Assembly: GCF_003633615.1 (NCBI RefSeq)
Contig: NZ_RBKU01000001.1
Location: forward strand, 1 to 64,000
Length of the DNA: 64,000 nucleotides
Source: Mucilaginibacter gracilis
Lineage (GTDB): Bacteria; Bacteroidota; Bacteroidia; Sphingobacteriales; Sphingobacteriaceae
Direction of reading: 5' to 3'
Below, one piece after another: positions 1 to 64,000 of the stretch. The notes under the pieces are model-generated. The model was not told the origin of the DNA. It was given only the letters and a program-made list of their open reading frames with translations, and did not search any database. How positions within the stretch are numbered: the stretch's first letter is position 1; each line of letters opens with the position of its first letter. Position numbers and translations under genes: made by a program.

Positions 1-1313
1 CAATCAGGGTCCGGGCTTGCATTGATCAGCGGCTCCATTTCCCCCTTGTAAATCATATTCATCATTGAAGTCGCAAATTTTCGGGCGCCCTGGATCTTTT
101 TAAATGCAACAGAATCTGCGATTATCAAAGCAAAACCGGGGTCCTGTGTACTTTTGGTAAACTGGATCACAAAACTGTAATCATCTTCATAAAGCGGTGC
201 TTTTAATGTTTTGATATATGCATTCCCCGCTAACTCAGCCCCTGGTTTATCTCCGGCCTGTGTCGCCATCATCGCCATTCTTTTTAGGAAAGCAGCATCA
301 CGGTTGCCTTTGATATATTCATCCAGCATGGCGCTGTATTTAACACCCGGTTCGGTAAGGTCGGCATCCTCCGCCGTAACATCAGGTACGTTCGTATTAG
401 CATCCGGATTCAGCTTGCTATGGATTTTCCTTAGTTCTACGAACGGTATTTTAACAACCGACCGATCATAAGTCATCAGGCCATTCTGTTCCCCTTCCAC
501 ATCAAAGGGTTGGGTGTAGATACTACCAGATAAGCCTTCTGATTGGAATATTTGCAGGTGCTGCTGCATGATGGTATATTTTGCGTTTAACGCAGCTGGC
601 TTTTCCTGGATATAACCCATGAACTGCCTGTTTGCCATTGGTGATCGGGTATGAATACCCCGATACCGCCGAACTCACCACAAACCTGTGCCTTACCGGG
701 TTGTTTGACGCTCATCATAGGGTCGGGATAAGCATGTACATCAGTCATATCCGCGTTTACATAAGCGTTAGGACTTGGTGAGCGCAGTTGGCCGTTCACA
801 TACAAGAGTTCTCCTGTATGGCCGTTAACGATACGGCTGGATCTGCTTCTTTCATTTCTTTGGTCAGCCTTCCTGATCGTATTGTCCCCATTTTTCATTG
901 AACAGCACCCACGTGGTAATGCATGGGTAGTTACGCAATTGCTGCATTTCTTCGTGCATCCCTCTTTCGAACTCCTGTTTGCTGCCTTCAGGCAGTTCTT
1001 GATTAGGGTTTACCATATCCTGCCAAACCAGCATACCCAATTTGTCCGCCCAATAGTACCACCTTGCAGGTTCAACTTTGATATGTTTCCTGATTGTATT
1101 AAAGCCCATGGCTTTAATAGCTTTGATATCAAAGGCTAATGCTTCGTCGGTAGGCGCGGTATACAAGCCATCCGGCCAAAGCCTTGGTCCAGTGTACCCA
1201 AATTGAAGTAGGGTTTGTTATTTAGACAAATCCGGTCTATTCCTTTTTCATCTTTGGCTACACTTATTTTACGCATACCAAAATAGCTTTTAACTTCATC
1301 AGCGCCTAATCTA
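1..1313 (-). pseudogene. Glycoside hydrolase family 2 relic, 3' part (frameshifted)
   Basis: The minus strand encodes a GH2 (beta-galactosidase/beta-mannosidase-like) catalytic region spread over several frames. Readable pieces include VKSYFGMRKISV (about 1260-1300), then DGLYTAPTDEALAFDIKAIK (about 1110-1170), the acid/base segment TTWVLFNEKWGQYDQ (about 870-915) and SRIVNGHTGELLYVNG (about 785-840). A long C-terminal region, open in one frame, runs off the left edge of the window. The frame changes near 1190, 870 and 612, so no intact protein can be made. The 5' part is cut off by the IS630-type element; a short continuation lies at 2512-2590. The family call is secure; the original substrate is unknown. 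Confidence 0.85.
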
Positions 1314-2511
1314 GTGTTATGTTAATCGTGTAATGACGGATAAAGTCTTTTCAGTTTTATTCGCGCATCTTTATTTTCGAACTGCCAGTTAATTTTGCTG
1401 TTCTTATTATTTCTGTTGTGTTCCATGCCGCACCTCTTCATTGATCTTCAGCATTGTTGAAATATGCCTGTTTAGGCATTGCCCATTCAATACATGCAAT
1501 TCTATCTCGGCCATATTGAGCCAGCTTCCATGCTTGGGCGTATAAACAAACTCAAACCTATCCCATAGCCTTTTGGCTTCGGCTGGTTCAATGTCTCGTA
1601 AAATGCAGAGGCCGAATGGGTTTTTAAAATTGTCCATTACTAAAGTTATTTTTTTCGCTGTCGGGTACCATTCATCTGCTATTTCTTTTTACGAATAAAG
1701 CCCAGTCCTTTTTGGTTTTAAACGCCGTAATTTCTACAAAGCGCTTGCCCTCAAAGGCTCGTTGGCCATAAATATATTGACTACCCCATGCTTATGTACT
1801 CGTAATCTACTCTTGCCTCCTGGCCAGGCTTCATGGCTTGAGAGGGCTGCCCTTCTTCTATCAATTGTTTTGGCGACTCATCCATACATACAACCGGAAA
1901 TCCTCATCATAAGGTTTTTGTATACATCCAATACCGCGTTCCATATTGGCTACAAATTCGCTGCTTTTTTCCGGTGGTATTACCAGCCCTTACTTTCCAA
2001 GGCTTAAGTTCGTTTTTTTAAGCACACTTCTTACTGTTACATGCGAAATAACTTTCTACATATTCCAACTCTACCATTTTATCGGCGAGTAGCCTTAATG
2101 ACCATTTAGCAAACCCCTCAGGCGGCTCGCTGCAACACAAGGCAACCAGCTTCGCTTCTACATCGCCATCTGATTTTGTTTCATAAACACGGCTGGTGGG
2201 GCGACGATCTAAAACCACCTTCAAAACCCCTTCAATAAACTTTTTCTTCACCCGGTCTATCGTTCGCATCCCTACTTTCAGGACTTTGCTGATCTGTTCA
2301 TTTGTTATTTTCTCCGCATATTTCCCCTTCATCACAATTCAATAGTATATAGGCTGTCCGGAATGTTTGAGAACTATGGGAGCCCTTGTTGATTATCGAG
2401 TATAACTCTCCAACCTCCTCTTTTGTAAGTTTTATCGTATAAACGTACCATCTGTAATTTGTTTTACAAATATACGCTTTTATACGTCATATTATATTAA
2501 CTTAACACTAG
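1311..2511 (-). mobile_element. IS630-type insertion sequence (decayed)
   Basis: Terminal inverted repeats CTAGTGTTATGTTAA (1311-1325) and the complement of CTAGTGTTAAGTTAA (2497-2511) match at 14 of 15 positions. They bracket a frameshifted IS630-type transposase. The outer CTAG fits the TA target duplication known for this family. The element is about 1.2 kb, the usual size, and split the GH2 relic after or while that gene decayed. Confidence 0.85.
1322..2335 (-). pseudogene. IS630-family transposase, multiply frameshifted
   Basis: The N-terminal piece (2018-2335) has a helix-turn-helix segment with ITNEQISKVLKVGMRTIDRV. The middle (about 1640-2010) holds VIPPEKSSEFVANMERV in one frame and traces of the DDE core in another. 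The C-terminal piece (1407-1637) has LWDRFEFVYTPKHGSWLNMA, diagnostic of IS630 DDE transposases. A last piece in yet another frame ends with KDARIKLKRLYPS just inside the left terminal repeat. At least three frameshifts inactivate it. Confidence 0.85.
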
Positions 2512-2590
2512 CAGTAAAGGTGTACAGATAGGGATTCGTGGATATACCAATGATATTGACCCCTCTTGCTTGCGCCGAAATGGTGTGGTC
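2512..2590 (-). pseudogene. GH2 relic, short 5' continuation
   Basis: Directly beyond the right IS630 end, the minus strand reads GISTNPYLYTFTASVK-like residues. This fits the region of GH2 enzymes just before the catalytic domain (compare NPVLYN in the intact GH2 of this window). On the other side of the IS the reading resumes at LGADEVKSYFGM. The homology fades near 2560-2590, where the tniA remnant starts on the plus strand. The GH2 gene therefore lost its 5' half at this junction. Confidence 0.55.
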
Positions 2591-2604
2591 TCATTCATCA
2601 TAAT

Positions 2605-3327
2605 CTCCAGGCAACCTACATCGTAAGCGTTTATCATCAAAAACTGCATAGTGGTATCGGCATGACACCGTTTGCCAAATATATGCATGGCATAATCGGG
2701 AATGACCAGCAGATCGGCATTGGACAAAGCGATCCAATTGAAAATGAGCTGAAGTTAAAGCTGGACTTTATGCCGTTCGTGGAAAGGGACGGTGCAGCGT
2801 TATGGTGTGCAAATTGACCATATCAATTATTACCATGATGTGCTGCGCAAATGGGTGCATGCTTATGAAGACCCGAATGCCAGGCCACGGATACTGCGGA
2901 AGTTTGCCTTTAAGCAAGACCCGCGCGACATCAGCGCAATCTACTTTTGGAACCTGACCTGGAACAATACTTTATGATACCGTACCGGAATACCGGGCAT
3001 CCGGCAATGACTATTTGGGAACATAAACGGATTATCCGAGACCTGAATGCTCAAGGTATCATGACTGTTAATGAAGATATCATCTTTGATGCATACGACC
3101 GCTTAAAAAGAATTGAAGATAATGCAGCTACGTTGACAGCGGTAGCCAAAAGACAAAGGAACCGGGCACGCAAACAGCAGGCGGTAAAGAAAAGCGTGCG
3201 TAACCAGTTCAGTGAGGAGGAACCGGAGCCAGTTGAAACCGAATTCAAGTATGACCCTACTATAATCTATCTCCCATTTGAAGACTTAGAACATGATCCT
3301 TTTAACCGAAACAAATCCTACAGCTAA
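2605..3327 (+). pseudogene. tniA: TniA/TnsB-like transposase, C-terminal remnant
   Basis: TniA is the DDE (Mu/retroviral integrase-type) transposase of Tn5053-like elements. Only the region after the catalytic core survives: TYIVSVYHQKLHSGIGMTP, then LKLDFMPFVER, then QRYGVQIDHINYYHDVLRKW and the Mu-type C-terminal beta-barrel (about 2790-2950), followed by a basic C-terminal tail (RQRNRARKQQA) that would contact TniB. The frame changes near 2790 and again near 2950. The N-terminal DNA-binding domains and all DDE residues are absent. The last frame overlaps the tniB start by 35 bp. Confidence 0.8.
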
Positions 3328-4186
3328 TGTAAAACATGAACAAGACGAACGTATTGAATATATCCTGTCCGACAGGTGGATAGGTTACCCCAGGGCTAAA
3401 AATATATTGCAGACGATGGAAGACCTGATGCACCATCCCCGGACCTTCAGGATGCCAAATATGCTGCTGGTTGCGCCAACCAATAATGGCAAGACCCTAT
3501 TGCTGCAAAAGTTCTTTGACGCTTATAAACCGGTGATCACGCCGGAAACCAAGCAGATCACTATACCGGTATTGTATGTACAGGCACCGCCGACACCCAA
3601 CGAAAAGGCGTTTTACGCCAACATCCTTTGCGCTTTGAATGCACCCTTTTCGCCGAATGGCAGCAACGCCATGCTCCAGTTACAGGTCATCCGAATCCTG
3701 AAAAAAGTAGAAACCAAGATCCTTATTATTGACGAGATACATCATATCCTCGCAGGCGCTTACCTGAGCCAAAGGGCATTCCTTAACCTGATCAAATACT
3801 TATCCAACGAGTTACAGATCGTTATTATCGGTTCAGGCATACGCGACGCGTTTAGCGCTATTAATACAGATAAGCAACTGGCTAACCGTTTTGAACCCGC
3901 CGTACTGCCGACCTGGAAACCTGACGGTGAATACTTCCGGCTATTGAGCAGCTTCGAGGCCATGTTCCCGCTAAAAGAACGTTCTAACCTGACCAAAGAA
4001 GAGATCGCTATAAAAATACTAAGTATGTCGGGCGGCACCATCGGTGAGATATCGACCATCCTGAAAAAAGCTGCGGTATTGGCGATAAAAAGTGGCAAAG
4101 AATGTATCGACCTTTCCCTGCTAACCAAGATCAATTATGTCGGTCCCGCCAACCGGCAGCGCCAATATGAAAGTATGTTGTTATGA
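3293..4186 (+). CDS. tniB: TniB, AAA+ ATPase of a Tn7/Tn5053-like transposon
   Basis: The protein has 297 residues, normal for TniB/TnsC. The N-terminal segment DRWIGYPRAKNIL is typical of TniB. Walker A is APTNNGKT (residues 61-68) and Walker B is ILIIDEIHHI. In the family it forms ATP-dependent filaments on DNA and links the target selector TniQ to the transposase. The ATG at 3293 lies inside the end of the tniA remnant, and the stop overlaps the tniQ start as ATGA. The frame looks intact although the partner transposase is broken, so it is either recently orphaned or can serve another copy in the genome (inference). Confidence 0.9.
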   Translation: MILLTETNPTANVKHEQDERIEYILSDRWIGYPRAKNILQTMEDLMHHPRTFRMPNMLLVAPTNNGKTLLLQKFFDAYKPVITPETKQITIPVLYVQAPPTPNEKAFYANILCALNAPFSPNGSNAMLQLQVIRILKKVETKILIIDEIHHILAGAYLSQRAFLNLIKYLSNELQIVIIGSGIRDAFSAINTDKQLANRFEPAVLPTWKPDGEYFRLLSSFEAMFPLKERSNLTKEEIAIKILSMSGGTIGEISTILKKAAVLAIKSGKECIDLSLLTKINYVGPANRQRQYESMLL

Positions 4187-5439
4187 GCTTTTCTGTATTC
4201 AGCGATAAAAGCCAGTTATTGCCAGCTTTTACAAAACCCTATCCTGATGAAGTATTGAGCAGTTGGCTCACCCGGCTTTCTTTCGATCACGGCCTGACCC
4301 AGGCCAGGCTTTTAAAAACGTTATTGACCCGCCGGGAAACCAACAACTGGAATGTTGACCGTTCCTTTAACAAGGAATATATTGAAACATTGGCAGCCTG
4401 CACTAATTGCGCAGCCAGCGAGATCAGCAATACCACGTTGCAATATTACGACGGCAAACTTTATGAACCCAAATCAGATGAGATCATACCGGGAATATGG
4501 ACTCATAAACGATACATCTCCAAAGGACGCCTGTATGATAACGGCAACAGCGAGTTTGGGTTACTCTATTGTCCCGGCTGCTTTAAGGCGTCAGATAAGC
4601 CCGTCTACTTTAAAAAACAATGGCGGCTGGCTGTTTCTTTCGTTTGTCCGGATTGCGGTTGTTACCTGAGAGAAACATGCCCGCATTGTAAATCCGGTGG
4701 CACTATACATTGCGAGGCATTAGCTAAAGCGATAGATAAAACAGTTGATGAATATTTGTTGACCTGTCACGAATGCGGCGGAAATATCAGCGAAGTTGAC
4801 TCTGAAAAAGCGCCGGCTCATCTCGTCCGTATGCAAAAAGCTATTTACCAGATCATGGAACGAGGCAACGGAGAAATATCTTCCGTTAGCTACTTCAGCG
4901 TGTTGTATCAAATGGTTTGCCTGCTGCTCAGCCGGACTAAAGAAAACAAGCTTCTCGGCTTTATCAAAGACGTGTACGGCCGTCACAGCGTGCCGGAATT
5001 GAATCGTCATGAGCACCGGCAGGAGATTCACGAGATACAGATCAAACAGCGGGCAAACCTGTTTTATATGGCCTTTTGGCTACTGGAGAACTGGCCGCAC
5101 CGCTTTACCAATCTTTGCAATAAACACAGTTTGAAAAACCTTGATGTCCTGGCCTACTTCAGAGGCTGCCCCGGATGGTTCTTGGAAACGATGCTTGAAA
5201 ACGCTGAATGCCCCAATCGTAACCTTGCACCGGATCACTTTGAAATTGAGGAGTTGGATAAATATACCGTCAGAATGAAAGATGAGCGAATCAATAGGTT
5301 CCTTTATGACTTTGACCCGGACGATAACTTCTACTATTACGATAATAATATCAACTCGATGGATCACGGCAGCCACAATTGTTGGCGCAGCAAAATTATC
5401 TTTAAGCAGCTACAAGAAATAGAGAGTTGGTATTACTAA
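4183..5439 (+). CDS. tniQ: TniQ-family target-selection protein
   Basis: The protein has 418 residues. The N-terminal TniQ signature PYPDEVLSSWLTRLSFDHGL is clear (residues 19-38). It is followed by paired zinc-binding knuckles: CPGC, CPDCGC, CPHC and CHECGG between about residues 128 and 205. TniQ/TnsD proteins choose the insertion site and recruit TniB/TnsC. The C-terminal half has no motif I recognise and ends in an acidic, tyrosine-rich stretch (FDPDDNFYYYDNN). The gene starts within the tniB stop codon (ATGA), which suggests translational coupling. Confidence 0.88.
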   Translation: MSFSVFSDKSQLLPAFTKPYPDEVLSSWLTRLSFDHGLTQARLLKTLLTRRETNNWNVDRSFNKEYIETLAACTNCAASEISNTTLQYYDGKLYEPKSDEIIPGIWTHKRYISKGRLYDNGNSEFGLLYCPGCFKASDKPVYFKKQWRLAVSFVCPDCGCYLRETCPHCKSGGTIHCEALAKAIDKTVDEYLLTCHECGGNISEVDSEKAPAHLVRMQKAIYQIMERGNGEISSVSYFSVLYQMVCLLLSRTKENKLLGFIKDVYGRHSVPELNRHEHRQEIHEIQIKQRANLFYMAFWLLENWPHRFTNLCNKHSLKNLDVLAYFRGCPGWFLETMLENAECPNRNLAPDHFEIEELDKYTVRMKDERINRFLYDFDPDDNFYYYDNNINSMDHGSHNCWRSKIIFKQLQEIESWYY

Positions 5440-5466
5440 TAACAACAGTGATATCCGATACCAAAC

Positions 5467-5497
5467 TGTAACATACACTTGGCACAAAAGTGTAACA
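5467..5497. repeat. Possible right end of the tni element (paired TGTAACA)
   Basis: TGTAACA occurs at 5467-5473 and 5491-5497, 24 bp apart, just after tniQ. Read inward on the minus strand, the outer copy starts TGTTACACTTTTGTGCCAA, and the TGT start with internal repeats resembles transposase-binding ends of Tn7-like elements. The left end is missing, so pairing cannot be checked. Confidence 0.4.
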
Positions 5498-5536
5498 TTA
5501 TCTCAGCGTATTAACAAAAAAAAAGTTAAAATTTCA

Positions 5537-6148
5537 TTAGAATAGCAAACAAGTCAGCATACCTAATTTGATGCGTAGCTCTTTCAAGGCATTACTTACC
5601 TGATTTTTTACTGTTTTTTCAGAAATAGATAACTTTTGCGCAATTTCTTTCCTTGAAAGCTGATGTTTTCTACTCAATTCAAATACTTCGCGCATTTTTT
5701 GGGGCAAAAGAGCGATCTCTTTTTCAATTAGCTTAACAAAATCCCTTTCTCTAACCATATAATCTGCCTGAATAGGCTCATCGTTCATAAATTTTTGAAA
5801 AGACTCCGCATAGTTTGCTCTTACTTTCTTATGATCGAGTAAATTAAAAAACTTATATCTTACTGCACTATATAAATAAGACGATAAAGAGGTTTGAAAC
5901 GAAATGGCATGGCGTTTATCCCAAAGATAAAAGAAAACCTCTTGAACAATGTCTTCTGCCTCGCTTTCATCTTTGGTGATCTTACAGGCATAAATATATA
6001 GCAGGCCCTGGTAGCGGTCATAAATTTCAGTATACGCACTTTGACTATCATCCTTTAATAAGGATATCAATTCCTGTTCCGTTTGCGATTCAAAATTTGC
6101 CACCTTTATTTTAAATAACGAATATAACGATAAATTAACGTTATTCAT
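5537..6148 (-). CDS. ECF-type sigma-70 factor
   Basis: The protein has 203 residues. Region 2 is at about 36-80 (YDRYQGLLYIYACKI, then AEDIVQEVFFYLW), and region 4 at about 145-195 (LPQKMREVFELSRKHQLSRK and SEKTVKNQVSNALKEL). This is the pattern of Bacteroidota ECF factors that usually pair with a FecR anti-sigma factor and an STN-type SusC. No FecR or SusC gene follows on the minus strand; the next gene there is the tni fragment (opposite strand). Its partners may have been lost in the rearrangement at 2.6-5.5 kb (inference). The ATG at 6148 gives a full-length region 2; a later start is possible. Confidence 0.85.
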   Translation of the reverse strand: MNNVNLSLYSLFKIKVANFESQTEQELISLLKDDSQSAYTEIYDRYQGLLYIYACKITKDESEAEDIVQEVFFYLWDKRHAISFQTSLSSYLYSAVRYKFFNLLDHKKVRANYAESFQKFMNDEPIQADYMVRERDFVKLIEKEIALLPQKMREVFELSRKHQLSRKEIAQKLSISEKTVKNQVSNALKELRIKLGMLTCLLF

Positions 6149-6531
6149 TCCTTTCAGTTACTTAGAAAACATACAATTAATCTATAATTCCATAGATACT
6201 ATAGATTAATTATTGCTTTAGCCTTAAGAAGATTGGTGTTTTTGAAATCTGTAGCTTGGAGTGCACAAAAGGCGGAACAAGTGTAAATTTTACGATTTGC
6301 CTGTCTTTTTTTTCGATAATAACTAACTGTTAATCTGATAGATAAGAGCAGCTATTTCATTAAGTAGAGTGGTTTGATATTCGTTTCCGTCGAAACGTAT
6401 TTTTTTACAAAAAATCGAACCATATCTGCCAAAACAGGTTCCTGACTGAATAAATTCAAAATAACTTAAAGGGCACCCCCATTTTCCGGAATATTTCCGG
6501 TACGCGCCATCCCACCCTTAATAACGAGAAT
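6149..6531. other. Intergenic, no gene seen
   Basis: This AT-rich stretch separates the ECF gene (minus) from the small secreted protein (plus). I see no open frame of note or RNA gene. The tandem operator begins at its right edge. Confidence 0.5.
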
Positions 6532-6617
6532 AGGGAACGTTCCCCAAAAATGAAACCGCTCCCACCTACTTAATTTAAAGAATTGATATCCAAAACATTA
6601 TCCCATTTGTAACTTGG
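6532..6617 (+). promoter_or_regulatory. Tandem palindromic operator plus -7 box upstream of 6657
   Basis: The distal site is AGGGAACGTTCCCC (6532-6545), with a perfect 12-bp inverted core. The proximal site is TGAAACCGCTCCCA (6551-6564), starting 19 bp later. A -7-like box TAACTTGG (6610-6617; one mismatch to TAnnTTTG) begins 45 bp after the proximal site. The gene starts 39 bp downstream. The same geometry recurs at the PUL promoters. Confidence 0.7.
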
Positions 6618-6656
6618 GGTCGATAAACCAATTTTCTTAACCTTAACAAAAAACAC

Positions 6657-7142
6657 ATGAAAAACTTCTTCAAAAAAAGCATGTTGCTAATTCTCGTATT
6701 AACTTGTTTTTCGATGGTAGCATCGGCAACGGATATCTATGCACGGATAGAGATCGAGAACTACAGCCACCTCGTTTATGGCCCTTATTATGATCAATGG
6801 GATGAAGGTACAGGCGATCTGGTTGTCCGGTTTTATTCTGATGCGGCGTGCACTACGCCCTACACCCTAACAGCACCGCTTACCGTTTACATCAAATCCT
6901 CGTTTGAGGAAAGTTATAACTATACGCTAACCGGCTGGGGAGATACGGGTGAGTGGACCGTGACAGCATCTGCCGGAGATAACCATATTTCAGCAGGTGA
7001 TGGATACGCGCTGTTCCAGCACCATACGACTTCCTGGCCCACTACTTATTATCCAGGTGAAAATGATAATGATAATATTTTCATCGTGGAGTCTCCGGGA
7101 GATGGTTCTTACACCGAGGAGGCAACCGTTAAAAATTATTGA
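6657..7142 (+). CDS. Small secreted protein, unknown function
   Basis: The protein has 161 residues with a Sec signal peptide (MKNFFKKSMLLILVLTCF, probable cleavage after VASA near residue 24). The mature part is acidic, rich in Tyr, Thr and Gly, without obvious helices or Cys pairs (single C65), and looks like a small beta-sandwich. I do not recognise the family. It stands alone downstream of the shared tandem operator, so it is probably co-induced with the PUL and could be a surface or periplasmic accessory protein. A strong hairpin at 7172-7209 follows the stop and likely ends transcription. Confidence 0.7.
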   Translation: MKNFFKKSMLLILVLTCFSMVASATDIYARIEIENYSHLVYGPYYDQWDEGTGDLVVRFYSDAACTTPYTLTAPLTVYIKSSFEESYNYTLTGWGDTGEWTVTASAGDNHISAGDGYALFQHHTTSWPTTYYPGENDNDNIFIVESPGDGSYTEEATVKNY

Positions 7143-7171
7143 TCGATCCAGCCCCGGAAGCCATACCAATG

Positions 7172-7209
7172 AACAAGAGGCTGTCTCAAAAGTGAGGCAG
7201 CCTCTTGTT
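7172..7209 (+). terminator. Strong hairpin at the left IS1182 end
   Basis: A 17-bp stem (7172-7188 with 7193-7209) closes a 4-base loop AAAG and is followed by ATTTT. It overlaps the left IS end. It can serve as the terminator of the small secreted gene and insulate the transposase from read-through. A similar hairpin (8882-8892 with 8897-8907) forms at the right IS end. Confidence 0.6.
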
Positions 7210-8911
7210 ATTTTAGAGTGATTTTTGTTAACTTAAAGGCATGGGAGCGAAAGTAGTTTTTAAGCCATATGACCCTGACCAGTTAACATTTTTACCGTAT
7301 AAACTGGAGGAGTTAGTACCTGAGGGCCACCCGGTACGCATAGTCAAACAAGTAGTTGACTTGATAGACGTTAAACCGATCAACCGCAAGTATAAAGGCG
7401 GCGGGGCATCAAGCTTCCATCCGCGGCTGATGCTGAAACTGCTGGTGTATGGTTACCTGACCAATACCTATTCATCAAGAAAGCTGGAAGACCAGGCGGC
7501 ACAGAACGTCCACTTTATGTGGCTGTTGGGGATGAAGAAGCCCGATCACAATACCATAAACCGTTTCCGGAGCGAAAAGCTGTCGGGTATCTTAAAGCAG
7601 ATCTTCTCTCAGATTGTACTGCTGTTGGCAGAACAGGGTATCGTTTCGCTTAAAGAGACTGTGTTTACCGATGGCACCAAGATCGAATCGGTGGCGAACA
7701 AATACACCTTTGTATGGGGCAAAAGCATCAAGAACAGTAAAGAGAAGATCAAAAGCCAGCTGGATGAACTATGGAAGTACGCGCAAGGCCTTGCGGCAGA
7801 AGAACTAAAAGATACCACGCCAATATCTTTTGAAGAGATCAACCCTGAAAAAGTAAAAGAAACCATAGCTAAGATCGATGCCGCTTTGAACGACAAGGAA
7901 GAAGTAAGCAAGCAGGTCAAACAAAAGCTGAACTATGCCAGAAAGAACTGGCCTGCAAACCTGGAACGTTATGACCAGCAGGAAAAGCAGTTAGGTATCC
8001 GTAACAGCTTTTCAAAGACCGACCCGGATGCGACTTTTATGCGGATGAAGGAAGACCACATGCTGAACGGGCAGCTTAAACCTGGATATAACCTACAAAT
8101 ATCCACACAAGATCAGTTCATCCTTAACTACAGCCTGCATCAAACCTCTACCGATTATCAGACCCTGCCATCTCACATAGACCAATACGAAGCACTATAC
8201 AACACACTTCCCCAAGCAGTTGTGGCCGATGCCGGCTACGGTTCAGACGAGAACTACGGCATCTTACAGCAAAAAGGCATCGAAGCCTATATCAAGTACA
8301 ATACGTTCGACAAAGAACAAAAGGAAGGCATCAAAGCGTTCAGTAATGACAGCCTGCATTACAACGAAGGGGAAAACTACCTGACCTGCCCGATGGGCCA
8401 GCGGATGGCACATATCGGTGATGGTCAAAGAATAACCACATCGGGCCATGTACAGCTGATCAGCCGTTACCAGGCAAAGAATTGTAATAACTGCCCCATG
8501 CGTGGCGTATGCCATAGCGGGCAGGGCAACCGGATCGTTGAGGTGAACCATTCCCTGAGAAAACACAAGCAGGAAGCAAAGGAAAGATTAAATACAGAAC
8601 AGGGCATCAAATACCGAAAGCGAAGGCCTGCCGATGTGGAACCGGTATTTGCCCAACTGAAGCATAATCATGGCTTCAGGCGCTTTCTGCTGAAAGGCAT
8701 GTCCAAAACCGAGGTCGAAATAGGCCTGTTATCCATCGCTCATAACCTCAGAAAGTGGAAAGCCTGAGGCTTTTCGCCCCCTTTTTCCAAAAAACGCTCT
8801 TAGAATCGATCAGAAACGAAATATCTGCACAATAGAGCTTCAGCCCCTAATAGCACAATCCAAATATATTCCATAAAAAAACCGCCTCATAATTGCTTAT
8901 GAGACGGCCTC
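7177..8911 (+). mobile_element. IS1182-type insertion sequence
   Basis: The ends GAGGCTGTCTCAAAA (7177-7191) and the complement of GAGGCCGTCTCATAA (8897-8911) are imperfect inverted repeats. They flank a full-length IS1182-type transposase. Each end folds into its own hairpin. I see no clear target duplication. The element separates the small secreted gene from the PUL core. Confidence 0.8.
7241..8767 (+). CDS. IS1182-family transposase
   Basis: The protein has 508 residues, full length for the family. The N-terminal domain has HPVRIVKQVVDLIDVKPINR. The DDE core shows VFTDGTKIES (first Asp), VVADAGYGSDENY (second Asp) and VEPVFAQLKHNHGFRRF (Glu). A Cys cluster CNNCPMRGVC lies between the second Asp and the Glu, as usual for this family. 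No frameshift is visible, so the element may be active. Confidence 0.93.
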   Translation: MGAKVVFKPYDPDQLTFLPYKLEELVPEGHPVRIVKQVVDLIDVKPINRKYKGGGASSFHPRLMLKLLVYGYLTNTYSSRKLEDQAAQNVHFMWLLGMKKPDHNTINRFRSEKLSGILKQIFSQIVLLLAEQGIVSLKETVFTDGTKIESVANKYTFVWGKSIKNSKEKIKSQLDELWKYAQGLAAEELKDTTPISFEEINPEKVKETIAKIDAALNDKEEVSKQVKQKLNYARKNWPANLERYDQQEKQLGIRNSFSKTDPDATFMRMKEDHMLNGQLKPGYNLQISTQDQFILNYSLHQTSTDYQTLPSHIDQYEALYNTLPQAVVADAGYGSDENYGILQQKGIEAYIKYNTFDKEQKEGIKAFSNDSLHYNEGENYLTCPMGQRMAHIGDGQRITTSGHVQLISRYQAKNCNNCPMRGVCHSGQGNRIVEVNHSLRKHKQEAKERLNTEQGIKYRKRRPADVEPVFAQLKHNHGFRRFLLKGMSKTEVEIGLLSIAHNLRKWKA

Positions 8912-9317
8912 TTTTATTGATAACGAGCCCATAAGAATAATAAAGCACCGTATTGGTAACGGCCTCCCAAAATAAAACCGCTCCCAGGCAGATTCATGAT
9001 TGGCAAAAAAATATCCCAGGGCACGATGTTTACGTTTGATCTGCACAGGCATACTTTGCGGCGCTTCACTGAAAATATCAATTATTCAGAACCATTATAT
9101 GCAGACTATAACGCAAACCATGTAGCTGCCCGGAAGTAAGAACGGCCATTTCACTTTCTCCCTGATCACTTACTTGTTCTTTTTACGGGGCTTTGCACAC
9201 AACCTTGCCCCGATACTGATACCCACACCTGAAAAAACCGTTCCCCTGCCTACCTTGCTTATGGACACAATATTTCAACCTTGATCAACTGCATCAAAAC
9301 ATCCCGGATTGCGGCGC
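8768..9317. other. Non-coding stretch after IS1182
   Basis: It holds the right IS end (to 8911), a degenerate copy of the shared operator with a -7 box (8956-9038), and about 280 bp before the 3' end of the GH2 gene. The only open frame, 8996-9139 (47 codons), starts upstream of the predicted transcription start, so I do not call it. A short regulated transcript from about 9044, or the relic of a deleted PUL gene, is possible. Confidence 0.4.
8956..9038 (+). promoter_or_regulatory. Degenerate operator with perfect -7 box TACGTTTG
   Basis: TAAAACCGCTCCCA (8973-8986) matches the proximal site at 6551-6564 in 13 of 14 positions. A weaker partner ending in CTCCCA lies at 8956-8969. TACGTTTG (9031-9038) fits TAnnTTTG perfectly and begins 44 bp beyond the proximal site. 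No clear gene follows on the plus strand. Confidence 0.5.
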
Positions 9318-12137
9318 TCACCTGACCGAAACAACACCGCCTAAACCAACTCTTTCTCCGGCTTCGCTTTCGATCAAGACGCTGATGGTGCGTTCCCCTT
9401 TAATTGCCGGGACACTTATCGTTATGTCAGCACCCGCACCAGTATTTTTATAAAACAGGCGTTTGCTATCTAAATAAACTTCGGCTTTACCAGTCAGTTT
9501 TTTCAATACCAACTGGCATCCCTTTTCCTGTTGTTCTGTATAGGGGGTAAAGGTGGTCCTGTAAATCACAAAACTACCATCAGTTAGCGTTTGTAACTGC
9601 CCTGGCTTTACCGGCGCCCAGCTATTCATATCGTTAGCCGCAATTTGTTGATTCGCGTCGGGCTTAGTTTTACTTACGGGCGATATCCTCCAGTCATCCA
9701 ATACCATATCCGGCTGCGTAACGGACACAAAAGCAACACTTGCTTTTGGCCTTACGCCTATGGTGACCCTGGCGGGCCTCAAACCTGGTGAGCTTGCCGT
9801 CAAAACCAGGGTCCGGTCAGCATTAGCGCGGCTTTGCAGAATAACTTGGGCCAAGCCATTATACAAGCTACGTTTACTGCCTTTATCTGGCTCATGGGAA
9901 TTCGGATCGCCGTTACCCAGGCCAATAATATCCCCCGGTCCGGTCAGCTCGAACTCAATAGGCAGGTTGGCGGTAGGCACCGGCCTCCCGCTCCGGTCTA
10001 TTGCCTGTACCGTAACCGGTATGGCATCCCAGCCATCACCTTGTATATCAGCCCTATCGGTAGTTAACCGAATACTGACCGGTTCACCTGTAGTTTCTAC
10101 TTTAAAGTGCGAAACTTCCTTGCCACCCCGAGAACCAATGGCTTCTAAAATACCGGGATAATACGGCACCTCCCAGCTGTTCATTTCGTATCGATCTACC
10201 TTTTGCTCACTAACTACTTTTCCGTTCAATACTAATTTCACGGTTTCGGCATTGCTCTCAGCCATAACGTGGATAGGTTTACCGATCATAGCTGCCGGCC
10301 AGTTCCAGTGCGGTTCTATATGCAGAACAGGTTTATCATTTACCCATTGGGCCTGGTGTATATAAAATGCTGTTTTAGGAAAACCACAGGCGTCCATAAT
10401 ACCAAAGTTTGAACCTGCAGTTGGCCAGTTATAGGGTGTTGGCTCGCCACGGTAATCAAAGCCGGTCCAAACAAAACACCCGGCCAAATACGGGCGTTCA
10501 GCAATTGCTTTCCAGGATACACGGTGCGTTGCGCCCCAGCCCGGAGCCTGAGTATCGTAAGAATCCAAAGTATGCCGGGCCTTATCTGTGATATATACCC
10601 CACGCTGCATTAATCCCGATACATCTTCCGAACTCGTCAAAGATAGCGTAGGATGCTCCCTGTGAAATTGATCGTAGCTACCCTGCTGATAATTAAAGCC
10701 TACAACATCGACTGCCTGAGACACATTCACCGGGGCGAATAAACCACCGTTCATAGCTGCCGTGACCGGGCGCGAGGTATCCAGCTTTTTAACTTCAGCG
10801 CTCAGGCGGCGCACCATTTCATACCCTATTTCGGTACCCTGCATAGGTTCCTCGTTAAATACCGACCAAAGTATGATACTGGGGTGGTTCCTGTCCCGCC
10901 TAACCATCCACCGCAACTGCGATATATATTCAGGCGAAGAATTAAAATTCCGGTTTTCGTCCATCACCATGATCCCTAACCTGTCACAGGCATCCAAAAA
11001 CTCAGCCGATGGCGGGTTATGCGCGCAGCGATAGGCGTTAACACCCATTTCTTTCAGCTTACGCAGCCTGAACTCCCAAATGGAGCCAGGCACCGCCACA
11101 CCAACACCGGCTGCATCCTGGTGGTTACATACCCCTTTTATTTTCAGGCGCTTTTCATTCAGATAAAAACCCGAATCGGCAGTAAATCTAAGAGTGCGGA
11201 AACCACAAGAGGTCACCAAGGAATCAGTTGTGATCCCATCCAGTTTAACCAAGGTTACTACGTTGTATAGGACTGGGTTATCCGGTGACCATAATCCGGG
11301 ATGGCTTACCTGAAGCGCGATGTTAGCTACCGATCTATCAAGCGGGGCAATCATGGCCGATGTATTACCCGAGGTAATTTTCTGACCTCTTTGATCAAAT
11401 ACGCTAATCTCGATACCTGCTGTTAATGGTAATTTACCGGAGTTTTCTAAAGTGATTTCGGCAGGTATATCCCAGCTCCCCTGGGCGTTCTTTACAGGAT
11501 GTGCATATACACCATCGGTAATAATGTGTGCCGGCGCGTGTTTGACCAACCAGGTATGCCGGTAAATACCTGCCCCCTCGTACCACCAGCCTTCCTGATC
11601 AACAGCGTTTACCTGTACAGCCACCGTGTTTATTTCATCGCCATATTTGGCTAATGCTGTTATATCAATATAAAACGAAGTATAACCACTCCAGTTACGG
11701 TGCACTACTGTACCGTTTATCCAAACCGTACAGTGCGTAGCCACGCCATCAAATTGTAATTCTAAATGCTTACCCCTATCATCGGTATTCAATTTAAAAT
11801 ATCGGCGGTACCAGCCCATACCCCGCATACGGTAACCTTGCGAAATATTTTCATTTTGGTCAAAAGATGTTTCAACCGACCAGTCGTGCGGCAAGGTCAC
11901 TTTTCGCCAGCTTCGGTCATCGTAACCCGGCGCGGCAGGCCCGGGTGCATTACCGGCCTTCGCATTCATATAGCTCTCACTGTGCCCTTTGATAACCGGG
12001 AAAGCAATATCGCCCATATGAAACAGCCAGCCTTGATCCAATGATAATTTTTGATAATTGTTAGCGGGATGCTGCGCTGCTGCCGCAAATGAAAGCGATA
12101 GCAGTAAAAACACCAGTTTGTAGGCAGACTGTTTCAT
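9318..12137 (-). CDS. Secreted GH2 beta-galactosidase-like enzyme
   Basis: The protein has 939 residues with a signal peptide ending near AAAAQ (residues 18-22). The order is: sugar-binding jelly roll (about 30-200), immunoglobulin-like domain (about 205-310), TIM barrel (about 315-600), then C-terminal beta-domains of the DUF4982/invasin-like type. The acid/base is Glu429 in WSVFNEEP; the nucleophile is probably Glu504 in SLTSSED. Members with this layout are exo-acting beta-galactosidases or related enzymes on plant glycans. It is last in the minus-strand group of GH29 and beta-helix genes, 202 bp after its neighbour, and may have its own weak promoter. Specificity is inferred only. Confidence 0.88.
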   Translation of the reverse strand: MKQSAYKLVFLLLSLSFAAAAQHPANNYQKLSLDQGWLFHMGDIAFPVIKGHSESYMNAKAGNAPGPAAPGYDDRSWRKVTLPHDWSVETSFDQNENISQGYRMRGMGWYRRYFKLNTDDRGKHLELQFDGVATHCTVWINGTVVHRNWSGYTSFYIDITALAKYGDEINTVAVQVNAVDQEGWWYEGAGIYRHTWLVKHAPAHIITDGVYAHPVKNAQGSWDIPAEITLENSGKLPLTAGIEISVFDQRGQKITSGNTSAMIAPLDRSVANIALQVSHPGLWSPDNPVLYNVVTLVKLDGITTDSLVTSCGFRTLRFTADSGFYLNEKRLKIKGVCNHQDAAGVGVAVPGSIWEFRLRKLKEMGVNAYRCAHNPPSAEFLDACDRLGIMVMDENRNFNSSPEYISQLRWMVRRDRNHPSIILWSVFNEEPMQGTEIGYEMVRRLSAEVKKLDTSRPVTAAMNGGLFAPVNVSQAVDVVGFNYQQGSYDQFHREHPTLSLTSSEDVSGLMQRGVYITDKARHTLDSYDTQAPGWGATHRVSWKAIAERPYLAGCFVWTGFDYRGEPTPYNWPTAGSNFGIMDACGFPKTAFYIHQAQWVNDKPVLHIEPHWNWPAAMIGKPIHVMAESNAETVKLVLNGKVVSEQKVDRYEMNSWEVPYYPGILEAIGSRGGKEVSHFKVETTGEPVSIRLTTDRADIQGDGWDAIPVTVQAIDRSGRPVPTANLPIEFELTGPGDIIGLGNGDPNSHEPDKGSKRSLYNGLAQVILQSRANADRTLVLTASSPGLRPARVTIGVRPKASVAFVSVTQPDMVLDDWRISPVSKTKPDANQQIAANDMNSWAPVKPGQLQTLTDGSFVIYRTTFTPYTEQQEKGCQLVLKKLTGKAEVYLDSKRLFYKNTGAGADITISVPAIKGERTISVLIESEAGERVGLGGVVSVR

Positions 12138-12339
12138 AAAAAATATCTTATTTCGTTGCAGGGCTTAACCGACCATGACCGCACTATGTTACGCAACATC
12201 GGCCTTGAATTCATTTTCAAAAGTGCCCAGTCTTTTTGCCCCCACAGATCCCGCACCGCATAATCACCTTTGATACCAAGATAGATAGCAGTATTTTTGA
12301 TCTATGGGTTTATGGATTGACCAAGCCCAGGTTAAATAA

Positions 12340-14691
12340 TTACTTGATCACCGGTGTGGCCCCGTCATCTAAAACGACATAGCCGGATGGTTTAACATTC
12401 GTTTCAAGCTTTTTATCAACCTCGCTGTAGTGGTTATTATGGATCAGTACATTTGAGGTATTGCTACCGCTACCACCCAGCATAACAGCTGTTTTGGCGA
12501 TAGAAAAACTATTATCCTCGATAATAACATCGTTAACGGCAAAGGGATTACCCCCCGGCGATGTGCGGATGTAGGAGTATTGGCTTAACCGGTTACGCCT
12601 GATGATCGTCCCGATACTTAAACCCGTGCCGCCAGCACCGATCAAGGTAATACTCTGATAACCCGAGTGCCCTCGATCATCGATCCCCCACCAGTGGCTA
12701 TAATTGCCCTCTTTAAATTCGCAGTTCACGATATCGATATACCAGTTGGGCTGCTTTCCATGGTACAATAAGGAGCCACGGCCAACAATACCGTTACAAC
12801 GGTTCATTTTCAAACCCGATATCACAGCATTAACAGTAGATCCATAAAACTGGTAAGCTCCGGCATCTGTAACTGAGTTATTGACAAACGCAAAATTATG
12901 CCTAACGGTAGTCACGCTTAAAATAGATGTAGCATCGGGCGTGACCACCCAGGGATGATCAACTTGAATCGTGTCCTGCCCATGCTTTACAATCCTGCGA
13001 AATTGACCGGCGCCTTTACCTTCAATGATAAATAAACCGCCGCCAATCCATTTATTATTTACCCATTGGAATTTATTAGTAGCATCGGAAGGAAGGATAA
13101 CCGTTGTACCATTTGCGCTTACTATTCCACCTGCATAGCCGCCGCTCCCGCCATCAAAGGTCATCGCTTCACGGTCGTTTGTATAGTTGTATGGAATGGT
13201 ATTACGCGCTTCGTAAAAATCATGGCTCTCATCCACTGTTGCTGCATAGCCATAGCCATCGGCTTGCTTGTAGCAATCTTCAAATATTAAACCCTTGGGG
13301 TGCACCAGCATATAAGGTTGGTTAACCCCTGTTCCCTTACGCTCAAATCTGCAGTTTTGTATAAAGCCGCTTGCCGCAAAAAACGTATACATACCCGCTG
13401 AGTTAAACTCGCAGTTTCTGATCTTCAGGTTTTCGCCACGCAAAATGATGCCTGTTTTCGTCCAGCGGCTATTGATCTCGGCTTCCACCACGTCCCGGTT
13501 AGCTTTGACCTGGTATATCTTGCCTGATAATTCGGCATTTTGCCTAACCAGCAAATTTTCGAGGGTAACCTGCCCCTGCTCTGTAGGCGGACCTGTTTGC
13601 ATGATCACCCCCCATGCCCTTGACGACCACAACACCATATCCCGGATGGCGAAATGGTGCGTGCCGCTAATCAGGCTATTCGGCAATTCATTGGTATCCC
13701 AGCCCAGCGGGTTCCAAAATAATTGTGTAAGATCTCTCGACTCGCCTTTAAGCTGTGTATAGGGTGACATAATCAGGTCACCTGTTAACTGGTAACGACC
13801 ACGCGGTACATAAACTGTTCCGCCGCCATTTTTACCGGCAGCATCAAGGGCAGCACGAAAGGCATTAGTTTCGTTATTTAAACCATCCCCTTTTGCTCCA
13901 AAATCTTTTACGTTAAAAACCTTTTTATCCCAAAGATCAACGCTTTTGTTTACAACCGTTATTTTTAACGGTTCGCTCCAAGCAGTTTTACCACCCTGAC
14001 CATTATGATAATATAGGTGGTATTCACCAACAGGCACATTAGCCGGGATATTAATACTCACAGAATAATCATCAAAAGCTTTACTCACCTTTACCCGGAC
14101 TATATTTTTACCGCTAACAGGTATTAATACTACCTGCCCTGTTAAACCTTTACGTAACAGGTTTTTGCCTTGTACACGTAAGTAGTTGCCAGCGGTAGCT
14201 TTCAAAAACCCTTCTTCGCTGATGGCCCAGTTCACTTTAGGTGCATTTACATAAAATCCGGCAGATTCTACCCCTCCTATCAGCTTCACACTGTAAACGC
14301 CCTCTTGCCAGTTGCCCGGGATTATAAATTTAAGAGATTGTTCATTTTGCAGTATTTTTTTAACCGATATACTTTCGCCTTGAGTTAAAGCATTTACTCT
14401 TTTATTGGTACCGCCATTATCAATCTGGTTATCTTCCCGCGGCAGCGGAACATAAGCAGGCAAAGTAATATCTACATTGTCATCCGTTAAGCGATTTACT
14501 TGTATGGCGTTCACCTTATCCAAAAAATCACCGCGCACTTGTACTGCGTCTCCAGGGCGGGTTTCCGCAGTACTCACCTGGAACAGTTTAGGCGAATTAT
14601 CCTGTGAAAAAGCTGGGATCGTAAAAAGCATCAGCACTAAAGCAGCCATAAGGCGGCTATATGAATTTGTTATCATATAAATGTTTTTCAT
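12340..14691 (-). CDS. Secreted right-handed beta-helix protein with IPT-like N-terminal domains
   Basis: The protein has 783 residues with a signal peptide (LMAALVLMLFTIPAFSQ). Residues about 35-250 form two Ig/IPT-like beta-domains. From about 260 the pectate-lyase-superfamily signature begins (VFNVKDFGAKGDGLNNETNA, then GGGTVYVPRGRYQL), followed by repeated beta-helix turns to the C terminus. This fold occurs in GH28, polysaccharide lyases and epimerases. The catalytic residues cannot be assigned by eye. It lies 5 bp downstream of the jelly-roll gene and is likely co-transcribed with the fucosidase. It probably cleaves or binds the backbone of the target glycan (inference). Confidence 0.75.
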   Translation of the reverse strand: MKNIYMITNSYSRLMAALVLMLFTIPAFSQDNSPKLFQVSTAETRPGDAVQVRGDFLDKVNAIQVNRLTDDNVDITLPAYVPLPREDNQIDNGGTNKRVNALTQGESISVKKILQNEQSLKFIIPGNWQEGVYSVKLIGGVESAGFYVNAPKVNWAISEEGFLKATAGNYLRVQGKNLLRKGLTGQVVLIPVSGKNIVRVKVSKAFDDYSVSINIPANVPVGEYHLYYHNGQGGKTAWSEPLKITVVNKSVDLWDKKVFNVKDFGAKGDGLNNETNAFRAALDAAGKNGGGTVYVPRGRYQLTGDLIMSPYTQLKGESRDLTQLFWNPLGWDTNELPNSLISGTHHFAIRDMVLWSSRAWGVIMQTGPPTEQGQVTLENLLVRQNAELSGKIYQVKANRDVVEAEINSRWTKTGIILRGENLKIRNCEFNSAGMYTFFAASGFIQNCRFERKGTGVNQPYMLVHPKGLIFEDCYKQADGYGYAATVDESHDFYEARNTIPYNYTNDREAMTFDGGSGGYAGGIVSANGTTVILPSDATNKFQWVNNKWIGGGLFIIEGKGAGQFRRIVKHGQDTIQVDHPWVVTPDATSILSVTTVRHNFAFVNNSVTDAGAYQFYGSTVNAVISGLKMNRCNGIVGRGSLLYHGKQPNWYIDIVNCEFKEGNYSHWWGIDDRGHSGYQSITLIGAGGTGLSIGTIIRRNRLSQYSYIRTSPGGNPFAVNDVIIEDNSFSIAKTAVMLGGSGSNTSNVLIHNNHYSEVDKKLETNVKPSGYVVLDDGATPVIK

Positions 14692-14696
14692 AGGTT

Positions 14697-16082
14697 TTAT
14701 TTTTTGGCAGGCGGAGTAACAGTTTCATATTTTTTCAGATACTCCGGTATCGGGGCATCATAATAATCTTGCAGGTAATTATCGGCAACTCCGTTTATAG
14801 GGTCCTCAATTTTTATTACTTCAAGGTTATCCAGGTTCATGCTCACATCAATAAACTTTAAGCAAATACTGCCATATGTTACCGGATGATCGGTATCTAC
14901 ACCTTCAATAACCTTTTTGCCATCGTAATAAACCTCGTAGCTCCGGTCCAACATTTTTACTGCCAGGTTATGTTTTGCACCATCAAAATATCGAGGAACA
15001 TTGACTGATTTTGAAAACGAGATTACGCCCGCTTCATTTTTTTCAAAAAACAGTTTGTTACCTTCCCGCAATGCGACACTGTAATAGCGTGGTGTACCGT
15101 AGGTGGCAATATTTTGATAACGGACCTGCATCTGAAATTCAGTTGTTGCTTTACTGGCGGTATCAAACGACACATCTATTCCGACCTGATAATCTGCCCA
15201 TTTTTTGTTGCCGAGGTAAAAAGTGCCATCCCCAACTTTTCGCCAGTACCTGCCCCCATCTTTATCAATGGGCAGGTTACCATATTTGATACCGGCCCAA
15301 ACTGGATTGATGATACTCGCCGGGGCATTGGAGAGGCTGCCATCGTCAAAATTATCACGCAGTAAAGTGCCTGGTTTAACCGGCATCTTATCTTTGAAAT
15401 CCTTTTCTGGGGCGATAAAGTTCTCTTCGTAATGAAATGTCCAGTCGCTGAACGTTACATCCATATTAGGGTTGATCTCTTCACCGTAGCCAACCTGCGA
15501 ACTACTACCCGAGCAGCCGTAAAAACCAATCAATTGTTCTGGCCCGACTTCGGCAATAGCCGAAGCGCCTTTGGCCCATTCCCCTTTTTCGGTTTTATAA
15601 TAACTGGTAAACACCGTTCCCTGCCGAACGAGCTTGAGCTCCATAGGGAAAGGCAGGCTGCCGGCCACACGCGTGTAGGATGTCATCTCGCTATCGGTTT
15701 TGCGCCAAAACAACAACACATCGCCGGTTGCACCTACTTCCAGATGTACATTGGCCGCGCCAACGCCGATACCCGACCGCATCATGATACCCGCCGTGCC
15801 TATCTTAAATTTGTTGATCTTCACAGTTACAGTCGATTTTGAACAATCATCGTATGGGAATGGTTGTTTTTGCCATGCAAAGCTATACGAGTCGGCATCG
15901 TAAAAACAATGCTGCGTTTTTTGGCTGTTGAGGTGCATGACACCTTTCTCCTGGCTAAGCTTACCACCAGAACCCGGCCCGAAATTTCCAAACTCAAATT
16001 GTTCTTTTCCCACCGTTTGCGCACGGGCATGATGAAACACAAATCCAGATAGCAGCATCAGGTAGAGGATCGTTCTTTTCAT
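14697..16082 (-). CDS. Secreted protein with two concanavalin A-like jelly-roll domains
   Basis: From the ATG at 16082 the protein has 461 residues and a clean signal peptide (MKRTILYLMLLSGFVFHHAR); this start overlaps the fucosidase stop as ATGA. Two beta-sandwich modules are seen (about 25-215 and 240-425), the second with WADYQVGIDVSF and YYSVALREGNKLFFEKN, the style of LamG/DUF1080-like domains. No catalytic signature is visible. A glycan-binding role, or a hydrolase of the 3-keto-glycoside type often annotated for DUF1080 folds, is possible but unproven. Tight coupling to GH29 suggests they act on the same chain. Confidence 0.7.
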   Translation of the reverse strand: MKRTILYLMLLSGFVFHHARAQTVGKEQFEFGNFGPGSGGKLSQEKGVMHLNSQKTQHCFYDADSYSFAWQKQPFPYDDCSKSTVTVKINKFKIGTAGIMMRSGIGVGAANVHLEVGATGDVLLFWRKTDSEMTSYTRVAGSLPFPMELKLVRQGTVFTSYYKTEKGEWAKGASAIAEVGPEQLIGFYGCSGSSSQVGYGEEINPNMDVTFSDWTFHYEENFIAPEKDFKDKMPVKPGTLLRDNFDDGSLSNAPASIINPVWAGIKYGNLPIDKDGGRYWRKVGDGTFYLGNKKWADYQVGIDVSFDTASKATTEFQMQVRYQNIATYGTPRYYSVALREGNKLFFEKNEAGVISFSKSVNVPRYFDGAKHNLAVKMLDRSYEVYYDGKKVIEGVDTDHPVTYGSICLKFIDVSMNLDNLEVIKIEDPINGVADNYLQDYYDAPIPEYLKKYETVTPPAKK

Positions 16083-17521
16083 ATTGTCTTTGTAATTGGG
16101 CCTGTAGATACGATTTTGAACACCCATACCGGCTGCCCGGCGGCTTGCTGCGCTATAGGTTCGGGGATATTCACTTCGATCTTATCGCCCGCTTTTTTCC
16201 ATTTTAAAGATTTGTTGCTGCCCAGCAAAGTTACAACGGCGCTGTTAGATATTGCCGGCGCATAAAAGCGCACGTTTGAAGCCAGTTTCATCTCTTTTTC
16301 GTCGGGCAGGTAGGACGCGTAAAGCGCTTTCCCTTTAGCCGTATATCCCCATTTATCCTGGCGGTAAGGCGCAACTGGCTTAGCGCCGTATATGGCTTCG
16401 CCATTGACCTTGATCCATGCCCCTATTTCATTCAGGCGATCATAAGCTTCCTGGTGCCACTCACCATCCGGCCCGGGGCCGATATCCAATAAAAGGTTAC
16501 CATTTTTGGCGACTACATCAACCAGTATTTGGATCAGCTTGCGGGCGGGTTTGTATTCTTCTTTTTCAACGTAACTCCACGATCTGCCCATGGTCATGCA
16601 GGTTTCCCAGGGGTGCGGGATAAAGTGGTCCGGCACTTTTTGCTCTGGCGTTAAATAGTTCACATATTCAGGTTTGCCGTGGCGGTCAACGATGATAACG
16701 CCAGGTTGGTTTTTACGTGCCATGCCAACAATATCAGTCATATCCATTTTGGCCCAGTCTCCGTCGAACCATAATAAATCTATCTTGCCATATTCCGAGG
16801 TGATTTCATTTAATTGGTTATACGTGTAGTCGGTAAATCTTTTCCACCTTTCAGGATATTTGCCGCGGTCGTAGCTTTCCGTCCGGTCTTTTGGGGGAAA
16901 ATAGGACCACCAGTAATCTTCGCTGTGCCAATCGGGCTTCGAATAATAGGCCCCGATCATAAAATCCTGTTTTCGGAAAGCATTAAATATCTCCTTAGTG
17001 ACATTACTTTTAGGATTTGACGAAAAAGGCGTTTTTGAACTGGTTACTTTGTAGTCCGTGAATTTGGTATCGTACATGCAAAAGCCATCATGATGCTTGG
17101 TGGTAAAAACAACGTATCTCATGCCCCCTGCTTTAGCAGCCGCAGCCCACTTGCCCGGGTCGAATTTAACAGGATTGAATTGCGTCTGGAGGTTTTCATA
17201 AGCCTGCTTATAGCCTGCCCATGTTGCCGAACTTGGGCCTTTACGCTGTGTAAATCCCCTATCTTCCGGACAAAGCGACCAGGATTCAACAATACCCCAA
17301 ATGCTATAAGTACCCCAATGCATAAACAAGCCGAATTTTAGGTCCTGCCATTCAGCTATCTTTTGTTTTACTTTAGGATCGGTCGGTTCCTGGTAAACCT
17401 TTTCGGGATCGTACGAGGTTGCATCCTGTGCTTTTACTTTTTGGGCCGTTAGGTTACCAATGCATAAAAGCATCAGTAACATTACAGCCTTGTTGATTGG
17501 TTTGATGGTTTGTTTATTCAC
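16079..17521 (-). CDS. Alpha-L-fucosidase, GH29
   Basis: The protein has 480 residues. The likely start is GTG at 17521, since an in-frame stop lies just upstream, and a signal peptide follows (VMLLMLLCIGNLTAQ). GH29 hallmarks are FGLFMHWGTYS (63-73), TKHHDGFCMYDT (141-152) and LLWFDGDW, whose Asp253 should be the nucleophile. A C-terminal beta-domain follows from about 370. GH29 enzymes release terminal alpha-L-fucose with retention. The gene lies 11 bp after the 814-residue protein and overlaps the next gene by 4 bp, so it belongs to the operon driven from about 20048. Confidence 0.92.
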   Translation of the reverse strand: MNKQTIKPINKAVMLLMLLCIGNLTAQKVKAQDATSYDPEKVYQEPTDPKVKQKIAEWQDLKFGLFMHWGTYSIWGIVESWSLCPEDRGFTQRKGPSSATWAGYKQAYENLQTQFNPVKFDPGKWAAAAKAGGMRYVVFTTKHHDGFCMYDTKFTDYKVTSSKTPFSSNPKSNVTKEIFNAFRKQDFMIGAYYSKPDWHSEDYWWSYFPPKDRTESYDRGKYPERWKRFTDYTYNQLNEITSEYGKIDLLWFDGDWAKMDMTDIVGMARKNQPGVIIVDRHGKPEYVNYLTPEQKVPDHFIPHPWETCMTMGRSWSYVEKEEYKPARKLIQILVDVVAKNGNLLLDIGPGPDGEWHQEAYDRLNEIGAWIKVNGEAIYGAKPVAPYRQDKWGYTAKGKALYASYLPDEKEMKLASNVRFYAPAISNSAVVTLLGSNKSLKWKKAGDKIEVNIPEPIAQQAAGQPVWVFKIVSTGPITKTI

Positions 17522-17532
17522 AGTTTATAATT

Positions 17533-19977
17533 TTACTTGGCAAGGTCAATCGCTATAACACTCATTCCCCAGGGTTTTATTTTCAGGTCAACAGTTCCTT
17601 TTGCAGCATTGGCCCAACTTTGATCACCTTGCAAAACAACACTCTTACCCCATTTGGTAATTTTCCCATCGCCAATTTTTGATACATCAATAGCCATGGA
17701 ACCGCTTTGTGCTAAAGGAGACTGGTTCAAAACCAATACATACAACTTATCTTTCTGCAGTCCCAAGGCACCAACATATTCAAAGTTGGGATTTTCACTT
17801 TTAAGCAAGCCTACGGGCATACACAGGTTGGCCTTATTGCCATAAACATCGCCCGGCGCAAACCCATAGGATACATGCGGCCCAACCTTGGGTGTCATAA
17901 ACCCGCTCGGGAATTCCACTTTGCCGCCTGAGCGCAAATGCGCTTCGGATATTAAATAATCCGTTATCCAGCCGATCTGCCAAAAGGCATGATGCGGGAA
18001 CACTTTAGCCCCTTTAGCAACATTTTCAAGGGCGCTCCAGTAATAAATACTTTGGCCGTTCTCCGCATCAACATAGGCGTCCCTACCGCGCGCTGCAACA
18101 CGCGCCATGTGCAAAAACAAGCTATCGTTGGTCATCTCGAACATCCGGGTAAACAGGCCCGCGAAACTTGATATTAAAATAGGTCCGCCGCTGGCAGTGC
18201 CTTTAATGTGCTCGACACTCAATCCAGCTTCGGCAATTTCCCAGTCCTGGCGCTCCATGTTGCCTACTTTCTTAATTTTTGTTGTGGCAATGGGTTGGGT
18301 AAAGATCGATGTTGCGTATATTTTTGCTGCCTCTATCGCCGCCTTCTTATAATAACCGTTCTTTGTGGTTTTGTACAGTTCCAGCAGCGATTCCGAACAT
18401 TGTGCCGTGGCAAAGTCCCAGATATTACGCGCATCGCCGCATACACCTAAATAATACCCTTTATCAACACCATTCTTCACCAGCCAATCCGCACCTTTTT
18501 TTGCCGCATCCAAATATTTTTGATCGCCCAATATGCGATAAGCGATCAGTAAGCCATACCACGTTGGGCGCAAATCTTGAAGATCAGGAAAACTCAATTG
18601 ATGGCTCACCCTATCATAAGCCACATCAAAACCACCATCAGCATGTTGCCAGGCTATCAATCTATCGGCGGCAAGTTTTACGCGTTCGCGTAATTCTGGA
18701 TCGTTGGGTTTAAATAGCAACATATTACCCATATCCATTAAGGTATAATAGGTAGTGTAAAGAGGTTCTACCCAATTACCTCGTTCACTTCCCACACCAT
18801 CCTCATCAGCATATTCACCCATCGCGCCGCCGTAAAAAAAACCTTTATCAGTTTCCTGTATCGCCAATTTATAATTACGCACAAAAGGCAGGTGCTTTTG
18901 CATGGCCGGATTATTTCCGGCGAAAGCCAGCATACAAAACGCACCTACATCCGCGTTTTTCTGCCCGTTGGCACCAATTTGCAATCCCTTGCATTCCCAG
19001 GTTGTCCAGTTTGATTTTTTATCGTTTTGTAGATAATCCTGCATCAGGCTGACCCTTTCGGATAGTGAGCGTTTTTCCTGCTGTATGTTCAGCATGTTCG
19101 AAAACTGGTAGATATCATTTACCGCATGCGTAAAAACCGGGAACCAATCCGCTGCCTGTATCGAATACCGGAATTTGAAAGCAACAGTTTCTCCTGGATT
19201 GATCAACGAGCCAACCTGACCCAAAACCGGAGAATAAGCCACAGGTGTTAATTGGTTATGGCGATCCATGGTGGACATGCCAACTTTATTCAATCCCTTT
19301 GTGATCGAATCTTTCTCGTACGAATCTGCCCCCATTCCCGGGTCAGGTATGACCGCCAAGGTGACTTTATCTTTTGTGGTTAACATTGGGCTTAATGTCA
19401 TGGTGTTACGCTCTTTAGCCAAAGCCGGCACCGACGGCAAACCCATACTGTATTTGGTGGCCAAACCAACATCGTTCTGTATTTCGCGGCCGTACCAGTT
19501 ACCCGGGATCATCCCCCACGATAAATTATTAGGCTCAAGTACCGCAACAGTTGGCGTCCCTATTGAAAACGAACCTCTAAGTTTAGCTTTTACCATAATT
19601 TCGACATGGATATCGGTAGGATAATTGGGATCGATCTTCCACGTTGATTCCATGACGCCAAAACGCAATTCCTGGGTGAACGTAATCGTACCATCTGCTG
19701 ATTTTTTTGCGATTGACGGGTAAAAGGTATATGCTTTTCCTTCTATATCCTGATCAACCAATGCTGGCGCAGGTTTACGGTTTAAGTATATAATAGTAAA
19801 AGCTCCCGATGGATTAGCCAATGTTTTGCCACCCGCATTAATACTGCTGATATGCCAGCCATCTTTCTCCTGTGTCCAGGATACTTTTAACTGTTTGGAT
19901 GATAAACTAATATCGTACTGGGCATATAAAGCCTGCGATGTAAGCCACAAAAAGCAGGTAACTAATGATCTTTTCAT
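17533..19977 (-). CDS. Secreted beta-sandwich plus (alpha/alpha)-toroid protein, candidate glycosidase
   Basis: The protein has 814 residues with a signal peptide ending near LYAQ. The first 300 residues are beta-rich. From about 310 to 680 there is a helical repeat region with tyrosine- and tryptophan-rich loops typical of six-hairpin glycosidases (WQHADGGFDVAYD, DLRPTWYGLLIAYRIL, FFYGGAMGEYADEDG, HHAFWQIGWITDYL). The last 120 residues are again beta-strands. I do not recognise a CAZy family. It is the first gene of the fucosidase operon, right behind a tandem operator. An exo-glycosidase or lyase role is likely but unproven. Confidence 0.75.
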   Translation of the reverse strand: MKRSLVTCFLWLTSQALYAQYDISLSSKQLKVSWTQEKDGWHISSINAGGKTLANPSGAFTIIYLNRKPAPALVDQDIEGKAYTFYPSIAKKSADGTITFTQELRFGVMESTWKIDPNYPTDIHVEIMVKAKLRGSFSIGTPTVAVLEPNNLSWGMIPGNWYGREIQNDVGLATKYSMGLPSVPALAKERNTMTLSPMLTTKDKVTLAVIPDPGMGADSYEKDSITKGLNKVGMSTMDRHNQLTPVAYSPVLGQVGSLINPGETVAFKFRYSIQAADWFPVFTHAVNDIYQFSNMLNIQQEKRSLSERVSLMQDYLQNDKKSNWTTWECKGLQIGANGQKNADVGAFCMLAFAGNNPAMQKHLPFVRNYKLAIQETDKGFFYGGAMGEYADEDGVGSERGNWVEPLYTTYYTLMDMGNMLLFKPNDPELRERVKLAADRLIAWQHADGGFDVAYDRVSHQLSFPDLQDLRPTWYGLLIAYRILGDQKYLDAAKKGADWLVKNGVDKGYYLGVCGDARNIWDFATAQCSESLLELYKTTKNGYYKKAAIEAAKIYATSIFTQPIATTKIKKVGNMERQDWEIAEAGLSVEHIKGTASGGPILISSFAGLFTRMFEMTNDSLFLHMARVAARGRDAYVDAENGQSIYYWSALENVAKGAKVFPHHAFWQIGWITDYLISEAHLRSGGKVEFPSGFMTPKVGPHVSYGFAPGDVYGNKANLCMPVGLLKSENPNFEYVGALGLQKDKLYVLVLNQSPLAQSGSMAIDVSKIGDGKITKWGKSVVLQGDQSWANAAKGTVDLKIKPWGMSVIAIDLAK

Positions 19978-20047
19978 TAATAATATTTTTCTGGTATTAA
20001 TTTACAATTGGTTTGGCGCTATAGCGCACTGCTATTTAATCACCACC

Positions 20048-20134
20048 CAATATTACTCTTTATATAATTCAAATTGTTAAAAACACCCCGTATAACAAAT
20101 GTGGGAATGTTCCCAATACATGGGAATGCTCCCA
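20048..20134 (-). promoter_or_regulatory. Tandem operator and -7 box for the fucosidase operon
   Basis: TGGGAATGTTCCCA (20102-20115) and TGGGAATGCTCCCA (20121-20134) start 19 bp apart. On the minus strand the -7-like box TAATATTG (20055-20048; one mismatch) starts 46 bp beyond the proximal site. The downstream gene starts at 19977. Confidence 0.82.
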
Positions 20135-20182
20135 ATTGGCAATAAAAAAAAGCAACAGGCCTTAAACCTGCTGCTCCCACAT

Positions 20183-21877
20183 TTATTTACATTGATCTAA
20201 AATCCGCTGCCTGTTTTTGGATAAACGCCATATAAAGTATGACGAAATAAAGATAACCGCACCAACAGTTACCACTATAGCCGAATACTTTGGCGCAATA
20301 TATCCAAGTACCATAATGCCAAAACCCACCACACCTATCGAAATGCCAATCACACTTATCCCAAAAATATTTTGCCTCTCGGCCTCTTTGTGATGCGTTG
20401 CTGATTCTGCCACGGCATCGTCGGCCAGTATCTCCTGCTCAATTAATAAGGCGCCGTAGGCAATCTGGCCCTTGTTACGATAGTAAATTTCAAAAAGTCC
20501 TAATATTAAAATTGGCAAACCTACTCCCAACATGGTTTCAACTGTGCGATTAAACTTGATCTGTAGCGCAACCGGACTTATTACTTTAAAAAACAGGTTG
20601 ATCAATAATGATATTATCGTAGCCATAATTACGCTCAGCGATGTTTGATATCTCGAAAACAACGACCATACAATTGGTGCAAACAAAGCCCCACCAGCTA
20701 TTGAAGCTATACTTAATACCACCTCAACAATACCACCAGCCCTCGGTATCAATATGGCAAATATGATCGTGCCAATCCCAAATAACAAAGTAAATAAGCG
20801 GGCAATCAATATCACTTCCTTTTCGGATGCTTTGGGGCGCATCAGGTTTTTATATAAGTCCGTCGCGAAAACCGTGGCCGCTAAATTTATCGTCGTGTTG
20901 GCCTTACTTGATGTTGCGGATATCATCCCGGCCAATACCAATCCTATTAAGCCCGCGGGCATTACCCTTTGACAAAGCATCATATAAGCACCTTCGGGTT
21001 CCAACCCATGTAAATTTGGATTGATAATACGGTAGATCATGGGCGGCAACATCCATATCAATGGACTGATCAGGTATAGCCCGGTAAATATCCAGGCTAC
21101 TTTTTTGGCGTTACGCTCGGTAGCAACACTTGTATACCGCTGTACATAACTCCAATTACCACCAATATAAACCGTTTGGTAAACAATAAAGGCCAGCATA
21201 AAACCGAAAGTATAATCGGCATTAAAGGGCTTGAAAAAATCGGCAGGGGCTTTATCAATTAAATTATGTACACCGCCAATTTGTGTAAATGCTATCGGGA
21301 TAACAATAACAACCGATGCGCTCAATATTACAAATTGCACAACATCGGTAACCAAAACCGCCCACAAGCCACCGGCCGCGGTGTATAATACGATAATTAA
21401 GCCGATACCAATAATGCAGCTATTTAAATCGAATGGTGTTGATACCTGCACCATTTTACCAACTGGGTATAATACCGAAGCAGTTGTAAATAAACTTAGC
21501 GCTAATATAAGGTAGGTATAAAACTGCTTTGATCCAGGCCCAAAACGCTTTCCTATATATTCGGCGGCCGTTTTAACTTTTGTTTTTTTCCATTTGCCTG
21601 CTATAAATATGGCCACGAGTAAACCGCTTATGGCCATGGTCAACTGTATCATATTAGATACTAAACCAAACTTATAAGCTATAGATCCCCATACCACGAA
21701 CGTGCCTGCCGAGAAGTAACTTATAAATAAGGATAACCCGTTTATCCACCATGGCGTTTCGCCACCGGCCTCAAAAAACGCCTGCCCGTTTTTACTGCCG
21801 GCGCGGGTAAAAGTTAAACCTATGCCAAATATAAGCACGGCAAAAACAGACATAACAATAAAATCTAACTGTACCAT
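20183..21877 (-). CDS. Sodium:solute symporter (SSS family)
   Basis: The protein has 564 residues and about 14 predicted membrane spans. The N-terminal region has the SSS pattern: GGETPWWINGLSLFISYFSA, a long loop with KTAAEYIGKRFGPGSKQF, and SATSSKANTTINLAATVFAT. SSS proteins couple sodium entry to uptake of sugars, uronates or amino acids across the inner membrane. The gene is divergent from the LacI-family regulator, with one operator between them, so it likely imports the monosaccharide or keto-sugar released by the PUL. The substrate cannot be told from sequence. Confidence 0.9.
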   Translation of the reverse strand: MVQLDFIVMSVFAVLIFGIGLTFTRAGSKNGQAFFEAGGETPWWINGLSLFISYFSAGTFVVWGSIAYKFGLVSNMIQLTMAISGLLVAIFIAGKWKKTKVKTAAEYIGKRFGPGSKQFYTYLILALSLFTTASVLYPVGKMVQVSTPFDLNSCIIGIGLIIVLYTAAGGLWAVLVTDVVQFVILSASVVIVIPIAFTQIGGVHNLIDKAPADFFKPFNADYTFGFMLAFIVYQTVYIGGNWSYVQRYTSVATERNAKKVAWIFTGLYLISPLIWMLPPMIYRIINPNLHGLEPEGAYMMLCQRVMPAGLIGLVLAGMISATSSKANTTINLAATVFATDLYKNLMRPKASEKEVILIARLFTLLFGIGTIIFAILIPRAGGIVEVVLSIASIAGGALFAPIVWSLFSRYQTSLSVIMATIISLLINLFFKVISPVALQIKFNRTVETMLGVGLPILILGLFEIYYRNKGQIAYGALLIEQEILADDAVAESATHHKEAERQNIFGISVIGISIGVVGFGIMVLGYIAPKYSAIVVTVGAVIFISSYFIWRLSKNRQRILDQCK

Positions 21878-21973
21878 ACAAGCGGCTTACGGAATAAAAT
21901 TACTGGGTTCATTGGCAAACTTAAACAGGTTTATAACCGTTCGTGTTATAAAGCACTAATTTACGACTGCAAG

Positions 21974-22060
21974 CTAATATAGCAGAATTAATAGCAACCC
22001 TATCGCTCATTAATGCAACAATAACCTTGGGAGTGTTCCCATTTTTTGGGAAGAAAATCA
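21974..22060 (-). promoter_or_regulatory. Operator between the symporter and the LacI-family regulator
   Basis: TGGGAGTGTTCCCA (22028-22041) is well conserved. The second copy, TGGGAAGAAAATCA (22047-22060), keeps only the first half-site but the same 19-bp step. The minus-strand -7-like box TATATTAG (21981-21974) starts 46 bp beyond the proximal site and would serve the symporter. For the regulator, a TATATTTA box at 22082-22089 lies much closer, so autoregulation there may work differently. Confidence 0.75.
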
Positions 22061-22110
22061 TTTTTGAACTATAAATTTTTATATATTTATACAAGTTTGT
22101 ATTTCCGATT

Positions 22111-23145
22111 ATGAAGAACCACCAGATCACCATTATTGACATTGCCAAAGAACTAAACATTTCTAAATCAACCGTTTCAAGGGCTCTGACGGGTCACCCA
22201 AACGTAAAATCGGAAACCAGGAAGGCCGTACTTGACCTGGCCGAAAAAATGGATTACCAGCGAAATATGCTTTCTATTAGTTTGATCACTAATAAAAGCT
22301 ATACCATTGGAATTATCGTCCCCGAATTCATGACCTCTTTTTTTCCGCAGGTTGTCGTTGGTGCGCAGGAAGAAGCCGCCAAAGCGGGATACAACGTGAT
22401 CATCAACCAATCCAATGAGAACTACAAAACTGAGGTAGCAAATTCTAAGGTCATGTTGTCCAGCCAGGTTGATGGGGTATTGGTTTCGATGAGTAAAGAA
22501 ACCCGGAATTACGATCACCTGAAGAAATTTCAGCGCAAAGGCATCCCAATCGTATTTTTCAACCGCGTTTGCGATGAGATGATGGTGCCGAAAGTAGTGG
22601 TTAATGACCATGACGCGGCTTTCAGAGCGGTCGAACATTTAATACAAACAGGCCATAAACGCATAGCGCATTTAGCCGGGCCCGACAGCTTGGCCATCAG
22701 CCGCAAAAGATTAAATGGTTATTTAGATGCCTTAAAAAAATACGATATACCGTTTTCCGAAGACCTCGTGATACAGTACGATCTGACCTTAAGCAAGGTT
22801 AAAATTTATATCAAACACCTGATGAGCTTAGATCCTCGTCCTGATGCCTTATTCGCGGTAAACGACCCTACTGCCATCGAGGCTATGCAGGTGATCAAAA
22901 AAATGGGACTACGCATTCCGGAGGATGTTGCAATTGTGGGATTTGGAGATAATTATGGTTCAAGTTTTATCGAACCCAGCTTAACTACGGTTAGCCAGCC
23001 TGTACAGGAAATTGGCCGGACCGCCATGACCTTGCTCTTGGGAATGATCAATAAAGATATGTCGCAATGGAAGGCAGTAACGAAATCACTGGAGGCCAAG
23101 CTCATCATCCGTAATTCGAGCAAAGCAAATAAAAAAACGCTTTAA
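22111..23145 (+). CDS. LacI/GalR-family transcriptional regulator
   Basis: The protein has 344 residues. The helix-turn-helix and hinge helix lie at residues 5-57 (IIDIAKELNISKSTVSRAL), followed by the periplasmic-binding-protein-like sensor domain (IGIIVPEFMTSFFPQVV to VSQPVQEIGRTAMTLL). LacI-family operators are 14-16-bp palindromes with a central CpG or TpG, which is what the repeated TGGGAAYGYTCCCA sites look like. It is the only regulator of this type in the window and sits in the middle of the PUL, divergent from the symporter. It is therefore the best candidate to read these sites. The operator position upstream of the core promoter hints at activation (inference). Confidence 0.92.
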   Translation: MKNHQITIIDIAKELNISKSTVSRALTGHPNVKSETRKAVLDLAEKMDYQRNMLSISLITNKSYTIGIIVPEFMTSFFPQVVVGAQEEAAKAGYNVIINQSNENYKTEVANSKVMLSSQVDGVLVSMSKETRNYDHLKKFQRKGIPIVFFNRVCDEMMVPKVVVNDHDAAFRAVEHLIQTGHKRIAHLAGPDSLAISRKRLNGYLDALKKYDIPFSEDLVIQYDLTLSKVKIYIKHLMSLDPRPDALFAVNDPTAIEAMQVIKKMGLRIPEDVAIVGFGDNYGSSFIEPSLTTVSQPVQEIGRTAMTLLLGMINKDMSQWKAVTKSLEAKLIIRNSSKANKKTL

Positions 23146-23146
23146 C

Positions 23147-25423
23147 CTAATAACACCTGATTGCGAAAACCGCGGCCGGCACATTTGCCGATGGGTGTTC
23201 TACCACTATCGTAAGTTTACTGGTGGTAATCGGTTTATCGAACCGGATCGTATTGCGCGACTGGTAGTTGCCTGTTTTGGAATATATCACCTTATTATGA
23301 TCATCACATATTTTATAATTACGGACACAGAATGGCATAACCGTTTCCGGATGTGTCATGAGCACAGATTCCATGGGATGATCAAAATCGGTATCAAACC
23401 AGAGCTCTATTTTATTGATCTGTTGCGGTATCTCCCACTGCACCGTAATGGCAGGTTCAGCATCATTTAGATCAGCGGCCCAGGCGTTCGGCTGAGTAAC
23501 GGGCCTGTCAATCCCATTCCTAATATTTTCAATGCCAAAAACAGCCAGGCCGGGCTCTATTTTTAAAGCTATATTTTGCCCTTCCGGGCGGCGCTCAGGG
23601 CACCAAAATTCAAACTCATCAACCCCGATATCTTCCGGAGGCACCTGTTTTCCATAATTTGATACCGCTTTATTGACAAGATTAAATACCGATAATATAC
23701 CGCTGACACGCTGATGAGAGCGATACAGTTTAACTAAAGGATTTTTCAGAAAGGTTAGAAAAGCGTATGTATCATCCTCTAATTGCACTGAAAAATCTGC
23801 CTGAATGCAATTACGCCCCGGCTGTATATTAAAAGTTTGTTTGGCTACGGTCACATCAGGTGTGAAATTTCCCTGCCTGCCACTCAGACGAAGCTCTACC
23901 TCTAATTCACCATACCCGTCCGAATCGGCATGAAATACAATAGCGGGTACTTCCCCTTTGCCAAACGGTAGCATTTGCGCGACGTCAATATCCAGTTCGC
24001 GCCTGCTGTTACCTTCCGGCAATTCTGTTAATACGAGTTCGCTTGAGGCGCTTAATTTTGCAAATTGAACCAAGTCGTCCTTATCTTTCAAAACTATACC
24101 TGGTATATGTTGACCATTTTTCAACAGATTATGCTGTAGTTCACCTATCAAACCCTTATTGTAAATATCAGCCGGCACAAGGCCCTTGTCCTTACACAAT
24201 TGAGCCGCCAATGCAACGGCCTGCGCGCAATAGGCCCCTGTAGCCATTACCCTTGTAGAACCAAAAGCCACATGTGTAGCGCTGATAATACGCCCGGTTA
24301 AAAACAGGTTATTGATATCTTTACTGTATAAACTACGGTAAGGGATCTGGTAAAGCCCTTTACTGTGCCACTGGTTACAGCCGGGCTTTTCACTGAAGAT
24401 TCCGTCAGCGGGATGCAGATCTATTGACCATCCTCCGTAAGCCACCGCATCATCATGTGCGCGCTGGGCAATAATATCCTGTTGCTTGATGATATAGTCG
24501 CCCATAAAACGGCGGCTTTCGCGTTTACCGGGTATCATACCGACCCACTCCAGGGTCAAATTTTCAGCTTCCGGAAACTCGCCCGAGTTCTTGATATAGT
24601 TCCAGGCACCGTAAACCACCTTCCACAGCTCCCATTTAATTTTTTCGGTATCGTGTATAGTATCTAAGCGCCCCCCATATTCAAGCCACCATAATTTGCA
24701 ACCGTAGTCTTTTGTATTAAAAGACCGGAACTTGGGTATCTGTGTAATATCGGCCATGGCAAAGTCCGGAGCATGATATTTTACAGGTTTTCCGCTATCC
24801 TTGCTATAAAAATAAAGGCTGTGGCCCAATAACTCCCCATACGCCTTTGATGGCGCGAATTTTTCATCAAACTCTTGCCGGTTTTCTGCTCCCATCCTAA
24901 ATGAAGCACCGGATAAAAAGCCTATGATACCATCGCCTGATGCATCACAAAATAAAGGCGCCCTTAATTCATACTCGGTTGAATTTTGACTGCAAAAACC
25001 GTTCACCTGCGAAATGGTACGATCGTCAGATTTTAACAAACTATGCACCGAAGTGTTTAACAATAAAGTGATATTGGGTTCGCTTACCACTTTATTTAAT
25101 AAAATAACGTCAAATATCAGCGGATTACCCTCCGGGTTTTTATAAGTATTTTCAACTAATATTTCATCAACCAGTCCGCCTTCGCGCGCCCAACGGTTGT
25201 TATTGCCCATATGCGATGTCGCGCCTAATATCCACAGTCTAACCTCGCTCGAAGAATTACCGCCCAGGACAGGCCTGTCCTGCACCAATACCACTTTTAA
25301 CCCGGCGCGTGCCGCCGTAACGGCGCCGCATACACCGGCAAGGCCACCGCCAACGATAACAAGGTTGGCAGTCATGCGCTCAACCTTTAATTCCCTCGAA
25401 GATGTAAAATTCTCTTTTATCAT
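23147..25423 (-). CDS. FAD-dependent oxidoreductase with C-terminal discoidin-like region
   Basis: The protein has 758 residues. The dinucleotide-binding motif is VIVGGGLAGVCGAVTAARAG (22-41), followed by VLGGNSSSEVR, typical of the FAD_oxidored family. A second FAD-contact segment is DASGDGIIGFLSGASFRMGAE, and a third NNLFLTGRIISATHVAFGST. From about 590 to the end there is a beta-sandwich resembling F5/8 type C domains. No signal peptide is seen, so it is likely cytoplasmic. It has its own operator and -7 box inside the 3' end of the preceding gene. It may oxidise an imported sugar; the true substrate is unknown. Confidence 0.85.
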   Translation of the reverse strand: MIKENFTSSRELKVERMTANLVIVGGGLAGVCGAVTAARAGLKVVLVQDRPVLGGNSSSEVRLWILGATSHMGNNNRWAREGGLVDEILVENTYKNPEGNPLIFDVILLNKVVSEPNITLLLNTSVHSLLKSDDRTISQVNGFCSQNSTEYELRAPLFCDASGDGIIGFLSGASFRMGAENRQEFDEKFAPSKAYGELLGHSLYFYSKDSGKPVKYHAPDFAMADITQIPKFRSFNTKDYGCKLWWLEYGGRLDTIHDTEKIKWELWKVVYGAWNYIKNSGEFPEAENLTLEWVGMIPGKRESRRFMGDYIIKQQDIIAQRAHDDAVAYGGWSIDLHPADGIFSEKPGCNQWHSKGLYQIPYRSLYSKDINNLFLTGRIISATHVAFGSTRVMATGAYCAQAVALAAQLCKDKGLVPADIYNKGLIGELQHNLLKNGQHIPGIVLKDKDDLVQFAKLSASSELVLTELPEGNSRRELDIDVAQMLPFGKGEVPAIVFHADSDGYGELEVELRLSGRQGNFTPDVTVAKQTFNIQPGRNCIQADFSVQLEDDTYAFLTFLKNPLVKLYRSHQRVSGILSVFNLVNKAVSNYGKQVPPEDIGVDEFEFWCPERRPEGQNIALKIEPGLAVFGIENIRNGIDRPVTQPNAWAADLNDAEPAITVQWEIPQQINKIELWFDTDFDHPMESVLMTHPETVMPFCVRNYKICDDHNKVIYSKTGNYQSRNTIRFDKPITTSKLTIVVEHPSANVPAAVFAIRCY

Positions 25424-25441
25424 GTCAGCTTAACTATGCCA

Positions 25442-25527
25442 CAAATTAAATAGTATTCTCAAAGGCCTTTCTTTGATTACGGCGATAAACATTGTGGGAA
25501 CGTTTCCAAAGCTTGGGAACGTTTCCA
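25442..25527 (-). promoter_or_regulatory. Tandem operator inside the 3' end of an SGNH gene
   Basis: Two identical sites TGGGAACGTTTCCA (25495-25508 and 25514-25527) start 19 bp apart. The minus-strand -7-like box TTAATTTG (25449-25442; one mismatch) starts 45 bp beyond the proximal site and overlaps the stop codon of the upstream SGNH gene. The FAD oxidoreductase begins at 25423, leaving a very short leader. Confidence 0.78.
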
Positions 25528-26237
25528 TTAAACAAAACCAGCTCTTTATAGCTTTTTATATGTTGATGACGAATGGCACCTGACTTTTTAGCGGGAACCA
25601 AAAACTGATATAACCTACGCGCTATCATGCCGGCGCCCGCTGAATCCGGATGCAGCTTGTCTTTAAACATTTCGGGATGACCAATTAAAAGGGAATGCAA
25701 ATCAATCATTTCGCAGTGTTCCTCCGCTGCAACTTGTTGAATTACAGGGATAATTAAATTTGGAATATCCATATTATAATCATCGCCCGGCTTAGGGTTT
25801 AAATAATTCACAACTGGGTATAGGAGCACAACGCGCGGGCTTGAGGCCAGCATTTTAAACTGCTGCACTAAAGCTTTATAATTAGTGTAAAAGCTATCGA
25901 TATATTTACGGTAGTAAGGCCGGCTATCATTGGTACCGAGCTTAATGAAAATGATATCGGCCTTGCTCGCCAACGCGTCCTGGTATTGTTTCGTGTCGAT
26001 GTAAGCATTGCCACCAGCGTGTAAAGCGGTCTTCCCGCTCGATCCAAAGTTCATTACCTCGTAACGATCACCAAGCAAAGCTTGCAACTGCGCCGGGTAC
26101 GAGTTATGTTCCCTATCCGGGATCAGATAGCCGTAAGTGATACTGTTGCCAATACAGGCGACCCTGATCTTATTTTGTGCCTCACACGGCAGTACAAATA
26201 AAGCCAGTAAAAAAAGGAGGTATTTATAGCTTTTCAT
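25446..26237 (-). CDS. Secreted SGNH/GDSL esterase with operator-encoded C-terminal tail
   Basis: The protein has 263 residues with a signal peptide (LLFLLALFVLPCEAQ). SGNH blocks: VACIGNSIT (Ser32), GSSG (block II), KLGTNDS (101-105) and KDKLHPDS (Asp193, His196). The domain matches the first half of the fusion protein at 37306-38733. Such enzymes deacetylate polysaccharides. The last 45 residues (from about 218) are basic and unlike an SGNH end; GNVPKLWKRS is read straight through the tandem operator. The original stop may have been lost, or the gene was cut when the operator block was joined here. It is the last gene of the SusC operon. Confidence 0.85.
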   Translation of the reverse strand: MKSYKYLLFLLALFVLPCEAQNKIRVACIGNSITYGYLIPDREHNSYPAQLQALLGDRYEVMNFGSSGKTALHAGGNAYIDTKQYQDALASKADIIFIKLGTNDSRPYYRKYIDSFYTNYKALVQQFKMLASSPRVVLLYPVVNYLNPKPGDDYNMDIPNLIIPVIQQVAAEEHCEMIDLHSLLIGHPEMFKDKLHPDSAGAGMIARRLYQFLVPAKKSGAIRHQHIKSYKELVLFNGNVPKLWKRSHNVYRRNQRKAFENTI

Positions 26238-26243
26238 CCCCGA

Positions 26244-27608
26244 TCAATTAATGTTTTTTATTAATTCGCCCCGGATCAGTACTTTACCGAGCCATATAAC
26301 GCATTTGTTGTATTTATCCGGGTTGGCCGTAATGTCGGCAAGTTGATTGGTCCCTAATAATGCTTTTTTATCCGGGATCTCTGACGAGATCACCAACTGC
26401 ACCTGGTGCTCGCCGTAGGGTACATCAACAAAATCATACTGTCCCCGGTAACGGTTATTACACCAATGACTGAACCTGTTCAATGACTTCAGCTTTTTCC
26501 CGTCCACAACTAGATCAAGCTGGCCAACTTCAGGCCCTCCGATATCAAAAACACCGATCTTATTACCTTTAAAACTAAATGAGAAAAAAGAACCTGGCCG
26601 ATCTGCCTGCATGACGTAGGAGAACCAGGGTGCAAATTGTTTTAAGTTGGCGTTGGTTTTAGGGTCTATCTTTTCCCAGCCCGAACTAAAGGTCAATTGC
26701 TCCAGACCAAGCATTTTACCATCTTCCCAGTTGTCTTTAATCATTGGTGCGGGCAGCACGTGTTTTTTAGCCGACCCGACACTTTGCATTTTATTAAGCG
26801 ATCTGACAATAGCGCCCGCATAGATATACCCGCCAAATTCTGTGGGATGTATACCGTCAGAGAATACAGGTTTATCCGTAACCTTCGGATCAGGTTTAAA
26901 GATCAGTTTGCCTTGCGCTTCCAGTGCGGATGGTTCCCACCCCAAATGGATGGCCGGCAAATGGTAATGATCCGCCAACGTTTCCAGTTCTAAAATATTG
27001 GCCGGCTCTTCGCCCTTCATATACAACTGGCTCTGCCCGCTCATGATCGCGTAAAGCAGGCAGATATCAGTCCCGGGATCATTTTTGATAACCTCACGAA
27101 TTATGCCCTCCAAACCCGGCAAATAAGAACCATTGACCGCGAATTCGACAAACAACAGGTCTGGTTTATAATTCAGCACCTGGTTTTGTATACGGCAAGC
27201 CCCCAAGTCGGTACCCGAACCGGACACGCCGGCATTCATAAACCTGATCGCGCTTTTAGGATACAGCGCCCGGATATATTTGGCCGTTTGGTTACGGTAC
27301 TTATTGTCCATCTGAGTGACGCTCCCGCCGATAAAAGCGATCGTTAGCGGTTTACCCGCGTTAACTTTATTAAAAAAATTAGGCAAGCCGTTCCTGCTAA
27401 TCAATTCTTTATCATTGCTATAACCGGATACCTGCTGGCCCTCCGGCAATAGCCCAGCTTCAAAAAACAAAGGCGATGCCCCGGCCTGGCTGGCGGCAAT
27501 TGCGTCTTGCCGGTTAAAAATATTGGCCTGCCGGGTGTTCTTTAACCCGCTGCAAGCGCTCAAAGCTAAAGCAATGATAGAACAGCTATATTTACAGTAA
27601 CGGTACAT
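26244..27608 (-). CDS. SGNH/GDSL-type esterase lipoprotein
   Basis: The protein has 454 residues. A lipobox ALSAC (Cys19) follows a short hydrophobic segment, so it is probably a lipoprotein. The SGNH signature is FIGGSVTQ, NAGVSGSGTDLGACR, VEFAVNGS and SDGIHPTEFGG. A C-terminal beta-sandwich (about 290-450) completes the protein. It is a paralogue of the protein at 45398-46672, with the same AGVxGxGxDLG block. The AVN block of that paralogue is followed by DGG; here it is NGS, so activity may differ. It lies 6 bp from the next gene and 2 bp from the previous gene. Confidence 0.82.
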   Translation of the reverse strand: MYRYCKYSCSIIALALSACSGLKNTRQANIFNRQDAIAASQAGASPLFFEAGLLPEGQQVSGYSNDKELISRNGLPNFFNKVNAGKPLTIAFIGGSVTQMDNKYRNQTAKYIRALYPKSAIRFMNAGVSGSGTDLGACRIQNQVLNYKPDLLFVEFAVNGSYLPGLEGIIREVIKNDPGTDICLLYAIMSGQSQLYMKGEEPANILELETLADHYHLPAIHLGWEPSALEAQGKLIFKPDPKVTDKPVFSDGIHPTEFGGYIYAGAIVRSLNKMQSVGSAKKHVLPAPMIKDNWEDGKMLGLEQLTFSSGWEKIDPKTNANLKQFAPWFSYVMQADRPGSFFSFSFKGNKIGVFDIGGPEVGQLDLVVDGKKLKSLNRFSHWCNNRYRGQYDFVDVPYGEHQVQLVISSEIPDKKALLGTNQLADITANPDKYNKCVIWLGKVLIRGELIKNIN

Positions 27609-27610
27609 GC

Positions 27611-29026
27611 TTATTGCTTTATAATTTCGTAATGGTGCGCCACCGGTTTATTTTCGACGTAGATCTGCCCGTGCAGTGCTTTCATCTTAAGAATCATATC
27701 GGCCTGCTGCCTTTTTACCGGCATATAGTCTTTTTGAAAACTGAGGAGATTTTTGTAGGCCGTTGTGGTGGTATCTTTCGCCGCAGTTATCTGTTTAGCA
27801 AAAAAATCTTCGGCGCCGGCAACCGAATAATTACGGGCGCGCATCCGCCCGGCTTCCAGCGCCCTAACGTACCTTACTTTACTTTCCAATTGCCAAAGCT
27901 CCTGGAACAAGCCCAGCAACCTTACGGATTGCGCATATTGTGGTGTATGGCTATTTTGCGACAGGTTAATACCTGCGGATAGCTGGGTACCACTATAAGT
28001 ACCAGCCTGTTTGCCATCGACTAATATCTGGTAATTCCCTGCTTTTAAGCCGGTCACTTTCAGATTTTCCCGGTTCAGCTCTGGTATAAAGGGTACCAGT
28101 TCTAAAGCCGGTTTCGCGTCATCGGCTACCGGGAAAGGCAAGGCGCCTTCCTTCCAGTTAAAACTGATCCCACCATCTTGGTATTGAATTGCAGTAACCA
28201 TTCCATTAACCTGAACAGGCCCTGTTAAGTGCACTGCGCTCAGTTGAAGCGAGGACACCTCCTGGCGGAACTCCGTAGATTTAAGAAACTCGTAAGCCAT
28301 GATAAAATGGCCCATGGCTCCGGGATGCACCCTATCCGGCCCTATGATGGTACGGGTGGAATCCGCCTGTTGATATTTGCGGCCTATTTCATCCATCGGC
28401 CCCCAATAGTCAACTACTTTCAAATTATATTTCACACCAAATTCCTTTACGATGGCGGCGCACTTTTTAAGCGCGTGATTGCGCCCGGGTAAGCGAACAT
28501 CGGCCAAAGCCGCGGTTTCATCATAAATCGTAGGCGTTTGCAAGATCACTCGGCCGCAGTATTTTAACAAGGTTTGAATAATGGATTCATAGTTTTTCTG
28601 GTAAGTGTCCAAGGCCTGCTGGCGACGGGCTTCGATGCCGGGTTCCGCGCCAGCTTGTTTGGTGTACAATGTTTTGTCGACATCGTTCATGCCAAGCTTC
28701 AGAACACAAATCGTAGGTTTATTCGCCAGGATATCGCTATCCATACGGGCTATAACCTGCGCCGCTACATTTCCCGGCACACCGCAATTAATCATTTCCA
28801 GGTCCATATCCGGGTACCGAGTGGCATAATATAGAGCGATTTGGTGAAAGAAGCCGCCGTTATAAGTGATGCTGTTACCCACAAAGCAAACCCGGTCCCC
28901 TTTTTTAAAAACAGGCTGCTGAGCTCGCAAGGACCGGGGAAAACCAAGCATGAGCATAAAGGCCAACAGGGCATAGAAAATAGTCCGCCGTCCGCAAAGT
29001 TTATTGATCCTTTTGTTTAATCCCAT
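27611..29026 (-). CDS. SGNH/GDSL esterase with C-terminal extension
   Basis: The protein has 471 residues with an N-terminal export segment (FYALLAFMLMLGFP). Block I is VCFVGNSITYNGG (Ser52), block II MINCGVPGNVAA, block III LKLGMNDVDK and block V GPDRVHPGAMGH. The C-terminal part (about 270-470) is a beta-domain followed by a charged helical tail, as in pectin or xylan acetylesterases of Bacteroidota. It follows the DUF5017-like gene by 11 bp in the SusC operon and probably acts on incoming acetylated oligosaccharides. Confidence 0.82.
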   Translation of the reverse strand: MGLNKRINKLCGRRTIFYALLAFMLMLGFPRSLRAQQPVFKKGDRVCFVGNSITYNGGFFHQIALYYATRYPDMDLEMINCGVPGNVAAQVIARMDSDILANKPTICVLKLGMNDVDKTLYTKQAGAEPGIEARRQQALDTYQKNYESIIQTLLKYCGRVILQTPTIYDETAALADVRLPGRNHALKKCAAIVKEFGVKYNLKVVDYWGPMDEIGRKYQQADSTRTIIGPDRVHPGAMGHFIMAYEFLKSTEFRQEVSSLQLSAVHLTGPVQVNGMVTAIQYQDGGISFNWKEGALPFPVADDAKPALELVPFIPELNRENLKVTGLKAGNYQILVDGKQAGTYSGTQLSAGINLSQNSHTPQYAQSVRLLGLFQELWQLESKVRYVRALEAGRMRARNYSVAGAEDFFAKQITAAKDTTTTAYKNLLSFQKDYMPVKRQQADMILKMKALHGQIYVENKPVAHHYEIIKQ

Positions 29027-29037
29027 TAACCTGGTTT

Positions 29038-29991
29038 TTATTGTATAGTAAGCGTAATCTGTTTAACCACTTCCTCGTTGCCGTAAACACTGGCATTGGC
29101 GGCCGTAAAGGTAACCACGTAAGTGCCCGCGGTCTTGAAAGTATATGTATAATCGTTGCTGGCCAACCGGGCTGATGATTCTTTGACAAAAGTACCGACA
29201 TCGTTTGACACTTTATTAAGCACGATGCCGCCGCTGTAAGCCCAATCGTCTATCGCCACCGTTGCCGTAGCGGCAGTCGCCGCACCGGTTACCACGAGCG
29301 ATGTACCCGCGGTAACGACCCAGTTTGCTGTGTTGTTCAGCCGGAAGGGCACCCAGCCGGGGCTGAATACCGTCGCTACGCCATAATTGGTGATCGCGGT
29401 CGAATTCAGGTTAGCAATCGTGTATACACTGCCATCGGCCAGCGTATTCGTCACGGTCAGTCCCGTGATCGTCCATTTATTTTGGATAGCCCCTGTTGTT
29501 GCCAGGTACCTGAAGGCGATATATACCGGCTTATCTGCGGGGAAATCCGATAGGTCAATGGCGCCGGAGGCTACAGCGGTCGCGCTTGTAGCCAGGGTTG
29601 CCCGGCCGGTGATATCTGTCCATGTGGCGGCCGCGATATTTTTAGCTGTCGTTGCCGAATCGATTCCCATACCCGCGAAATTACTCGACACCAGCACCAA
29701 TAAAGAATTGGCCTGGGTACCCGCATTACGTGCCGAAGTAAATTGCAATTTCGGGGTACCGGCCGCGTTGTACCTGTTCAGGTTAGCATAATTTAACCCC
29801 TGTTCTCCGGAGAAGAACGTAATATAATCCGGGTTGCCCGACAGGTGGAAGGTAACTGTGGAACCCACCGCCCAGGTGGTTTTATCCACGGTGACATTGA
29901 AATCTGGTGCAACCTCTTTTTCTTTGATTTTGAGACATCCTGTGCCAAAAAGCGCGATAGCTGCAATGGCGGTAAATACTATTTTTTTCAT
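29038..29991 (-). CDS. DUF5017-like surface lipoprotein (SusE/F-type position)
   Basis: From the ATG at 29991 the protein has 317 residues and a lipoprotein signal with lipobox LFGTGC (Cys19). The Ig-like start FNVTVDKTTWAVGSTVTFHL fits DUF5017. A longer frame starting at 30024 would overlap SusD but spoil the signal peptide. A second PKD-like strand set ends with GTYVVTFTAANASVYGNEEV. It sits directly downstream of susD, where glycan-binding SusE/F-type lipoproteins are found, so it may help capture the glycan on the cell surface. Confidence 0.78.
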   Translation of the reverse strand: MKKIVFTAIAAIALFGTGCLKIKEKEVAPDFNVTVDKTTWAVGSTVTFHLSGNPDYITFFSGEQGLNYANLNRYNAAGTPKLQFTSARNAGTQANSLLVLVSSNFAGMGIDSATTAKNIAAATWTDITGRATLATSATAVASGAIDLSDFPADKPVYIAFRYLATTGAIQNKWTITGLTVTNTLADGSVYTIANLNSTAITNYGVATVFSPGWVPFRLNNTANWVVTAGTSLVVTGAATAATATVAIDDWAYSGGIVLNKVSNDVGTFVKESSARLASNDYTYTFKTAGTYVVTFTAANASVYGNEEVVKQITLTIQ

Positions 29992-30017
29992 ATACTTATA
30001 ATTAACCGGTGAATAGC

Positions 30018-31886
30018 TTACCATCCCGGATTTTGCTTAATCAAGTTATTTAAAGAGATCTCATTAGCCGGTATAGGCTGTAAAAGATAAGTTGGCGATA
30101 TCAGGTTGCCCGGCAGTACCGCAAAAGCCTTATAGGTTGAAGGCGCATTGATATTATCTTCCGCAGTTACGGATTGCAGGGTTGATATATAAATACCCCA
30201 GCGTACCAGGTCAAGTTTTCTCCAGCCCTCAAAACAAAGTTCGCGCGCGCGCTCATCCTGTATGGTTTGCCTGAAGGTAGCCTGGTCAGCGTAAGCCGGA
30301 GCTTTGAGATCCGCATCAGCTAACAATTGCAGCGAAGGGGTCAACACGCCGCCGGTTCCCCCGCCTCCGCTGATCGTTACTGTAGGGGTTGATGTATAAA
30401 AGGTACCGTGATTGGTCATGGTTACCGAGGTTATTTTGCCGCCCGAAACCGTGGCCGTCGCTGTAGCCCCACTGCCCCCTCCACCGCTAATGGTGATGGT
30501 CGGCGCGGTTGTGTAGCCGGTACCCGCATTGGCGATGCTTAACTGTTTAACCCCTTCTCCGTTCAATAATTTACCGTAACCACGCTCCCTTACCAGATTG
30601 ACCGCATTCACGCCGGCTGTGGTGGGCCCGTTAACCTCGTTATCGGCTTCGGCGAACATGAGCAACACATCCGAATAACGCAGCATGGAAAAATTAGTCG
30701 GTGTACTGCTTTGGAAACGGGCGCCTGTCAGCTCATATGCGCGGTCAAACTTGTTGGGCTGCCTGTCATAGATCTGGGCGGCCGTATAATAGGCTTTACC
30801 GGTAGCCTGGTTATTGCTGGTATATTTAAACGGAGCGATGGCCCAATCCCTTCGCAGGTCCAACGATTTATCAGGTATTAACGGATCAGTCAGATTGGGA
30901 TCTTTTTCGTAATAATTATACACACGTTGATGGATCCTGTATGCACCTGTAACCAGCGGGTAAGCGGAATTCGTTTGCGTGACACCCAAAAAAACGCTGA
31001 GCCCTGGCGCATATTCAGTATAGGTATCACCCTGGCCCGTAGTATAGTAACCAATTTCCCACAGGCTTTCTTTCGTATCGTAAAGATTCTGCACCATATT
31101 GATGAATACCTGGCTGTAAGAAGCATTGAGCTGATGTAAACCCGAATCCATTACCTTTTTCGCCCAAGAAGCGGCAAGTGCGTATTTGCTAACATCATTA
31201 TTAGGAAACCCTGCTGCGTATAAACAAACACGCGCCAAAATCCCTCTCACAGTTGACTGGGTGATCCTTTCGTTGTAAGCGTAAGCTGTAGCCGGCGCAA
31301 CAAGTCCCTCTGCCGTAGTCATTTCACTGATGATAAACTCATACACTTGTTTTAATGGCGTACGGGCAATGTTGACGTCTAATACCGATTGGGTAGGAGC
31401 TGTCCGGAGCGGTACATCCCCAAAATTCTCAGCGAGGATAAAATAGAAAAAAGCCCGCAGGAACATAGCTTCACCTTTAGCTATCGCCCGGTGGCCTTCG
31501 TCCATGGTCGGCTTATTGATATTGGCCAGCACGATATTGGCCCGCTGAATCCCCACATAACAGGCAGACCAGATAGCGAATATCAACGGGTCGCTTGAAC
31601 TATAGGTTAAGGCACGCGTACCTGTACCGCTCGACGCAAAATACATTTCATCACTTAGGTTCAAGCTGGTAGACATGCCATCGGGGCTCGTCGCACCAGT
31701 AAACGCGCTCCCGAACATGCCTCCCTTTTGGAGCTGGTCATATACAGCGGTAAGGGCAGATTGTAATTGCGTTTCGTTGGTAAAATAAGTTTCAGCAGCC
31801 AGAAAATCCGTTGGTGTAGCATCAAGCATCTTTTGGCAGGAACAAAGGCTGGATAAAATGATCGTTAATATGATTATCTTCTTCAT
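30018..31886 (-). CDS. susD: SusD/RagB-family glycan-binding lipoprotein with glycine-rich insert
   Basis: From the ATG at 31886 the protein has 622 residues; lipobox LCSC. SusD marks are [20 protein letters not shown] near the N terminus, tetratricopeptide helices with [20 protein letters not shown], and the C-terminal [17 protein letters not shown]. Between [16 protein letters not shown] and the helix [14 protein letters not shown] there is an unusual insert of about 65 residues with two glycine-rich repeats. It pairs with the SusC gene 10 bp upstream. Confidence 0.9.
30346..30540 (-). repeat. Two glycine-rich repeats inserted in SusD
   Basis: The repeats read [19 protein letters not shown], then [15 protein letters not shown], then [18 protein letters not shown]. 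The unit ([17 protein letters not shown] plus ATxxxGxITSVTVTN) is known from phage tail and adhesin-like proteins and forms beta-turn-rich strands. It is not part of the SusD fold. Confidence 0.8.
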
Positions 31887-31896
31887 GATCAAAAAA

Positions 31897-34800
31897 TTAA
31901 AATGTAAGTGACAATCCGGCAACTAAAACGCGTGCCGGCGGGTACGAGGAAAAATCAAAACCCGGTGTCAGCGGGCTGTCCCTTACAGACACATCAGGAC
32001 TGCTACCCGGGTAGTTGGTGAACATGTAAATATTTTGCGCAGAAACATAGACACGTAAACTACGCACGCCAACTTTATCAAGTGCAGATTTTGGTAAAGT
32101 ATAGCCCAATGACGCCGTTTTGAAAGACAGGTAAGATCCGTCCACGATATCCCGGCTGTAATTGTAATTGGTAGTAGCACCGCCTGCACGGGGGATATTG
32201 GTGTCCGTATTGGTCGGCGTCCAGCGGTTGGCAAAGGTTGCAAACTGGTTGGTATTCGCATTCGAACCGTTTTCGAAAACCAGGATATTGTTATCCATGA
32301 TCTGGTTACCGTAAACAAACTGGAAGAAGATATTTAAATCAAATCCTTTGTAATTGAACGTATTGGTAAAACCACCCGTAAAATCCGGGTTGGGATTGCC
32401 GATGATCGCATAATCGTTAGCATTGGTGATGCCGTCATGGTTCAGGTCGACAAACTTGATATCACCCGGTTTAATGTTACCCCGTGTCGCGGCCGTGTTG
32501 TTGGATGGCACGCTTGATTTTAAAACATAGGTACCGTTCGTAGATTTATCGAAATCACTGTATTGGTAAACCCCGTCGTAAATCAGGCCGTAGAACAATG
32601 CGATCGGCTGGCCTACCTTGGCAATATAATAAGGGATGGACACCCCGTTGACACCCGTAGTTGTTATGGATTCTTGGTTTTGGGTAAGCGCCAGCACTTT
32701 ATTCTTATTGAACGATATATTGAAGCTGGACGACCATTGGAACTTGCTTTTGGCGATATTGATTGTATTTAAGGTGAATTCCAAACCTGTATTGGAAACA
32801 GACCCTACGTTTTTAATAGCCTGAGAATAACCTGTTGTAATGGGCAATGAGGCGTTCAAAAGCAGGTCCGATGTTACTTTGTGGTAATAATCGGTTGTTA
32901 AACTTATCCTGCCCTTTAAAAGCTCAAGGTCTAAACCCAGGTCGGCTTCCTTTGTAGTTTCCCACTTCAGATCGAGGTTGGTCAGGGTACTGGAGATGGC
33001 ACCCTGGCTCGGCGTAGCATTCCCGAATGAGTAGTAAGCACTCGTAAAATTCAGGGTGGAGAAATAGGAATACGGAGGTATGCCGTTATTACCAATGGCG
33101 CCATAGCTTGCCCGGAACTTTGCGTCCGAAATAAAAGGCAAAGCCTTCATGAAAGGTTCTGCGCTAACACGGTAAGCAAATGCGCCGGAAGGGAAATAAC
33201 CCCATTTGTTTTTAGGGGGAAATTTGGATGAACCATCCGCCCTGAAGGTACCGGTGAGGTAATATTTCGACTTATAGTTATAATTGACGCGGGCCAGATA
33301 AGACTGCAGCGCATAATTGCTTGATGTAGCGATCACGGTACCAGGCGTACCTTCGTCCAGGCCGCTGATACCTAAAGATTCGTTCGGCAGGAAAGTAGCG
33401 GAAGAGCCGTTGGTCGTTTGCCTGGTCGTTTGAAGGGAATAGCCGATCGTCGCGCTTACTGTATGGCCGTTGAAGGATTTGCTGTAATTCAGCTGATCTT
33501 CGTTCGATAGCGTTGAAACCTTGGAATTGGAAACAGCACCGTTAACTCCCTTGATACTGCCGACTATACTTGCGCCGGCATAGGTAAGCGAATTGAAAAA
33601 CTGGTCGTGTTCGTTACTCACATTATTCACACCGCCGGCCACATGCAGCCGCAGGTCTTTAAACAGTGCATAATCAACACTTCCAGTTGCAAATACCGGG
33701 GTACCGATGGTTTGATCGAAAGCATTCTGGGCCTGTAGAAAGGGGTTCACCCGGGGTGGCGCGCCACCGATATCGGGGTCCTGCAGTTGCGTGGTAATAT
33801 CAATATTGGGATCAACCTGTACCGGCCGGTAACCCCATAAATTCGGCATAAAAGCAGAATAGCCGCCATTAGCGCTGGCCGGATTACCAAATTGTTTGCT
33901 ACTGCTCACGCGAACCATCAGGCCGACCTTTAACTTATCGGAAAGCTTCTGGTCTATCGTGATCGCCCCCTGGAACCTCTTGTAACCCGTATTGATAATG
34001 ATACCATCCTGGCTCAGTATCGAACCGCTGATCGAATATTGTGTTTTATCCGTCCCCCCTCTGATCGATAGGTTATGATTCTGATTGATCCCGGTACGGA
34101 AAACCATGCCGTACCAATCAATAGGCGCCACATTTTTGTAATCATCGAGCGTTTTGCCCGCACCGGTGGTGTATTCAGCACCGTAAAGTGTGGGTGAAAT
34201 TTCCAGTTGCAATTTTACGAACTCGTAGGGGCTCAACACCGCGACACGGCGCAGGTCTTTTTGCGTACCATAATAGGCATTGTAATTCACCTCAGGGTTA
34301 CCTACTTTACCCCGTTTGGTGGTAATGATAATTACCCCGTTAGATCCCCTTGCACCGTATATCGCTGTCGAAGAGGCATCTTTCAGCACATCAAGCGAGG
34401 CGATATCATTAGGACTGATGGAATTCAGGTCAAAGTTCTCTATAGGAAAACCATCGACAACATATAACGGAGTATTGCTGCCTGTAATCGAATTGGCCCC
34501 TCTGATAACGATACTGGTGCTTGATCCAGGCTGACCGTCGAATGAGCTGACACGCACACCTGCTAATCGGCCGGCCAATGCATCATCGATAGATTTGACA
34601 GGAGCCTTATCAAGATCGGCCATATTAGCCGCGGAAACCGACCCGGTAAGATCCTTTTTCCTGGAAGTCCCGTAGCCGATAACTACCACTTCGTTGAGGC
34701 CGTGAGTATCTTCACTAAGGGTCGCATTGATAACCCGGCGGTCATTCGCGGAAAGTTCAATATTAACGTAACCGATAAAGCTGAAAACCAATACCGGATT

Positions 34801-35049
34801 ATCAACGGTAGTTTTAATGGTATATTTGCCGGCTTTATCGGTTGAGACGGCAACATTTGGGGCGCTCTTGATTTTCACGGTCACACCGGCCAGCGTTTCA
34901 CCGTCTGAGCCCTTGACAACTCCTGAGATGATTTTTTCGCCCTTGGTTTGCGCTGAAGCGTGGGAAACCACAGCCAGGAGCAATAGCCATAAGGCCAAAA
35001 ATCGCAAAGAGAATCTGGAAAACTTAAAAAAGTAAACAGGTTTCATCAT
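31897..35049 (-). CDS. susC: SusC/RagA-family TonB-dependent transporter
   Basis: The protein has 1050 residues. Order: signal peptide ([17 protein letters not shown]), carboxypeptidase-regulatory-like domain (about 38-125, [20 protein letters not shown]), plug domain with [19 protein letters not shown] and [20 protein letters not shown], and a 22-strand barrel ending in [14 protein letters not shown]. It has no STN domain, so it is not expected to signal through FecR; the upstream LacI-type operator fits. It is the first gene of a six-gene operon with SusD, DUF5017-like and three SGNH genes. Confidence 0.95.
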
Positions 35050-35089
35050 AATTTGGGTTTAATTAAATTGGGTACTGATAATTGGTCAC

Positions 35090-35175
35090 CAAATATAGCT
35101 GCGTATCACATCCACATCCTTTTTCCGGACGCCTTATCTACTTGGGAATGTTCCCATTTTTTGGGAACGCTACCA
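35090..35175 (-). promoter_or_regulatory. Tandem operator and perfect -7 box for the susCD operon
   Basis: TGGGAATGTTCCCA (35143-35156) and TGGGAACGCTACCA (35162-35175) start 19 bp apart. The minus-strand -7 box TATATTTG (35097-35090) matches TAnnTTTG and starts 45 bp beyond the proximal site. I see no good -33 TTG between them, as expected for an activator-dependent promoter. Confidence 0.85.
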
Positions 35176-35327
35176 AAAGTAAGGAGACAACGGATCAATT
35201 TCAAAGAATGACCGAAAGGTAATTATTGAAGCGAAAACAGGAAAGCCTATAGGAAAACTGATGGCAACCCTGCGCCAGGCCAGGATGCCGGCGAAGGGGC
35301 TAAAAATTAAGGGGAATGTATTGTAGG

Positions 35328-37304
35328 TTATGGATGGATAACGATCGGGTTATCCGTTCTGAAAGGAATGGCAGGTAAGCCTGCATCGTTATACAAATTA
35401 AGGCTCCCGGGATTATCGGCCCATGCGTAGCGTACCGTTAAGGGTTCCTTAACCTCTTCGCTCCAAACGCTAATGGTATTATCGCCCGTTATTTTAGCCT
35501 TAGCCCAGTAATAGTGATGATCGCTGCCGGCTACCGCAAATCCACGGATATCCATATCACCATCCTTACTTTGTAAACGGCTGCCCATGGTGTTAAAGGT
35601 AATTTGAGCAACACCGTTCACTATAGCCATGCTTTTGTATAGCGGGCCTGAGTAAACCACATGCTGATGATAGATGGTCGCCAGCGCATCCAAAGCAAGC
35701 CTCGCTCCCACATCCTGCTTGTTAGGGGGATGAAGGTTCCCGTCGCCGGTATCCATAGCAATGGCCATGGCTGTGTTGGGTAAGGCCAGTGTAGCCGTTT
35801 GTACCTCCCTTATCTCGGCCCAGCTACTTTCGGATGGCTGTAAGGGCGGCCTGGTGTAATTAGCGAGCGATACGAACAGGAACGGGATATCGCCCAGCCC
35901 CCAATGCGCGCGCCAATCCCTGATCAGGTTGGGGAAGATACGGGCATATTGCTGCGCCCGCCCTGCATTGCCTTCGCCCTGGTACCAGATGATACCCCTG
36001 ATACCAAAAGGGATCAATGGGCTGATCATACCGTTATACAAAATGGTGGGATAGTCATTTTTCTGGATATCCAGCCCGTGCTGCAATATTTCCGAAAGTT
36101 TGAACTTCCAGGTACCGGCAAGGCTTTGCTTACCTGCGCTGCTTAAAATAAACATATCTTCGGCTTTGCCGCACATGCCGCCGATACCACTACGGTTTAA
36201 TATGCGTACCGTAAGCAAATTACGGCCTTCCTTCAAAAACTGAGCAGGTACTCGATATACCCTGTCACCTACGTTTAAAGTCGCCCCTATTTGCTCACCA
36301 TTGATATAACTGATATCATCATCATCAATACGGGATAAATGTATTTCAATAGGTTGCAAAGCCTCTTCTTTCGTCAGCATAAACTCTTTCCGGCTCCAGC
36401 CCACACCGACGAAAAGTGGGTCCCAGGCGGCAGGTACTTGCAGGTTACTCCAGGTACTGATATCCAGGTTAGGTGCAGCGTACACCGCTACTCCGCCCAG
36501 CAATCCTTTATCCTTTGTTGGGAATTCGCCCGCGAACCGGGTGATATGTTCCACCCTGTCTTGCTTTTGTTTAACAAGATCAATGCTTTGAAGCTTTTTG
36601 ACAGGCCCGCTAAAATCAGGGTCCTGCAACATATTATCAGGGCTCGACCAGATCTCGGCGGAAGTGCCGCCCACATTACTGCTGATGAGGCCAATGGCCA
36701 CGTTGAGCCTTTGATGCAGCGCGCGCCCAAAGAAATAGCCCACTCCCGAAAATTTCCCAACCGTTGCTGGTGAACATTCTACCCAGTGCCCGCCTTCCAG
36801 GTCATCCTGCGGGAACTGCGATAAACGGCTCGGTACGCTAAATAACCTGATCTTGGGATAATTGGCCCCGGCTATTTCTTGTTCCGAATGATCTACCGAC
36901 GACACCTGCAGGCCCATATTGGATTGACCGGTACAAGCCCATACCTCGCCGATCATGATATTGGTCAGTTCGATCCTGTTATCGCCCTCGATACGCATGG
37001 TATAAGGGCCCCCATAATCCATCACCGGTAAAATGGTTTTCCATTTACCATCGGTACCTGCTTTGGTTTTAATGACCTTACCCGCAAAATGAATGGTGAC
37101 GGCTTCGCCCTGACGGGCGAAGCCCCAGATAGCATTGGCTTTACCCTGCTGCAATACCATATTCGAGCTGAATATTTTGGCAAGGCTCAAGCCTTTCACA
37201 GGATCTTGTTGCGAACCTTCCGGGACGAGTTGCGCGTTCGCGCCCCCCACACCCAATTTAAAGGTGAACAGGATGATGGTCAATAGGGATCGGTAGTGTT
37301 TCAT
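35328..37304 (-). CDS. Sialate/acetylxylan-type O-acetylesterase (SASA domain)
   Basis: The protein has 658 residues with a signal peptide ending near GANAQ. After an N-terminal beta-domain (LAKIFSSNMVLQQGKANAIW), the catalytic block GEVWACTGQSNM (Ser128) appears, with a jelly-roll insert (about 280-410) and the later motif GIIWYQGEGN. The closing Asp-His pair is probably DGNLHPPNK. Members remove O-acetyl groups from sialic acid or plant glycans; in a plant-type PUL the second is likelier. It is the last gene of the operon that starts at 47241, one base from the fusion esterase. Confidence 0.88.
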   Translation of the reverse strand: MKHYRSLLTIILFTFKLGVGGANAQLVPEGSQQDPVKGLSLAKIFSSNMVLQQGKANAIWGFARQGEAVTIHFAGKVIKTKAGTDGKWKTILPVMDYGGPYTMRIEGDNRIELTNIMIGEVWACTGQSNMGLQVSSVDHSEQEIAGANYPKIRLFSVPSRLSQFPQDDLEGGHWVECSPATVGKFSGVGYFFGRALHQRLNVAIGLISSNVGGTSAEIWSSPDNMLQDPDFSGPVKKLQSIDLVKQKQDRVEHITRFAGEFPTKDKGLLGGVAVYAAPNLDISTWSNLQVPAAWDPLFVGVGWSRKEFMLTKEEALQPIEIHLSRIDDDDISYINGEQIGATLNVGDRVYRVPAQFLKEGRNLLTVRILNRSGIGGMCGKAEDMFILSSAGKQSLAGTWKFKLSEILQHGLDIQKNDYPTILYNGMISPLIPFGIRGIIWYQGEGNAGRAQQYARIFPNLIRDWRAHWGLGDIPFLFVSLANYTRPPLQPSESSWAEIREVQTATLALPNTAMAIAMDTGDGNLHPPNKQDVGARLALDALATIYHQHVVYSGPLYKSMAIVNGVAQITFNTMGSRLQSKDGDMDIRGFAVAGSDHHYYWAKAKITGDNTISVWSEEVKEPLTVRYAWADNPGSLNLYNDAGLPAIPFRTDNPIVIHP

Positions 37305-37305
37305 A

Positions 37306-38733
37306 TCAGTTTATTCCGGTATTCTTTAAAATAAAATCCACAATCATGCTTGGGTTAGGTAAACTATGCGGGTGATGTTTAAAGCCTGGCTTATGATATA
37401 CCACAATATTCCCGCCCAACTCCCTAATTCTCTGTTCGAAAGGGATGGTATTTTCTTCTGGTGGTACCACCTCATCCGCATCGGCTAATAAGTGCAGCAT
37501 AGGATAATGTCCTTTGACGATCTGTTTCACTTTATTGATCGGGCTGTTAGCAAAAGCAGCTTCGCCTTCGGGTGTTTTCAGGTTGTAATCGGTTTGTACC
37601 TTGAGCCAGTCGGCCTTGCTACCAGGACCTTTGCCTTTGCCGCCGGGCCAGCTTTTGAGATCAAGTACCGGGTTATCGGCATATACGCAGGCAACTTTTT
37701 TAGGGTTTTCGGCGGCCCAGTTATACAGGTAAACCCCGCCGCGGCTCATCCCTTCCAATACTACCTTTTTCGCCAGGCCCGCTTTACGCATCAGATCGTA
37801 ATATTTATCCCATAAGTTAACGGCTTCCTTATTACCGTAAAGTTCAGCTACATCGCAATAAACAATATGGAAACCGTGTTCGAGCAAGGCGATATCGGCC
37901 TGTGGCTCGTGCCCCCAAAAACGCGCGCGCCATACCCATGGATGCCCGGCGGCGGCCCATTTGGGTTTCACGACCTTGCAGTTCCGGCCGTTAAAGCTGA
38001 AGTCGGCGCATACGTATCCGTAAAAAGAGGACACTTTTTCGGGATTGGGTAAATTAGCCGAGATATTAAAAATGGTATCGCGTTTTTGCCTGATCAGCTG
38101 GTACAACCGACTGGCTATAAGGGATGCGCCTTCCCTTTGCGGGTGTATACCATCGGGAAGTAATTCAGGTTTATTGATAAACAGCGAATGCATGTCGATC
38201 ACTTCCAAACTATCCTGATAGGCCACTTGCTGGATAAGCGGGATAATCCTGGTCTTGATCACCGGGTCATAAATACTATTGGAGTCCGTTTTAAATGAAG
38301 GCAGGGGCAGCAAAAGCACGATGCGCGGACGGGAACTCAATTGCGCGAATGACCGGATCAGCTCGTTATAATCGTTTTTAAAACTACCCAAAAACGGGCG
38401 GTTAACGGCTTTGCTATCGTTTGTCCCTAATTTGATAAAAACGATATCGGGCTTACTTTCCAAAGCCTCTTTATATCTGGAATTTATCCAATAGGGGTTG
38501 TTCCCCTTTTTAAGTAAAGTAGTGCCGCTCACGCCATAATTGGTTACCTGATACCCGTTTCCCAATAAAGCTTGTAACTGCGCGGGGTACGAATTGAGCT
38601 CAGGATGCGTAATCCCTGCTCCTGCTGTAATACTATTACCGATGCAGGCCACTTTGATCGTTTGGGACCATGCGCAGGTCGCCGTTAAAAGGAGAATGAG
38701 TGTAATGATCGGTTTAAAATGCAGCTTTTTCAT
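37306..38733 (-). CDS. Two-domain esterase: SGNH hydrolase fused to alpha/beta-hydrolase
   Basis: From the ATG at 38733 the protein has 475 residues and a signal peptide (IITLILLLTATCAWSQ). Domain 1 (24-215) is SGNH: ACIGNSIT (Ser34), KLGTNDS, DGIHPQ (Asp194, His197). Domain 2 (about 225-475) is an alpha/beta-hydrolase: LEGMSRGG with Ser330, LLADADEVVP with Asp420 and FKHHPHSLP with a His near 454-456. Both active sites look complete. A double esterase could remove two kinds of ester (for example acetyl and a bulkier acyl) from the same chain. Domain 1 is paralogous to the protein at 25446-26237. Confidence 0.87.
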   Translation of the reverse strand: MKKLHFKPIITLILLLTATCAWSQTIKVACIGNSITAGAGITHPELNSYPAQLQALLGNGYQVTNYGVSGTTLLKKGNNPYWINSRYKEALESKPDIVFIKLGTNDSKAVNRPFLGSFKNDYNELIRSFAQLSSRPRIVLLLPLPSFKTDSNSIYDPVIKTRIIPLIQQVAYQDSLEVIDMHSLFINKPELLPDGIHPQREGASLIASRLYQLIRQKRDTIFNISANLPNPEKVSSFYGYVCADFSFNGRNCKVVKPKWAAAGHPWVWRARFWGHEPQADIALLEHGFHIVYCDVAELYGNKEAVNLWDKYYDLMRKAGLAKKVVLEGMSRGGVYLYNWAAENPKKVACVYADNPVLDLKSWPGGKGKGPGSKADWLKVQTDYNLKTPEGEAAFANSPINKVKQIVKGHYPMLHLLADADEVVPPEENTIPFEQRIRELGGNIVVYHKPGFKHHPHSLPNPSMIVDFILKNTGIN

Positions 38734-38740
38734 CGTCGTA

Positions 38741-40720
38741 TCAGTTGATTGTGGTTGGGAATTCGGTGATGCGCAGCCTGGTGCTGCCATAAGGTACCAG
38801 GGTTATCCTATGGATCGTCTTTTCAGTATCAAACTGACCGGGAGCTGGCAATTCAGGTGTGAACCTGTTTTCCAATAAGGTCCATTGCTTAACTTTCCTG
38901 GCCGGAACCTTGATGATGACCGGTGATTTGCCCGGATCCAGGGGATAGCCTGTACTGCCTGTCTTAATAACCTCGATCTTTTGACTGAAGCTGGCTTCAT
39001 TTACAGCCAAAGCATAGTTCCAGTTCCCGGCAGGGCGGATATCCAGGGCCGGGAAGTTCGGATCGGGTGAATGCTTGCCACCCAGATTAGCATATGTAGC
39101 GGTATCGGTTTTTACCTTTTCGGGAATGGCAAAGGCATACAATAGAGGGCCGCGTTCTACAGTAACACCCTGCCCAGCATTGACCAGCTTGGCATCCATT
39201 GGTAATTGCAGCGTGATTTTATCGCCTTTGGTAAATTTGCGGTTTATTGTAACAAATGTTCCGCTCTTTAGCGCAGCAACATACGGTTTACCATTGATGG
39301 TTACCGATGGCGATGAACACCAGCCAGGAATGCGGAACATAAACGGCATATCAACAGGTTTTTCAGTTTCAAAAGTAAAGCCGATCAGATCCGAGAACGG
39401 ATAGCTTGTTGCTTCCTTAATAATCACCTGTTGGCCACTGTTCAACACTACTTTTTCTTCCGACGGGCCGTATAGCGCAGCTATCGGGTTACCTTTCGCA
39501 TCGCGCATCCACATCCGCGCCACGTAATTAGGCATCATCCGGTGAACATTGCCCGCGCAACATTCAGTTTCGTGGCAAGGCCAGTAGGCCATCCAGGTAG
39601 AGCCGTGCATGAATTTGTTCTGGTTAGAGTTACCTGTGGCGATGAACTGGTTAACGCTTGAAAAATATTGCAACTGTTTAAAATCCTTCGACACACAACC
39701 CGGTCCGGCGTTGAATACAGCCTTCTCGATATGGTCGGCCCAGGTAGCATCGCCAGTTGCCATCAACAGATACCCAACCGCCCACGTATAATCAGTGATG
39801 TCGCAGGTCTCGTGGCTGTGCAAAGGGTTCTTACCGGCCAAAAACTCGCTCGAACTGGGTACGCCATCGGGCAACATATGATCACGATCCAGTTTTCTCA
39901 TCACGTTAACAGCGGCATCCAGGTACTCCTTTTTTCCGGTAAACGCATATAGGATAGCAGGCAATTTAGCCATCTCCATATAGGTAACGCCGTGCAATAC
40001 AACACTATCGGGAGAAAGGGAGTTTTTCAGATTCAATTCAAAACCGCCCAGGGCGTAAGCTTTCTCTGAAAGGTCGAGCAGCTTTTGATCACCTGTCTTC
40101 CCGTAGGTCCATAAAGCACCCTCAATGTTGACAATGGCACGTTTAAACTTGCCCAGTTCTTCAGGGGTATAACTTAAATAATGTTTGTGCAGGGCCGCAA
40201 TGATCTTTGGATCGCCGGTAGCCATATATTCGGCTTCCATGGCCCTGAAAAATACAGCGATGGGCCATTGGCTGACGAATAATCCCGGCCCAAGCCTGCC
40301 GTTAGGCTGTACATGTTCCAGCGTGTAGTTGATCCCGGCGCGGCCTTTGGCTATCAGTTCAGCATCGTTCAATTCAAAACCTAAACGCAATAATCCGTCT
40401 GTATAATAAGCGGTTTGTTCGTAACGCCACCAGTTGTCACCATGTTTTTCGCCGATACGTTCGATACTACCGGCCCAAAGGCAGGTATTGAACGGATACG
40501 ATAACACATCAGGATGCCCGGTCAAACCCGAACGCTGACGGTTTAGATATTCAAGAAGCCAACCTTTTGCGGAATTAGCCGTCATAGGGCTTTCGCGGAA
40601 TTTATCGAAACGGGGCACCAGTTCATCGGTCGGCTCCACCCGAGTTAAAGGCGGTTTTACCGCAAATATCCCAAGGCAGGCCATGGCGAAAATCGTGATC
40701 AGTAAAAATAGCTTTTTCAT
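38741..40720 (-). CDS. GH127-family (beta-L-arabinofuranosidase-like) enzyme
   Basis: The protein has 659 residues with a signal peptide (LLITIFAMACLGIFA). An (alpha/alpha)6 barrel is followed by two beta-domains. GH127 enzymes use a zinc site and a cysteine nucleophile. The matching residues here are Glu304 and Cys306 (HSHETCDITDYTW) and Cys382, Cys387 and Cys388 (WPCHETECCAGNVHRMMP). The family releases beta-L-arabinofuranose or related sugars. The gene lies 7 bp from each neighbour in the GH3 operon. Confidence 0.87.
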   Translation of the reverse strand: MKKLFLLITIFAMACLGIFAVKPPLTRVEPTDELVPRFDKFRESPMTANSAKGWLLEYLNRQRSGLTGHPDVLSYPFNTCLWAGSIERIGEKHGDNWWRYEQTAYYTDGLLRLGFELNDAELIAKGRAGINYTLEHVQPNGRLGPGLFVSQWPIAVFFRAMEAEYMATGDPKIIAALHKHYLSYTPEELGKFKRAIVNIEGALWTYGKTGDQKLLDLSEKAYALGGFELNLKNSLSPDSVVLHGVTYMEMAKLPAILYAFTGKKEYLDAAVNVMRKLDRDHMLPDGVPSSSEFLAGKNPLHSHETCDITDYTWAVGYLLMATGDATWADHIEKAVFNAGPGCVSKDFKQLQYFSSVNQFIATGNSNQNKFMHGSTWMAYWPCHETECCAGNVHRMMPNYVARMWMRDAKGNPIAALYGPSEEKVVLNSGQQVIIKEATSYPFSDLIGFTFETEKPVDMPFMFRIPGWCSSPSVTINGKPYVAALKSGTFVTINRKFTKGDKITLQLPMDAKLVNAGQGVTVERGPLLYAFAIPEKVKTDTATYANLGGKHSPDPNFPALDIRPAGNWNYALAVNEASFSQKIEVIKTGSTGYPLDPGKSPVIIKVPARKVKQWTLLENRFTPELPAPGQFDTEKTIHRITLVPYGSTRLRITEFPTTIN

Positions 40721-40727
40721 AAGTATT

Positions 40728-43136
40728 TTAATTTATAACTGTAAACTCCTTGCTCAATCTCAAATCGGTTGATGAGCCTCCCACCATCACCCGGAATTTA
40801 CCGGGCTCAACCGTCCAGTTCATATTTTTATCCAGCAATGCCAAATCATCTGGATGCAAGGTAAATTTCAAGGTACGGGTCTCGCCAGGTTCAAGGCTGG
40901 TCCGCTCAAAACCGCGCAGATCATAATCATAAGTAGTCACGCTGCTCACTACGTCTTTCAAGTATAGCTGCACCACTTCGTCTCCTTTGCGTTTCCCGAT
41001 GTTTTTGATTTGCACCGATATATGGATATCGGCATTGGGTTTAATGATCTCTGCGTCTACCTCCAGATCGCTATATGCGAATTCGGTATAGCTCAAACCA
41101 AAGCCGAAAGGATATAGGGCGCCGTTCACGCTGCTTTTACCATAACCATTGTTGCCGCTGCTCGCCTGCCCTGCTTGCGAAGCTGGTTTGAACGGAAAAT
41201 TATACTCGATTTGCCCTACGGTTTTTGGGAATGTGACCGTCAGCCTGCCACCGGGATCGTTGTCGCCAAACAAGGTTTCGGCCACTACCCTGCCACTTTG
41301 CGGGCCGGGAAACCAGGCTTCGAGTATCGCAGGAATATACCTGTCTTCCCAGTTCACGGTAAGCGGCTGGCCGTTGATCATGACCATAACCACCGGTTTG
41401 CCGGTGGCTTGTAAGGCCATAAGCAACTGTAATTGCCTTCCGGGTAAATTTAAGCAGGTACGCGAAAGACCCTCGCCTACCTGCTTTTCGCTTTCGCCGA
41501 CAACAGCTATGATCACATCGGCCTGCCTGGCTTTGGCGACTGCTTCGTTAATACCGTTTTGCTCGGTTTTGCTTAAGGGTGTTGGTATAATCTCGCTTTC
41601 CGGCCAGGTAGCGTCGGTCACCTCGCAGCCTTTGGCGTAACCAACTTTGGCTTTTGCGCCTACATAATTGGTAATGCCTTCCAGTACCGTAATCACTTTG
41701 TTATTTGATGGTCCGTATCGGCTCGTTGTATAATTTCCTTCTGTAGCCAGGGGGCCTGTTACCAGGATATTTTTAAGTTTACTCACATCCAGGGGCAGCA
41801 GGTTATGTTCGTTCTTTAACAATACCATTGATTTCCGGTTCATTTCGAGCGCCAAAGCTTCGCTTGCCGCGGAATGTACGATTTTATTCGCTGCCACTGT
41901 ATCAGCAACGTAAGGCTGGTCAAATAAGCCAAGCTTGAATTTAACACGCAGCACATCCCCTACGCAGGCATCCAGGGTCTTCATCGATACACTACCTTCG
42001 TTCACCAACTCCCGTAAGGGCATAATATAATCGCCGGGCCAGGTAAAGTTTGTACGCACGTTGAGGCCTGCTTCGATCGCTTGTTTAACCGAAGCTTTGT
42101 AATCTTCGGCTACGTGGTGTTTTCGGTATAGAAATTCCAAAGCCTCACTATCCGATACCACATAGCCGGTAAAGCCATATTGCTGACGTAAAAGTTCGGT
42201 CAAAAAATAATGACTCCCCGTTATCGGCACACCGTCCCAGTCATTATAACTGCTCATGACACCCATTGGCGCAGCTTCCTCTATCACCCTGCGGAATGGG
42301 TATAAATACAATTGATGCAGTTCCCTCGGCGCCACATGCGGATCGGTACGGGCATCGCCATCGCGCCCTCCTTTAGGCACGCTGTAAACGGCATAATGTT
42401 TAAGGGTAGATGCTACCCCCTGCTCCTGAACGCCCAATACCATTTGCTTGCCTAATTCGGCTATTAAAAACGGAGACTCGCCATAACATTCCGGTACGCG
42501 GCCCCAGCGCTGGTCACGCGCAGGATCCAGTATCGGCGTATAGATATTGGTATAACCCAAGGCTTTGGCTTCGGCACCTACAATGTTTCCCATTTTACGT
42601 ACCAAAGCTTTATCCCAGGTGCTACCTATATTGATCGGTGCGGGAAAAGGTGTAGCCCTGTCATGGCATAAGCCATGGATACCTTCGTTGGTAAAATCGA
42701 CAGGGATGCCTAAACGCGTTTCTTCAACAAACCATTTCTGAATAATATTGATGGCCCAGGCATGTTTACTAAACGGATAGGAAAACTGTGTTTGGGCCTT
42801 GCTGTTATAGGCCAGGCTGTTGAGGTCCTCGTCGATATTGGCGATACCGTCCTTCCAGATCTCGTTCTTCCATCCCGGGGTAGGCAGTTCGTCCTTTAGA
42901 ACGCGCCCATAGCCGTAGAGTGTAGCAGTCTGGCATGTTTTTTCATCCAATGTCATTTGAGCCAGCAAATCGGCTACCCTTTTTTCAATTGGCTGGGCGG
43001 GATCTTCAAATATGTCCTTTTTACCATTTTTATTAAAATCTATCCAGCCCTTTCTATATATATTAGGTTGCTGCGCAAACAACATTGTACAGCTGCTCAC
43101 CACTACGGTTATCATTAAAAGCGTTCTTTTAGCCAT
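40728..43136 (-). CDS. GH3 beta-glycosidase (first of two)
   Basis: From the ATG at 43136 the protein has 802 residues and a signal peptide (LLMITVVVSSCTMLFAQ). The TIM barrel, the alpha/beta sandwich and the fibronectin III-like domain of GH3 are present. The nucleophile Asp lies in FTGYVVSDSEALEFLY. The catalytic region includes KHYAVYSVPKGGRDGDARTD. GH3 enzymes of this layout act as beta-glucosidases or beta-xylosidases. It lies 64 bp after the other GH3 and 7 bp before GH127. Confidence 0.92.
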   Translation of the reverse strand: MAKRTLLMITVVVSSCTMLFAQQPNIYRKGWIDFNKNGKKDIFEDPAQPIEKRVADLLAQMTLDEKTCQTATLYGYGRVLKDELPTPGWKNEIWKDGIANIDEDLNSLAYNSKAQTQFSYPFSKHAWAINIIQKWFVEETRLGIPVDFTNEGIHGLCHDRATPFPAPINIGSTWDKALVRKMGNIVGAEAKALGYTNIYTPILDPARDQRWGRVPECYGESPFLIAELGKQMVLGVQEQGVASTLKHYAVYSVPKGGRDGDARTDPHVAPRELHQLYLYPFRRVIEEAAPMGVMSSYNDWDGVPITGSHYFLTELLRQQYGFTGYVVSDSEALEFLYRKHHVAEDYKASVKQAIEAGLNVRTNFTWPGDYIMPLRELVNEGSVSMKTLDACVGDVLRVKFKLGLFDQPYVADTVAANKIVHSAASEALALEMNRKSMVLLKNEHNLLPLDVSKLKNILVTGPLATEGNYTTSRYGPSNNKVITVLEGITNYVGAKAKVGYAKGCEVTDATWPESEIIPTPLSKTEQNGINEAVAKARQADVIIAVVGESEKQVGEGLSRTCLNLPGRQLQLLMALQATGKPVVMVMINGQPLTVNWEDRYIPAILEAWFPGPQSGRVVAETLFGDNDPGGRLTVTFPKTVGQIEYNFPFKPASQAGQASSGNNGYGKSSVNGALYPFGFGLSYTEFAYSDLEVDAEIIKPNADIHISVQIKNIGKRKGDEVVQLYLKDVVSSVTTYDYDLRGFERTSLEPGETRTLKFTLHPDDLALLDKNMNWTVEPGKFRVMVGGSSTDLRLSKEFTVIN

Positions 43137-43200
43137 ATTTTTGTCGGTTCGTTTAACGGTGTCCTGCAATACACATCTTAATCCACTTAACGGTAGCCTC

Positions 43201-45366
43201 TTAGTTAACCGTTATCACTTTTGTTTGCCTGACATCTTTTGATGAACTTGCAACCAGGAATTTATATTTACCCGGTTCAACTTCCCATTTCATTGTCTTT
43301 TCGTTAAAAAAAGCCAGATCGCTGACATATACAGGGATTTTTACAGCCACCTGTTTACCAGCACCCACCCATACTTTAGTGAATGCTTTCAGTTCCTTTT
43401 CGGGACGCTCAACTTCCGAGTTCTCTTTGGCCACGTATAACTGTACAACCTCTTTACCTCCGTATTTACCGGTATTTTTCAACTGTACCGTCAGGGTGAT
43501 CTTTTCGCCGGGTTTGTAGGCACCCTTATCGGCAGACAGGCCAGAATAAACATAGTTAGCGTACGATAAGCCATAACCGAAAGGGTATAAGGGCTCGATC
43601 TTTTTGCTATCAAACCAACGATAACCAACCAAAATACCTTCTTTATAATCTGCATTGAGGTTATCGTATGGAAAAGTATGCAAGGCATGTGCCGGAGAAT
43701 CTTCAAGCTTTACCGGAAACGTAAACGGCATTTTGCCTGATGGATTTACTTTGCCGCTCAATACGTCGGCCAAAGCATTCCCACCCTCACAGCCGTTATA
43801 CCATTGCCATACGATTGTGTGGTTGTTTTTTTTGATCTCGTTCAGATCATAAGGCGCTCCGCCAACCACGATCACAATGGTATTGGCGTTGACAGCCGAT
43901 ACAGCATTCACCAACTCCTGCTCGGCAAATGGCAGGTGAAGCGTTGTCCTGTCGTGCCCTTCACTCTCATACTCCCGGTTCCCTCCAATAAATACAATGG
44001 CAGCATCCCGGTTTTTAGCAAGATCAGCAGCTTGTTTGATCAGGTCCCAGTTCGGTTTTTCGGCCTTTTCTTTTTGTTCGTCAGTGTATTTAGCACCATA
44101 ATCCGGAGCGTAACCTTGCGCAAATTGAATATCAACCTGACGACCGAATTTATTTTTGAGACCCTGCAGATTAGTAACTTCGTACCGTGCTTTCACCCCG
44201 GCTCCGATACCACCGCGGTGAAATTGCAGTGTTGCGTTATCGCCGATAACAGCCAGGCTTTTGATTACCGCAGTATTGAGCGGCAACAGGTTCTTTTCGT
44301 TCTTTAACAATACAATAGCTTCTGAGGCGATATCATAGGCGGCTTTAGCATGTGAAGCAGTATTTAAACTACCGGTAGGTTTACTGCGATTCATACTCGT
44401 ATGGTACATGACCCAGAGCATATGATACACTTTTTCGTCAATCAGTTTTTCGCTCACATAGCCCAACCTCACCGAATCAATCAGAGGTTTGGCAAAGTAA
44501 TACTCGCCATAGGGTTTATCTGTTCCCATCTCAACGTCCAAGCCATTTTTAGCCGCTTTTACACTACTGTGCGTACCGCCCCAATCCGACATCACGACCC
44601 CCATAAAACCCCATTGCCTGCGTAATAAATCTTGGAGCAGATAGCTGCTTTCCGAACAGAAATCGCCCCTAAATCTATTGTAAGCCGTCATAATCACCCA
44701 GGCATTACCTTTGGTTATTGCGGCTTTAAATGCAGGCAGGTATATCTCCTGTAAAGCACGTTCGCTGACCAATACGTTGACCTTGCGGCGGTCTGTTTCC
44801 TGGTTGTTAACCGCATAATGTTTGACGCAGGCTGCTACTCCTTGTGTTTGGATCCCGGCAACTGCAGCTACGGCCAGCTGCGAATTAAGGAACGGGTCTT
44901 CGGAGTAATATTCATACGTGCGCCCATTGAGCGGTGTACGGGTGATGTTAAAGGCCGGCGCCAAGATCACATCCTTATGGCGGGCACGGGTTTCTTCCCC
45001 TAAAGCCACACCAAAACGGCGCGCCAGGGCAGGGCTCCAGGTAGCGGCCAGTGCTGAGCCGTTAGGGAAAAAAGTGGCTGAATCGGTGGTTAGTTCCGCC
45101 GGTGCCCAGTCGTCTTTGACTTCTTCCCTCACACCCAGGGGGCCATCGTCGCTCATCAATTGCGGCACTCCCAGCCGCTTTACACCCGGCGAGGAAAATT
45201 TGGAGTCAGCATGCAGCATTCCAATTTTTTCTTCCAGGGTCATTCTCCTGATGAGCGCTTTAATCCTGGCGTCCGATATCATGGCCGGTTTGGTTTGGGC
45301 CGTAGCTGTAGTGATACAAAAGATGACCGCGCAAACAGTAGCGTAGCCTAGCATGTTTATTTTCAT
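43201..45366 (-). CDS. GH3 beta-glycosidase (second of two)
   Basis: From the ATG at 45366 the protein has 721 residues; signal peptide ending near TTATAQ. GH3 marks are VKHYAVNNQETDRRKVNVLV and the nucleophile Asp in GVVMSDWGGTHS, then the C-terminal domain with PLYPFGYGLSYANYVYSG. It is clearly different from the neighbouring GH3, so the two probably cut different linkages. It lies 31 bp after the SGNH gene. Confidence 0.92.
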   Translation of the reverse strand: MKINMLGYATVCAVIFCITTATAQTKPAMISDARIKALIRRMTLEEKIGMLHADSKFSSPGVKRLGVPQLMSDDGPLGVREEVKDDWAPAELTTDSATFFPNGSALAATWSPALARRFGVALGEETRARHKDVILAPAFNITRTPLNGRTYEYYSEDPFLNSQLAVAAVAGIQTQGVAACVKHYAVNNQETDRRKVNVLVSERALQEIYLPAFKAAITKGNAWVIMTAYNRFRGDFCSESSYLLQDLLRRQWGFMGVVMSDWGGTHSSVKAAKNGLDVEMGTDKPYGEYYFAKPLIDSVRLGYVSEKLIDEKVYHMLWVMYHTSMNRSKPTGSLNTASHAKAAYDIASEAIVLLKNEKNLLPLNTAVIKSLAVIGDNATLQFHRGGIGAGVKARYEVTNLQGLKNKFGRQVDIQFAQGYAPDYGAKYTDEQKEKAEKPNWDLIKQAADLAKNRDAAIVFIGGNREYESEGHDRTTLHLPFAEQELVNAVSAVNANTIVIVVGGAPYDLNEIKKNNHTIVWQWYNGCEGGNALADVLSGKVNPSGKMPFTFPVKLEDSPAHALHTFPYDNLNADYKEGILVGYRWFDSKKIEPLYPFGYGLSYANYVYSGLSADKGAYKPGEKITLTVQLKNTGKYGGKEVVQLYVAKENSEVERPEKELKAFTKVWVGAGKQVAVKIPVYVSDLAFFNEKTMKWEVEPGKYKFLVASSSKDVRQTKVITVN

Positions 45367-45397
45367 ATTGTTATTTATATTCAATCGTATTATTCAA

Positions 45398-46672
45398 TTA
45401 ATTTTTCAATTTTCCCAATAACAAAAGCCAACCTGCATAGCAGGAGTTTTCGTTGTATTTAGCCAGATCACCGATAATGCCGTTGCCTTTTCTAAGAATG
45501 GCCATTTTATCCTGCGGCCGTGTTGATACCCTAAATTCCACCTCATGTTCTCCCTGAGGCATCATGGGCAAACAGAAATAATTGGAATGGTAATAGGTAC
45601 CATATTTGTCAAATCGCGTGTATAACTGGGGCGCCCCGCCGTCGCTAACTACACTGTACTGACCGCTCCCCGGACCCATGATATCGTAAATACCAGCCAT
45701 CCGGCCTTTAAACCTGACTTTTATAGCGGCTCCCCCATTATCCGATTTAATCAGACATGGAAACTTTGACCTGAACGTTTTCGCTACCGTATCCGCATCG
45801 GTCAATTCCTGCCAGTCGCCGGTTTTGGTTAACGCTTTAACTGAGATCATTTGCGCCTCCTCCCAATTATCAGCCACGTAGGGTTTACCTAACTTATGTT
45901 TAAAAGTTTCGGTATTGTTTTGAATTAACTTTAAGGAGCGTGTTAACACTTCGGTGTAAATTTTGTGTCCGGTTTGGGCCAAGGGGTGTACGTTATCTAC
46001 AGAGAAAACAATTTTACCCAGGTTTTCTTCGGGTTTACCCTGGAATATCAATCGGTTGTCCTTGATCAGTGAAATAACTTCGGGGCCAAATTTGACCGAT
46101 GGAATATCATAAAACAGGGCCACATGTTCCATGGCAAGCATGGACGGCCAAAGCTTTCCAGCCTGCAGGGTCGGCACCATATTACCCGACAAGGTGTATA
46201 CAAAACAGATATCTGTTTTGGCATCAGCACGCCATACTTGCCTGACAATGCCTTCCATGGTTTGATAAATACGTTCTGGTGCCAGGCCGCCATCGTTTAC
46301 TGCGAATTCGACAAAAACAAGGTCGGGATGGAAGTTAATCACGTCGTTCTTCACCCTGAAAACACCTAAGTCGGAACCGGTTCCGCCTACCCCCGCGTTG
46401 ATGTGTTTAATCTCAGCCTGCGGATATTGATCCTGAAACCATTTTAACGATTGCTCCCGCCAACCGCCTTGCGCAGCCGTTATACTCCCCCCCAGGTAAG
46501 CGATGCTAACCGCCTTGCCTGACTTTACCTTAGCAAAAAAGTTCGGCAGGCCTTTGCGCGCATTGAATTCCTGCAAATTATCCAGGGTATCTGTTTGTGC
46601 TTTCAACGTTGTTGAAAGCAGGGTAACCATGCCCGCAAGCAAAACAAGTGATGATATGATTTTTAACTTCAT
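45398..46672 (-). CDS. SGNH/GDSL esterase with C-terminal beta-domain
   Basis: The protein has 424 residues with a signal peptide (SLVLLAGMVTLLSTTLKAQ). The SGNH blocks are YLGGSITAAQGG, NAGVGGTGSDLGVFR, VEFAVNDGG and VDNVHPLAQTGH. It is a paralogue of the lipoprotein at 26244-27608, but exported by a normal signal. It probably deacetylates the incoming glycan. It precedes the GH3 pair in the operon. Confidence 0.85.
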   Translation of the reverse strand: MKLKIISSLVLLAGMVTLLSTTLKAQTDTLDNLQEFNARKGLPNFFAKVKSGKAVSIAYLGGSITAAQGGWREQSLKWFQDQYPQAEIKHINAGVGGTGSDLGVFRVKNDVINFHPDLVFVEFAVNDGGLAPERIYQTMEGIVRQVWRADAKTDICFVYTLSGNMVPTLQAGKLWPSMLAMEHVALFYDIPSVKFGPEVISLIKDNRLIFQGKPEENLGKIVFSVDNVHPLAQTGHKIYTEVLTRSLKLIQNNTETFKHKLGKPYVADNWEEAQMISVKALTKTGDWQELTDADTVAKTFRSKFPCLIKSDNGGAAIKVRFKGRMAGIYDIMGPGSGQYSVVSDGGAPQLYTRFDKYGTYYHSNYFCLPMMPQGEHEVEFRVSTRPQDKMAILRKGNGIIGDLAKYNENSCYAGWLLLLGKLKN

Positions 46673-46684
46673 TTTTTATTGATA

Positions 46685-46879
46685 TTACCAATAAACAAAC
46701 TGGTAGGGGTCCGAAAAATTTATATAAAGGCGAATAAAAACTAACTTTCTGTACCTGGCTTGAAACAGCGCCGGACGGCTTGTTTTGTGATCATTCCCAG
46801 GGGAAGATTGATCTAAAAAAGAACGCATAACCAGCGAACTGCTGTGACCTGTATCCCCATATTTAAGCCAAACGTGCAT
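46685..46879 (-). CDS. Short frame of doubtful status
   Basis: A 64-codon frame fills the gap between the alpha-CTD-like gene and the SGNH gene. An AAAGGA sequence lies about 8 bases before its ATG. The product (basic, Ser-rich, ending FSDPYQFVYW) matches nothing I know. It may be noise or the tail of a decayed gene. Confidence 0.22.
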   Translation of the reverse strand: MHVWLKYGDTGHSSSLVMRSFLDQSSPGNDHKTSRPALFQARYRKLVFIRLYINFSDPYQFVYW

Positions 46880-46890
46880 GGTGCTATCCT

Positions 46891-47241
46891 TTAGTTAACA
46901 TGATTCGCCGCGCCAAGCTCCCAGGTCTTTTGATCATCTGTAGATTCTTCGACGTTAACCAGCTGCATATCCTGAAGATATTTTTGGACCAGGGACCGCC
47001 CTTTGACCCCGATGCCAGGGGCAGTGATCAATTGCACGCGGGACAGCTTCACCAGATGTGCAACATGAGAAACCCCCATAAACAAAAGCGCATTTTTCAT
47101 TCTTACGGTAAAATCCTCCACCTCCGTTATGGGTACGTTCAAGACAGAGCCGCTGCCGCTGCTTTCCGTATCATGATCGAAGAAACGGGAATTGACATCA
47201 TCATCGTATCCGTTTTTATACTCGATAAATAAGTAATCCAT
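46891..47241 (-). CDS. Stand-alone RNA-polymerase alpha-CTD-like protein
   Basis: The protein has 116 residues. Residues 37-97 align with the C-terminal domain of RpoA: PITEVEDFTVRMKNALLFMG, then HLVKLSRVQL and GIGVKGRSLVQKYLQDM. The two main DNA-contacting residues of the E. coli domain (Arg265, Asn268) have equivalents in Arg47 and Asn50 (TVRMKNAL). The polymerase-binding N-terminal domain is absent. Acidic N- and C-terminal tails flank the domain. It is the first gene after the tandem operator at 47373-47405, so it is predicted to be co-induced with the GH3/GH127 operon. It may tune transcription by binding UP-element-like DNA or a regulator (inference). Confidence 0.68.
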   Translation of the reverse strand: MDYLFIEYKNGYDDDVNSRFFDHDTESSGSGSVLNVPITEVEDFTVRMKNALLFMGVSHVAHLVKLSRVQLITAPGIGVKGRSLVQKYLQDMQLVNVEESTDDQKTWELGAANHVN

Positions 47242-47319
47242 CGTTTATTCAACTATATTATTCATAAAATAATTCCAGGTTGATCAGTACCCATGGTATG
47301 GGCTATTGGTTTATCCATA

Positions 47320-47405
47320 CGAATTTAACCACAAGACAACAGTTAACAGCCCTGAACAGCCTTTATAAGGATTGGGAACGAGCCCATTTAATGGGAACGT
47401 GCCCA
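47320..47405 (-). promoter_or_regulatory. Tandem operator and -7 box for the GH3/GH127 operon
   Basis: TGGGAACGAGCCCA (47373-47386) and TGGGAACGTGCCCA (47392-47405) start 19 bp apart. The minus-strand -7-like box TAAATTCG (47327-47320; one mismatch) starts 45 bp beyond the proximal site. A leftover ATTCCCA follows at 47407. The first downstream gene is the alpha-CTD-like protein. Confidence 0.8.
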
Positions 47406-47420
47406 CATTCCCAAACATCC

Positions 47421-49361
47421 TTAAATGATCGTAATCAGGACTTCTATTTTTTTTCCTCTGAACGATAATGGAACAGCCTCTAGTCCGGGTACGAAATTGA
47501 AAACACGCCCGTTGCGGCTTGGTTCTATATCGAAGGGTACATTGGCCACCAGACGTAAAACAGCGCCCGCTTTTTCAATCCTGAGTTCACGGTCCGATAC
47601 GCGGGTTAATTTTTCGCCGCTTGCTGAAATTACCGGCAACATGTATTTTACAGGTAAAGCATCATCTGCATCACATACCGCAGTAATTTTGAATTGATCA
47701 GCTGTAAAACGGTAACTGACCTTACATCCTATCGCTGTTTTTTCATAAGGTGCCTGGCTCTCATCCACCAAGGCCGAAAAGGTTTCGAACAGGATATCGC
47801 CCCTTACTTCCTGATGTTTTACAGTGGCTTTCAGATCGTGTATATTGGTATAAAGATGTTGATCTCCGGTCAGCTGGAAACGCGGCGTAAGGCATACAGA
47901 ATAAGGATCCTTATCCCTTTGCATGTTGAAATTTTCGACCAGCTGGTAGGTGGTCATACTGGCAGTGATAACAGGGCCTACTTTTTGATGCCACAGCATC
48001 GTTAAAGCTCCGCCTGACGCGTGTCCGGATTTCATCAGGTATTCCTCATCATAAGCGGTAACCGTGCCGCGCCAGCCCCCTTTGGCAATGAGCCAGGTTT
48101 GAATATCCTTGAATTCCTTTACAACATCATCAGCTTTCAGCCGTGGTAATTGGGCCGTGTTTTGCTTCGCCGGAGATGATTTCAACAAAAGCGTGGTTAA
48201 GGCTTTACTATGGCAGAAAGTATGGTGCACACAGGGCAATTCGCCATGATCGGTATAATGTGGGCCACCATGCAATAAACCCTTTTTCGTGCACCTGTCC
48301 AGCAGTTGCGTATTGTGTAAAGCAACCTGGTAAAAAGACGGGTCATATTCCGCCATGATCGCGTAGCCGGGCTGGCAGCCATCACTCGTACGGCTTCCCC
48401 AGTAGGTCCATTTAAAATTACGTGTCCCCCAGCTGTTGTCCCAGCCGCCATCCGGGAGCATAAATTCCGCATGTGCCTTCATCGAGCGCAGAACCGTATC
48501 AAAAACCTCTTGATCTCCGGTTAGCTTCGCATATAAAACCAAAGCCTGTAATGATTCCTCAACATTGTAGCCCAGGTCCACCGAATAGCAGCCCTTGGCT
48601 GTCGGCTCCTTTTCAGGATGCCCCTCGCCATAGAGCAGGTGATCGTTAGGTGTAAAATATTGCAAGCCCTCGTGAGCTAAAGCTTTCCCTCTCGCCAGGT
48701 ATTTTGGTTCGTTGAAATACGTCCCGATTAAGGCCAGGGCGTAACTGCAAGTGATCGGGTAATTGATATTACCGGTGTGGATGGTAAAGTCCCGATATAG
48801 GAACTCAGCGGCTTTTTTTAGCCTTTCTTCCCATTTATGTTTAGTGGCTTTGTCAAGCATACCTCCAAAATGGGTCAAGGTTTCGGCCAGCATGACCGCG
48901 GTGAATACGGAGATGCCGGTCCAGTCGCTGATGACAATTTCGCTTACCCATGACCCGTCCGGCATACTTACCTTCTCCTCCATCCAATCGTACAAGCCCA
49001 TGGCAGCGTGCTGATATTTGGGGTCTTTTGTACGATGGCCTAGATACATCAGCGGTAATATGGCATCGGCGCTACGGCCATGCACGCTTGCGCATGCGGG
49101 GCATAATATACCTCCATATAAACCTGTAAAGTTCGTGTCGCTAACCTGATGGGCCAGCAATCCGTCACCCCAGCGCTTAAGCAGGTTAAATGCCAGACTG
49201 TGCAGGTCTTCGGGATCATGGGGAATATGGGCGACACCTTGATCCCGCAAAACGGTATTTTCAGGGAAATTAAAACGGGCATCAGCATGATGTGGGAGTA
49301 ACAGGCCCGAGGCGGCTAAACCGCTCCATTTTAAAAAGTTTCTTCTTCCGGTAAATTTCAT
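47421..49361 (-). CDS. Tat-exported (alpha/alpha)-barrel protein, candidate glycosidase or lyase
   Basis: From the ATG at 49361 the protein has 646 residues. The N terminus has a twin-arginine signal (GRRNFLKWSGLAASGLLLP). Residues about 40-400 show helical hairpins with conserved aromatic loops (NINYPITCSYALALIGTYFN, GCYSVDLGYNVEESLQALVL, PDGGWDNSWGTRNFKWTYWG, HHTFCHSKAL). The C-terminal 200 residues are beta-strands. The layout recalls polysaccharide lyases and unsaturated glucuronyl hydrolases, but I cannot assign a family. A Tat signal suggests a folded, perhaps metal- or cofactor-bearing protein. It is alone downstream of its own operator. Confidence 0.78.
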   Translation of the reverse strand: MKFTGRRNFLKWSGLAASGLLLPHHADARFNFPENTVLRDQGVAHIPHDPEDLHSLAFNLLKRWGDGLLAHQVSDTNFTGLYGGILCPACASVHGRSADAILPLMYLGHRTKDPKYQHAAMGLYDWMEEKVSMPDGSWVSEIVISDWTGISVFTAVMLAETLTHFGGMLDKATKHKWEERLKKAAEFLYRDFTIHTGNINYPITCSYALALIGTYFNEPKYLARGKALAHEGLQYFTPNDHLLYGEGHPEKEPTAKGCYSVDLGYNVEESLQALVLYAKLTGDQEVFDTVLRSMKAHAEFMLPDGGWDNSWGTRNFKWTYWGSRTSDGCQPGYAIMAEYDPSFYQVALHNTQLLDRCTKKGLLHGGPHYTDHGELPCVHHTFCHSKALTTLLLKSSPAKQNTAQLPRLKADDVVKEFKDIQTWLIAKGGWRGTVTAYDEEYLMKSGHASGGALTMLWHQKVGPVITASMTTYQLVENFNMQRDKDPYSVCLTPRFQLTGDQHLYTNIHDLKATVKHQEVRGDILFETFSALVDESQAPYEKTAIGCKVSYRFTADQFKITAVCDADDALPVKYMLPVISASGEKLTRVSDRELRIEKAGAVLRLVANVPFDIEPSRNGRVFNFVPGLEAVPLSFRGKKIEVLITII

Positions 49362-49382
49362 TTTGAGGGATAAATTGGCGTC

Positions 49383-49469
49383 CAAATATAGCCCCCCGAG
49401 CTACAGGTAACTTTTAACCCGAAGCATATCTTTCATTGGGAATGCTCCCATTAAATGGGAACGATTGCA
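49383..49469 (-). promoter_or_regulatory. Tandem operator and perfect -7 box between the Tat protein and the cytochrome cassette
   Basis: TGGGAATGCTCCCA (49437-49450) and TGGGAACGATTGCA (49456-49469) start 19 bp apart. The minus-strand -7 box TATATTTG (49390-49383) is perfect and starts 46 bp beyond the proximal site. The plus-strand gene at 49604 diverges from the same site, but I see no matching -7 box on that side. Confidence 0.82.
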
Positions 49470-49603
49470 ACAAATATTTACGGGTTTGTATCCGCCTGTT
49501 TTTTTATTAACAAGGCATCTTTACAGAATCAGCTCATGCGGGTACCGCAGGGCAAAATACCAATCCGGCGTTTACAGCTATCTCTAAGAGCAATAGGAAC
49601 AAC

Positions 49604-52600
49604 ATGTTAAAGATATTGAATAGTGTAAAGCAATTGGGCAGCAATAAAAAGGCTTTATTGATTGTATCGCTGGCCGCGCTGGCCATCTACTTTATTTCGC
49701 GATCAAGCATGGAGTTACCCGCCGAGGTGGAAGCTGAAACCATTAACCTTGCGGATGCGATCGATTATAATGTTGATGTAAAACCCATTCTATCCGACAA
49801 ATGCTTTTCCTGCCACGGACCCGATGCTAAAAAACAAAAAGCCGGATTACGTTTGGATATCGATACGGCAGCTTACCATAAAGTTACCGGAACCGGACTG
49901 AAAGCCATTACTCCCGGAAACCCCGCCAAAAGCGAAATGGTGCGTAGGATCTTATCCGCTCAAGCGGATGATATCATGCCTACGCCCGCTTCCCACCTGG
50001 CACTAAGCCCGAGAGAAAAGGCCGTATTAATTAAGTGGGTAGACCAGGGCGCCAAATATAAACCACACTGGGCGTTCGTTAAACCGGTCATGCCGGATCC
50101 GCCATCTGTGCATCAAACAAAATGGATAAAGAATGATATCGACAACTTTATTCTAAAAAAGTTGGAAAAAGAAAACCTTAGCCCGTCTGCCGAAGCCGAT
50201 AAAGAAACACTGATCAGGCGGGTGAGTTTTGATGTGACAGGACTGCCACCGAGCATAGCTGAAACAGATAATTTCATCAAAGACAGATCAGCCGGCGCTT
50301 ACGAAAAAATGGTGGATCATTTTTTAGCATCAAAACATTACGGTGAAAGAATGGCCGCTTACTGGCTGGATGCCTCGCGATTCGCAGATAGTTACGGCTA
50401 TCTTGATGACAGGCACCGTGACACTTCACCTTGGCGAGACTGGGTGATCAAAGCTTACAACCAAAACCTGCCCTTTGATCAGTTTATTACCTGGCAACTG
50501 GCCGGCGACCTGCTCCCGCATGCTACGCAAGAACAGATCCTGGCCACGGGTTTTAACCGGAATCATAAACAGAATACAGAGGCGGGTATCATTGGCGAAG
50601 AATTCAGGGTGGAATATGTGGTTGACCGTACCAATACCTTAGGCACAGCGCTGATGGGGTTGACCATTGGCTGCGCCAAATGCCATGACCATAAATACGA
50701 TCCTATCAGCCAGAAGGACTATTATTCGATGTTTGCTTTTTTTAACAGTACGTTTGAATTGGGCAGCCCCAATTTTGGGGATAAGAACGTGGTCGCGGGT
50801 CCTACCCTGATATTGACCGATAAACTGACGGATCAAAAGATAGCTGACATTCAATCTTTCATCCGGCAATTAGAGCTCAGGAAAAACGCAGTAAAACCTA
50901 TCGAAAACGATATAGAAGAATCCCTGGCAGCAAAGGCGATCGCCCATTTAACGTTTGACACTCAGGTCAATGGTCTTTCCGAAACAAAAAAAGGAGGTAA
51001 AAGACAAACCATCAAGTTATTCCCTAATACGATAAATCAAGCCTTATCCGCCGAAGCTACTTCTTCCACTATCGGCAATGGAGTTTCTGGTAAATCGTTA
51101 AAGCTTACCGCGGAAACCAATGTTCATTTTCCGCCTTATAAAATTGGCTATTTTGAAAGATACGAGCCTTTTGGGATCAGCCTGTGGTTGAAACTGCCAC
51201 AGGGTAATAACCACGGTGTAGTTTTTTGTCAAACAGACCCGGAAAGGTACGGCACCCAGGGCTATGACCTGATGGTAAGCGATAACAAACTCAATTTTCG
51301 CCTCAATCATGCTTATCCGCACGATTGCATCAGTGTTTTTAGTCCATCGGCATTACGGCCTGGCCAATGGTACCATATCGCACTGAGTTACGACGGATCA
51401 AGCAGGGCCAGGGGCTTAAAAATGTATATTAACGGACAAAAGCTTAACCCTGTAATCGCATACGATCATTTACAAAAGAATATCCGTTCGCACCCGGATG
51501 TCCAGAAGATCTATCCCTTTACAGGCTTAACCTTCGGGTACCGGGCCCTGGACCATGCCTTGCCAGGCGCCGAACTGGATGAATTTATGTTATTCAATAA
51601 CGAACTGACCGATGCCGATGCGGCTTACCTGCAAAAGCGATTACTCTTAAAATTGGTTGCTAAAACGAAGAAACAAAGGGATACCTTGAACTTCGCCCTC
51701 ATGCAGCAACGCATGCGGCTGGCCGCAGTACTGGATTCGGCAAAAGAAGTGATGGTGATGGGCGACTTACCCAAGCCCCGGATAACCCATGTACTTAAAC
51801 GCGGCGTATATGATAACTACGGAGCCGAGGTAAAACCACGTACGCCGGATGCCATACTACCCTATCCAGCCACCTTCCCTAAAAACAGGCTGGGTTTGGC
51901 CCGATGGCTATTTTTGCCCGATAACCCGCTTACGGCCCGGGTTGCGGTAAACCGGATATGGGGTTTAATATTCGGAAGAGGGCTCGTCAAAACAACCGAC
52001 GATTTTGGTAACCAGGGCGAAATGCCCTCGCATCCCGAACTGCTGGATTATTTATCGATTAAGTTCCGCCAAAGCGGCTGGGATACCAAGGTTATACAGA
52101 AAATGATATTGATGAGTGCAACCTACAGGCAGAGATCAGAAATAACGACCGAGAAATTAGCCGCAGACCCGCAGAATATTTGGCTCTCCCGGAGTCCGCG
52201 CTTCAGATATTCCGCTGAAATGATCCGTGATAATGCTTTGGCTATCAGTAAACTGTTGATCGATAAAATAGGCGGGCCAAGTGTGTACCCTTATCAGCCA
52301 ACCGGTTTATGGGAAGCCTTGAGTGATAAAAGCTGGCGGCCCATTTATACGCAGGCTACAGGTGAGGGCCTGTACAGGCGCAGTATCTATACCGTTCGTA
52401 AACGGACCAGCCCGCCTCCATCCATGCTTATTTTCGATGCTTCGGACCGAAGCGTTTGTACCGTCCGGCAACAACGTTCCAGTTCGCCCTTACAGGCGCT
52501 GGTGCTGCTCAATGATCCGCAGTTTATCGAAGCATCGCAACAAATTGCGATCCGTATGCTGAGCGAGGGCGGCCCTACCCTTAACCTGCAGTTGAATTTT

Positions 52601-52831
52601 GGTTTCAGGCTGATCACCGGGAGAACAGCCGGTACAAAAGAACTGGACTTACTCCGCAAGATGTACCAGGTTGGATACAGCAAATACCAAAGCCATCCCG
52701 ACAAGGCAGACAAACTATTTCATATTGGCGAGTACAAAACTTATGATCACCAGAAATGGTGCGAAACTGCAGCGCTTGCCGATATCAGCCTGGCATTAAT
52801 GAACACAGATGAATTTATCACCAGAAAATAA
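49604..52831 (+). CDS. DUF1549/DUF1553 protein with cytochrome c and LamG domains
   Basis: The protein has 1075 residues. A membrane anchor (ALLIVSLAALAIYFI) is followed by a Planctomycete-type cytochrome c (CFSCHG, Cys67-Cys70-His71; distal Met probably in DDIMPTPASH). Then come DUF1549 (about 185-400), a LamG insert (about 520-660) and DUF1553 (NRLGLARWLFLPDNPLTARV onward). Such proteins are abundant in Planctomycetes and Verrucomicrobia next to DUF1501 genes; their biochemical role is not established. The 8-bp gap to the DUF1501 gene fits the usual pair. Position in the regulon hints at extracytoplasmic redox chemistry on the glycan (inference). Confidence 0.87.
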   Translation: MLKILNSVKQLGSNKKALLIVSLAALAIYFISRSSMELPAEVEAETINLADAIDYNVDVKPILSDKCFSCHGPDAKKQKAGLRLDIDTAAYHKVTGTGLKAITPGNPAKSEMVRRILSAQADDIMPTPASHLALSPREKAVLIKWVDQGAKYKPHWAFVKPVMPDPPSVHQTKWIKNDIDNFILKKLEKENLSPSAEADKETLIRRVSFDVTGLPPSIAETDNFIKDRSAGAYEKMVDHFLASKHYGERMAAYWLDASRFADSYGYLDDRHRDTSPWRDWVIKAYNQNLPFDQFITWQLAGDLLPHATQEQILATGFNRNHKQNTEAGIIGEEFRVEYVVDRTNTLGTALMGLTIGCAKCHDHKYDPISQKDYYSMFAFFNSTFELGSPNFGDKNVVAGPTLILTDKLTDQKIADIQSFIRQLELRKNAVKPIENDIEESLAAKAIAHLTFDTQVNGLSETKKGGKRQTIKLFPNTINQALSAEATSSTIGNGVSGKSLKLTAETNVHFPPYKIGYFERYEPFGISLWLKLPQGNNHGVVFCQTDPERYGTQGYDLMVSDNKLNFRLNHAYPHDCISVFSPSALRPGQWYHIALSYDGSSRARGLKMYINGQKLNPVIAYDHLQKNIRSHPDVQKIYPFTGLTFGYRALDHALPGAELDEFMLFNNELTDADAAYLQKRLLLKLVAKTKKQRDTLNFALMQQRMRLAAVLDSAKEVMVMGDLPKPRITHVLKRGVYDNYGAEVKPRTPDAILPYPATFPKNRLGLARWLFLPDNPLTARVAVNRIWGLIFGRGLVKTTDDFGNQGEMPSHPELLDYLSIKFRQSGWDTKVIQKMILMSATYRQRSEITTEKLAADPQNIWLSRSPRFRYSAEMIRDNALAISKLLIDKIGGPSVYPYQPTGLWEALSDKSWRPIYTQATGEGLYRRSIYTVRKRTSPPPSMLIFDASDRSVCTVRQQRSSSPLQALVLLNDPQFIEASQQIAIRMLSEGGPTLNLQLNFGFRLITGRTAGTKELDLLRKMYQVGYSKYQSHPDKADKLFHIGEYKTYDHQKWCETAALADISLALMNTDEFITRK

Positions 52832-52839
52832 ACGGCCTT

Positions 52840-54306
52840 ATGGATGAATTACAGGAAATGCTATACGCCCAAAAGAGACGGAATTTTTTAAAAGGCTCGG
52901 TATTGGGCCTGGGTGGTTTGGCCTTAGGGTCATTGCTGGGGTGTAACAGTCCCTCTAAAGAATTATTAAAGCACCTAACCGCGTCCCCAGATGAAAATCA
53001 ACCCCTGGGCAAACCCAATTTTGTCCCTACCGCAAAACGGGTAATTTACCTGTTTCAAAGTGGCGGGCCATCGCAGATGGAACTGTTTGACTATAAACCC
53101 AGGCTGAACCAGATGCACGGACAGGAAATCCCGGCATCGGTATTAGGCGGGAACCGTTTGTCGGGCATGGTCAGTAACCAATCCAGCTTCCCGCTGGCCG
53201 GTTCCGCAGCCACATTTTCGCGCCAGGGTAGCAATGGTACCTATATCAGCGATCTCTTACCGCATACTGCAGGGATCGTCGACGATATTTGCCTGGTCAA
53301 ATCCATGTACACGGAACAGATCAACCATGAACCCGCCGTAATCTTCACCCAAACCGGGAACCAGTTAAGCGGGCGCCCAAGTATAGGATCGTGGCTAAGC
53401 TATGGCCTGGGTAGCCTGAATCAGAACCTACCCTCTTTTATCGTCATGATATCAAAAGGCGGTGGCGACCAGCCCATCAGCAGCTCGGCCTGGAGCAACG
53501 GATTTTTACCATCGTATCACCAGGGCGTACAGTTCATGTCCGGCAAGGACCCGGTACTGTATCTTTCATCGCCCGAGGGGGTGGATCAAATGGATCGCCG
53601 CCACGCGCTGGACTATATTAAACAACTGAACTTGCTGCAAAACGAAAAGTGGCACGACCCGGAGATTGACAGCCGGATAAACCAATACGAAATGGCCTAC
53701 CGCATGCAGATGGCCGTACCTGAGATCACCAACCTGAGCGATGAGCCCCAGCATATCCTGGATATGTACGGGCCGGATGTAAAAATACCAGGTACTTTTG
53801 CCTATAACTGTTTAATGGCCCGCCGGCTGGCCGAAAAGGACGTCCGCTTTGTACAACTCTATCATTTAGGCTGGGACCACCATGGCAAGCTCGCATCCGG
53901 CATCAAAAAGGCGACCGAGCAAACCGACCAGGCTTCAGCTGCTTTAGTAAAAGACCTCAAACAACGCGGCTTGCTAGACGATACTCTGGTTGTATGGGGT
54001 GGTGAGTTTGGCCGCACAAGTTTTTGCCAAGGTAAGCTAACGCCGGATGATTTCGGCCGCGATCACCATGCGACGTGTTATAGTATGTGGATGGCCGGCG
54101 GCGGTATTAAGAGCGGACTGGTCTACGGGGAGACCGATGATTTTTCATACAACATTGTGAAAGATCCCATGCATGTCCACGATTTCCAGGCCACGATGTT
54201 GTATACTTTAGGTATCGATCACGAAAAATTCACATTTAAGAGCCAGGGAAGGCGGTATCGTTTAACGGATGTATCGGGCAAGGTTATTCAAAGCATTTTA
54301 GCCTGA
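52840..54306 (+). CDS. DUF1501 protein (Tat-exported, sulfatase/phosphatase-like fold)
   Basis: The protein has 488 residues. It starts with a twin-arginine-like leader (KRRNFLKGSVLGLGGLALG) and a possible lipobox LLGC. Family marks are YLFQSGGPSQMELFDYKP, MYTEQINHEP, HLGWDHHGKL, VVWGGEFGRTSF and FGRDHHATCYSMWMAGGG. DUF1501 belongs to the alkaline phosphatase-like clan, with conserved His/Asp metal ligands. Its substrate is unknown. Its stop codon overlaps the next start as TGATG. Confidence 0.87.
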   Translation: MDELQEMLYAQKRRNFLKGSVLGLGGLALGSLLGCNSPSKELLKHLTASPDENQPLGKPNFVPTAKRVIYLFQSGGPSQMELFDYKPRLNQMHGQEIPASVLGGNRLSGMVSNQSSFPLAGSAATFSRQGSNGTYISDLLPHTAGIVDDICLVKSMYTEQINHEPAVIFTQTGNQLSGRPSIGSWLSYGLGSLNQNLPSFIVMISKGGGDQPISSSAWSNGFLPSYHQGVQFMSGKDPVLYLSSPEGVDQMDRRHALDYIKQLNLLQNEKWHDPEIDSRINQYEMAYRMQMAVPEITNLSDEPQHILDMYGPDVKIPGTFAYNCLMARRLAEKDVRFVQLYHLGWDHHGKLASGIKKATEQTDQASAALVKDLKQRGLLDDTLVVWGGEFGRTSFCQGKLTPDDFGRDHHATCYSMWMAGGGIKSGLVYGETDDFSYNIVKDPMHVHDFQATMLYTLGIDHEKFTFKSQGRRYRLTDVSGKVIQSILA

Positions 54307-55364
54307 TGCATCGGCGGGATTTTATAAAAAGCGCGGCTGTAGCCGGCGTATCGGCGGCGGTACCAACAACATCGTTCACCAGGATGGTCAAAAGCGGTAA
54401 CAGATCCCCCATCATCGGGCACGGAGATTTCAAATACCGTGTTAACCAGGAATGGGGCATTTTAAATGCAAGCCGGTATCCGGTAAATAATTGCCATGAG
54501 ATGGTGATGGACAGTAAGAAACGGCTGATCATGATCACCGATGAACCGAAGAACAACATTATTATTTACGATAAAGGGGGTAAACTATTGGATACCTGGG
54601 GACACCAGTTCCCAGGCGGACATGGGTTGACCTTGCATAATGAGAACGGAACCGAGTTCTTGTATATCACCGATTATATTTTAGGCGAAGTTTACAAAAC
54701 CACACTGGGTGGTAAAGTGTTGCTTACCATTAAGCATCCCAAGTTTATCGGCCAGTATGCAGATTGTGATAAGTTTTGCCCCACCGAAACCTGCATAGGT
54801 CCCAATGGCGATATTTACATTGCCGATGGCTACGGTTCACAATACATTTTACAGTATACCGCTCAAGGTGAGTTTATCCGCAAGTTTGGTGGCGACGGAT
54901 ACCTTGATGATAAAAAATTCAAACAGGCCCATGGCGTAACCCTGGACAGCCGCGACCCGGGAAACCCGGTTTTGATGTGCACTGAGCGTATGAAGAACTG
55001 TTTTAAGCGGTATACCCTGGACGGCAAATACCTCTCATCGATTTACCTGCCCGGGGCTTATATAAGCAGGGCGGTTTTCGACGGGGATATGTTGTATTCG
55101 GGGGTTTGTTATTCCGCATTGCACCACCACCCGGTACCCGCACTGAACTCTGGCTTTGTAACCATTTTGAATGGCAATAACCAGGTAGTTTCTAACCCGG
55201 GCGGCACCAAACCGCAATACAACAATGGCGAATTGGAGATCATGATACAGGAAACACCCATTTTTAAACACTGCCACGATGTTTGCATCGACAATGACAA
55301 GAACCTGTATATATGCCAGTGGAACGCTGGGAAAACTTATCCCGTTCAGTTAGAAAGAATTTAA
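54306..55364 (+). CDS. Tat-exported NHL-type beta-propeller
   Basis: The protein has 352 residues with a Tat-type leader (HRRDFIKSAAVAGVSAAVP). It has six-bladed propeller repeats: NNIIIYDKGGKLLDTWG, GDIYIADGYGSQYILQY and EFIRKFGGDG, and ends with KNLYICQWNAGKTYPVQLER. Propellers of this sort occur beside DUF1501/DUF1549 genes and may bind sugars or serve as a scaffold. The start overlaps the DUF1501 stop. Confidence 0.82.
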   Translation: MHRRDFIKSAAVAGVSAAVPTTSFTRMVKSGNRSPIIGHGDFKYRVNQEWGILNASRYPVNNCHEMVMDSKKRLIMITDEPKNNIIIYDKGGKLLDTWGHQFPGGHGLTLHNENGTEFLYITDYILGEVYKTTLGGKVLLTIKHPKFIGQYADCDKFCPTETCIGPNGDIYIADGYGSQYILQYTAQGEFIRKFGGDGYLDDKKFKQAHGVTLDSRDPGNPVLMCTERMKNCFKRYTLDGKYLSSIYLPGAYISRAVFDGDMLYSGVCYSALHHHPVPALNSGFVTILNGNNQVVSNPGGTKPQYNNGELEIMIQETPIFKHCHDVCIDNDKNLYICQWNAGKTYPVQLERI

Positions 55365-55370
55365 GCCCAT

Positions 55371-56813
55371 GTGCCGATGCCAATTTCAACCATTTTATTA
55401 ACAGCTGACTGGGGCAGTTTTATCGGCCATTTACACCCGGTTATTGTCCACCTCCCCATCGGTATGCTAATTGTCGCCGCGATGCTTGAGGCATTGGCCA
55501 TGCGTAAACGCACCATCCAATGGGATCAGGTCATCGTTTTGATTTTGCGGTGGGGCTGCCTGAGCGCTCTCGTTTCCGCGGCATTCGGGTGGTTACTGTC
55601 ACGATCGGGCGGTTACCCCGCCCAAACCTTATTCTGGCACCAGTGGGCCGGTATCAGTTTAGTTTTCATAGCCGGCGTATGCAGTTACCTGAAAGTCAAA
55701 GCCATCGCTTCCAAATCCAATACCAGCTATCGCATCGCCATGCTGGTGATGCTACTCCTTTTGACCTTCACGGGACACCTGGGCGGAAATATGACCCATG
55801 GAGAGGGCTATCTTACCGCTGATCTGCCTGAACCGTTACGGTCCTGGTTAGGCATGAAACTTAGCGCGGAAAAAAACAGCCCGGAAAAGATCAGCGATGT
55901 AAACGAAGCCAGGGTTTACCGGGATGTGATCTCTCCCATACTGCAAAGTAAATGCTGGAGTTGCCATGGCGAATCCAAAAGCAAGGGAAATTTCAGGATG
56001 GATACCGAAACTTTACTCATGAAAGGTGGGGAACACGGAGCGGTGATCCTCAAAAACCATGCAGATGGCAGCGAACTGGTCAAACGGGTATTACTTCCGC
56101 CCGATGACGATCACCGGATGCCCCCCAAGGGGAAAGAGGCCCTGACAGACAACGAAATTTCGATGATCAAATGGTGGATAAACCATGGGGCCGACTTTAC
56201 AAAAAAACTAAAAGAACTGCATCCGGACGAGAAAACCAAACAGCTATTTTCTACCTTAAACGGCAATTCACAAACCTTACGCTCCCCCGGCGGCGGCGCG
56301 GGATCAAAACCGTATATACTATTTAATCAAAAAGCGCCCCTGGCCGCACGGACAGACATCGATACCTTAAAAAAACTATTCGTCCTGGTATCCCCCATTG
56401 CGCAGGCACAAAACTATTTATCGGTAAGCTGTATCAACGCGCCCGGATTTGACGATTCAAAAATGGCTTTACTGGTTAGGTTGAGCCCGCAGATCACCTG
56501 GCTGCGGCTCAGCCATACAAAGATCACCGACACTGCCCTCCCCCAGCTTTCCAAAATGACTTCCCTTACCCGCCTGGACATGGCCTATACGAACCTGACC
56601 GACGCCGGTATCCAGAGCATAGCCCGCCTGCCCAACCTTGTCTACCTCAACCTCACCGGAACCCGGATTGACGATCAGGGGCTAAAACAACTGGCCCCGC
56701 TAAAAAACCTCCGTAATATTTATTGCTGGAGAACAGCAGTCAGTAAGGAGGGTGTTGCCATACTACAAAAAAAAATCCCCTGGTGCAACATCGATACCGG
56801 CGCTAAAAATTAA
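55371..56813 (+). CDS. Membrane cytochrome c protein with leucine-rich repeats
   Basis: The protein has 480 residues (GTG start at 55371, or ATG at 55377). Four membrane spans form a DUF2231-like N-terminal domain (HLHPVIVHLPIGMLIVAAM). A periplasmic cytochrome c domain follows (CWSCHG, Cys195-Cys198-His199; distal Met in DDDHRMPPKG). Leucine-rich repeats (about 375-465; LTRLDMAYTNLTDAGIQSIA) close the protein. It could pass electrons from the DUF1549/1553 protein to the membrane chain (inference). It is the last gene of the cassette. Confidence 0.85.
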   Translation: MPMPISTILLTADWGSFIGHLHPVIVHLPIGMLIVAAMLEALAMRKRTIQWDQVIVLILRWGCLSALVSAAFGWLLSRSGGYPAQTLFWHQWAGISLVFIAGVCSYLKVKAIASKSNTSYRIAMLVMLLLLTFTGHLGGNMTHGEGYLTADLPEPLRSWLGMKLSAEKNSPEKISDVNEARVYRDVISPILQSKCWSCHGESKSKGNFRMDTETLLMKGGEHGAVILKNHADGSELVKRVLLPPDDDHRMPPKGKEALTDNEISMIKWWINHGADFTKKLKELHPDEKTKQLFSTLNGNSQTLRSPGGGAGSKPYILFNQKAPLAARTDIDTLKKLFVLVSPIAQAQNYLSVSCINAPGFDDSKMALLVRLSPQITWLRLSHTKITDTALPQLSKMTSLTRLDMAYTNLTDAGIQSIARLPNLVYLNLTGTRIDDQGLKQLAPLKNLRNIYCWRTAVSKEGVAILQKKIPWCNIDTGAKN

Positions 56814-56847
56814 CCCATCCACTAAACACCCGACCAATAATCAACAT

Positions 56848-56934
56848 TGGGAGTGTTCCCAATCGTTAAGCAGGGTTATAACCTGATTTTTTGGGGCTTA
56901 AAGGAGCCTGTCATATGAAAAGACAGTATATTTG
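56848..56934 (+). promoter_or_regulatory. Single operator and perfect -7 box upstream of the ECF/FecR pair
   Basis: TGGGAGTGTTCCCA (56848-56861) is intact. No copy is left at the proximal position (56867-56880). The -7 box TATATTTG (56927-56934) lies 46 bp after that empty slot, exactly where it would be if the tandem were complete. The next gene is the ECF sigma factor at 57037. Confidence 0.65.
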
Positions 56935-57036
56935 GTTACCAATTACGTTCAACTGATTTAAGCCTGTACCGATTACAGGCTAATCTGCGACCGATCTGAT
57001 GATCTGTTGATTTTAAACTTAAGTTGTGATTTCCCC

Positions 57037-57642
57037 ATGGCGCCGAGTGACTATACTGTACTTGCCGATAATGAGCTTGTCCTCCTCCTGAACCAAGGCG
57101 ATCTGGCAGCCTTTAACGAGATCTATCACCGGTATTGGGGACGCCTTTTCGACGCTGCTTACAAAGGCGTACGCGATGCCGGCGTGTGTGAAGATCTGTT
57201 ACAGGACATTTTTGTTAAGCTCTGGGAAAAGCGTTTCCGGGTAAGCTTTACCAAAGGCCTGGGCAATTACCTTTATACCGCAGTCAAATATAAGGTACTT
57301 GACCATTATCGGGCCGCCTTGGTCAGGGAAAACTTTCGGGGAACAAGCCAGCCAGCAGCAGATTACGACAACTCAACCCTGGAACGCATTTTATTGGTCG
57401 ACCTGATCCGCCACATCGAGATTCTGGTTCATCAACTGCCTGATAAATGCAGGTTTATTTACAGGCTGAGCCGTATCGAGCACAAAAGCAACAAAGAAAT
57501 TGCCAGCCTTTTGGATATCTCTGAAAAAACAGTCGAGGGGCACCTGACCAAAGCTTTGAGCAGGCTAAAACCCGCTTTATATGCCGGCTATTTATTCCTG
57601 ATCGCACTTGTTTTTGTATTTCATATCCATCCGCCCAGGTGA
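57037..57642 (+). CDS. ECF sigma factor of the second PUL
   Basis: From the ATG at 57037 the protein has 201 residues; a longer TTG start at 57007 is less likely. Region 2 is FNEIYHRYWGRLFDAAYKG and CEDLLQDIFVKLWEK; region 4 is QLPDKCRFIYRLSRIEHKSN and SEKTVEGHLTKALSRLKP. A C-terminal hydrophobic end (YLFLIALVFVFHI) is common in Bacteroidota members. It pairs with the FecR gene 130 bp downstream and the STN-type SusC at 60286, the normal sigma/anti-sigma/transporter signalling chain. Confidence 0.9.
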   Translation: MAPSDYTVLADNELVLLLNQGDLAAFNEIYHRYWGRLFDAAYKGVRDAGVCEDLLQDIFVKLWEKRFRVSFTKGLGNYLYTAVKYKVLDHYRAALVRENFRGTSQPAADYDNSTLERILLVDLIRHIEILVHQLPDKCRFIYRLSRIEHKSNKEIASLLDISEKTVEGHLTKALSRLKPALYAGYLFLIALVFVFHIHPPR

Positions 57643-57772
57643 ACCGCCCTTCAATCAAGCTGCTGCTCCCGTAAAGCAAAGGAGGTAACTTGCAAAAAAA
57701 AATCCGCGAGAACAAGGGAACACCCCTTCCTGGCCGACTATCTATTATAAGCCTGATACATTTTTATTGAAC

Positions 57773-58816
57773 ATGGATAAAACACAGCTTGCAGAACTGC
57801 TCGACAGGTATGCCAAAGGTGCTTGTACGCCTGAAGAAACCGATGCCATCGATACCTGGTACCAAAAACACCAAGCCGCTGATGATTTCAGCAAAACGCT
57901 GACCGGAGCCGAGCGGCAGTTGTTAGAAAATAAAATTCTGCGCGGGATACACAGCCAAATGGAAGGTAACCCAAGCCAGGCTGGCGGGCCGCTTACCAGG
58001 CGCAAAACCATCATTCACAAATTGTGGCGGCCCGTTACGGCGGCAGCGGCAGCCTTAGCCCTAATCGGCCTGTTTTTACCGGATCGGCCATTCGCCCCCA
58101 CCCATCCCGCAATAGAACTGGCTGAGGAGATCCAGCTTACCAATACGACGAAGCACCTCCTTAAACGCCTTTTGCCCGATGGCAGCGTGGTTTGGTTGAA
58201 CCCCAATTCCAGCATCAGCTATTCATCGAAATTCAGGAATAAAACACGGGATGTTTCGATGAAAGGCATTTGCTTTTTCGAAGTCAGCAAAGACGCCGCG
58301 CACCCCTTTATTATCAACAGCACCCACCTGGTCACCAAGGTTTGGGGAACAAGTTTCAGGGTAAGCGATATCGACAATACCCATGCGGCGAGTGTAACCG
58401 TGGTTAGCGGAAAAGTCTCCGTCAGTACAAAAACCAGCACAGGCACTGCTGGAAAAATGAAAGAAGTAATGCTGTACCCGAGGCAGCAAGCTGTTTGCCA
58501 GGCTACCGGGAACGTTTTGTATCACGGCCCCACTACAGACACAGCCTCCTTGTACCTGTGGAGGCACGTTAGTTTATCCTTTGAAAACGCCAGATTATCC
58601 CAGATCGTCAGCGTGCTTAACGGCCAGTTTGGCGCCCATATCAAAGTCGATAATTCTGAACTGAATAATGCAGTACTGGATGCCGACATGAGTGACCTCA
58701 ATTTACCCGATATTCTGGACGTACTCAAAGCCGCGCTGAGACTCAATTACGAGATCAGCGGCAAGGAGATCATTCTCCAAAAAAACACCCGCATGAAACC
58801 AATTCATTATAAATAA
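57773..58816 (+). CDS. FecR-family anti-sigma factor
   Basis: From the ATG at 57773 the protein has 347 residues. The N-terminal cytoplasmic part contains KGACTPEETDAIDTWYQKH. One membrane span (AAAAALALIGLFL) lies near residue 90. The FecR domain (TTKHLLKRLLPDGSVVWLNP onward) and a C-terminal STN-like domain (LSFENARLSQIVSVLNGQFG) are periplasmic. It would hold the sigma factor until the SusC STN domain signals ligand uptake. The link to its SusC is now broken by the ISAs1-type insertion. Confidence 0.9.
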   Translation: MDKTQLAELLDRYAKGACTPEETDAIDTWYQKHQAADDFSKTLTGAERQLLENKILRGIHSQMEGNPSQAGGPLTRRKTIIHKLWRPVTAAAAALALIGLFLPDRPFAPTHPAIELAEEIQLTNTTKHLLKRLLPDGSVVWLNPNSSISYSSKFRNKTRDVSMKGICFFEVSKDAAHPFIINSTHLVTKVWGTSFRVSDIDNTHAASVTVVSGKVSVSTKTSTGTAGKMKEVMLYPRQQAVCQATGNVLYHGPTTDTASLYLWRHVSLSFENARLSQIVSVLNGQFGAHIKVDNSELNNAVLDADMSDLNLPDILDVLKAALRLNYEISGKEIILQKNTRMKPIHYK

Positions 58817-58873
58817 CCTAAAACGAACTGATATGAGCAACAAACAACCAACGTAAGCACGGTCCCCATTAAA

Positions 58874-58909
58874 AAGGCACAAGAGTGTAGCAACCACTCC
58901 TGTACCCTT
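58874..58909 (+). terminator. Imperfect hairpin between fecR and the SusC start
   Basis: AAGGCACAAGAGTG and a near-complement ending in ACCCTT can pair around the loop TAGCAAC. No T-run follows immediately. It may end fecR transcripts or attenuate read-through into susC. Confidence 0.35.
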
Positions 58910-58996
58910 GAATTCCGGCCCTTAGGATCACATCAAATAAATTGGTGCAGGGCCTTTATTATATTTTCTTTCAAAAATACATTCAATCCAAAATTA

Positions 58997-59038
58997 TGAA
59001 ATTTTATTTACAGGACCGGTATTTCTGGTACAAGATTC
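58997..59038 (+). pseudogene. Severed original 5' end of the second SusC
   Basis: ATG at 58997 starts 14 codons reading MKFYLQDRYFWYKI. In the uninterrupted chromosome this would join in frame to MRITFSQLFILVV at 60310, giving the usual start of an STN-type SusC. The insertion cuts it after the last Ile codon, and the frame stops three codons inside the IS. Confidence 0.82.
59029..59038. repeat. Left copy of a 10-bp target duplication
   Basis: GTACAAGATT at 59029-59038 is repeated exactly at 60300-60309, flanking the ISAs1-type element. A perfect duplication means a recent insertion. Confidence 0.95.
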
Positions 59039-60299
59039 AGGGCTGACGCATAAGAATAGTTAAAAGTTGATATGGTTATGAACAAAGTGTTGGAAACGTA
59101 GGTATAACTTTTGTGGTTTCGGGAGGATTAGAGTCGGGTTAGCGTTTTTTCTTTGTAAAAGCATATGACGACTTCACTTCACAATCATTTTAGATGGATA
59201 CCTGATCCTCGTACAGGTAATAATAAGAAACACAATTTACTGGAAGTTATCATTTTGTCGGTATTGGCCGTTCTATGTGGTGCAGAAAGCTGGTACGAGA
59301 TGGAAGAATTCGGGAAGGAGAAAGAAGATTTTTTAAAGCAGTTGCTGCCTCTTGAAAACGGCATACCCAGTCATGACACGATCAACCGGGTTTTTATGCT
59401 GATCGATTCGGCGCTTTTTGAACAGTGTTTTCGTGCCTGGACAGCGGAACTTAGCCGGGGTCTTGAGGAGTCGGGCCTGTCTGGCGAAAAGGAGTTGATC
59501 GCTATCGATGGAAAGAGCATCTGTAACAGCGCCTGCAAACACCAGGGGTTGGGGGCCTTGCATTTGGTAAGCGCCTGGTCGGGTCGTAACCAGTTGGTAC
59601 TGGGGCAACAAAAAGTGGATGACAAGAGCAATGAGATTACGGCGATCCCAGCATTGTTATCGCTATTGAACATCAAAGGGGCGGTAGTAAGCATCGACGC
59701 AATGGGTACACAGAAAGCGATTGCTGAACAGATTGTCGAAAGCCAGGGCGATTATATCCTTGCTTTGAAACAGAACCAGGAAACACTTTATGAACAGGTA
59801 ATCAATCAGTTCAACTTTAAAGAAGACAGTTACAGCCAGCACCTGGATAAGGGCCACGGGCGGGCGGAGATCAGAGACTGCAAAGTCATTCATGAACTTA
59901 ACTGGGTTGACGAAAAGGAAAATTGGAAGGGAATAAAGACCATCATCAAAATAACCTCGGAAAGGATAATAGGTGACAGCCACTCCATACAAGACCGCTA
60001 CTATATCTCCAGCCTCCGTGCTGATGCTGCCTATTTTAACCAAGCCATCCGCGCACATTGGGGCATTGAGAACCAATTGCACTGGCAGTTGGATGTCGGA
60101 TTTGGCGAAGATTACAATACCACACGGAACAAACAGACCGCCCAAAACCTTGCCGTAGTCAGAAAGATAGCCCTAAATATCCTAAAAGCCGACAAAACCA
60201 GTAAGGCCAGCCTGAAAGCAAAAAGAAAAATGGCCGGGTGGAACCATAAATTTCTTCTTTCATTAATCGCTAAAACAAATTCCTAATGCGTCGGCCCTG
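59039..60299 (+). mobile_element. ISAs1-type insertion sequence within the SusC start
   Basis: Terminal inverted repeats: CAGGGCTGACGCATAAGAA (from 59039) and the complement of CAGGGCCGACGCATTAGGAA (ending 60299). A perfect 10-bp duplication flanks them. Only one gene, the transposase, is carried. The element length of 1261 bp is normal for the family. Confidence 0.95.
59165..60286 (+). CDS. ISAs1-family transposase
   Basis: The protein has 373 residues. It begins with HFRWIPDPRTGNNKKHNLLE, typical of the DDE_Tnp_1-associated N-terminal domain. Catalytic blocks are LIAIDGKSICNS, VVSIDAMGTQKAIAEQ and HWGIENQLHWQLDVGFGED. It looks intact. Its TAA stop shares one base with the ATG of the shortened SusC (TAATG). 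Confidence 0.95.
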   Translation: MTTSLHNHFRWIPDPRTGNNKKHNLLEVIILSVLAVLCGAESWYEMEEFGKEKEDFLKQLLPLENGIPSHDTINRVFMLIDSALFEQCFRAWTAELSRGLEESGLSGEKELIAIDGKSICNSACKHQGLGALHLVSAWSGRNQLVLGQQKVDDKSNEITAIPALLSLLNIKGAVVSIDAMGTQKAIAEQIVESQGDYILALKQNQETLYEQVINQFNFKEDSYSQHLDKGHGRAEIRDCKVIHELNWVDEKENWKGIKTIIKITSERIIGDSHSIQDRYYISSLRADAAYFNQAIRAHWGIENQLHWQLDVGFGEDYNTTRNKQTAQNLAVVRKIALNILKADKTSKASLKAKRKMAGWNHKFLLSLIAKTNS

Positions 60300-63200
60300 G
60301 TACAAGATTATGAGGATAACATTTAGCCAGCTATTCATTTTAGTCGTTTTAACAGTTGTTTCGTACGCCAGGCCATCTTCGGCGCAGGTGATACTGGACA
60401 AGAAGATCAGCCTGAACGCTGAGCGCAAAACACTGGCTGATATTTTAAAACAGTTGGCCAAAACCAATCAAATCCAATTCATTTACAATAAAGACGTTAT
60501 ACAAACAGGCGACAGGATATCCGTGCAATTCAGTGATGAACCCCTGAAAACGGTACTCGACAAACTGCTCGCCAGGTACGATATCAATTACCAGGTCTTT
60601 AAAAACAAGATCGTGCTGATCGATGCCGAAAAGATCGACGTTACCGCCAACACCCCAAAGCAAACGGTACCGGTATCGGGTAAAGTACTTGATGAAAAGG
60701 GCCAGCCCCTGATCGGCGTCAGCGTGACCATCAAGGGAACCACCAAGGGAACCGTGACCGACCCGGACGGCAATTTCAAGATCCAGGCGGATAATCCCTC
60801 GGACATCCTCGTCTTTAAGTACATCGGTTACCTGACTTTCGAAGCGCCGGCCGGTTCTCCCTCGCCCATTACCGTTAAACTGATCAGTAATTCCACATCG
60901 CTGAACGAAGTCGTGGTCGTCGGTTACGGCACCCAGCGAACGCTCGATATCACCGGCTCCGTTGGTTCGATCACCGATAAAAGTATCAGAGACCAACCCG
61001 TGACCACCATAGGTGAGGCCATGGCCGCGAAGATCGCCGGCGTGGAGGTGCAGCAAACCACGGGCAAACCAGGCGCGCCCATCACCGTGAGGATACGTGG
61101 TGCAGGCTCTATTTCCGCCGGCAACCAGCCCCTGTATGTTCTGGATGGCTATCCCCTTGCCGATCCGGCAACCCTGAACCTGTTAAGCAATGACGATATC
61201 GCCTCGATAGAAGTCCTGAAAGACGCCTCCGCAGCAGCCATCTACGGTTCAAGGGGCGGTAACGGCGTCGTCCTGATCACCACCAAAAAAGGCACCGGAG
61301 ACGGGAAAACCAAATTTAACCTTAACTTTTACTCCGGCCTATCCAGCCCGAGTAAATACCTCGACATGTTAAACTCCGCGGAATTCGTGGATGTGACCCT
61401 AAGAGCCTATAATAACGCCTATATCGACCGGGGCGGTGACCCCGCTGTACTGCCGGTTAACCGAGCTTACGGCTTAGCGGCCATATTTTTCAACCCGTCA
61501 CAATGGGATGATACCAATTGGCAAAAAGTAGTTACCCAGACCGCCCCCTTTAATAATTACCAGTTATCCGTATCCGGTGGTAGTAACGGTAATAAATATT
61601 ACCTGTCCGCTGGTTTTCTCCAACAGGACGGCATCGTAAAATACACCGGTTTTAAACGTTATTCGGTCCGTTCGAACATCGAGGCCGCCGTTAAACCCAA
61701 CCTGAAGATCGGCTTGAACCTCGCTCCCTCATTTTCCAACGAACGCGTATCGAATACCGAAGGTACCTATGCCAACGCCACCAACGAAGGAACGATCATG
61801 CTGGCCGTGCTTTCACAACCCTTCATCGGACCGTACCAGGCCGACGGCAGCTACACCCGGCCGGTACTGACAGGTAACGCGTCAAGCCGTAACGCTCTGG
61901 CCCTGCTTAAAGAGATCACTGACTGGCAAAAAACGCTCCGGGCTCTCGGTAATTTATACATCGACTGGCAGCCCGTCAAAGGGCTCACCCTGCGCACTTC
62001 CGGCGGAGCGGATTTCGTGGCTTCCCGGAGAGATTATTTCAGGCCGACCACCGTCCCCTCTTCAGGGGTTTCCGTAGCCAACGGCTTTAACAATACCGCG
62101 CAGAACATCAACCTGCTCTGGGAAAACACCGCCAATTATAAAACGACATTGGCCAAAGATCACAAATTGGAGCTGCTGGCAGGTTACAGCGCGCAATGGA
62201 ACGACAACGAACAGAACAGCATTGTAGGCTCCGGGTATCCAAATGATGCCGTGACCACCGTGAACGCGGCGACCACCCGCATCGGTACCGAAAACATCGA
62301 AAAATGGGCCCTGGCCTCCATATTGGCCCGGATCAATTACAGCTATAAAGACAAATATCTCCTCACCGCTAACTTCCGCCGCGATGGCTCTTCCCGCTTC
62401 GGCGCCAATACTCAATATGGCTCATTCCCGTCCGCCTCTGTAGGCTGGCGCCTGAGCGAAGAAAGTTTCCTAAAAAGCATCAACTGGCTAAACGAGTTAA
62501 AAATACGGGCCAGCTACGGACTGACCGGGAACAACAACATTGCCAATTACGGCTCTATCGGCTTGATTACTCAAGATAATTATGTACTGGGCACCGGTAC
62601 CGGTACGCTGACCGGCGGCCTGGCGCCCAGCAGCATTTCCAACCCCGACCTCAAATGGGAAAAGAATGTGCAGACTGACCTGGGGCTGGAAGCCAGCATC
62701 CTGCACGACCGACTGCAGATCACGGCTGATTATTACAGCCGGGTATCGTCAGACCTCCTACTCAACCTGCAGGTACCCAGCATACTGGGCTTTACTTCTG
62801 CCCTGGTCAACATTGGCGAAGTACAGAATAAAGGGGTAGAGTTTACCGTCAATAGCCGTAACCTCGTAGGCGGGCTAAAATGGAACACCAATTTCAATAT
62901 TTCTTTCAACCGCAACAAGGTACTGAACACCGGACCTTCTGCTACGCCGATCTTTACCGGCTCTTATGTGGCTAATATCAATGTCACCCAGGTGGGCAGC
63001 GCGATCGGCAGCTTTTACGGCTACCATGCCATCGGCGTATTTAATAACACGGCAGAGCTTAATACATACCCTCATTTTGCCAATACCCGAGCCGGTGACG
63101 TCAAATACGAGGACGTCAATCATGATGGCATCATCGACGCGCACGACATGACACTGATCGGTAATAACCAGCCCGACTTTACTTATGGCATAACGAATAC

Positions 63201-63681
63201 CTTCCAGTTCAGGAACTTCGACCTGAGCACCGTACTTCAAGGCGTGCAGGGCGATCAGATCGCCAATGCCTTCTCTTCGGTGATCGAAAACGGCTCCGGA
63301 GCAGGTATCAACCAAAAGAGGGGCGTGCTGAATGCCTGGCAATCGCCCGATAACCCCGGCGACGGCATCCATCCCCGTTTGAATTCAAGCGTTACCGGGA
63401 GCAACAATGTATTTTCCTCCCGCTTTGTCGAAGACGGATCCTATTTACGCCTGAGAACGGTCACCCTCGGTTATACCCTACCCGCTAAACTGGCAGAAAA
63501 ATTTAAGATCAAATCGGCAAGGTTTTACCTAACCGGCGAAAACTTGTTTACGCTGACAAAATACTCCGGGTTTAATCCCGAAGTAGGCTCCGCCGGGGAT
63601 AACGCCACCCAGCCAGGCGTCGATTACGGGGCTTACCCGATCAGCAGGGTTTATACCATTGGCGTGAACATTGGTTTTTAA
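60286..63681 (+). CDS. susC: STN-domain SusC/RagA transporter with IS-altered N terminus
   Basis: The protein has 1131 residues from the ATG at 60286, which lies in the IS end; the first five codons (MRRPW) come from the IS and target junction. The original second Met (60310) starts a good signal peptide (FSQLFILVVLTVVSYARPSSAQ). An STN domain (about 50-105, LADILKQLAKTNQIQFIYNK) enables signalling to FecR. A carboxypeptidase-regulatory-like domain, a plug (LKDASAAAIYGSRGGNGVVL) and the barrel follow, ending in ISRVYTIGVNIGF. The protein is likely still functional if transcribed, but its native promoter is now separated by 1.3 kb. Confidence 0.93.
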   Translation: MRRPWYKIMRITFSQLFILVVLTVVSYARPSSAQVILDKKISLNAERKTLADILKQLAKTNQIQFIYNKDVIQTGDRISVQFSDEPLKTVLDKLLARYDINYQVFKNKIVLIDAEKIDVTANTPKQTVPVSGKVLDEKGQPLIGVSVTIKGTTKGTVTDPDGNFKIQADNPSDILVFKYIGYLTFEAPAGSPSPITVKLISNSTSLNEVVVVGYGTQRTLDITGSVGSITDKSIRDQPVTTIGEAMAAKIAGVEVQQTTGKPGAPITVRIRGAGSISAGNQPLYVLDGYPLADPATLNLLSNDDIASIEVLKDASAAAIYGSRGGNGVVLITTKKGTGDGKTKFNLNFYSGLSSPSKYLDMLNSAEFVDVTLRAYNNAYIDRGGDPAVLPVNRAYGLAAIFFNPSQWDDTNWQKVVTQTAPFNNYQLSVSGGSNGNKYYLSAGFLQQDGIVKYTGFKRYSVRSNIEAAVKPNLKIGLNLAPSFSNERVSNTEGTYANATNEGTIMLAVLSQPFIGPYQADGSYTRPVLTGNASSRNALALLKEITDWQKTLRALGNLYIDWQPVKGLTLRTSGGADFVASRRDYFRPTTVPSSGVSVANGFNNTAQNINLLWENTANYKTTLAKDHKLELLAGYSAQWNDNEQNSIVGSGYPNDAVTTVNAATTRIGTENIEKWALASILARINYSYKDKYLLTANFRRDGSSRFGANTQYGSFPSASVGWRLSEESFLKSINWLNELKIRASYGLTGNNNIANYGSIGLITQDNYVLGTGTGTLTGGLAPSSISNPDLKWEKNVQTDLGLEASILHDRLQITADYYSRVSSDLLLNLQVPSILGFTSALVNIGEVQNKGVEFTVNSRNLVGGLKWNTNFNISFNRNKVLNTGPSATPIFTGSYVANINVTQVGSAIGSFYGYHAIGVFNNTAELNTYPHFANTRAGDVKYEDVNHDGIIDAHDMTLIGNNQPDFTYGITNTFQFRNFDLSTVLQGVQGDQIANAFSSVIENGSGAGINQKRGVLNAWQSPDNPGDGIHPRLNSSVTGSNNVFSSRFVEDGSYLRLRTVTLGYTLPAKLAEKFKIKSARFYLTGENLFTLTKYSGFNPEVGSAGDNATQPGVDYGAYPISRVYTIGVNIGF
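60300..60309. repeat. Right copy of the 10-bp target duplication
   Basis: GTACAAGATT, identical to 59029-59038. It encodes part of the Trp-Tyr-Lys-Ile stretch shared by the old and new SusC N termini. Confidence 0.95.
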
Positions 63682-63729
63682 TAGCCCTTAAAAAAGAAAC
63701 GACCAAGAAACGAGAAAAAAGAAGAAAAA

Positions 63730-64000
63730 ATGAAAACAATCTTAAACATAAAAAACATTCAGGTCCTGGCATTCCTGCTGGGCATAGCCGGAACTATGCT
63801 TTCCTGTAAAAAAAGTTTTCTTGACCTTACGCCCATTTCCCAGATCGGCGCAACCAACTTTTATAAAACCCAAAGCGACCTCTTGAACGCAGTAAACGGC
63901 GCTTACGGCGCACTGCAACTGAACGGGCAGTATACGGAAGAATATTATTTCTTGGCCGATTACCCGGATGACGATATTGAGAGCTCCTTAAGTGCGGCCA
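63730..64000 (+). CDS. susD: SusD/RagB-family lipoprotein (partial, runs off the window)
   Basis: The first 90 codons are present. The signal ends in a lipobox MLSC (Cys28), then KKSFLDLTPISQIGATNFYK and the SusD-typical LLNAVNGAYGALQ. It follows the STN-type SusC by 48 bp and forms its transport partner. The rest lies beyond 64000. Confidence 0.9.
   Translation, partial: MKTILNIKNIQVLAFLLGIAGTMLSCKKSFLDLTPISQIGATNFYKTQSDLLNAVNGAYGALQLNGQYTEEYYFLADYPDDDIESSLSAA

Follow-up and report, generated by a model that had tools for sequence, protein, structure and literature searches.

The fucosidase operon of Mucilaginibacter gracilis opens with a gene for an 814-residue protein. The question this locus raises is what that protein does. 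In what follows, the window is the whole stretch of DNA that was analysed, 64,000 nucleotides long. A preliminary description of the window, made from its letters alone, is taken up where results bear on it.

The gene and its relatives

The gene and its putative export signal are located as follows:

17533..19977, minus strand: predicted unassigned secreted (alpha/alpha)6-type carbohydrate-active enzyme (from the ORF, orthologues and AlphaFold2 models)
19918..19977, minus strand: putative signal peptide, residues 1-20, ending in ...ALYAQ (sequence read by eye)

The 814 codons run from 19977 down to 17533; the preliminary description had proposed this reading frame without giving a strand. Judged by its relatives it is a real gene, since there are five orthologues in other taxa and large matches, at E 2e-167 or better, in 106 of the 222 genomes of one bacterial family, here called f68. 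With the threshold at E 1e-8, the number of f68 genomes with a match is 108. The five orthologues are 51-55% identical to the protein and come from a Cyclobacteriaceae MAG, a Bacteroidales MAG, Parapedobacter pyrenivorans, a Haloferula MAG and an Alistipes MAG.

As sampled here, the distribution is patchy. Its own 6.66-Mb genome has one copy of the gene, and full-length matches are found in 2 of 199 close relatives and in 5 of 395 genomes at class level, the own genome being counted both times. In the remaining 12 relatives listed among the close genomes, the match is confined to the helical stretch. A tblastn search of plasmids with the protein returned zero matches, and a scan of IMG/VR gave 34 pattern matches and 0 relatives.

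Some smaller proteins match only the barrel stretch. These are helical-repeat proteins of around 400 residues in L008, L009, L011, L012 and L025. In L011 and L025 the gene lies downstream of what, by eye, looks like a UDP-GlcNAc 2-epimerase gene.

Transcription unit

The surroundings of the gene on the minus strand are:

20183..21877, minus strand: sodium:solute symporter, a conserved neighbour (Pfam PF00474, 6.6e-39)
20148..20178, minus strand: stem-loop resembling a terminator, 14 pairs with a T tail, after the symporter gene (pattern scan)
20102..20134, no strand: tandem operator pair TGGGAANNTTCCCA, 19 bp from start to start
16079..17521, minus strand: GH29 alpha-L-fucosidase, second gene (Pfam 1.8e-95; PDB 6gn6, E 1.9e-67)
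14697..16127, minus strand: secreted protein of 476 residues, third gene, no Pfam match above cut-off
12340..14691, minus strand: pectate-lyase-like beta-helix protein, fourth gene (Pfam PF12708, 1e-17)
9318..12137, minus strand: GH2 enzyme (Pfam), possibly part of the same unit, after a 203-bp gap

From the order of these elements, the 814-residue gene is read as opening its own transcription unit. Read along the minus strand, the order is the end of the symporter gene (20183), the hairpin, two palindromes and the start codon at 19977. The palindromes, TGGGAATGTTCCCA and TGGGAATGCTCCCA, are found at 20102-20115 and 20121-20134, 19 bp apart. The region has 5 terminator-like sites, where shuffling predicts 3.5. 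The GH29 gene starts 11 bp past the stop codon, and the spacing of the third and fourth genes is just as tight. The gene had earlier been placed first in an operon with GH29, behind a strong operator, and this turns out to be right. That it encodes a main enzyme of the locus is also supported.

Family assignment

Going by profile searches, the protein belongs to a family that has no name in Pfam or NCBIfam. Pfam reports sub-threshold traces of GH127 (4e-5), GH88 (0.0013) and GH76 (0.033). The curated cut-offs are missed, with 23.2 bits against 24.9 for PF07944 (GH127) and 18.3 bits against 26.6 for PF07470 (GH88). The weak GH127 match spans residues 409-548. NCBIfam has no match for the protein, and a sequence search of the PDB gave no family signature. 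The earlier remark that no signature of a known family is visible thus holds for this protein with respect to Pfam above cut-off, NCBIfam and PDB sequences.

The further suggestion that the protein may found a new family is plausible on the libraries covered (Pfam, NCBIfam and PDB). The Pfam models for GH127 and GH88 do brush the family, and among ten relatives scanned, three pass the cut-off of the former and one that of the latter. Those that just pass do so over a short helical stretch only. Across 26 aligned sequences (25 members and one paralogue), GH127 and GH88 are each seen in 24 at 0.01 or better. A profile search of the PDB finds matches to GH76 and UGL that cover some 75 residues, at E 2e-4 to 0.02. 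Profile-profile comparison with hhalign yields a probability of 61% for GH127 over roughly 50-67 columns and 12% for GH88, where the controls (SusD, FAD oxidoreductase, GH2 and GH3) score 0.1-0.5%.

GH127 has (alpha/alpha)6 helical hairpins in common with the protein, in addition to the weak match, but the protein also has an N-terminal supersandwich. In GH127 enzymes invariant cysteines have a catalytic or zinc-binding role. All seven GH127 proteins of the same genome have three such cysteines, whereas the 25-member family has none; its best column holds a cysteine in 24 of 25. On the absent cysteines and the shortness of the match, GH127 identity is rejected.

GH88 and GH105 enzymes rely on a catalytic pair of aspartates, and the profile alignment to them is too short and weak to place that pair. 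Their barrel is alike in fold (Z 16.0 to UGL 2fv0) and PF07470 matches weakly, but the protein has two extra beta domains. No Pfam match at E 1 or better was obtained for GH95, GH65, GH94, GH78, GH15 or GH116, nor any NCBIfam match at that level for the first four. Taken together, this is what the traces of an unassigned sister family within the six-hairpin superfamily would look like.

Predicted structure

Two AlphaFold2 models, made from 6 sequences (pLDDT 67.4) and 7 sequences (pLDDT 65.8), concur on three domains:

19153..19914, minus strand: predicted N-terminal beta-supersandwich, residues 22-275 or so (AlphaFold2; VIA against 9ayu)
17917..19080, minus strand: predicted (alpha/alpha)6 barrel, residues 300-687 or so (AlphaFold2; VIA)
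17539..17865, minus strand: predicted C-terminal beta domain, residues 705-813 or so (AlphaFold2 secondary structure)

The second model includes a distant paralogue, which lowers the overall pLDDT but sharpens the N-terminal domain. Model confidence is moderate, and lowest in the loops that hold many of the conserved residues. The preliminary description had sketched a beta-sandwich, six-hairpin-like helices and a C-terminal beta domain, and had seen in these the architecture of a glycosidase or lyase. The models agree with the sketch, and their three-domain fold supports that type of architecture.

For the N-terminal domain, VIA gives a match to the supersandwich of 9ayu, a GH36-like galactosaminidase (Z 18.2, 223 residues, rmsd 3.0). 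For the barrel, the best VIA matches are a D-mannose isomerase (Z 17.8, 321 residues, rmsd 3.9) and cellobiose 2-epimerases, which together span Z 17.8 to 17; GH76 and UGL have Z of about 16-17. That a family is missing from the VIA results was given no weight as evidence.

Foldseek finds GH15, GH94, GH65, GH97, GH116, GH52, GH95 and PL27 structures at E 3.6e-9 to about 1e-4, with some of the family numbers taken from record titles. The TM-scores are only around 0.15-0.27, because relative domain placement is unreliable in the models, and identity is near 10%. GH94, GH65, GH15, GH116 and GH95 have the same order of beta-supersandwich, (alpha/alpha)6 barrel and beta domain, but differ in the low identity and lack of Pfam match. 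A viral fold library gave only weak GH65/GH95-like matches.

The predicted (alpha/alpha)6 barrel places the protein in the six-hairpin superfamily at the level of fold. On these models the fold class is secure, but the chemistry is not.

A paralogous family and the conserved residues

An unnamed paralogous family, here called B, has proteins of 950-1138 residues and is homologous from end to end (hhalign probability 100%, E 2e-54, 735 columns). It differs from the 814-residue family in that identity is only some 21%, and in that most of the barrel acids invariant in the latter are not conserved in it. Its members are found at L002:15096-17963, L058:5461-8877, L064:11202-14081, L067:5670-8558 and L070:8299-11151; in four of 24 cases a B gene shares the locus of an 814-residue orthologue. 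The one B protein that was scanned, from L002, has no Pfam match, and the five together leave only weak traces in the PDB.

Nine polar residues do not vary among 25 members or among the five paralogues: W324, E589, R632, Y645, H663, D673, S683, S138 and S257. A further eight are invariant in the 25 members and are not kept across the paralogues: D455, D468, R470, D515, D521, D578, E580 and H590. From this conservation, the invariant polar residues are candidates for a functional role.

Conserved neighbourhood

The uptake genes and the FAD oxidoreductase gene are:

29038..35049, minus strand: SusC, SusD and DUF5017 uptake genes
23147..25423, minus strand: FAD-dependent oxidoreductase (PF12831, Pfam 3.4e-91), no signal peptide seen, conserved partner

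Annotation of 25 loci against the window proteins found the 814-residue gene in 24 (L070 has the paralogue only). Near it lie genes for SusC (23 loci), SusD (23), the symporter (20), the FAD oxidoreductase (20), GH2 (18), LacI (11), DUF5017 (4), GH3 (3) and GH29 (2), where loci end at contig ends or 20 kb and absences are lower bounds. The family travels with the same symporter and FAD oxidoreductase across many bacteria.

The f68 genomes give a second view of this linkage. The FAD oxidoreductase is found (E 1e-150 or better) in 113 of the 222. Both genes are present in 104 genomes, only the 814-residue gene in 2, only the FAD gene in 9 and neither in 107. In other words, the oxidoreductase accompanies the gene in 104 of 106 genomes, against 9 of 116 that lack it. 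This corresponds to a Fisher p of about 1e-49, for genomes that share ancestry and are not independent events. In 101 of the 104 co-occurrences the genes are at most 10 kb apart on one contig; in the other three they are on different contigs. As for the two exceptions, one genome (G604) is a poor assembly, and in the other (G676) the 814-residue gene is broken. A literature search on FAD oxidoreductases in polysaccharide loci found nothing specific.

These counts weaken the emphasis that the preliminary description had put on fucose. A GH29 gene is near in 2 of the 24 loci, against 20 each for the FAD oxidoreductase and the symporter. Fucose as general core substrate is rejected on this ground; in general it is probably not the core substrate, although it may be so in the window's own sub-group. 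In the window the GH29 gene adjoins the 814-residue gene, and in L003 and L006 it is found two genes downstream.

Operators and regulon

Five more pairs like the one before the 814-residue gene are found in the window, as well as a probable regulator:

22028..22060, no strand: weaker pair between the symporter and LacI genes, with 3 mismatches and one good half
25495..25527, no strand: tandem operator pair, preceding the FAD oxidoreductase gene
35143..35175, no strand: tandem operator pair, upstream of susC
47373..47405, no strand: tandem pair (2 mismatches), about 700 bp before the first gene of a GH3/GH127/esterase block
49437..49469, no strand: tandem pair (1 mismatch), between the gene of a 654-residue protein and a cytochrome/DUF1553/DUF1501 operon
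22111..23145, plus strand: LacI-family regulator (Pfam), likely operator binder

Allowing up to 2 mismatches, the palindrome occurs 18 times in the window, where 3.8 are expected. For the tandem pair, with up to 3 mismatches allowed, the 6.66-Mb genome has 6 places with 10 strand-wise matches between them, all within the 64-kb window. A control with the reversed pattern gave 0 matches in the whole genome. Since no such pair lies elsewhere in the genome, the 814-residue gene is part of a compact regulon, probably under LacI control. The protein encoded at 22111-23145 likely binds the tandem operators. Pairs 19-20 bp apart are also seen in six orthologous loci out of the 24, namely L057, L058 (two), L059, L060, L062 and L071; in L057, L059, L062 and L071 the pair is flanked by lacI on one side and susC on the other.

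The window also contains some less expected genes. The operon at 49604-56813, behind a like operator, has a cytochrome c/DUF1549/DUF1553/DUF1501 set that is of planctomycete type, going by the Pfam name. The 654-residue protein at 47421-49385 has a twin-arginine-like start and the look of a helical repeat, and no Pfam match at 0.001. On the flanks of the regulon are TniB/TniQ and DDE transposase genes (Pfam) and, judged by eye, a transposase-like ORF, at 3293-5439, 7241-8767 and 59165-60286; the regulon may have been acquired by transfer.

Redox context

Further redox genes are found in the orthologous loci. A second FAD oxidoreductase, with a signal-like start in the examples read, is present in 10 of the 24, a protein with a D-x-x-[A/S/T]-G-A-T motif in 11, and an ApbE homologue (ApbE by Pfam, 2.5e-72) in 5. 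Motifs modified by ApbE are described as starting with D-x-x-[S/T] and ending in the modified Ser or Thr (PMC12052999). The fourth position is Ala in most of the motif proteins seen here, so flavinylation of these is only a guess. In the main text of an eLife paper on flavinylation (PMC8238504), the word 'polysaccharide' is absent.

In L061:2456-5432, L065:4647-8610 and similar places, a flavinylation-motif protein, a secreted-looking FAD oxidoreductase and ApbE are encoded within SusCD loci. Such sets may constitute a flavin chain in the periplasm that is linked to the use of glycans. Where relatives have the secreted-looking FAD enzyme, the motif protein and ApbE, the regulon of the window has the cytochrome c/DUF1553/DUF1501 operon.

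Proposed function and alternatives

The preferred reading, with a probability of roughly 0.5, is that the protein cleaves glycans in the periplasm, most likely as a glycoside hydrolase, and that its product is then imported and oxidised. SusCD would carry glycan fragments into the periplasm, where the enzyme would cleave them, most likely as an exo-acting glycoside hydrolase of acid/base (inverting) type. Its active site would be at the mouth of the helical barrel, with E589, H663 and D673 as first candidates because these are invariant in the paralogous family too. The released sugar or short glycoside would enter the cytoplasm through the sodium symporter, there to be oxidised by the FAD enzyme, and LacI would leave its operators when substrate or product is present.

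This reading is supported by the linkage to the FAD oxidoreductase, the frequency of SusC (23/24) and the symporter (20/24), the regulon-specific operators and the invariant polar residues. Also in its favour are the three-domain fold, common to GH94, GH15, GH65, GH116, GH52 and GH95 enzymes, barrel Z-scores of up to 17.8, and Pfam traces of GH127, GH88 and GH76 that fall in one stretch. Against this, model confidence is moderate, no active site was superposed, and PL26 lyases match the domains equally well (Z 16.9), which leaves hydrolysis and lysis unseparated.

A beta-eliminating polysaccharide lyase or uronate dehydratase on a like scaffold (PL26, PL27, the former GH154) is the alternative to take most seriously, if on balance an unlikely one. 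The PL26 exo-rhamnogalacturonan lyase resembles the protein in both large domains and their order. It aligns over residues 19-684 with a Z of 16.9 and 500 residues, but with an rmsd of about 26. The protein shows no profile-level sequence relation to the one PL26 member compared (L077, hhalign 0.3%), and PF21345 (PL26) has zero matches in the own genome. PL27 structure 5nok ranks seventh in Foldseek. The proposal to reclassify 'GH154' enzymes as uronate dehydratases (PMC12269599) shows how easily such folds mislead. The operon does include the pectate-lyase-like protein, but no GH88/GH105 unsaturated-uronide hydrolase was found in the window locus; the GH88 matches of this genome are elsewhere.

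Doubtful to a greater degree, and overlapping with the other readings, is an existing CAZy family that simply has no model in the copies of Pfam and NCBIfam used. A Pfam model is lacking for many of the more recent CAZy families. Searches of the literature by topic brought up no such name, and no paper on the protein's own family.

It is very improbable that the protein is an AGE-type sugar epimerase or isomerase embedded in a larger chain. The best barrel matches are indeed to such enzymes, but the GH76 and UGL barrels are within 1-2 Z units. The combination of supersandwich and C-terminal beta domain is also typical of glycosidases, and there is a signal peptide. A non-catalytic periplasmic glycan-binding protein would fit with the lack of a recognised catalytic motif of any named family, but hardly with a barrel that, in 25 members, is densely set with invariant acidic, aromatic and histidine residues, and is the least credible reading.

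What the finding means

New here are the window-restricted operator pairs, the linkage to the FAD oxidoreductase, and a full-length paralogous family as occasional neighbour. To return to the preferred reading of a periplasmic glycan-cleaving enzyme, the protein probably opens an undescribed route for the digestion of complex sugars. A bolder version, which we think improbable, is that it founds a new CAZy family and is the signature enzyme of a pathway of oxidative glycan degradation not described before, with a substrate or product that must be oxidised by a flavin enzyme. If that were true, cleavage would be coupled to sugar oxidation instead of being plain hydrolysis.

If confirmed, the finding would add a glycan-active enzyme family with a predictive context of SusCD, symporter, FAD oxidoreductase and LacI with tandem operators. 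That context spans several groups of Bacteroidota and one Verrucomicrobia MAG. With an uncharacterised FAD oxidoreductase linked to the gene almost without exception, a concrete question becomes testable, namely what sugar is oxidised, and why this cleavage would need oxidation.

Follow-up and report, generated by a model that had tools for sequence, protein, structure and literature searches.

Class I activators meet the C-terminal domain of RNA polymerase subunit RpoA (alpha-CTD) upstream of the core promoter (class definition in PMC4495994). In Bacillus, Spx, a protein of the ArsC family, binds alpha-CTD (PMC2801614). Small stand-alone proteins with an alpha-CTD-like or helix-hairpin-helix (HhH) domain are common across the Sphingobacteriaceae, often in unrelated contexts. 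Among several further types in the family are fusions to a zinc ribbon and an MKEhEIDhYL type of 110-128 aa. The literature searched, which covered few subscription papers, holds no description of stand-alone alpha-CTD proteins.

The window analysed here, a stretch of 64 kb from Mucilaginibacter gracilis, encodes a protein that invites comparison with all three. It resembles the alpha-CTD of RpoA (PF03118) in its predicted fold, helix order and equivalents of Arg265, Asn268, Gly296 and Lys298, but it has neither assembly domain nor tether, scores below the Pfam cut-off, and departs from the cell's own RpoA in overall sequence and in the 285-288 patch. With the other Sphingobacteriaceae proteins it shares a single small alpha-CTD-like domain (67-128 aa); those, however, are mostly of the zinc-ribbon plus HhH, MKEhEIDhYL or 67-aa HhH kinds, often have unrelated neighbours, and a LacI operator regulon is shown for none of them. 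Similar to Spx, the protein would act at the interface of activator, alpha-CTD and DNA, whereas Spx binds alpha-CTD and this protein resembles alpha-CTD itself (PMC2801614).

The gene and its neighbours

The 116-aa ORF (47241→46891) opens with ATG and is present as a single copy in the 6.66-Mb genome according to a genome search, the true RpoA CTD being encoded at 430157-430348. Its codon use is gene-like, with a codon score of 0.266 as compared to 0.209-0.323 for 24 neighbouring genes. The antisense ORF 46900-47232 was ruled out as a gene by its codon score of 0.083, and the DNA at 46673-47420 has no repeat elsewhere in the genome. A gap of 218 bp with a weak promoter inside separates the gene from that of the GDSL esterase (Table 1). 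Most of this gap (46673-46890) is occupied by a 64-codon ORF beginning 8 nt past the stop of the alpha-CTD-like gene; its codon score of 0.125 is lower than that of genes, and it is likely not coding.

Table 1. Coordinates of the genes, domains and promoter elements discussed, with strand and basis or remark
Feature	Position	Strand	Basis or remark
Stand-alone alpha-CTD-like protein gene, 116 aa	46891..47241	-	ORF call, Pfam, codon use
Alpha-CTD-like domain, residues 32-97 (start ~31)	46951..47148	-	Sequence and AlphaFold/PDB comparison
N-terminal extension, 31 residues, low-confidence/disordered in models, without assembly domain	47149..47241	-	
Upstream operator TGGGAACGTGCCCA, about -83	47392..47405	.	
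Downstream operator TGGGAACGAGCCCA, about -64	47373..47386	.	
Candidate -7 element TAAATTCG	47320..47327	-	5/6 consensus positions; 78 bp from upstream operator edge
Degenerate operator-like site, 2 mismatches, before GDSL gene	46786..46799	.	
Candidate -7 element TAAATTTT of GDSL/GH3 operon	46715..46722	-	77 bp from site 46786..46799
Tandem operator of SusC gene	35143..35175	.	-7 TATATTTG at 78 bp
Tandem operator of gene 17533-19977	20102..20134	.	-7 at 79 bp
Tandem operator of gene 23147-25423	25495..25527	.	-7 at 78 bp
Tandem operator of gene 47421-49385, degenerate second half	49437..49469	.	-7 TATATTTG at 79 bp
LacI-family regulator, likely binder of tandem operators	22111..23145	+	Pfam; 67% identical G388 ortholog
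GDSL-type esterase, next downstream gene	45398..46672	-	Pfam PF13472
Two GH3 genes and one GH127 gene	38741..45384	-	

Identity of the domain

The preliminary description had recognised in this ORF an alpha-CTD with equivalents of Arg265 and Asn268 and without the assembly domain, and sequence comparison bears out these points. The top Pfam match is PF03118 (RNA_pol_A_CTD; E 1e-4, residues 32-90), with 22.4 bits against a gathering cut-off of 23.8 bits; since this score is borderline, the protein is termed alpha-CTD-like and not a Pfam member. NCBIfam rpoA models match it by their C-terminal ends only (E 5e-6), and the matches of a PDB sequence search are nearly all RpoA CTDs, albeit weak (best E 0.04). 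In the alignment, R47, N50, G78 and K80 correspond to the DNA-contacting Arg265, Asn268, Gly296 and Lys298, with changes at three other positions (Lys271 to Leu, Asn294 to Gly and Ser299 to Gly). At positions 285-288, where RpoA contacts activators, the protein has SRVQ, compared with DVAD in the cell's own RpoA. The assembly/dimerisation domain of RpoA is missing from the 116 residues, as the assembly part is unmatched and residues 1-31 have low pLDDT. BLASTP, which detects no similarity to RpoA of the same genome, ruled out that the gene is a recent copy of its rpoA. A PHROGs search gave nothing convincing.

Whether or not the alignment includes RpoA of the same genome, AlphaFold predicts four helices at residues ~46-54, 60-65, 68-73 and 78-91, arranged as in alpha-CTD in a model of moderate confidence (domain pLDDT about 72-85). 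The best structural matches are RpoA CTDs (Z 12.1; 67 residues superposed at an rmsd of 1.4), and these still come first without the RpoA row (Z 10.4). The models thus support an alpha-CTD-like fold, and, taken together, sequence and predicted structure confirm that ORF 46891-47241 encodes a divergent alpha-CTD-like domain. Behind the RpoA CTDs, a few Z units lower, rank the HhH domains of Rad51/Dmc1. This short distance lends something to the doubtful explanation that the protein is a small HhH protein of alpha-CTD fold doing another nucleic-acid- or protein-binding job, one that does not involve polymerase, as cargo of the regulon. The many stand-alone proteins of this fold in the family, with their varied architectures and often unrelated contexts, point the same way, as do relatives that do not conserve the canonical DNA-contact residues. 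However, RpoA CTDs are consistently the best match by both sequence and structure, and the nearest relatives are hosted by glycan loci.

Promoter geometry and the LacI-type regulon

Palindromes resembling TGGGAAYGTTCCCA are found repeatedly before genes of the cluster. Whole-genome matches to the exact single-site pattern TGGGAAYNNTCCCA are confined to the window, and so are those to the tandem form with 19-bp spacing in the 6.66-Mb genome, with 0 tandem matches for a control pattern. In 7 of 8 operator promoters, the distance between the upstream edge of the operator and the beginning of a TAnnTTTG-like -7 element (B. fragilis consensus, as cited in PMC7366714) is 78-79 bp; the binomial p is about 3e-11 at the intergenic rate, for an offset noticed before testing, and 0 of 5000 random-offset permutations equalled it. 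If transcription starts about 12 bp after the beginning of the -7 element, the exact offset being inferred, this spacing would place the operator centres at about -64 and -83, which is an activator-like geometry as read from sequence.

The alpha-CTD-like gene has the promoter of the cluster, with a tandem site at 47373-47405 and TAAATTCG at 78 bp, and by this sequence pattern it is part of the LacI-type operator regulon. The operator centres lie 138 and 158 bp upstream of its ATG, and their distance from the inferred start of transcription is about 64 and 83 bp; the claimed distance of 50-90 bp from the start therefore holds for the latter and fails for the former. It is also uncertain whether the gene heads the operon, owing to the 218-bp gap with its weak promoter. 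As the GDSL/GH3 operon has this weaker promoter of its own, the alpha-CTD-like gene may be transcribed alone and is probably a separate transcription unit.

Three further sites deserve mention. The TTG start listed for the 654-aa ORF 47421-49385 sits within the TATATTTG -7 element, so the true start is probably further downstream; the 654-aa protein has no Pfam match. A gene for an ECF-type sigma factor (56848-57642) is preceded by a single operator with a -7 element TATATTTG at 79 bp, which would tie it to the same LacI-type regulon. Outside the main cluster, an operator-like site AGGGAACGTTCCCC at 6532-6545, before ORF 6657-7142, is paired with another at 19-bp spacing, and a -7 element follows at 78 bp.

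An independent genome, G388, repeats the geometry at exactly 78 bp; there the site is flanked by a SusC-like gene and by a LacI gene that shares 67% identity with the one at 22111-23145. Because the G388 operator adjoins this orthologous gene, the LacI-family regulator of the window is the likely binder of the tandem operators, and their position near -64/-83, upstream of the core promoter, suggests that it is an activator.

Relatives and selection

Relatives were sought in the genus, the family and the genus Pedobacter. Neither the genus (150 genomes) nor the family (400 genomes) contains a close ortholog. The four nearest relatives are in G240, G236 (Pedobacter frigiditerrae), G356 and G221, with a looser pair in G146 and G315. 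Scanning genome contigs with the single protein gave zero matches, and an alignment-based scan gave Pedobacter frigiditerrae as its sole match; plasmids and phages held none.

The relative in G236/G356 adjoins an HTCS in a SusC/D PUL, that in G240 a GH2/esterase operon and a GntR gene, that in G221 GH84 and an AraC gene, and that in G146/G315 GH2. Counting each of the two pairs once and including the window, a glycan enzyme or PUL-type regulator adjoins the gene at 5/5 loci, compared to about 6/17 loci that served as controls and encode other alpha-CTD-like proteins of the stand-alone kind (Fisher p about 0.02, computed by hand, with partly post hoc grouping). The nearest relatives thus do recur beside glycan/PUL genes or their regulators, but the neighbourhood signal is modest since the controls are also often beside regulators or sugar enzymes.

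Values of dN/dS are 0.09 for G236/G356 and 0.08 for G146/G315, so these relatives are maintained proteins; purifying selection acts where it was testable, i.e. in two pairs. The Arg265 equivalent is Leu in G240 and G221 (2/4 nearest relatives), where Lys298 is Phe/Gln. Rather than these two residues, the nearest group keeps Asn268, Gly296 and the G-R pair at 299-300. In G388, with its matching LacI and operator, no alpha-CTD-like copy was detected, and in G405 none lies directly upstream of the esterase homologue, where the upstream gene is 17 bp away (G405 only). Accordingly, the protein is accessory to the regulon and not required. The missing close ortholog and the G405 arrangement would also suit an orphan gene of little or no present function, kept in the cluster by chance. 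Such an origin is rather unlikely in view of the intact ORF with gene-like codon use, the gene's own tandem operator promoter and the purifying selection on its relatives.

A possible feedback modulator

The reading preferred here, held tentatively on sequence and models, is that the detached alpha-CTD-like protein, co-induced with the regulon by the LacI-type activator, feeds back on that regulon. The LacI-type regulator would activate the glycan-degradation regulon from its two operators near -64 and -83, turning on the alpha-CTD-like gene together with the surrounding glycan-degradation genes. The detached protein would then bind DNA beside the operators and/or touch the activator, compete with the polymerase-tethered alpha-CTD and so damp activator-dependent transcription. 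We infer expression of the gene; its binding to promoter DNA or activator is putative, as is the damping. Support for feedback comes from the RpoA-CTD-like fold, the partly kept DNA-contact residues, the operator unique to the cluster and its fixed distance from the -7 element, reproduced in G388, and additionally from the glycan/PUL loci of the nearest relatives and the purifying selection in two pairs. In contrast, a simple decoy seems weakened by the missing G388 copy, the loss of Arg265 in 2/4 relatives and the changed 285-288 patch.

Geometry and fold fit equally well a positive helper that sits between the operators and the core promoter, bridges or stabilises the LacI-type activator and amplifies transcription. 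The window copy keeps Arg265, Asn268 and Lys298, and the gene's operator promoter is that of the regulon. Nevertheless, the protein is untethered to polymerase and G388 has the matching LacI and operator with no copy detected, and amplification is considered improbable. Returning to feedback, the protein may tune how strongly the surrounding sugar-degradation genes are expressed, as it shares their LacI-type switch.

Overall, the earlier interpretation is partly supported. Besides the points against a simple decoy, it is weakened by the gene's probable status as a separate transcription unit and by how common stand-alone alpha-CTD-like proteins are in the family, often among unrelated genes. 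Its statement that no PUL regulator of this kind is described agrees with the literature searched, in which few subscription papers were covered. It is somewhat unlikely, although conceivable, that a whole Sphingobacteriaceae family of detached alpha-CTD-like proteins modulates activator-driven glycan promoters by competing with the polymerase alpha-CTD. With tandem operators at a fixed distance from the -7 element, the idea of a LacI-type activator regulon in Bacteroidota can be put to a direct test. If feedback holds true, a free copy of a polymerase domain would tune the very promoters whose activators use that domain, and the feedback would arise without any new DNA-binding specificity.
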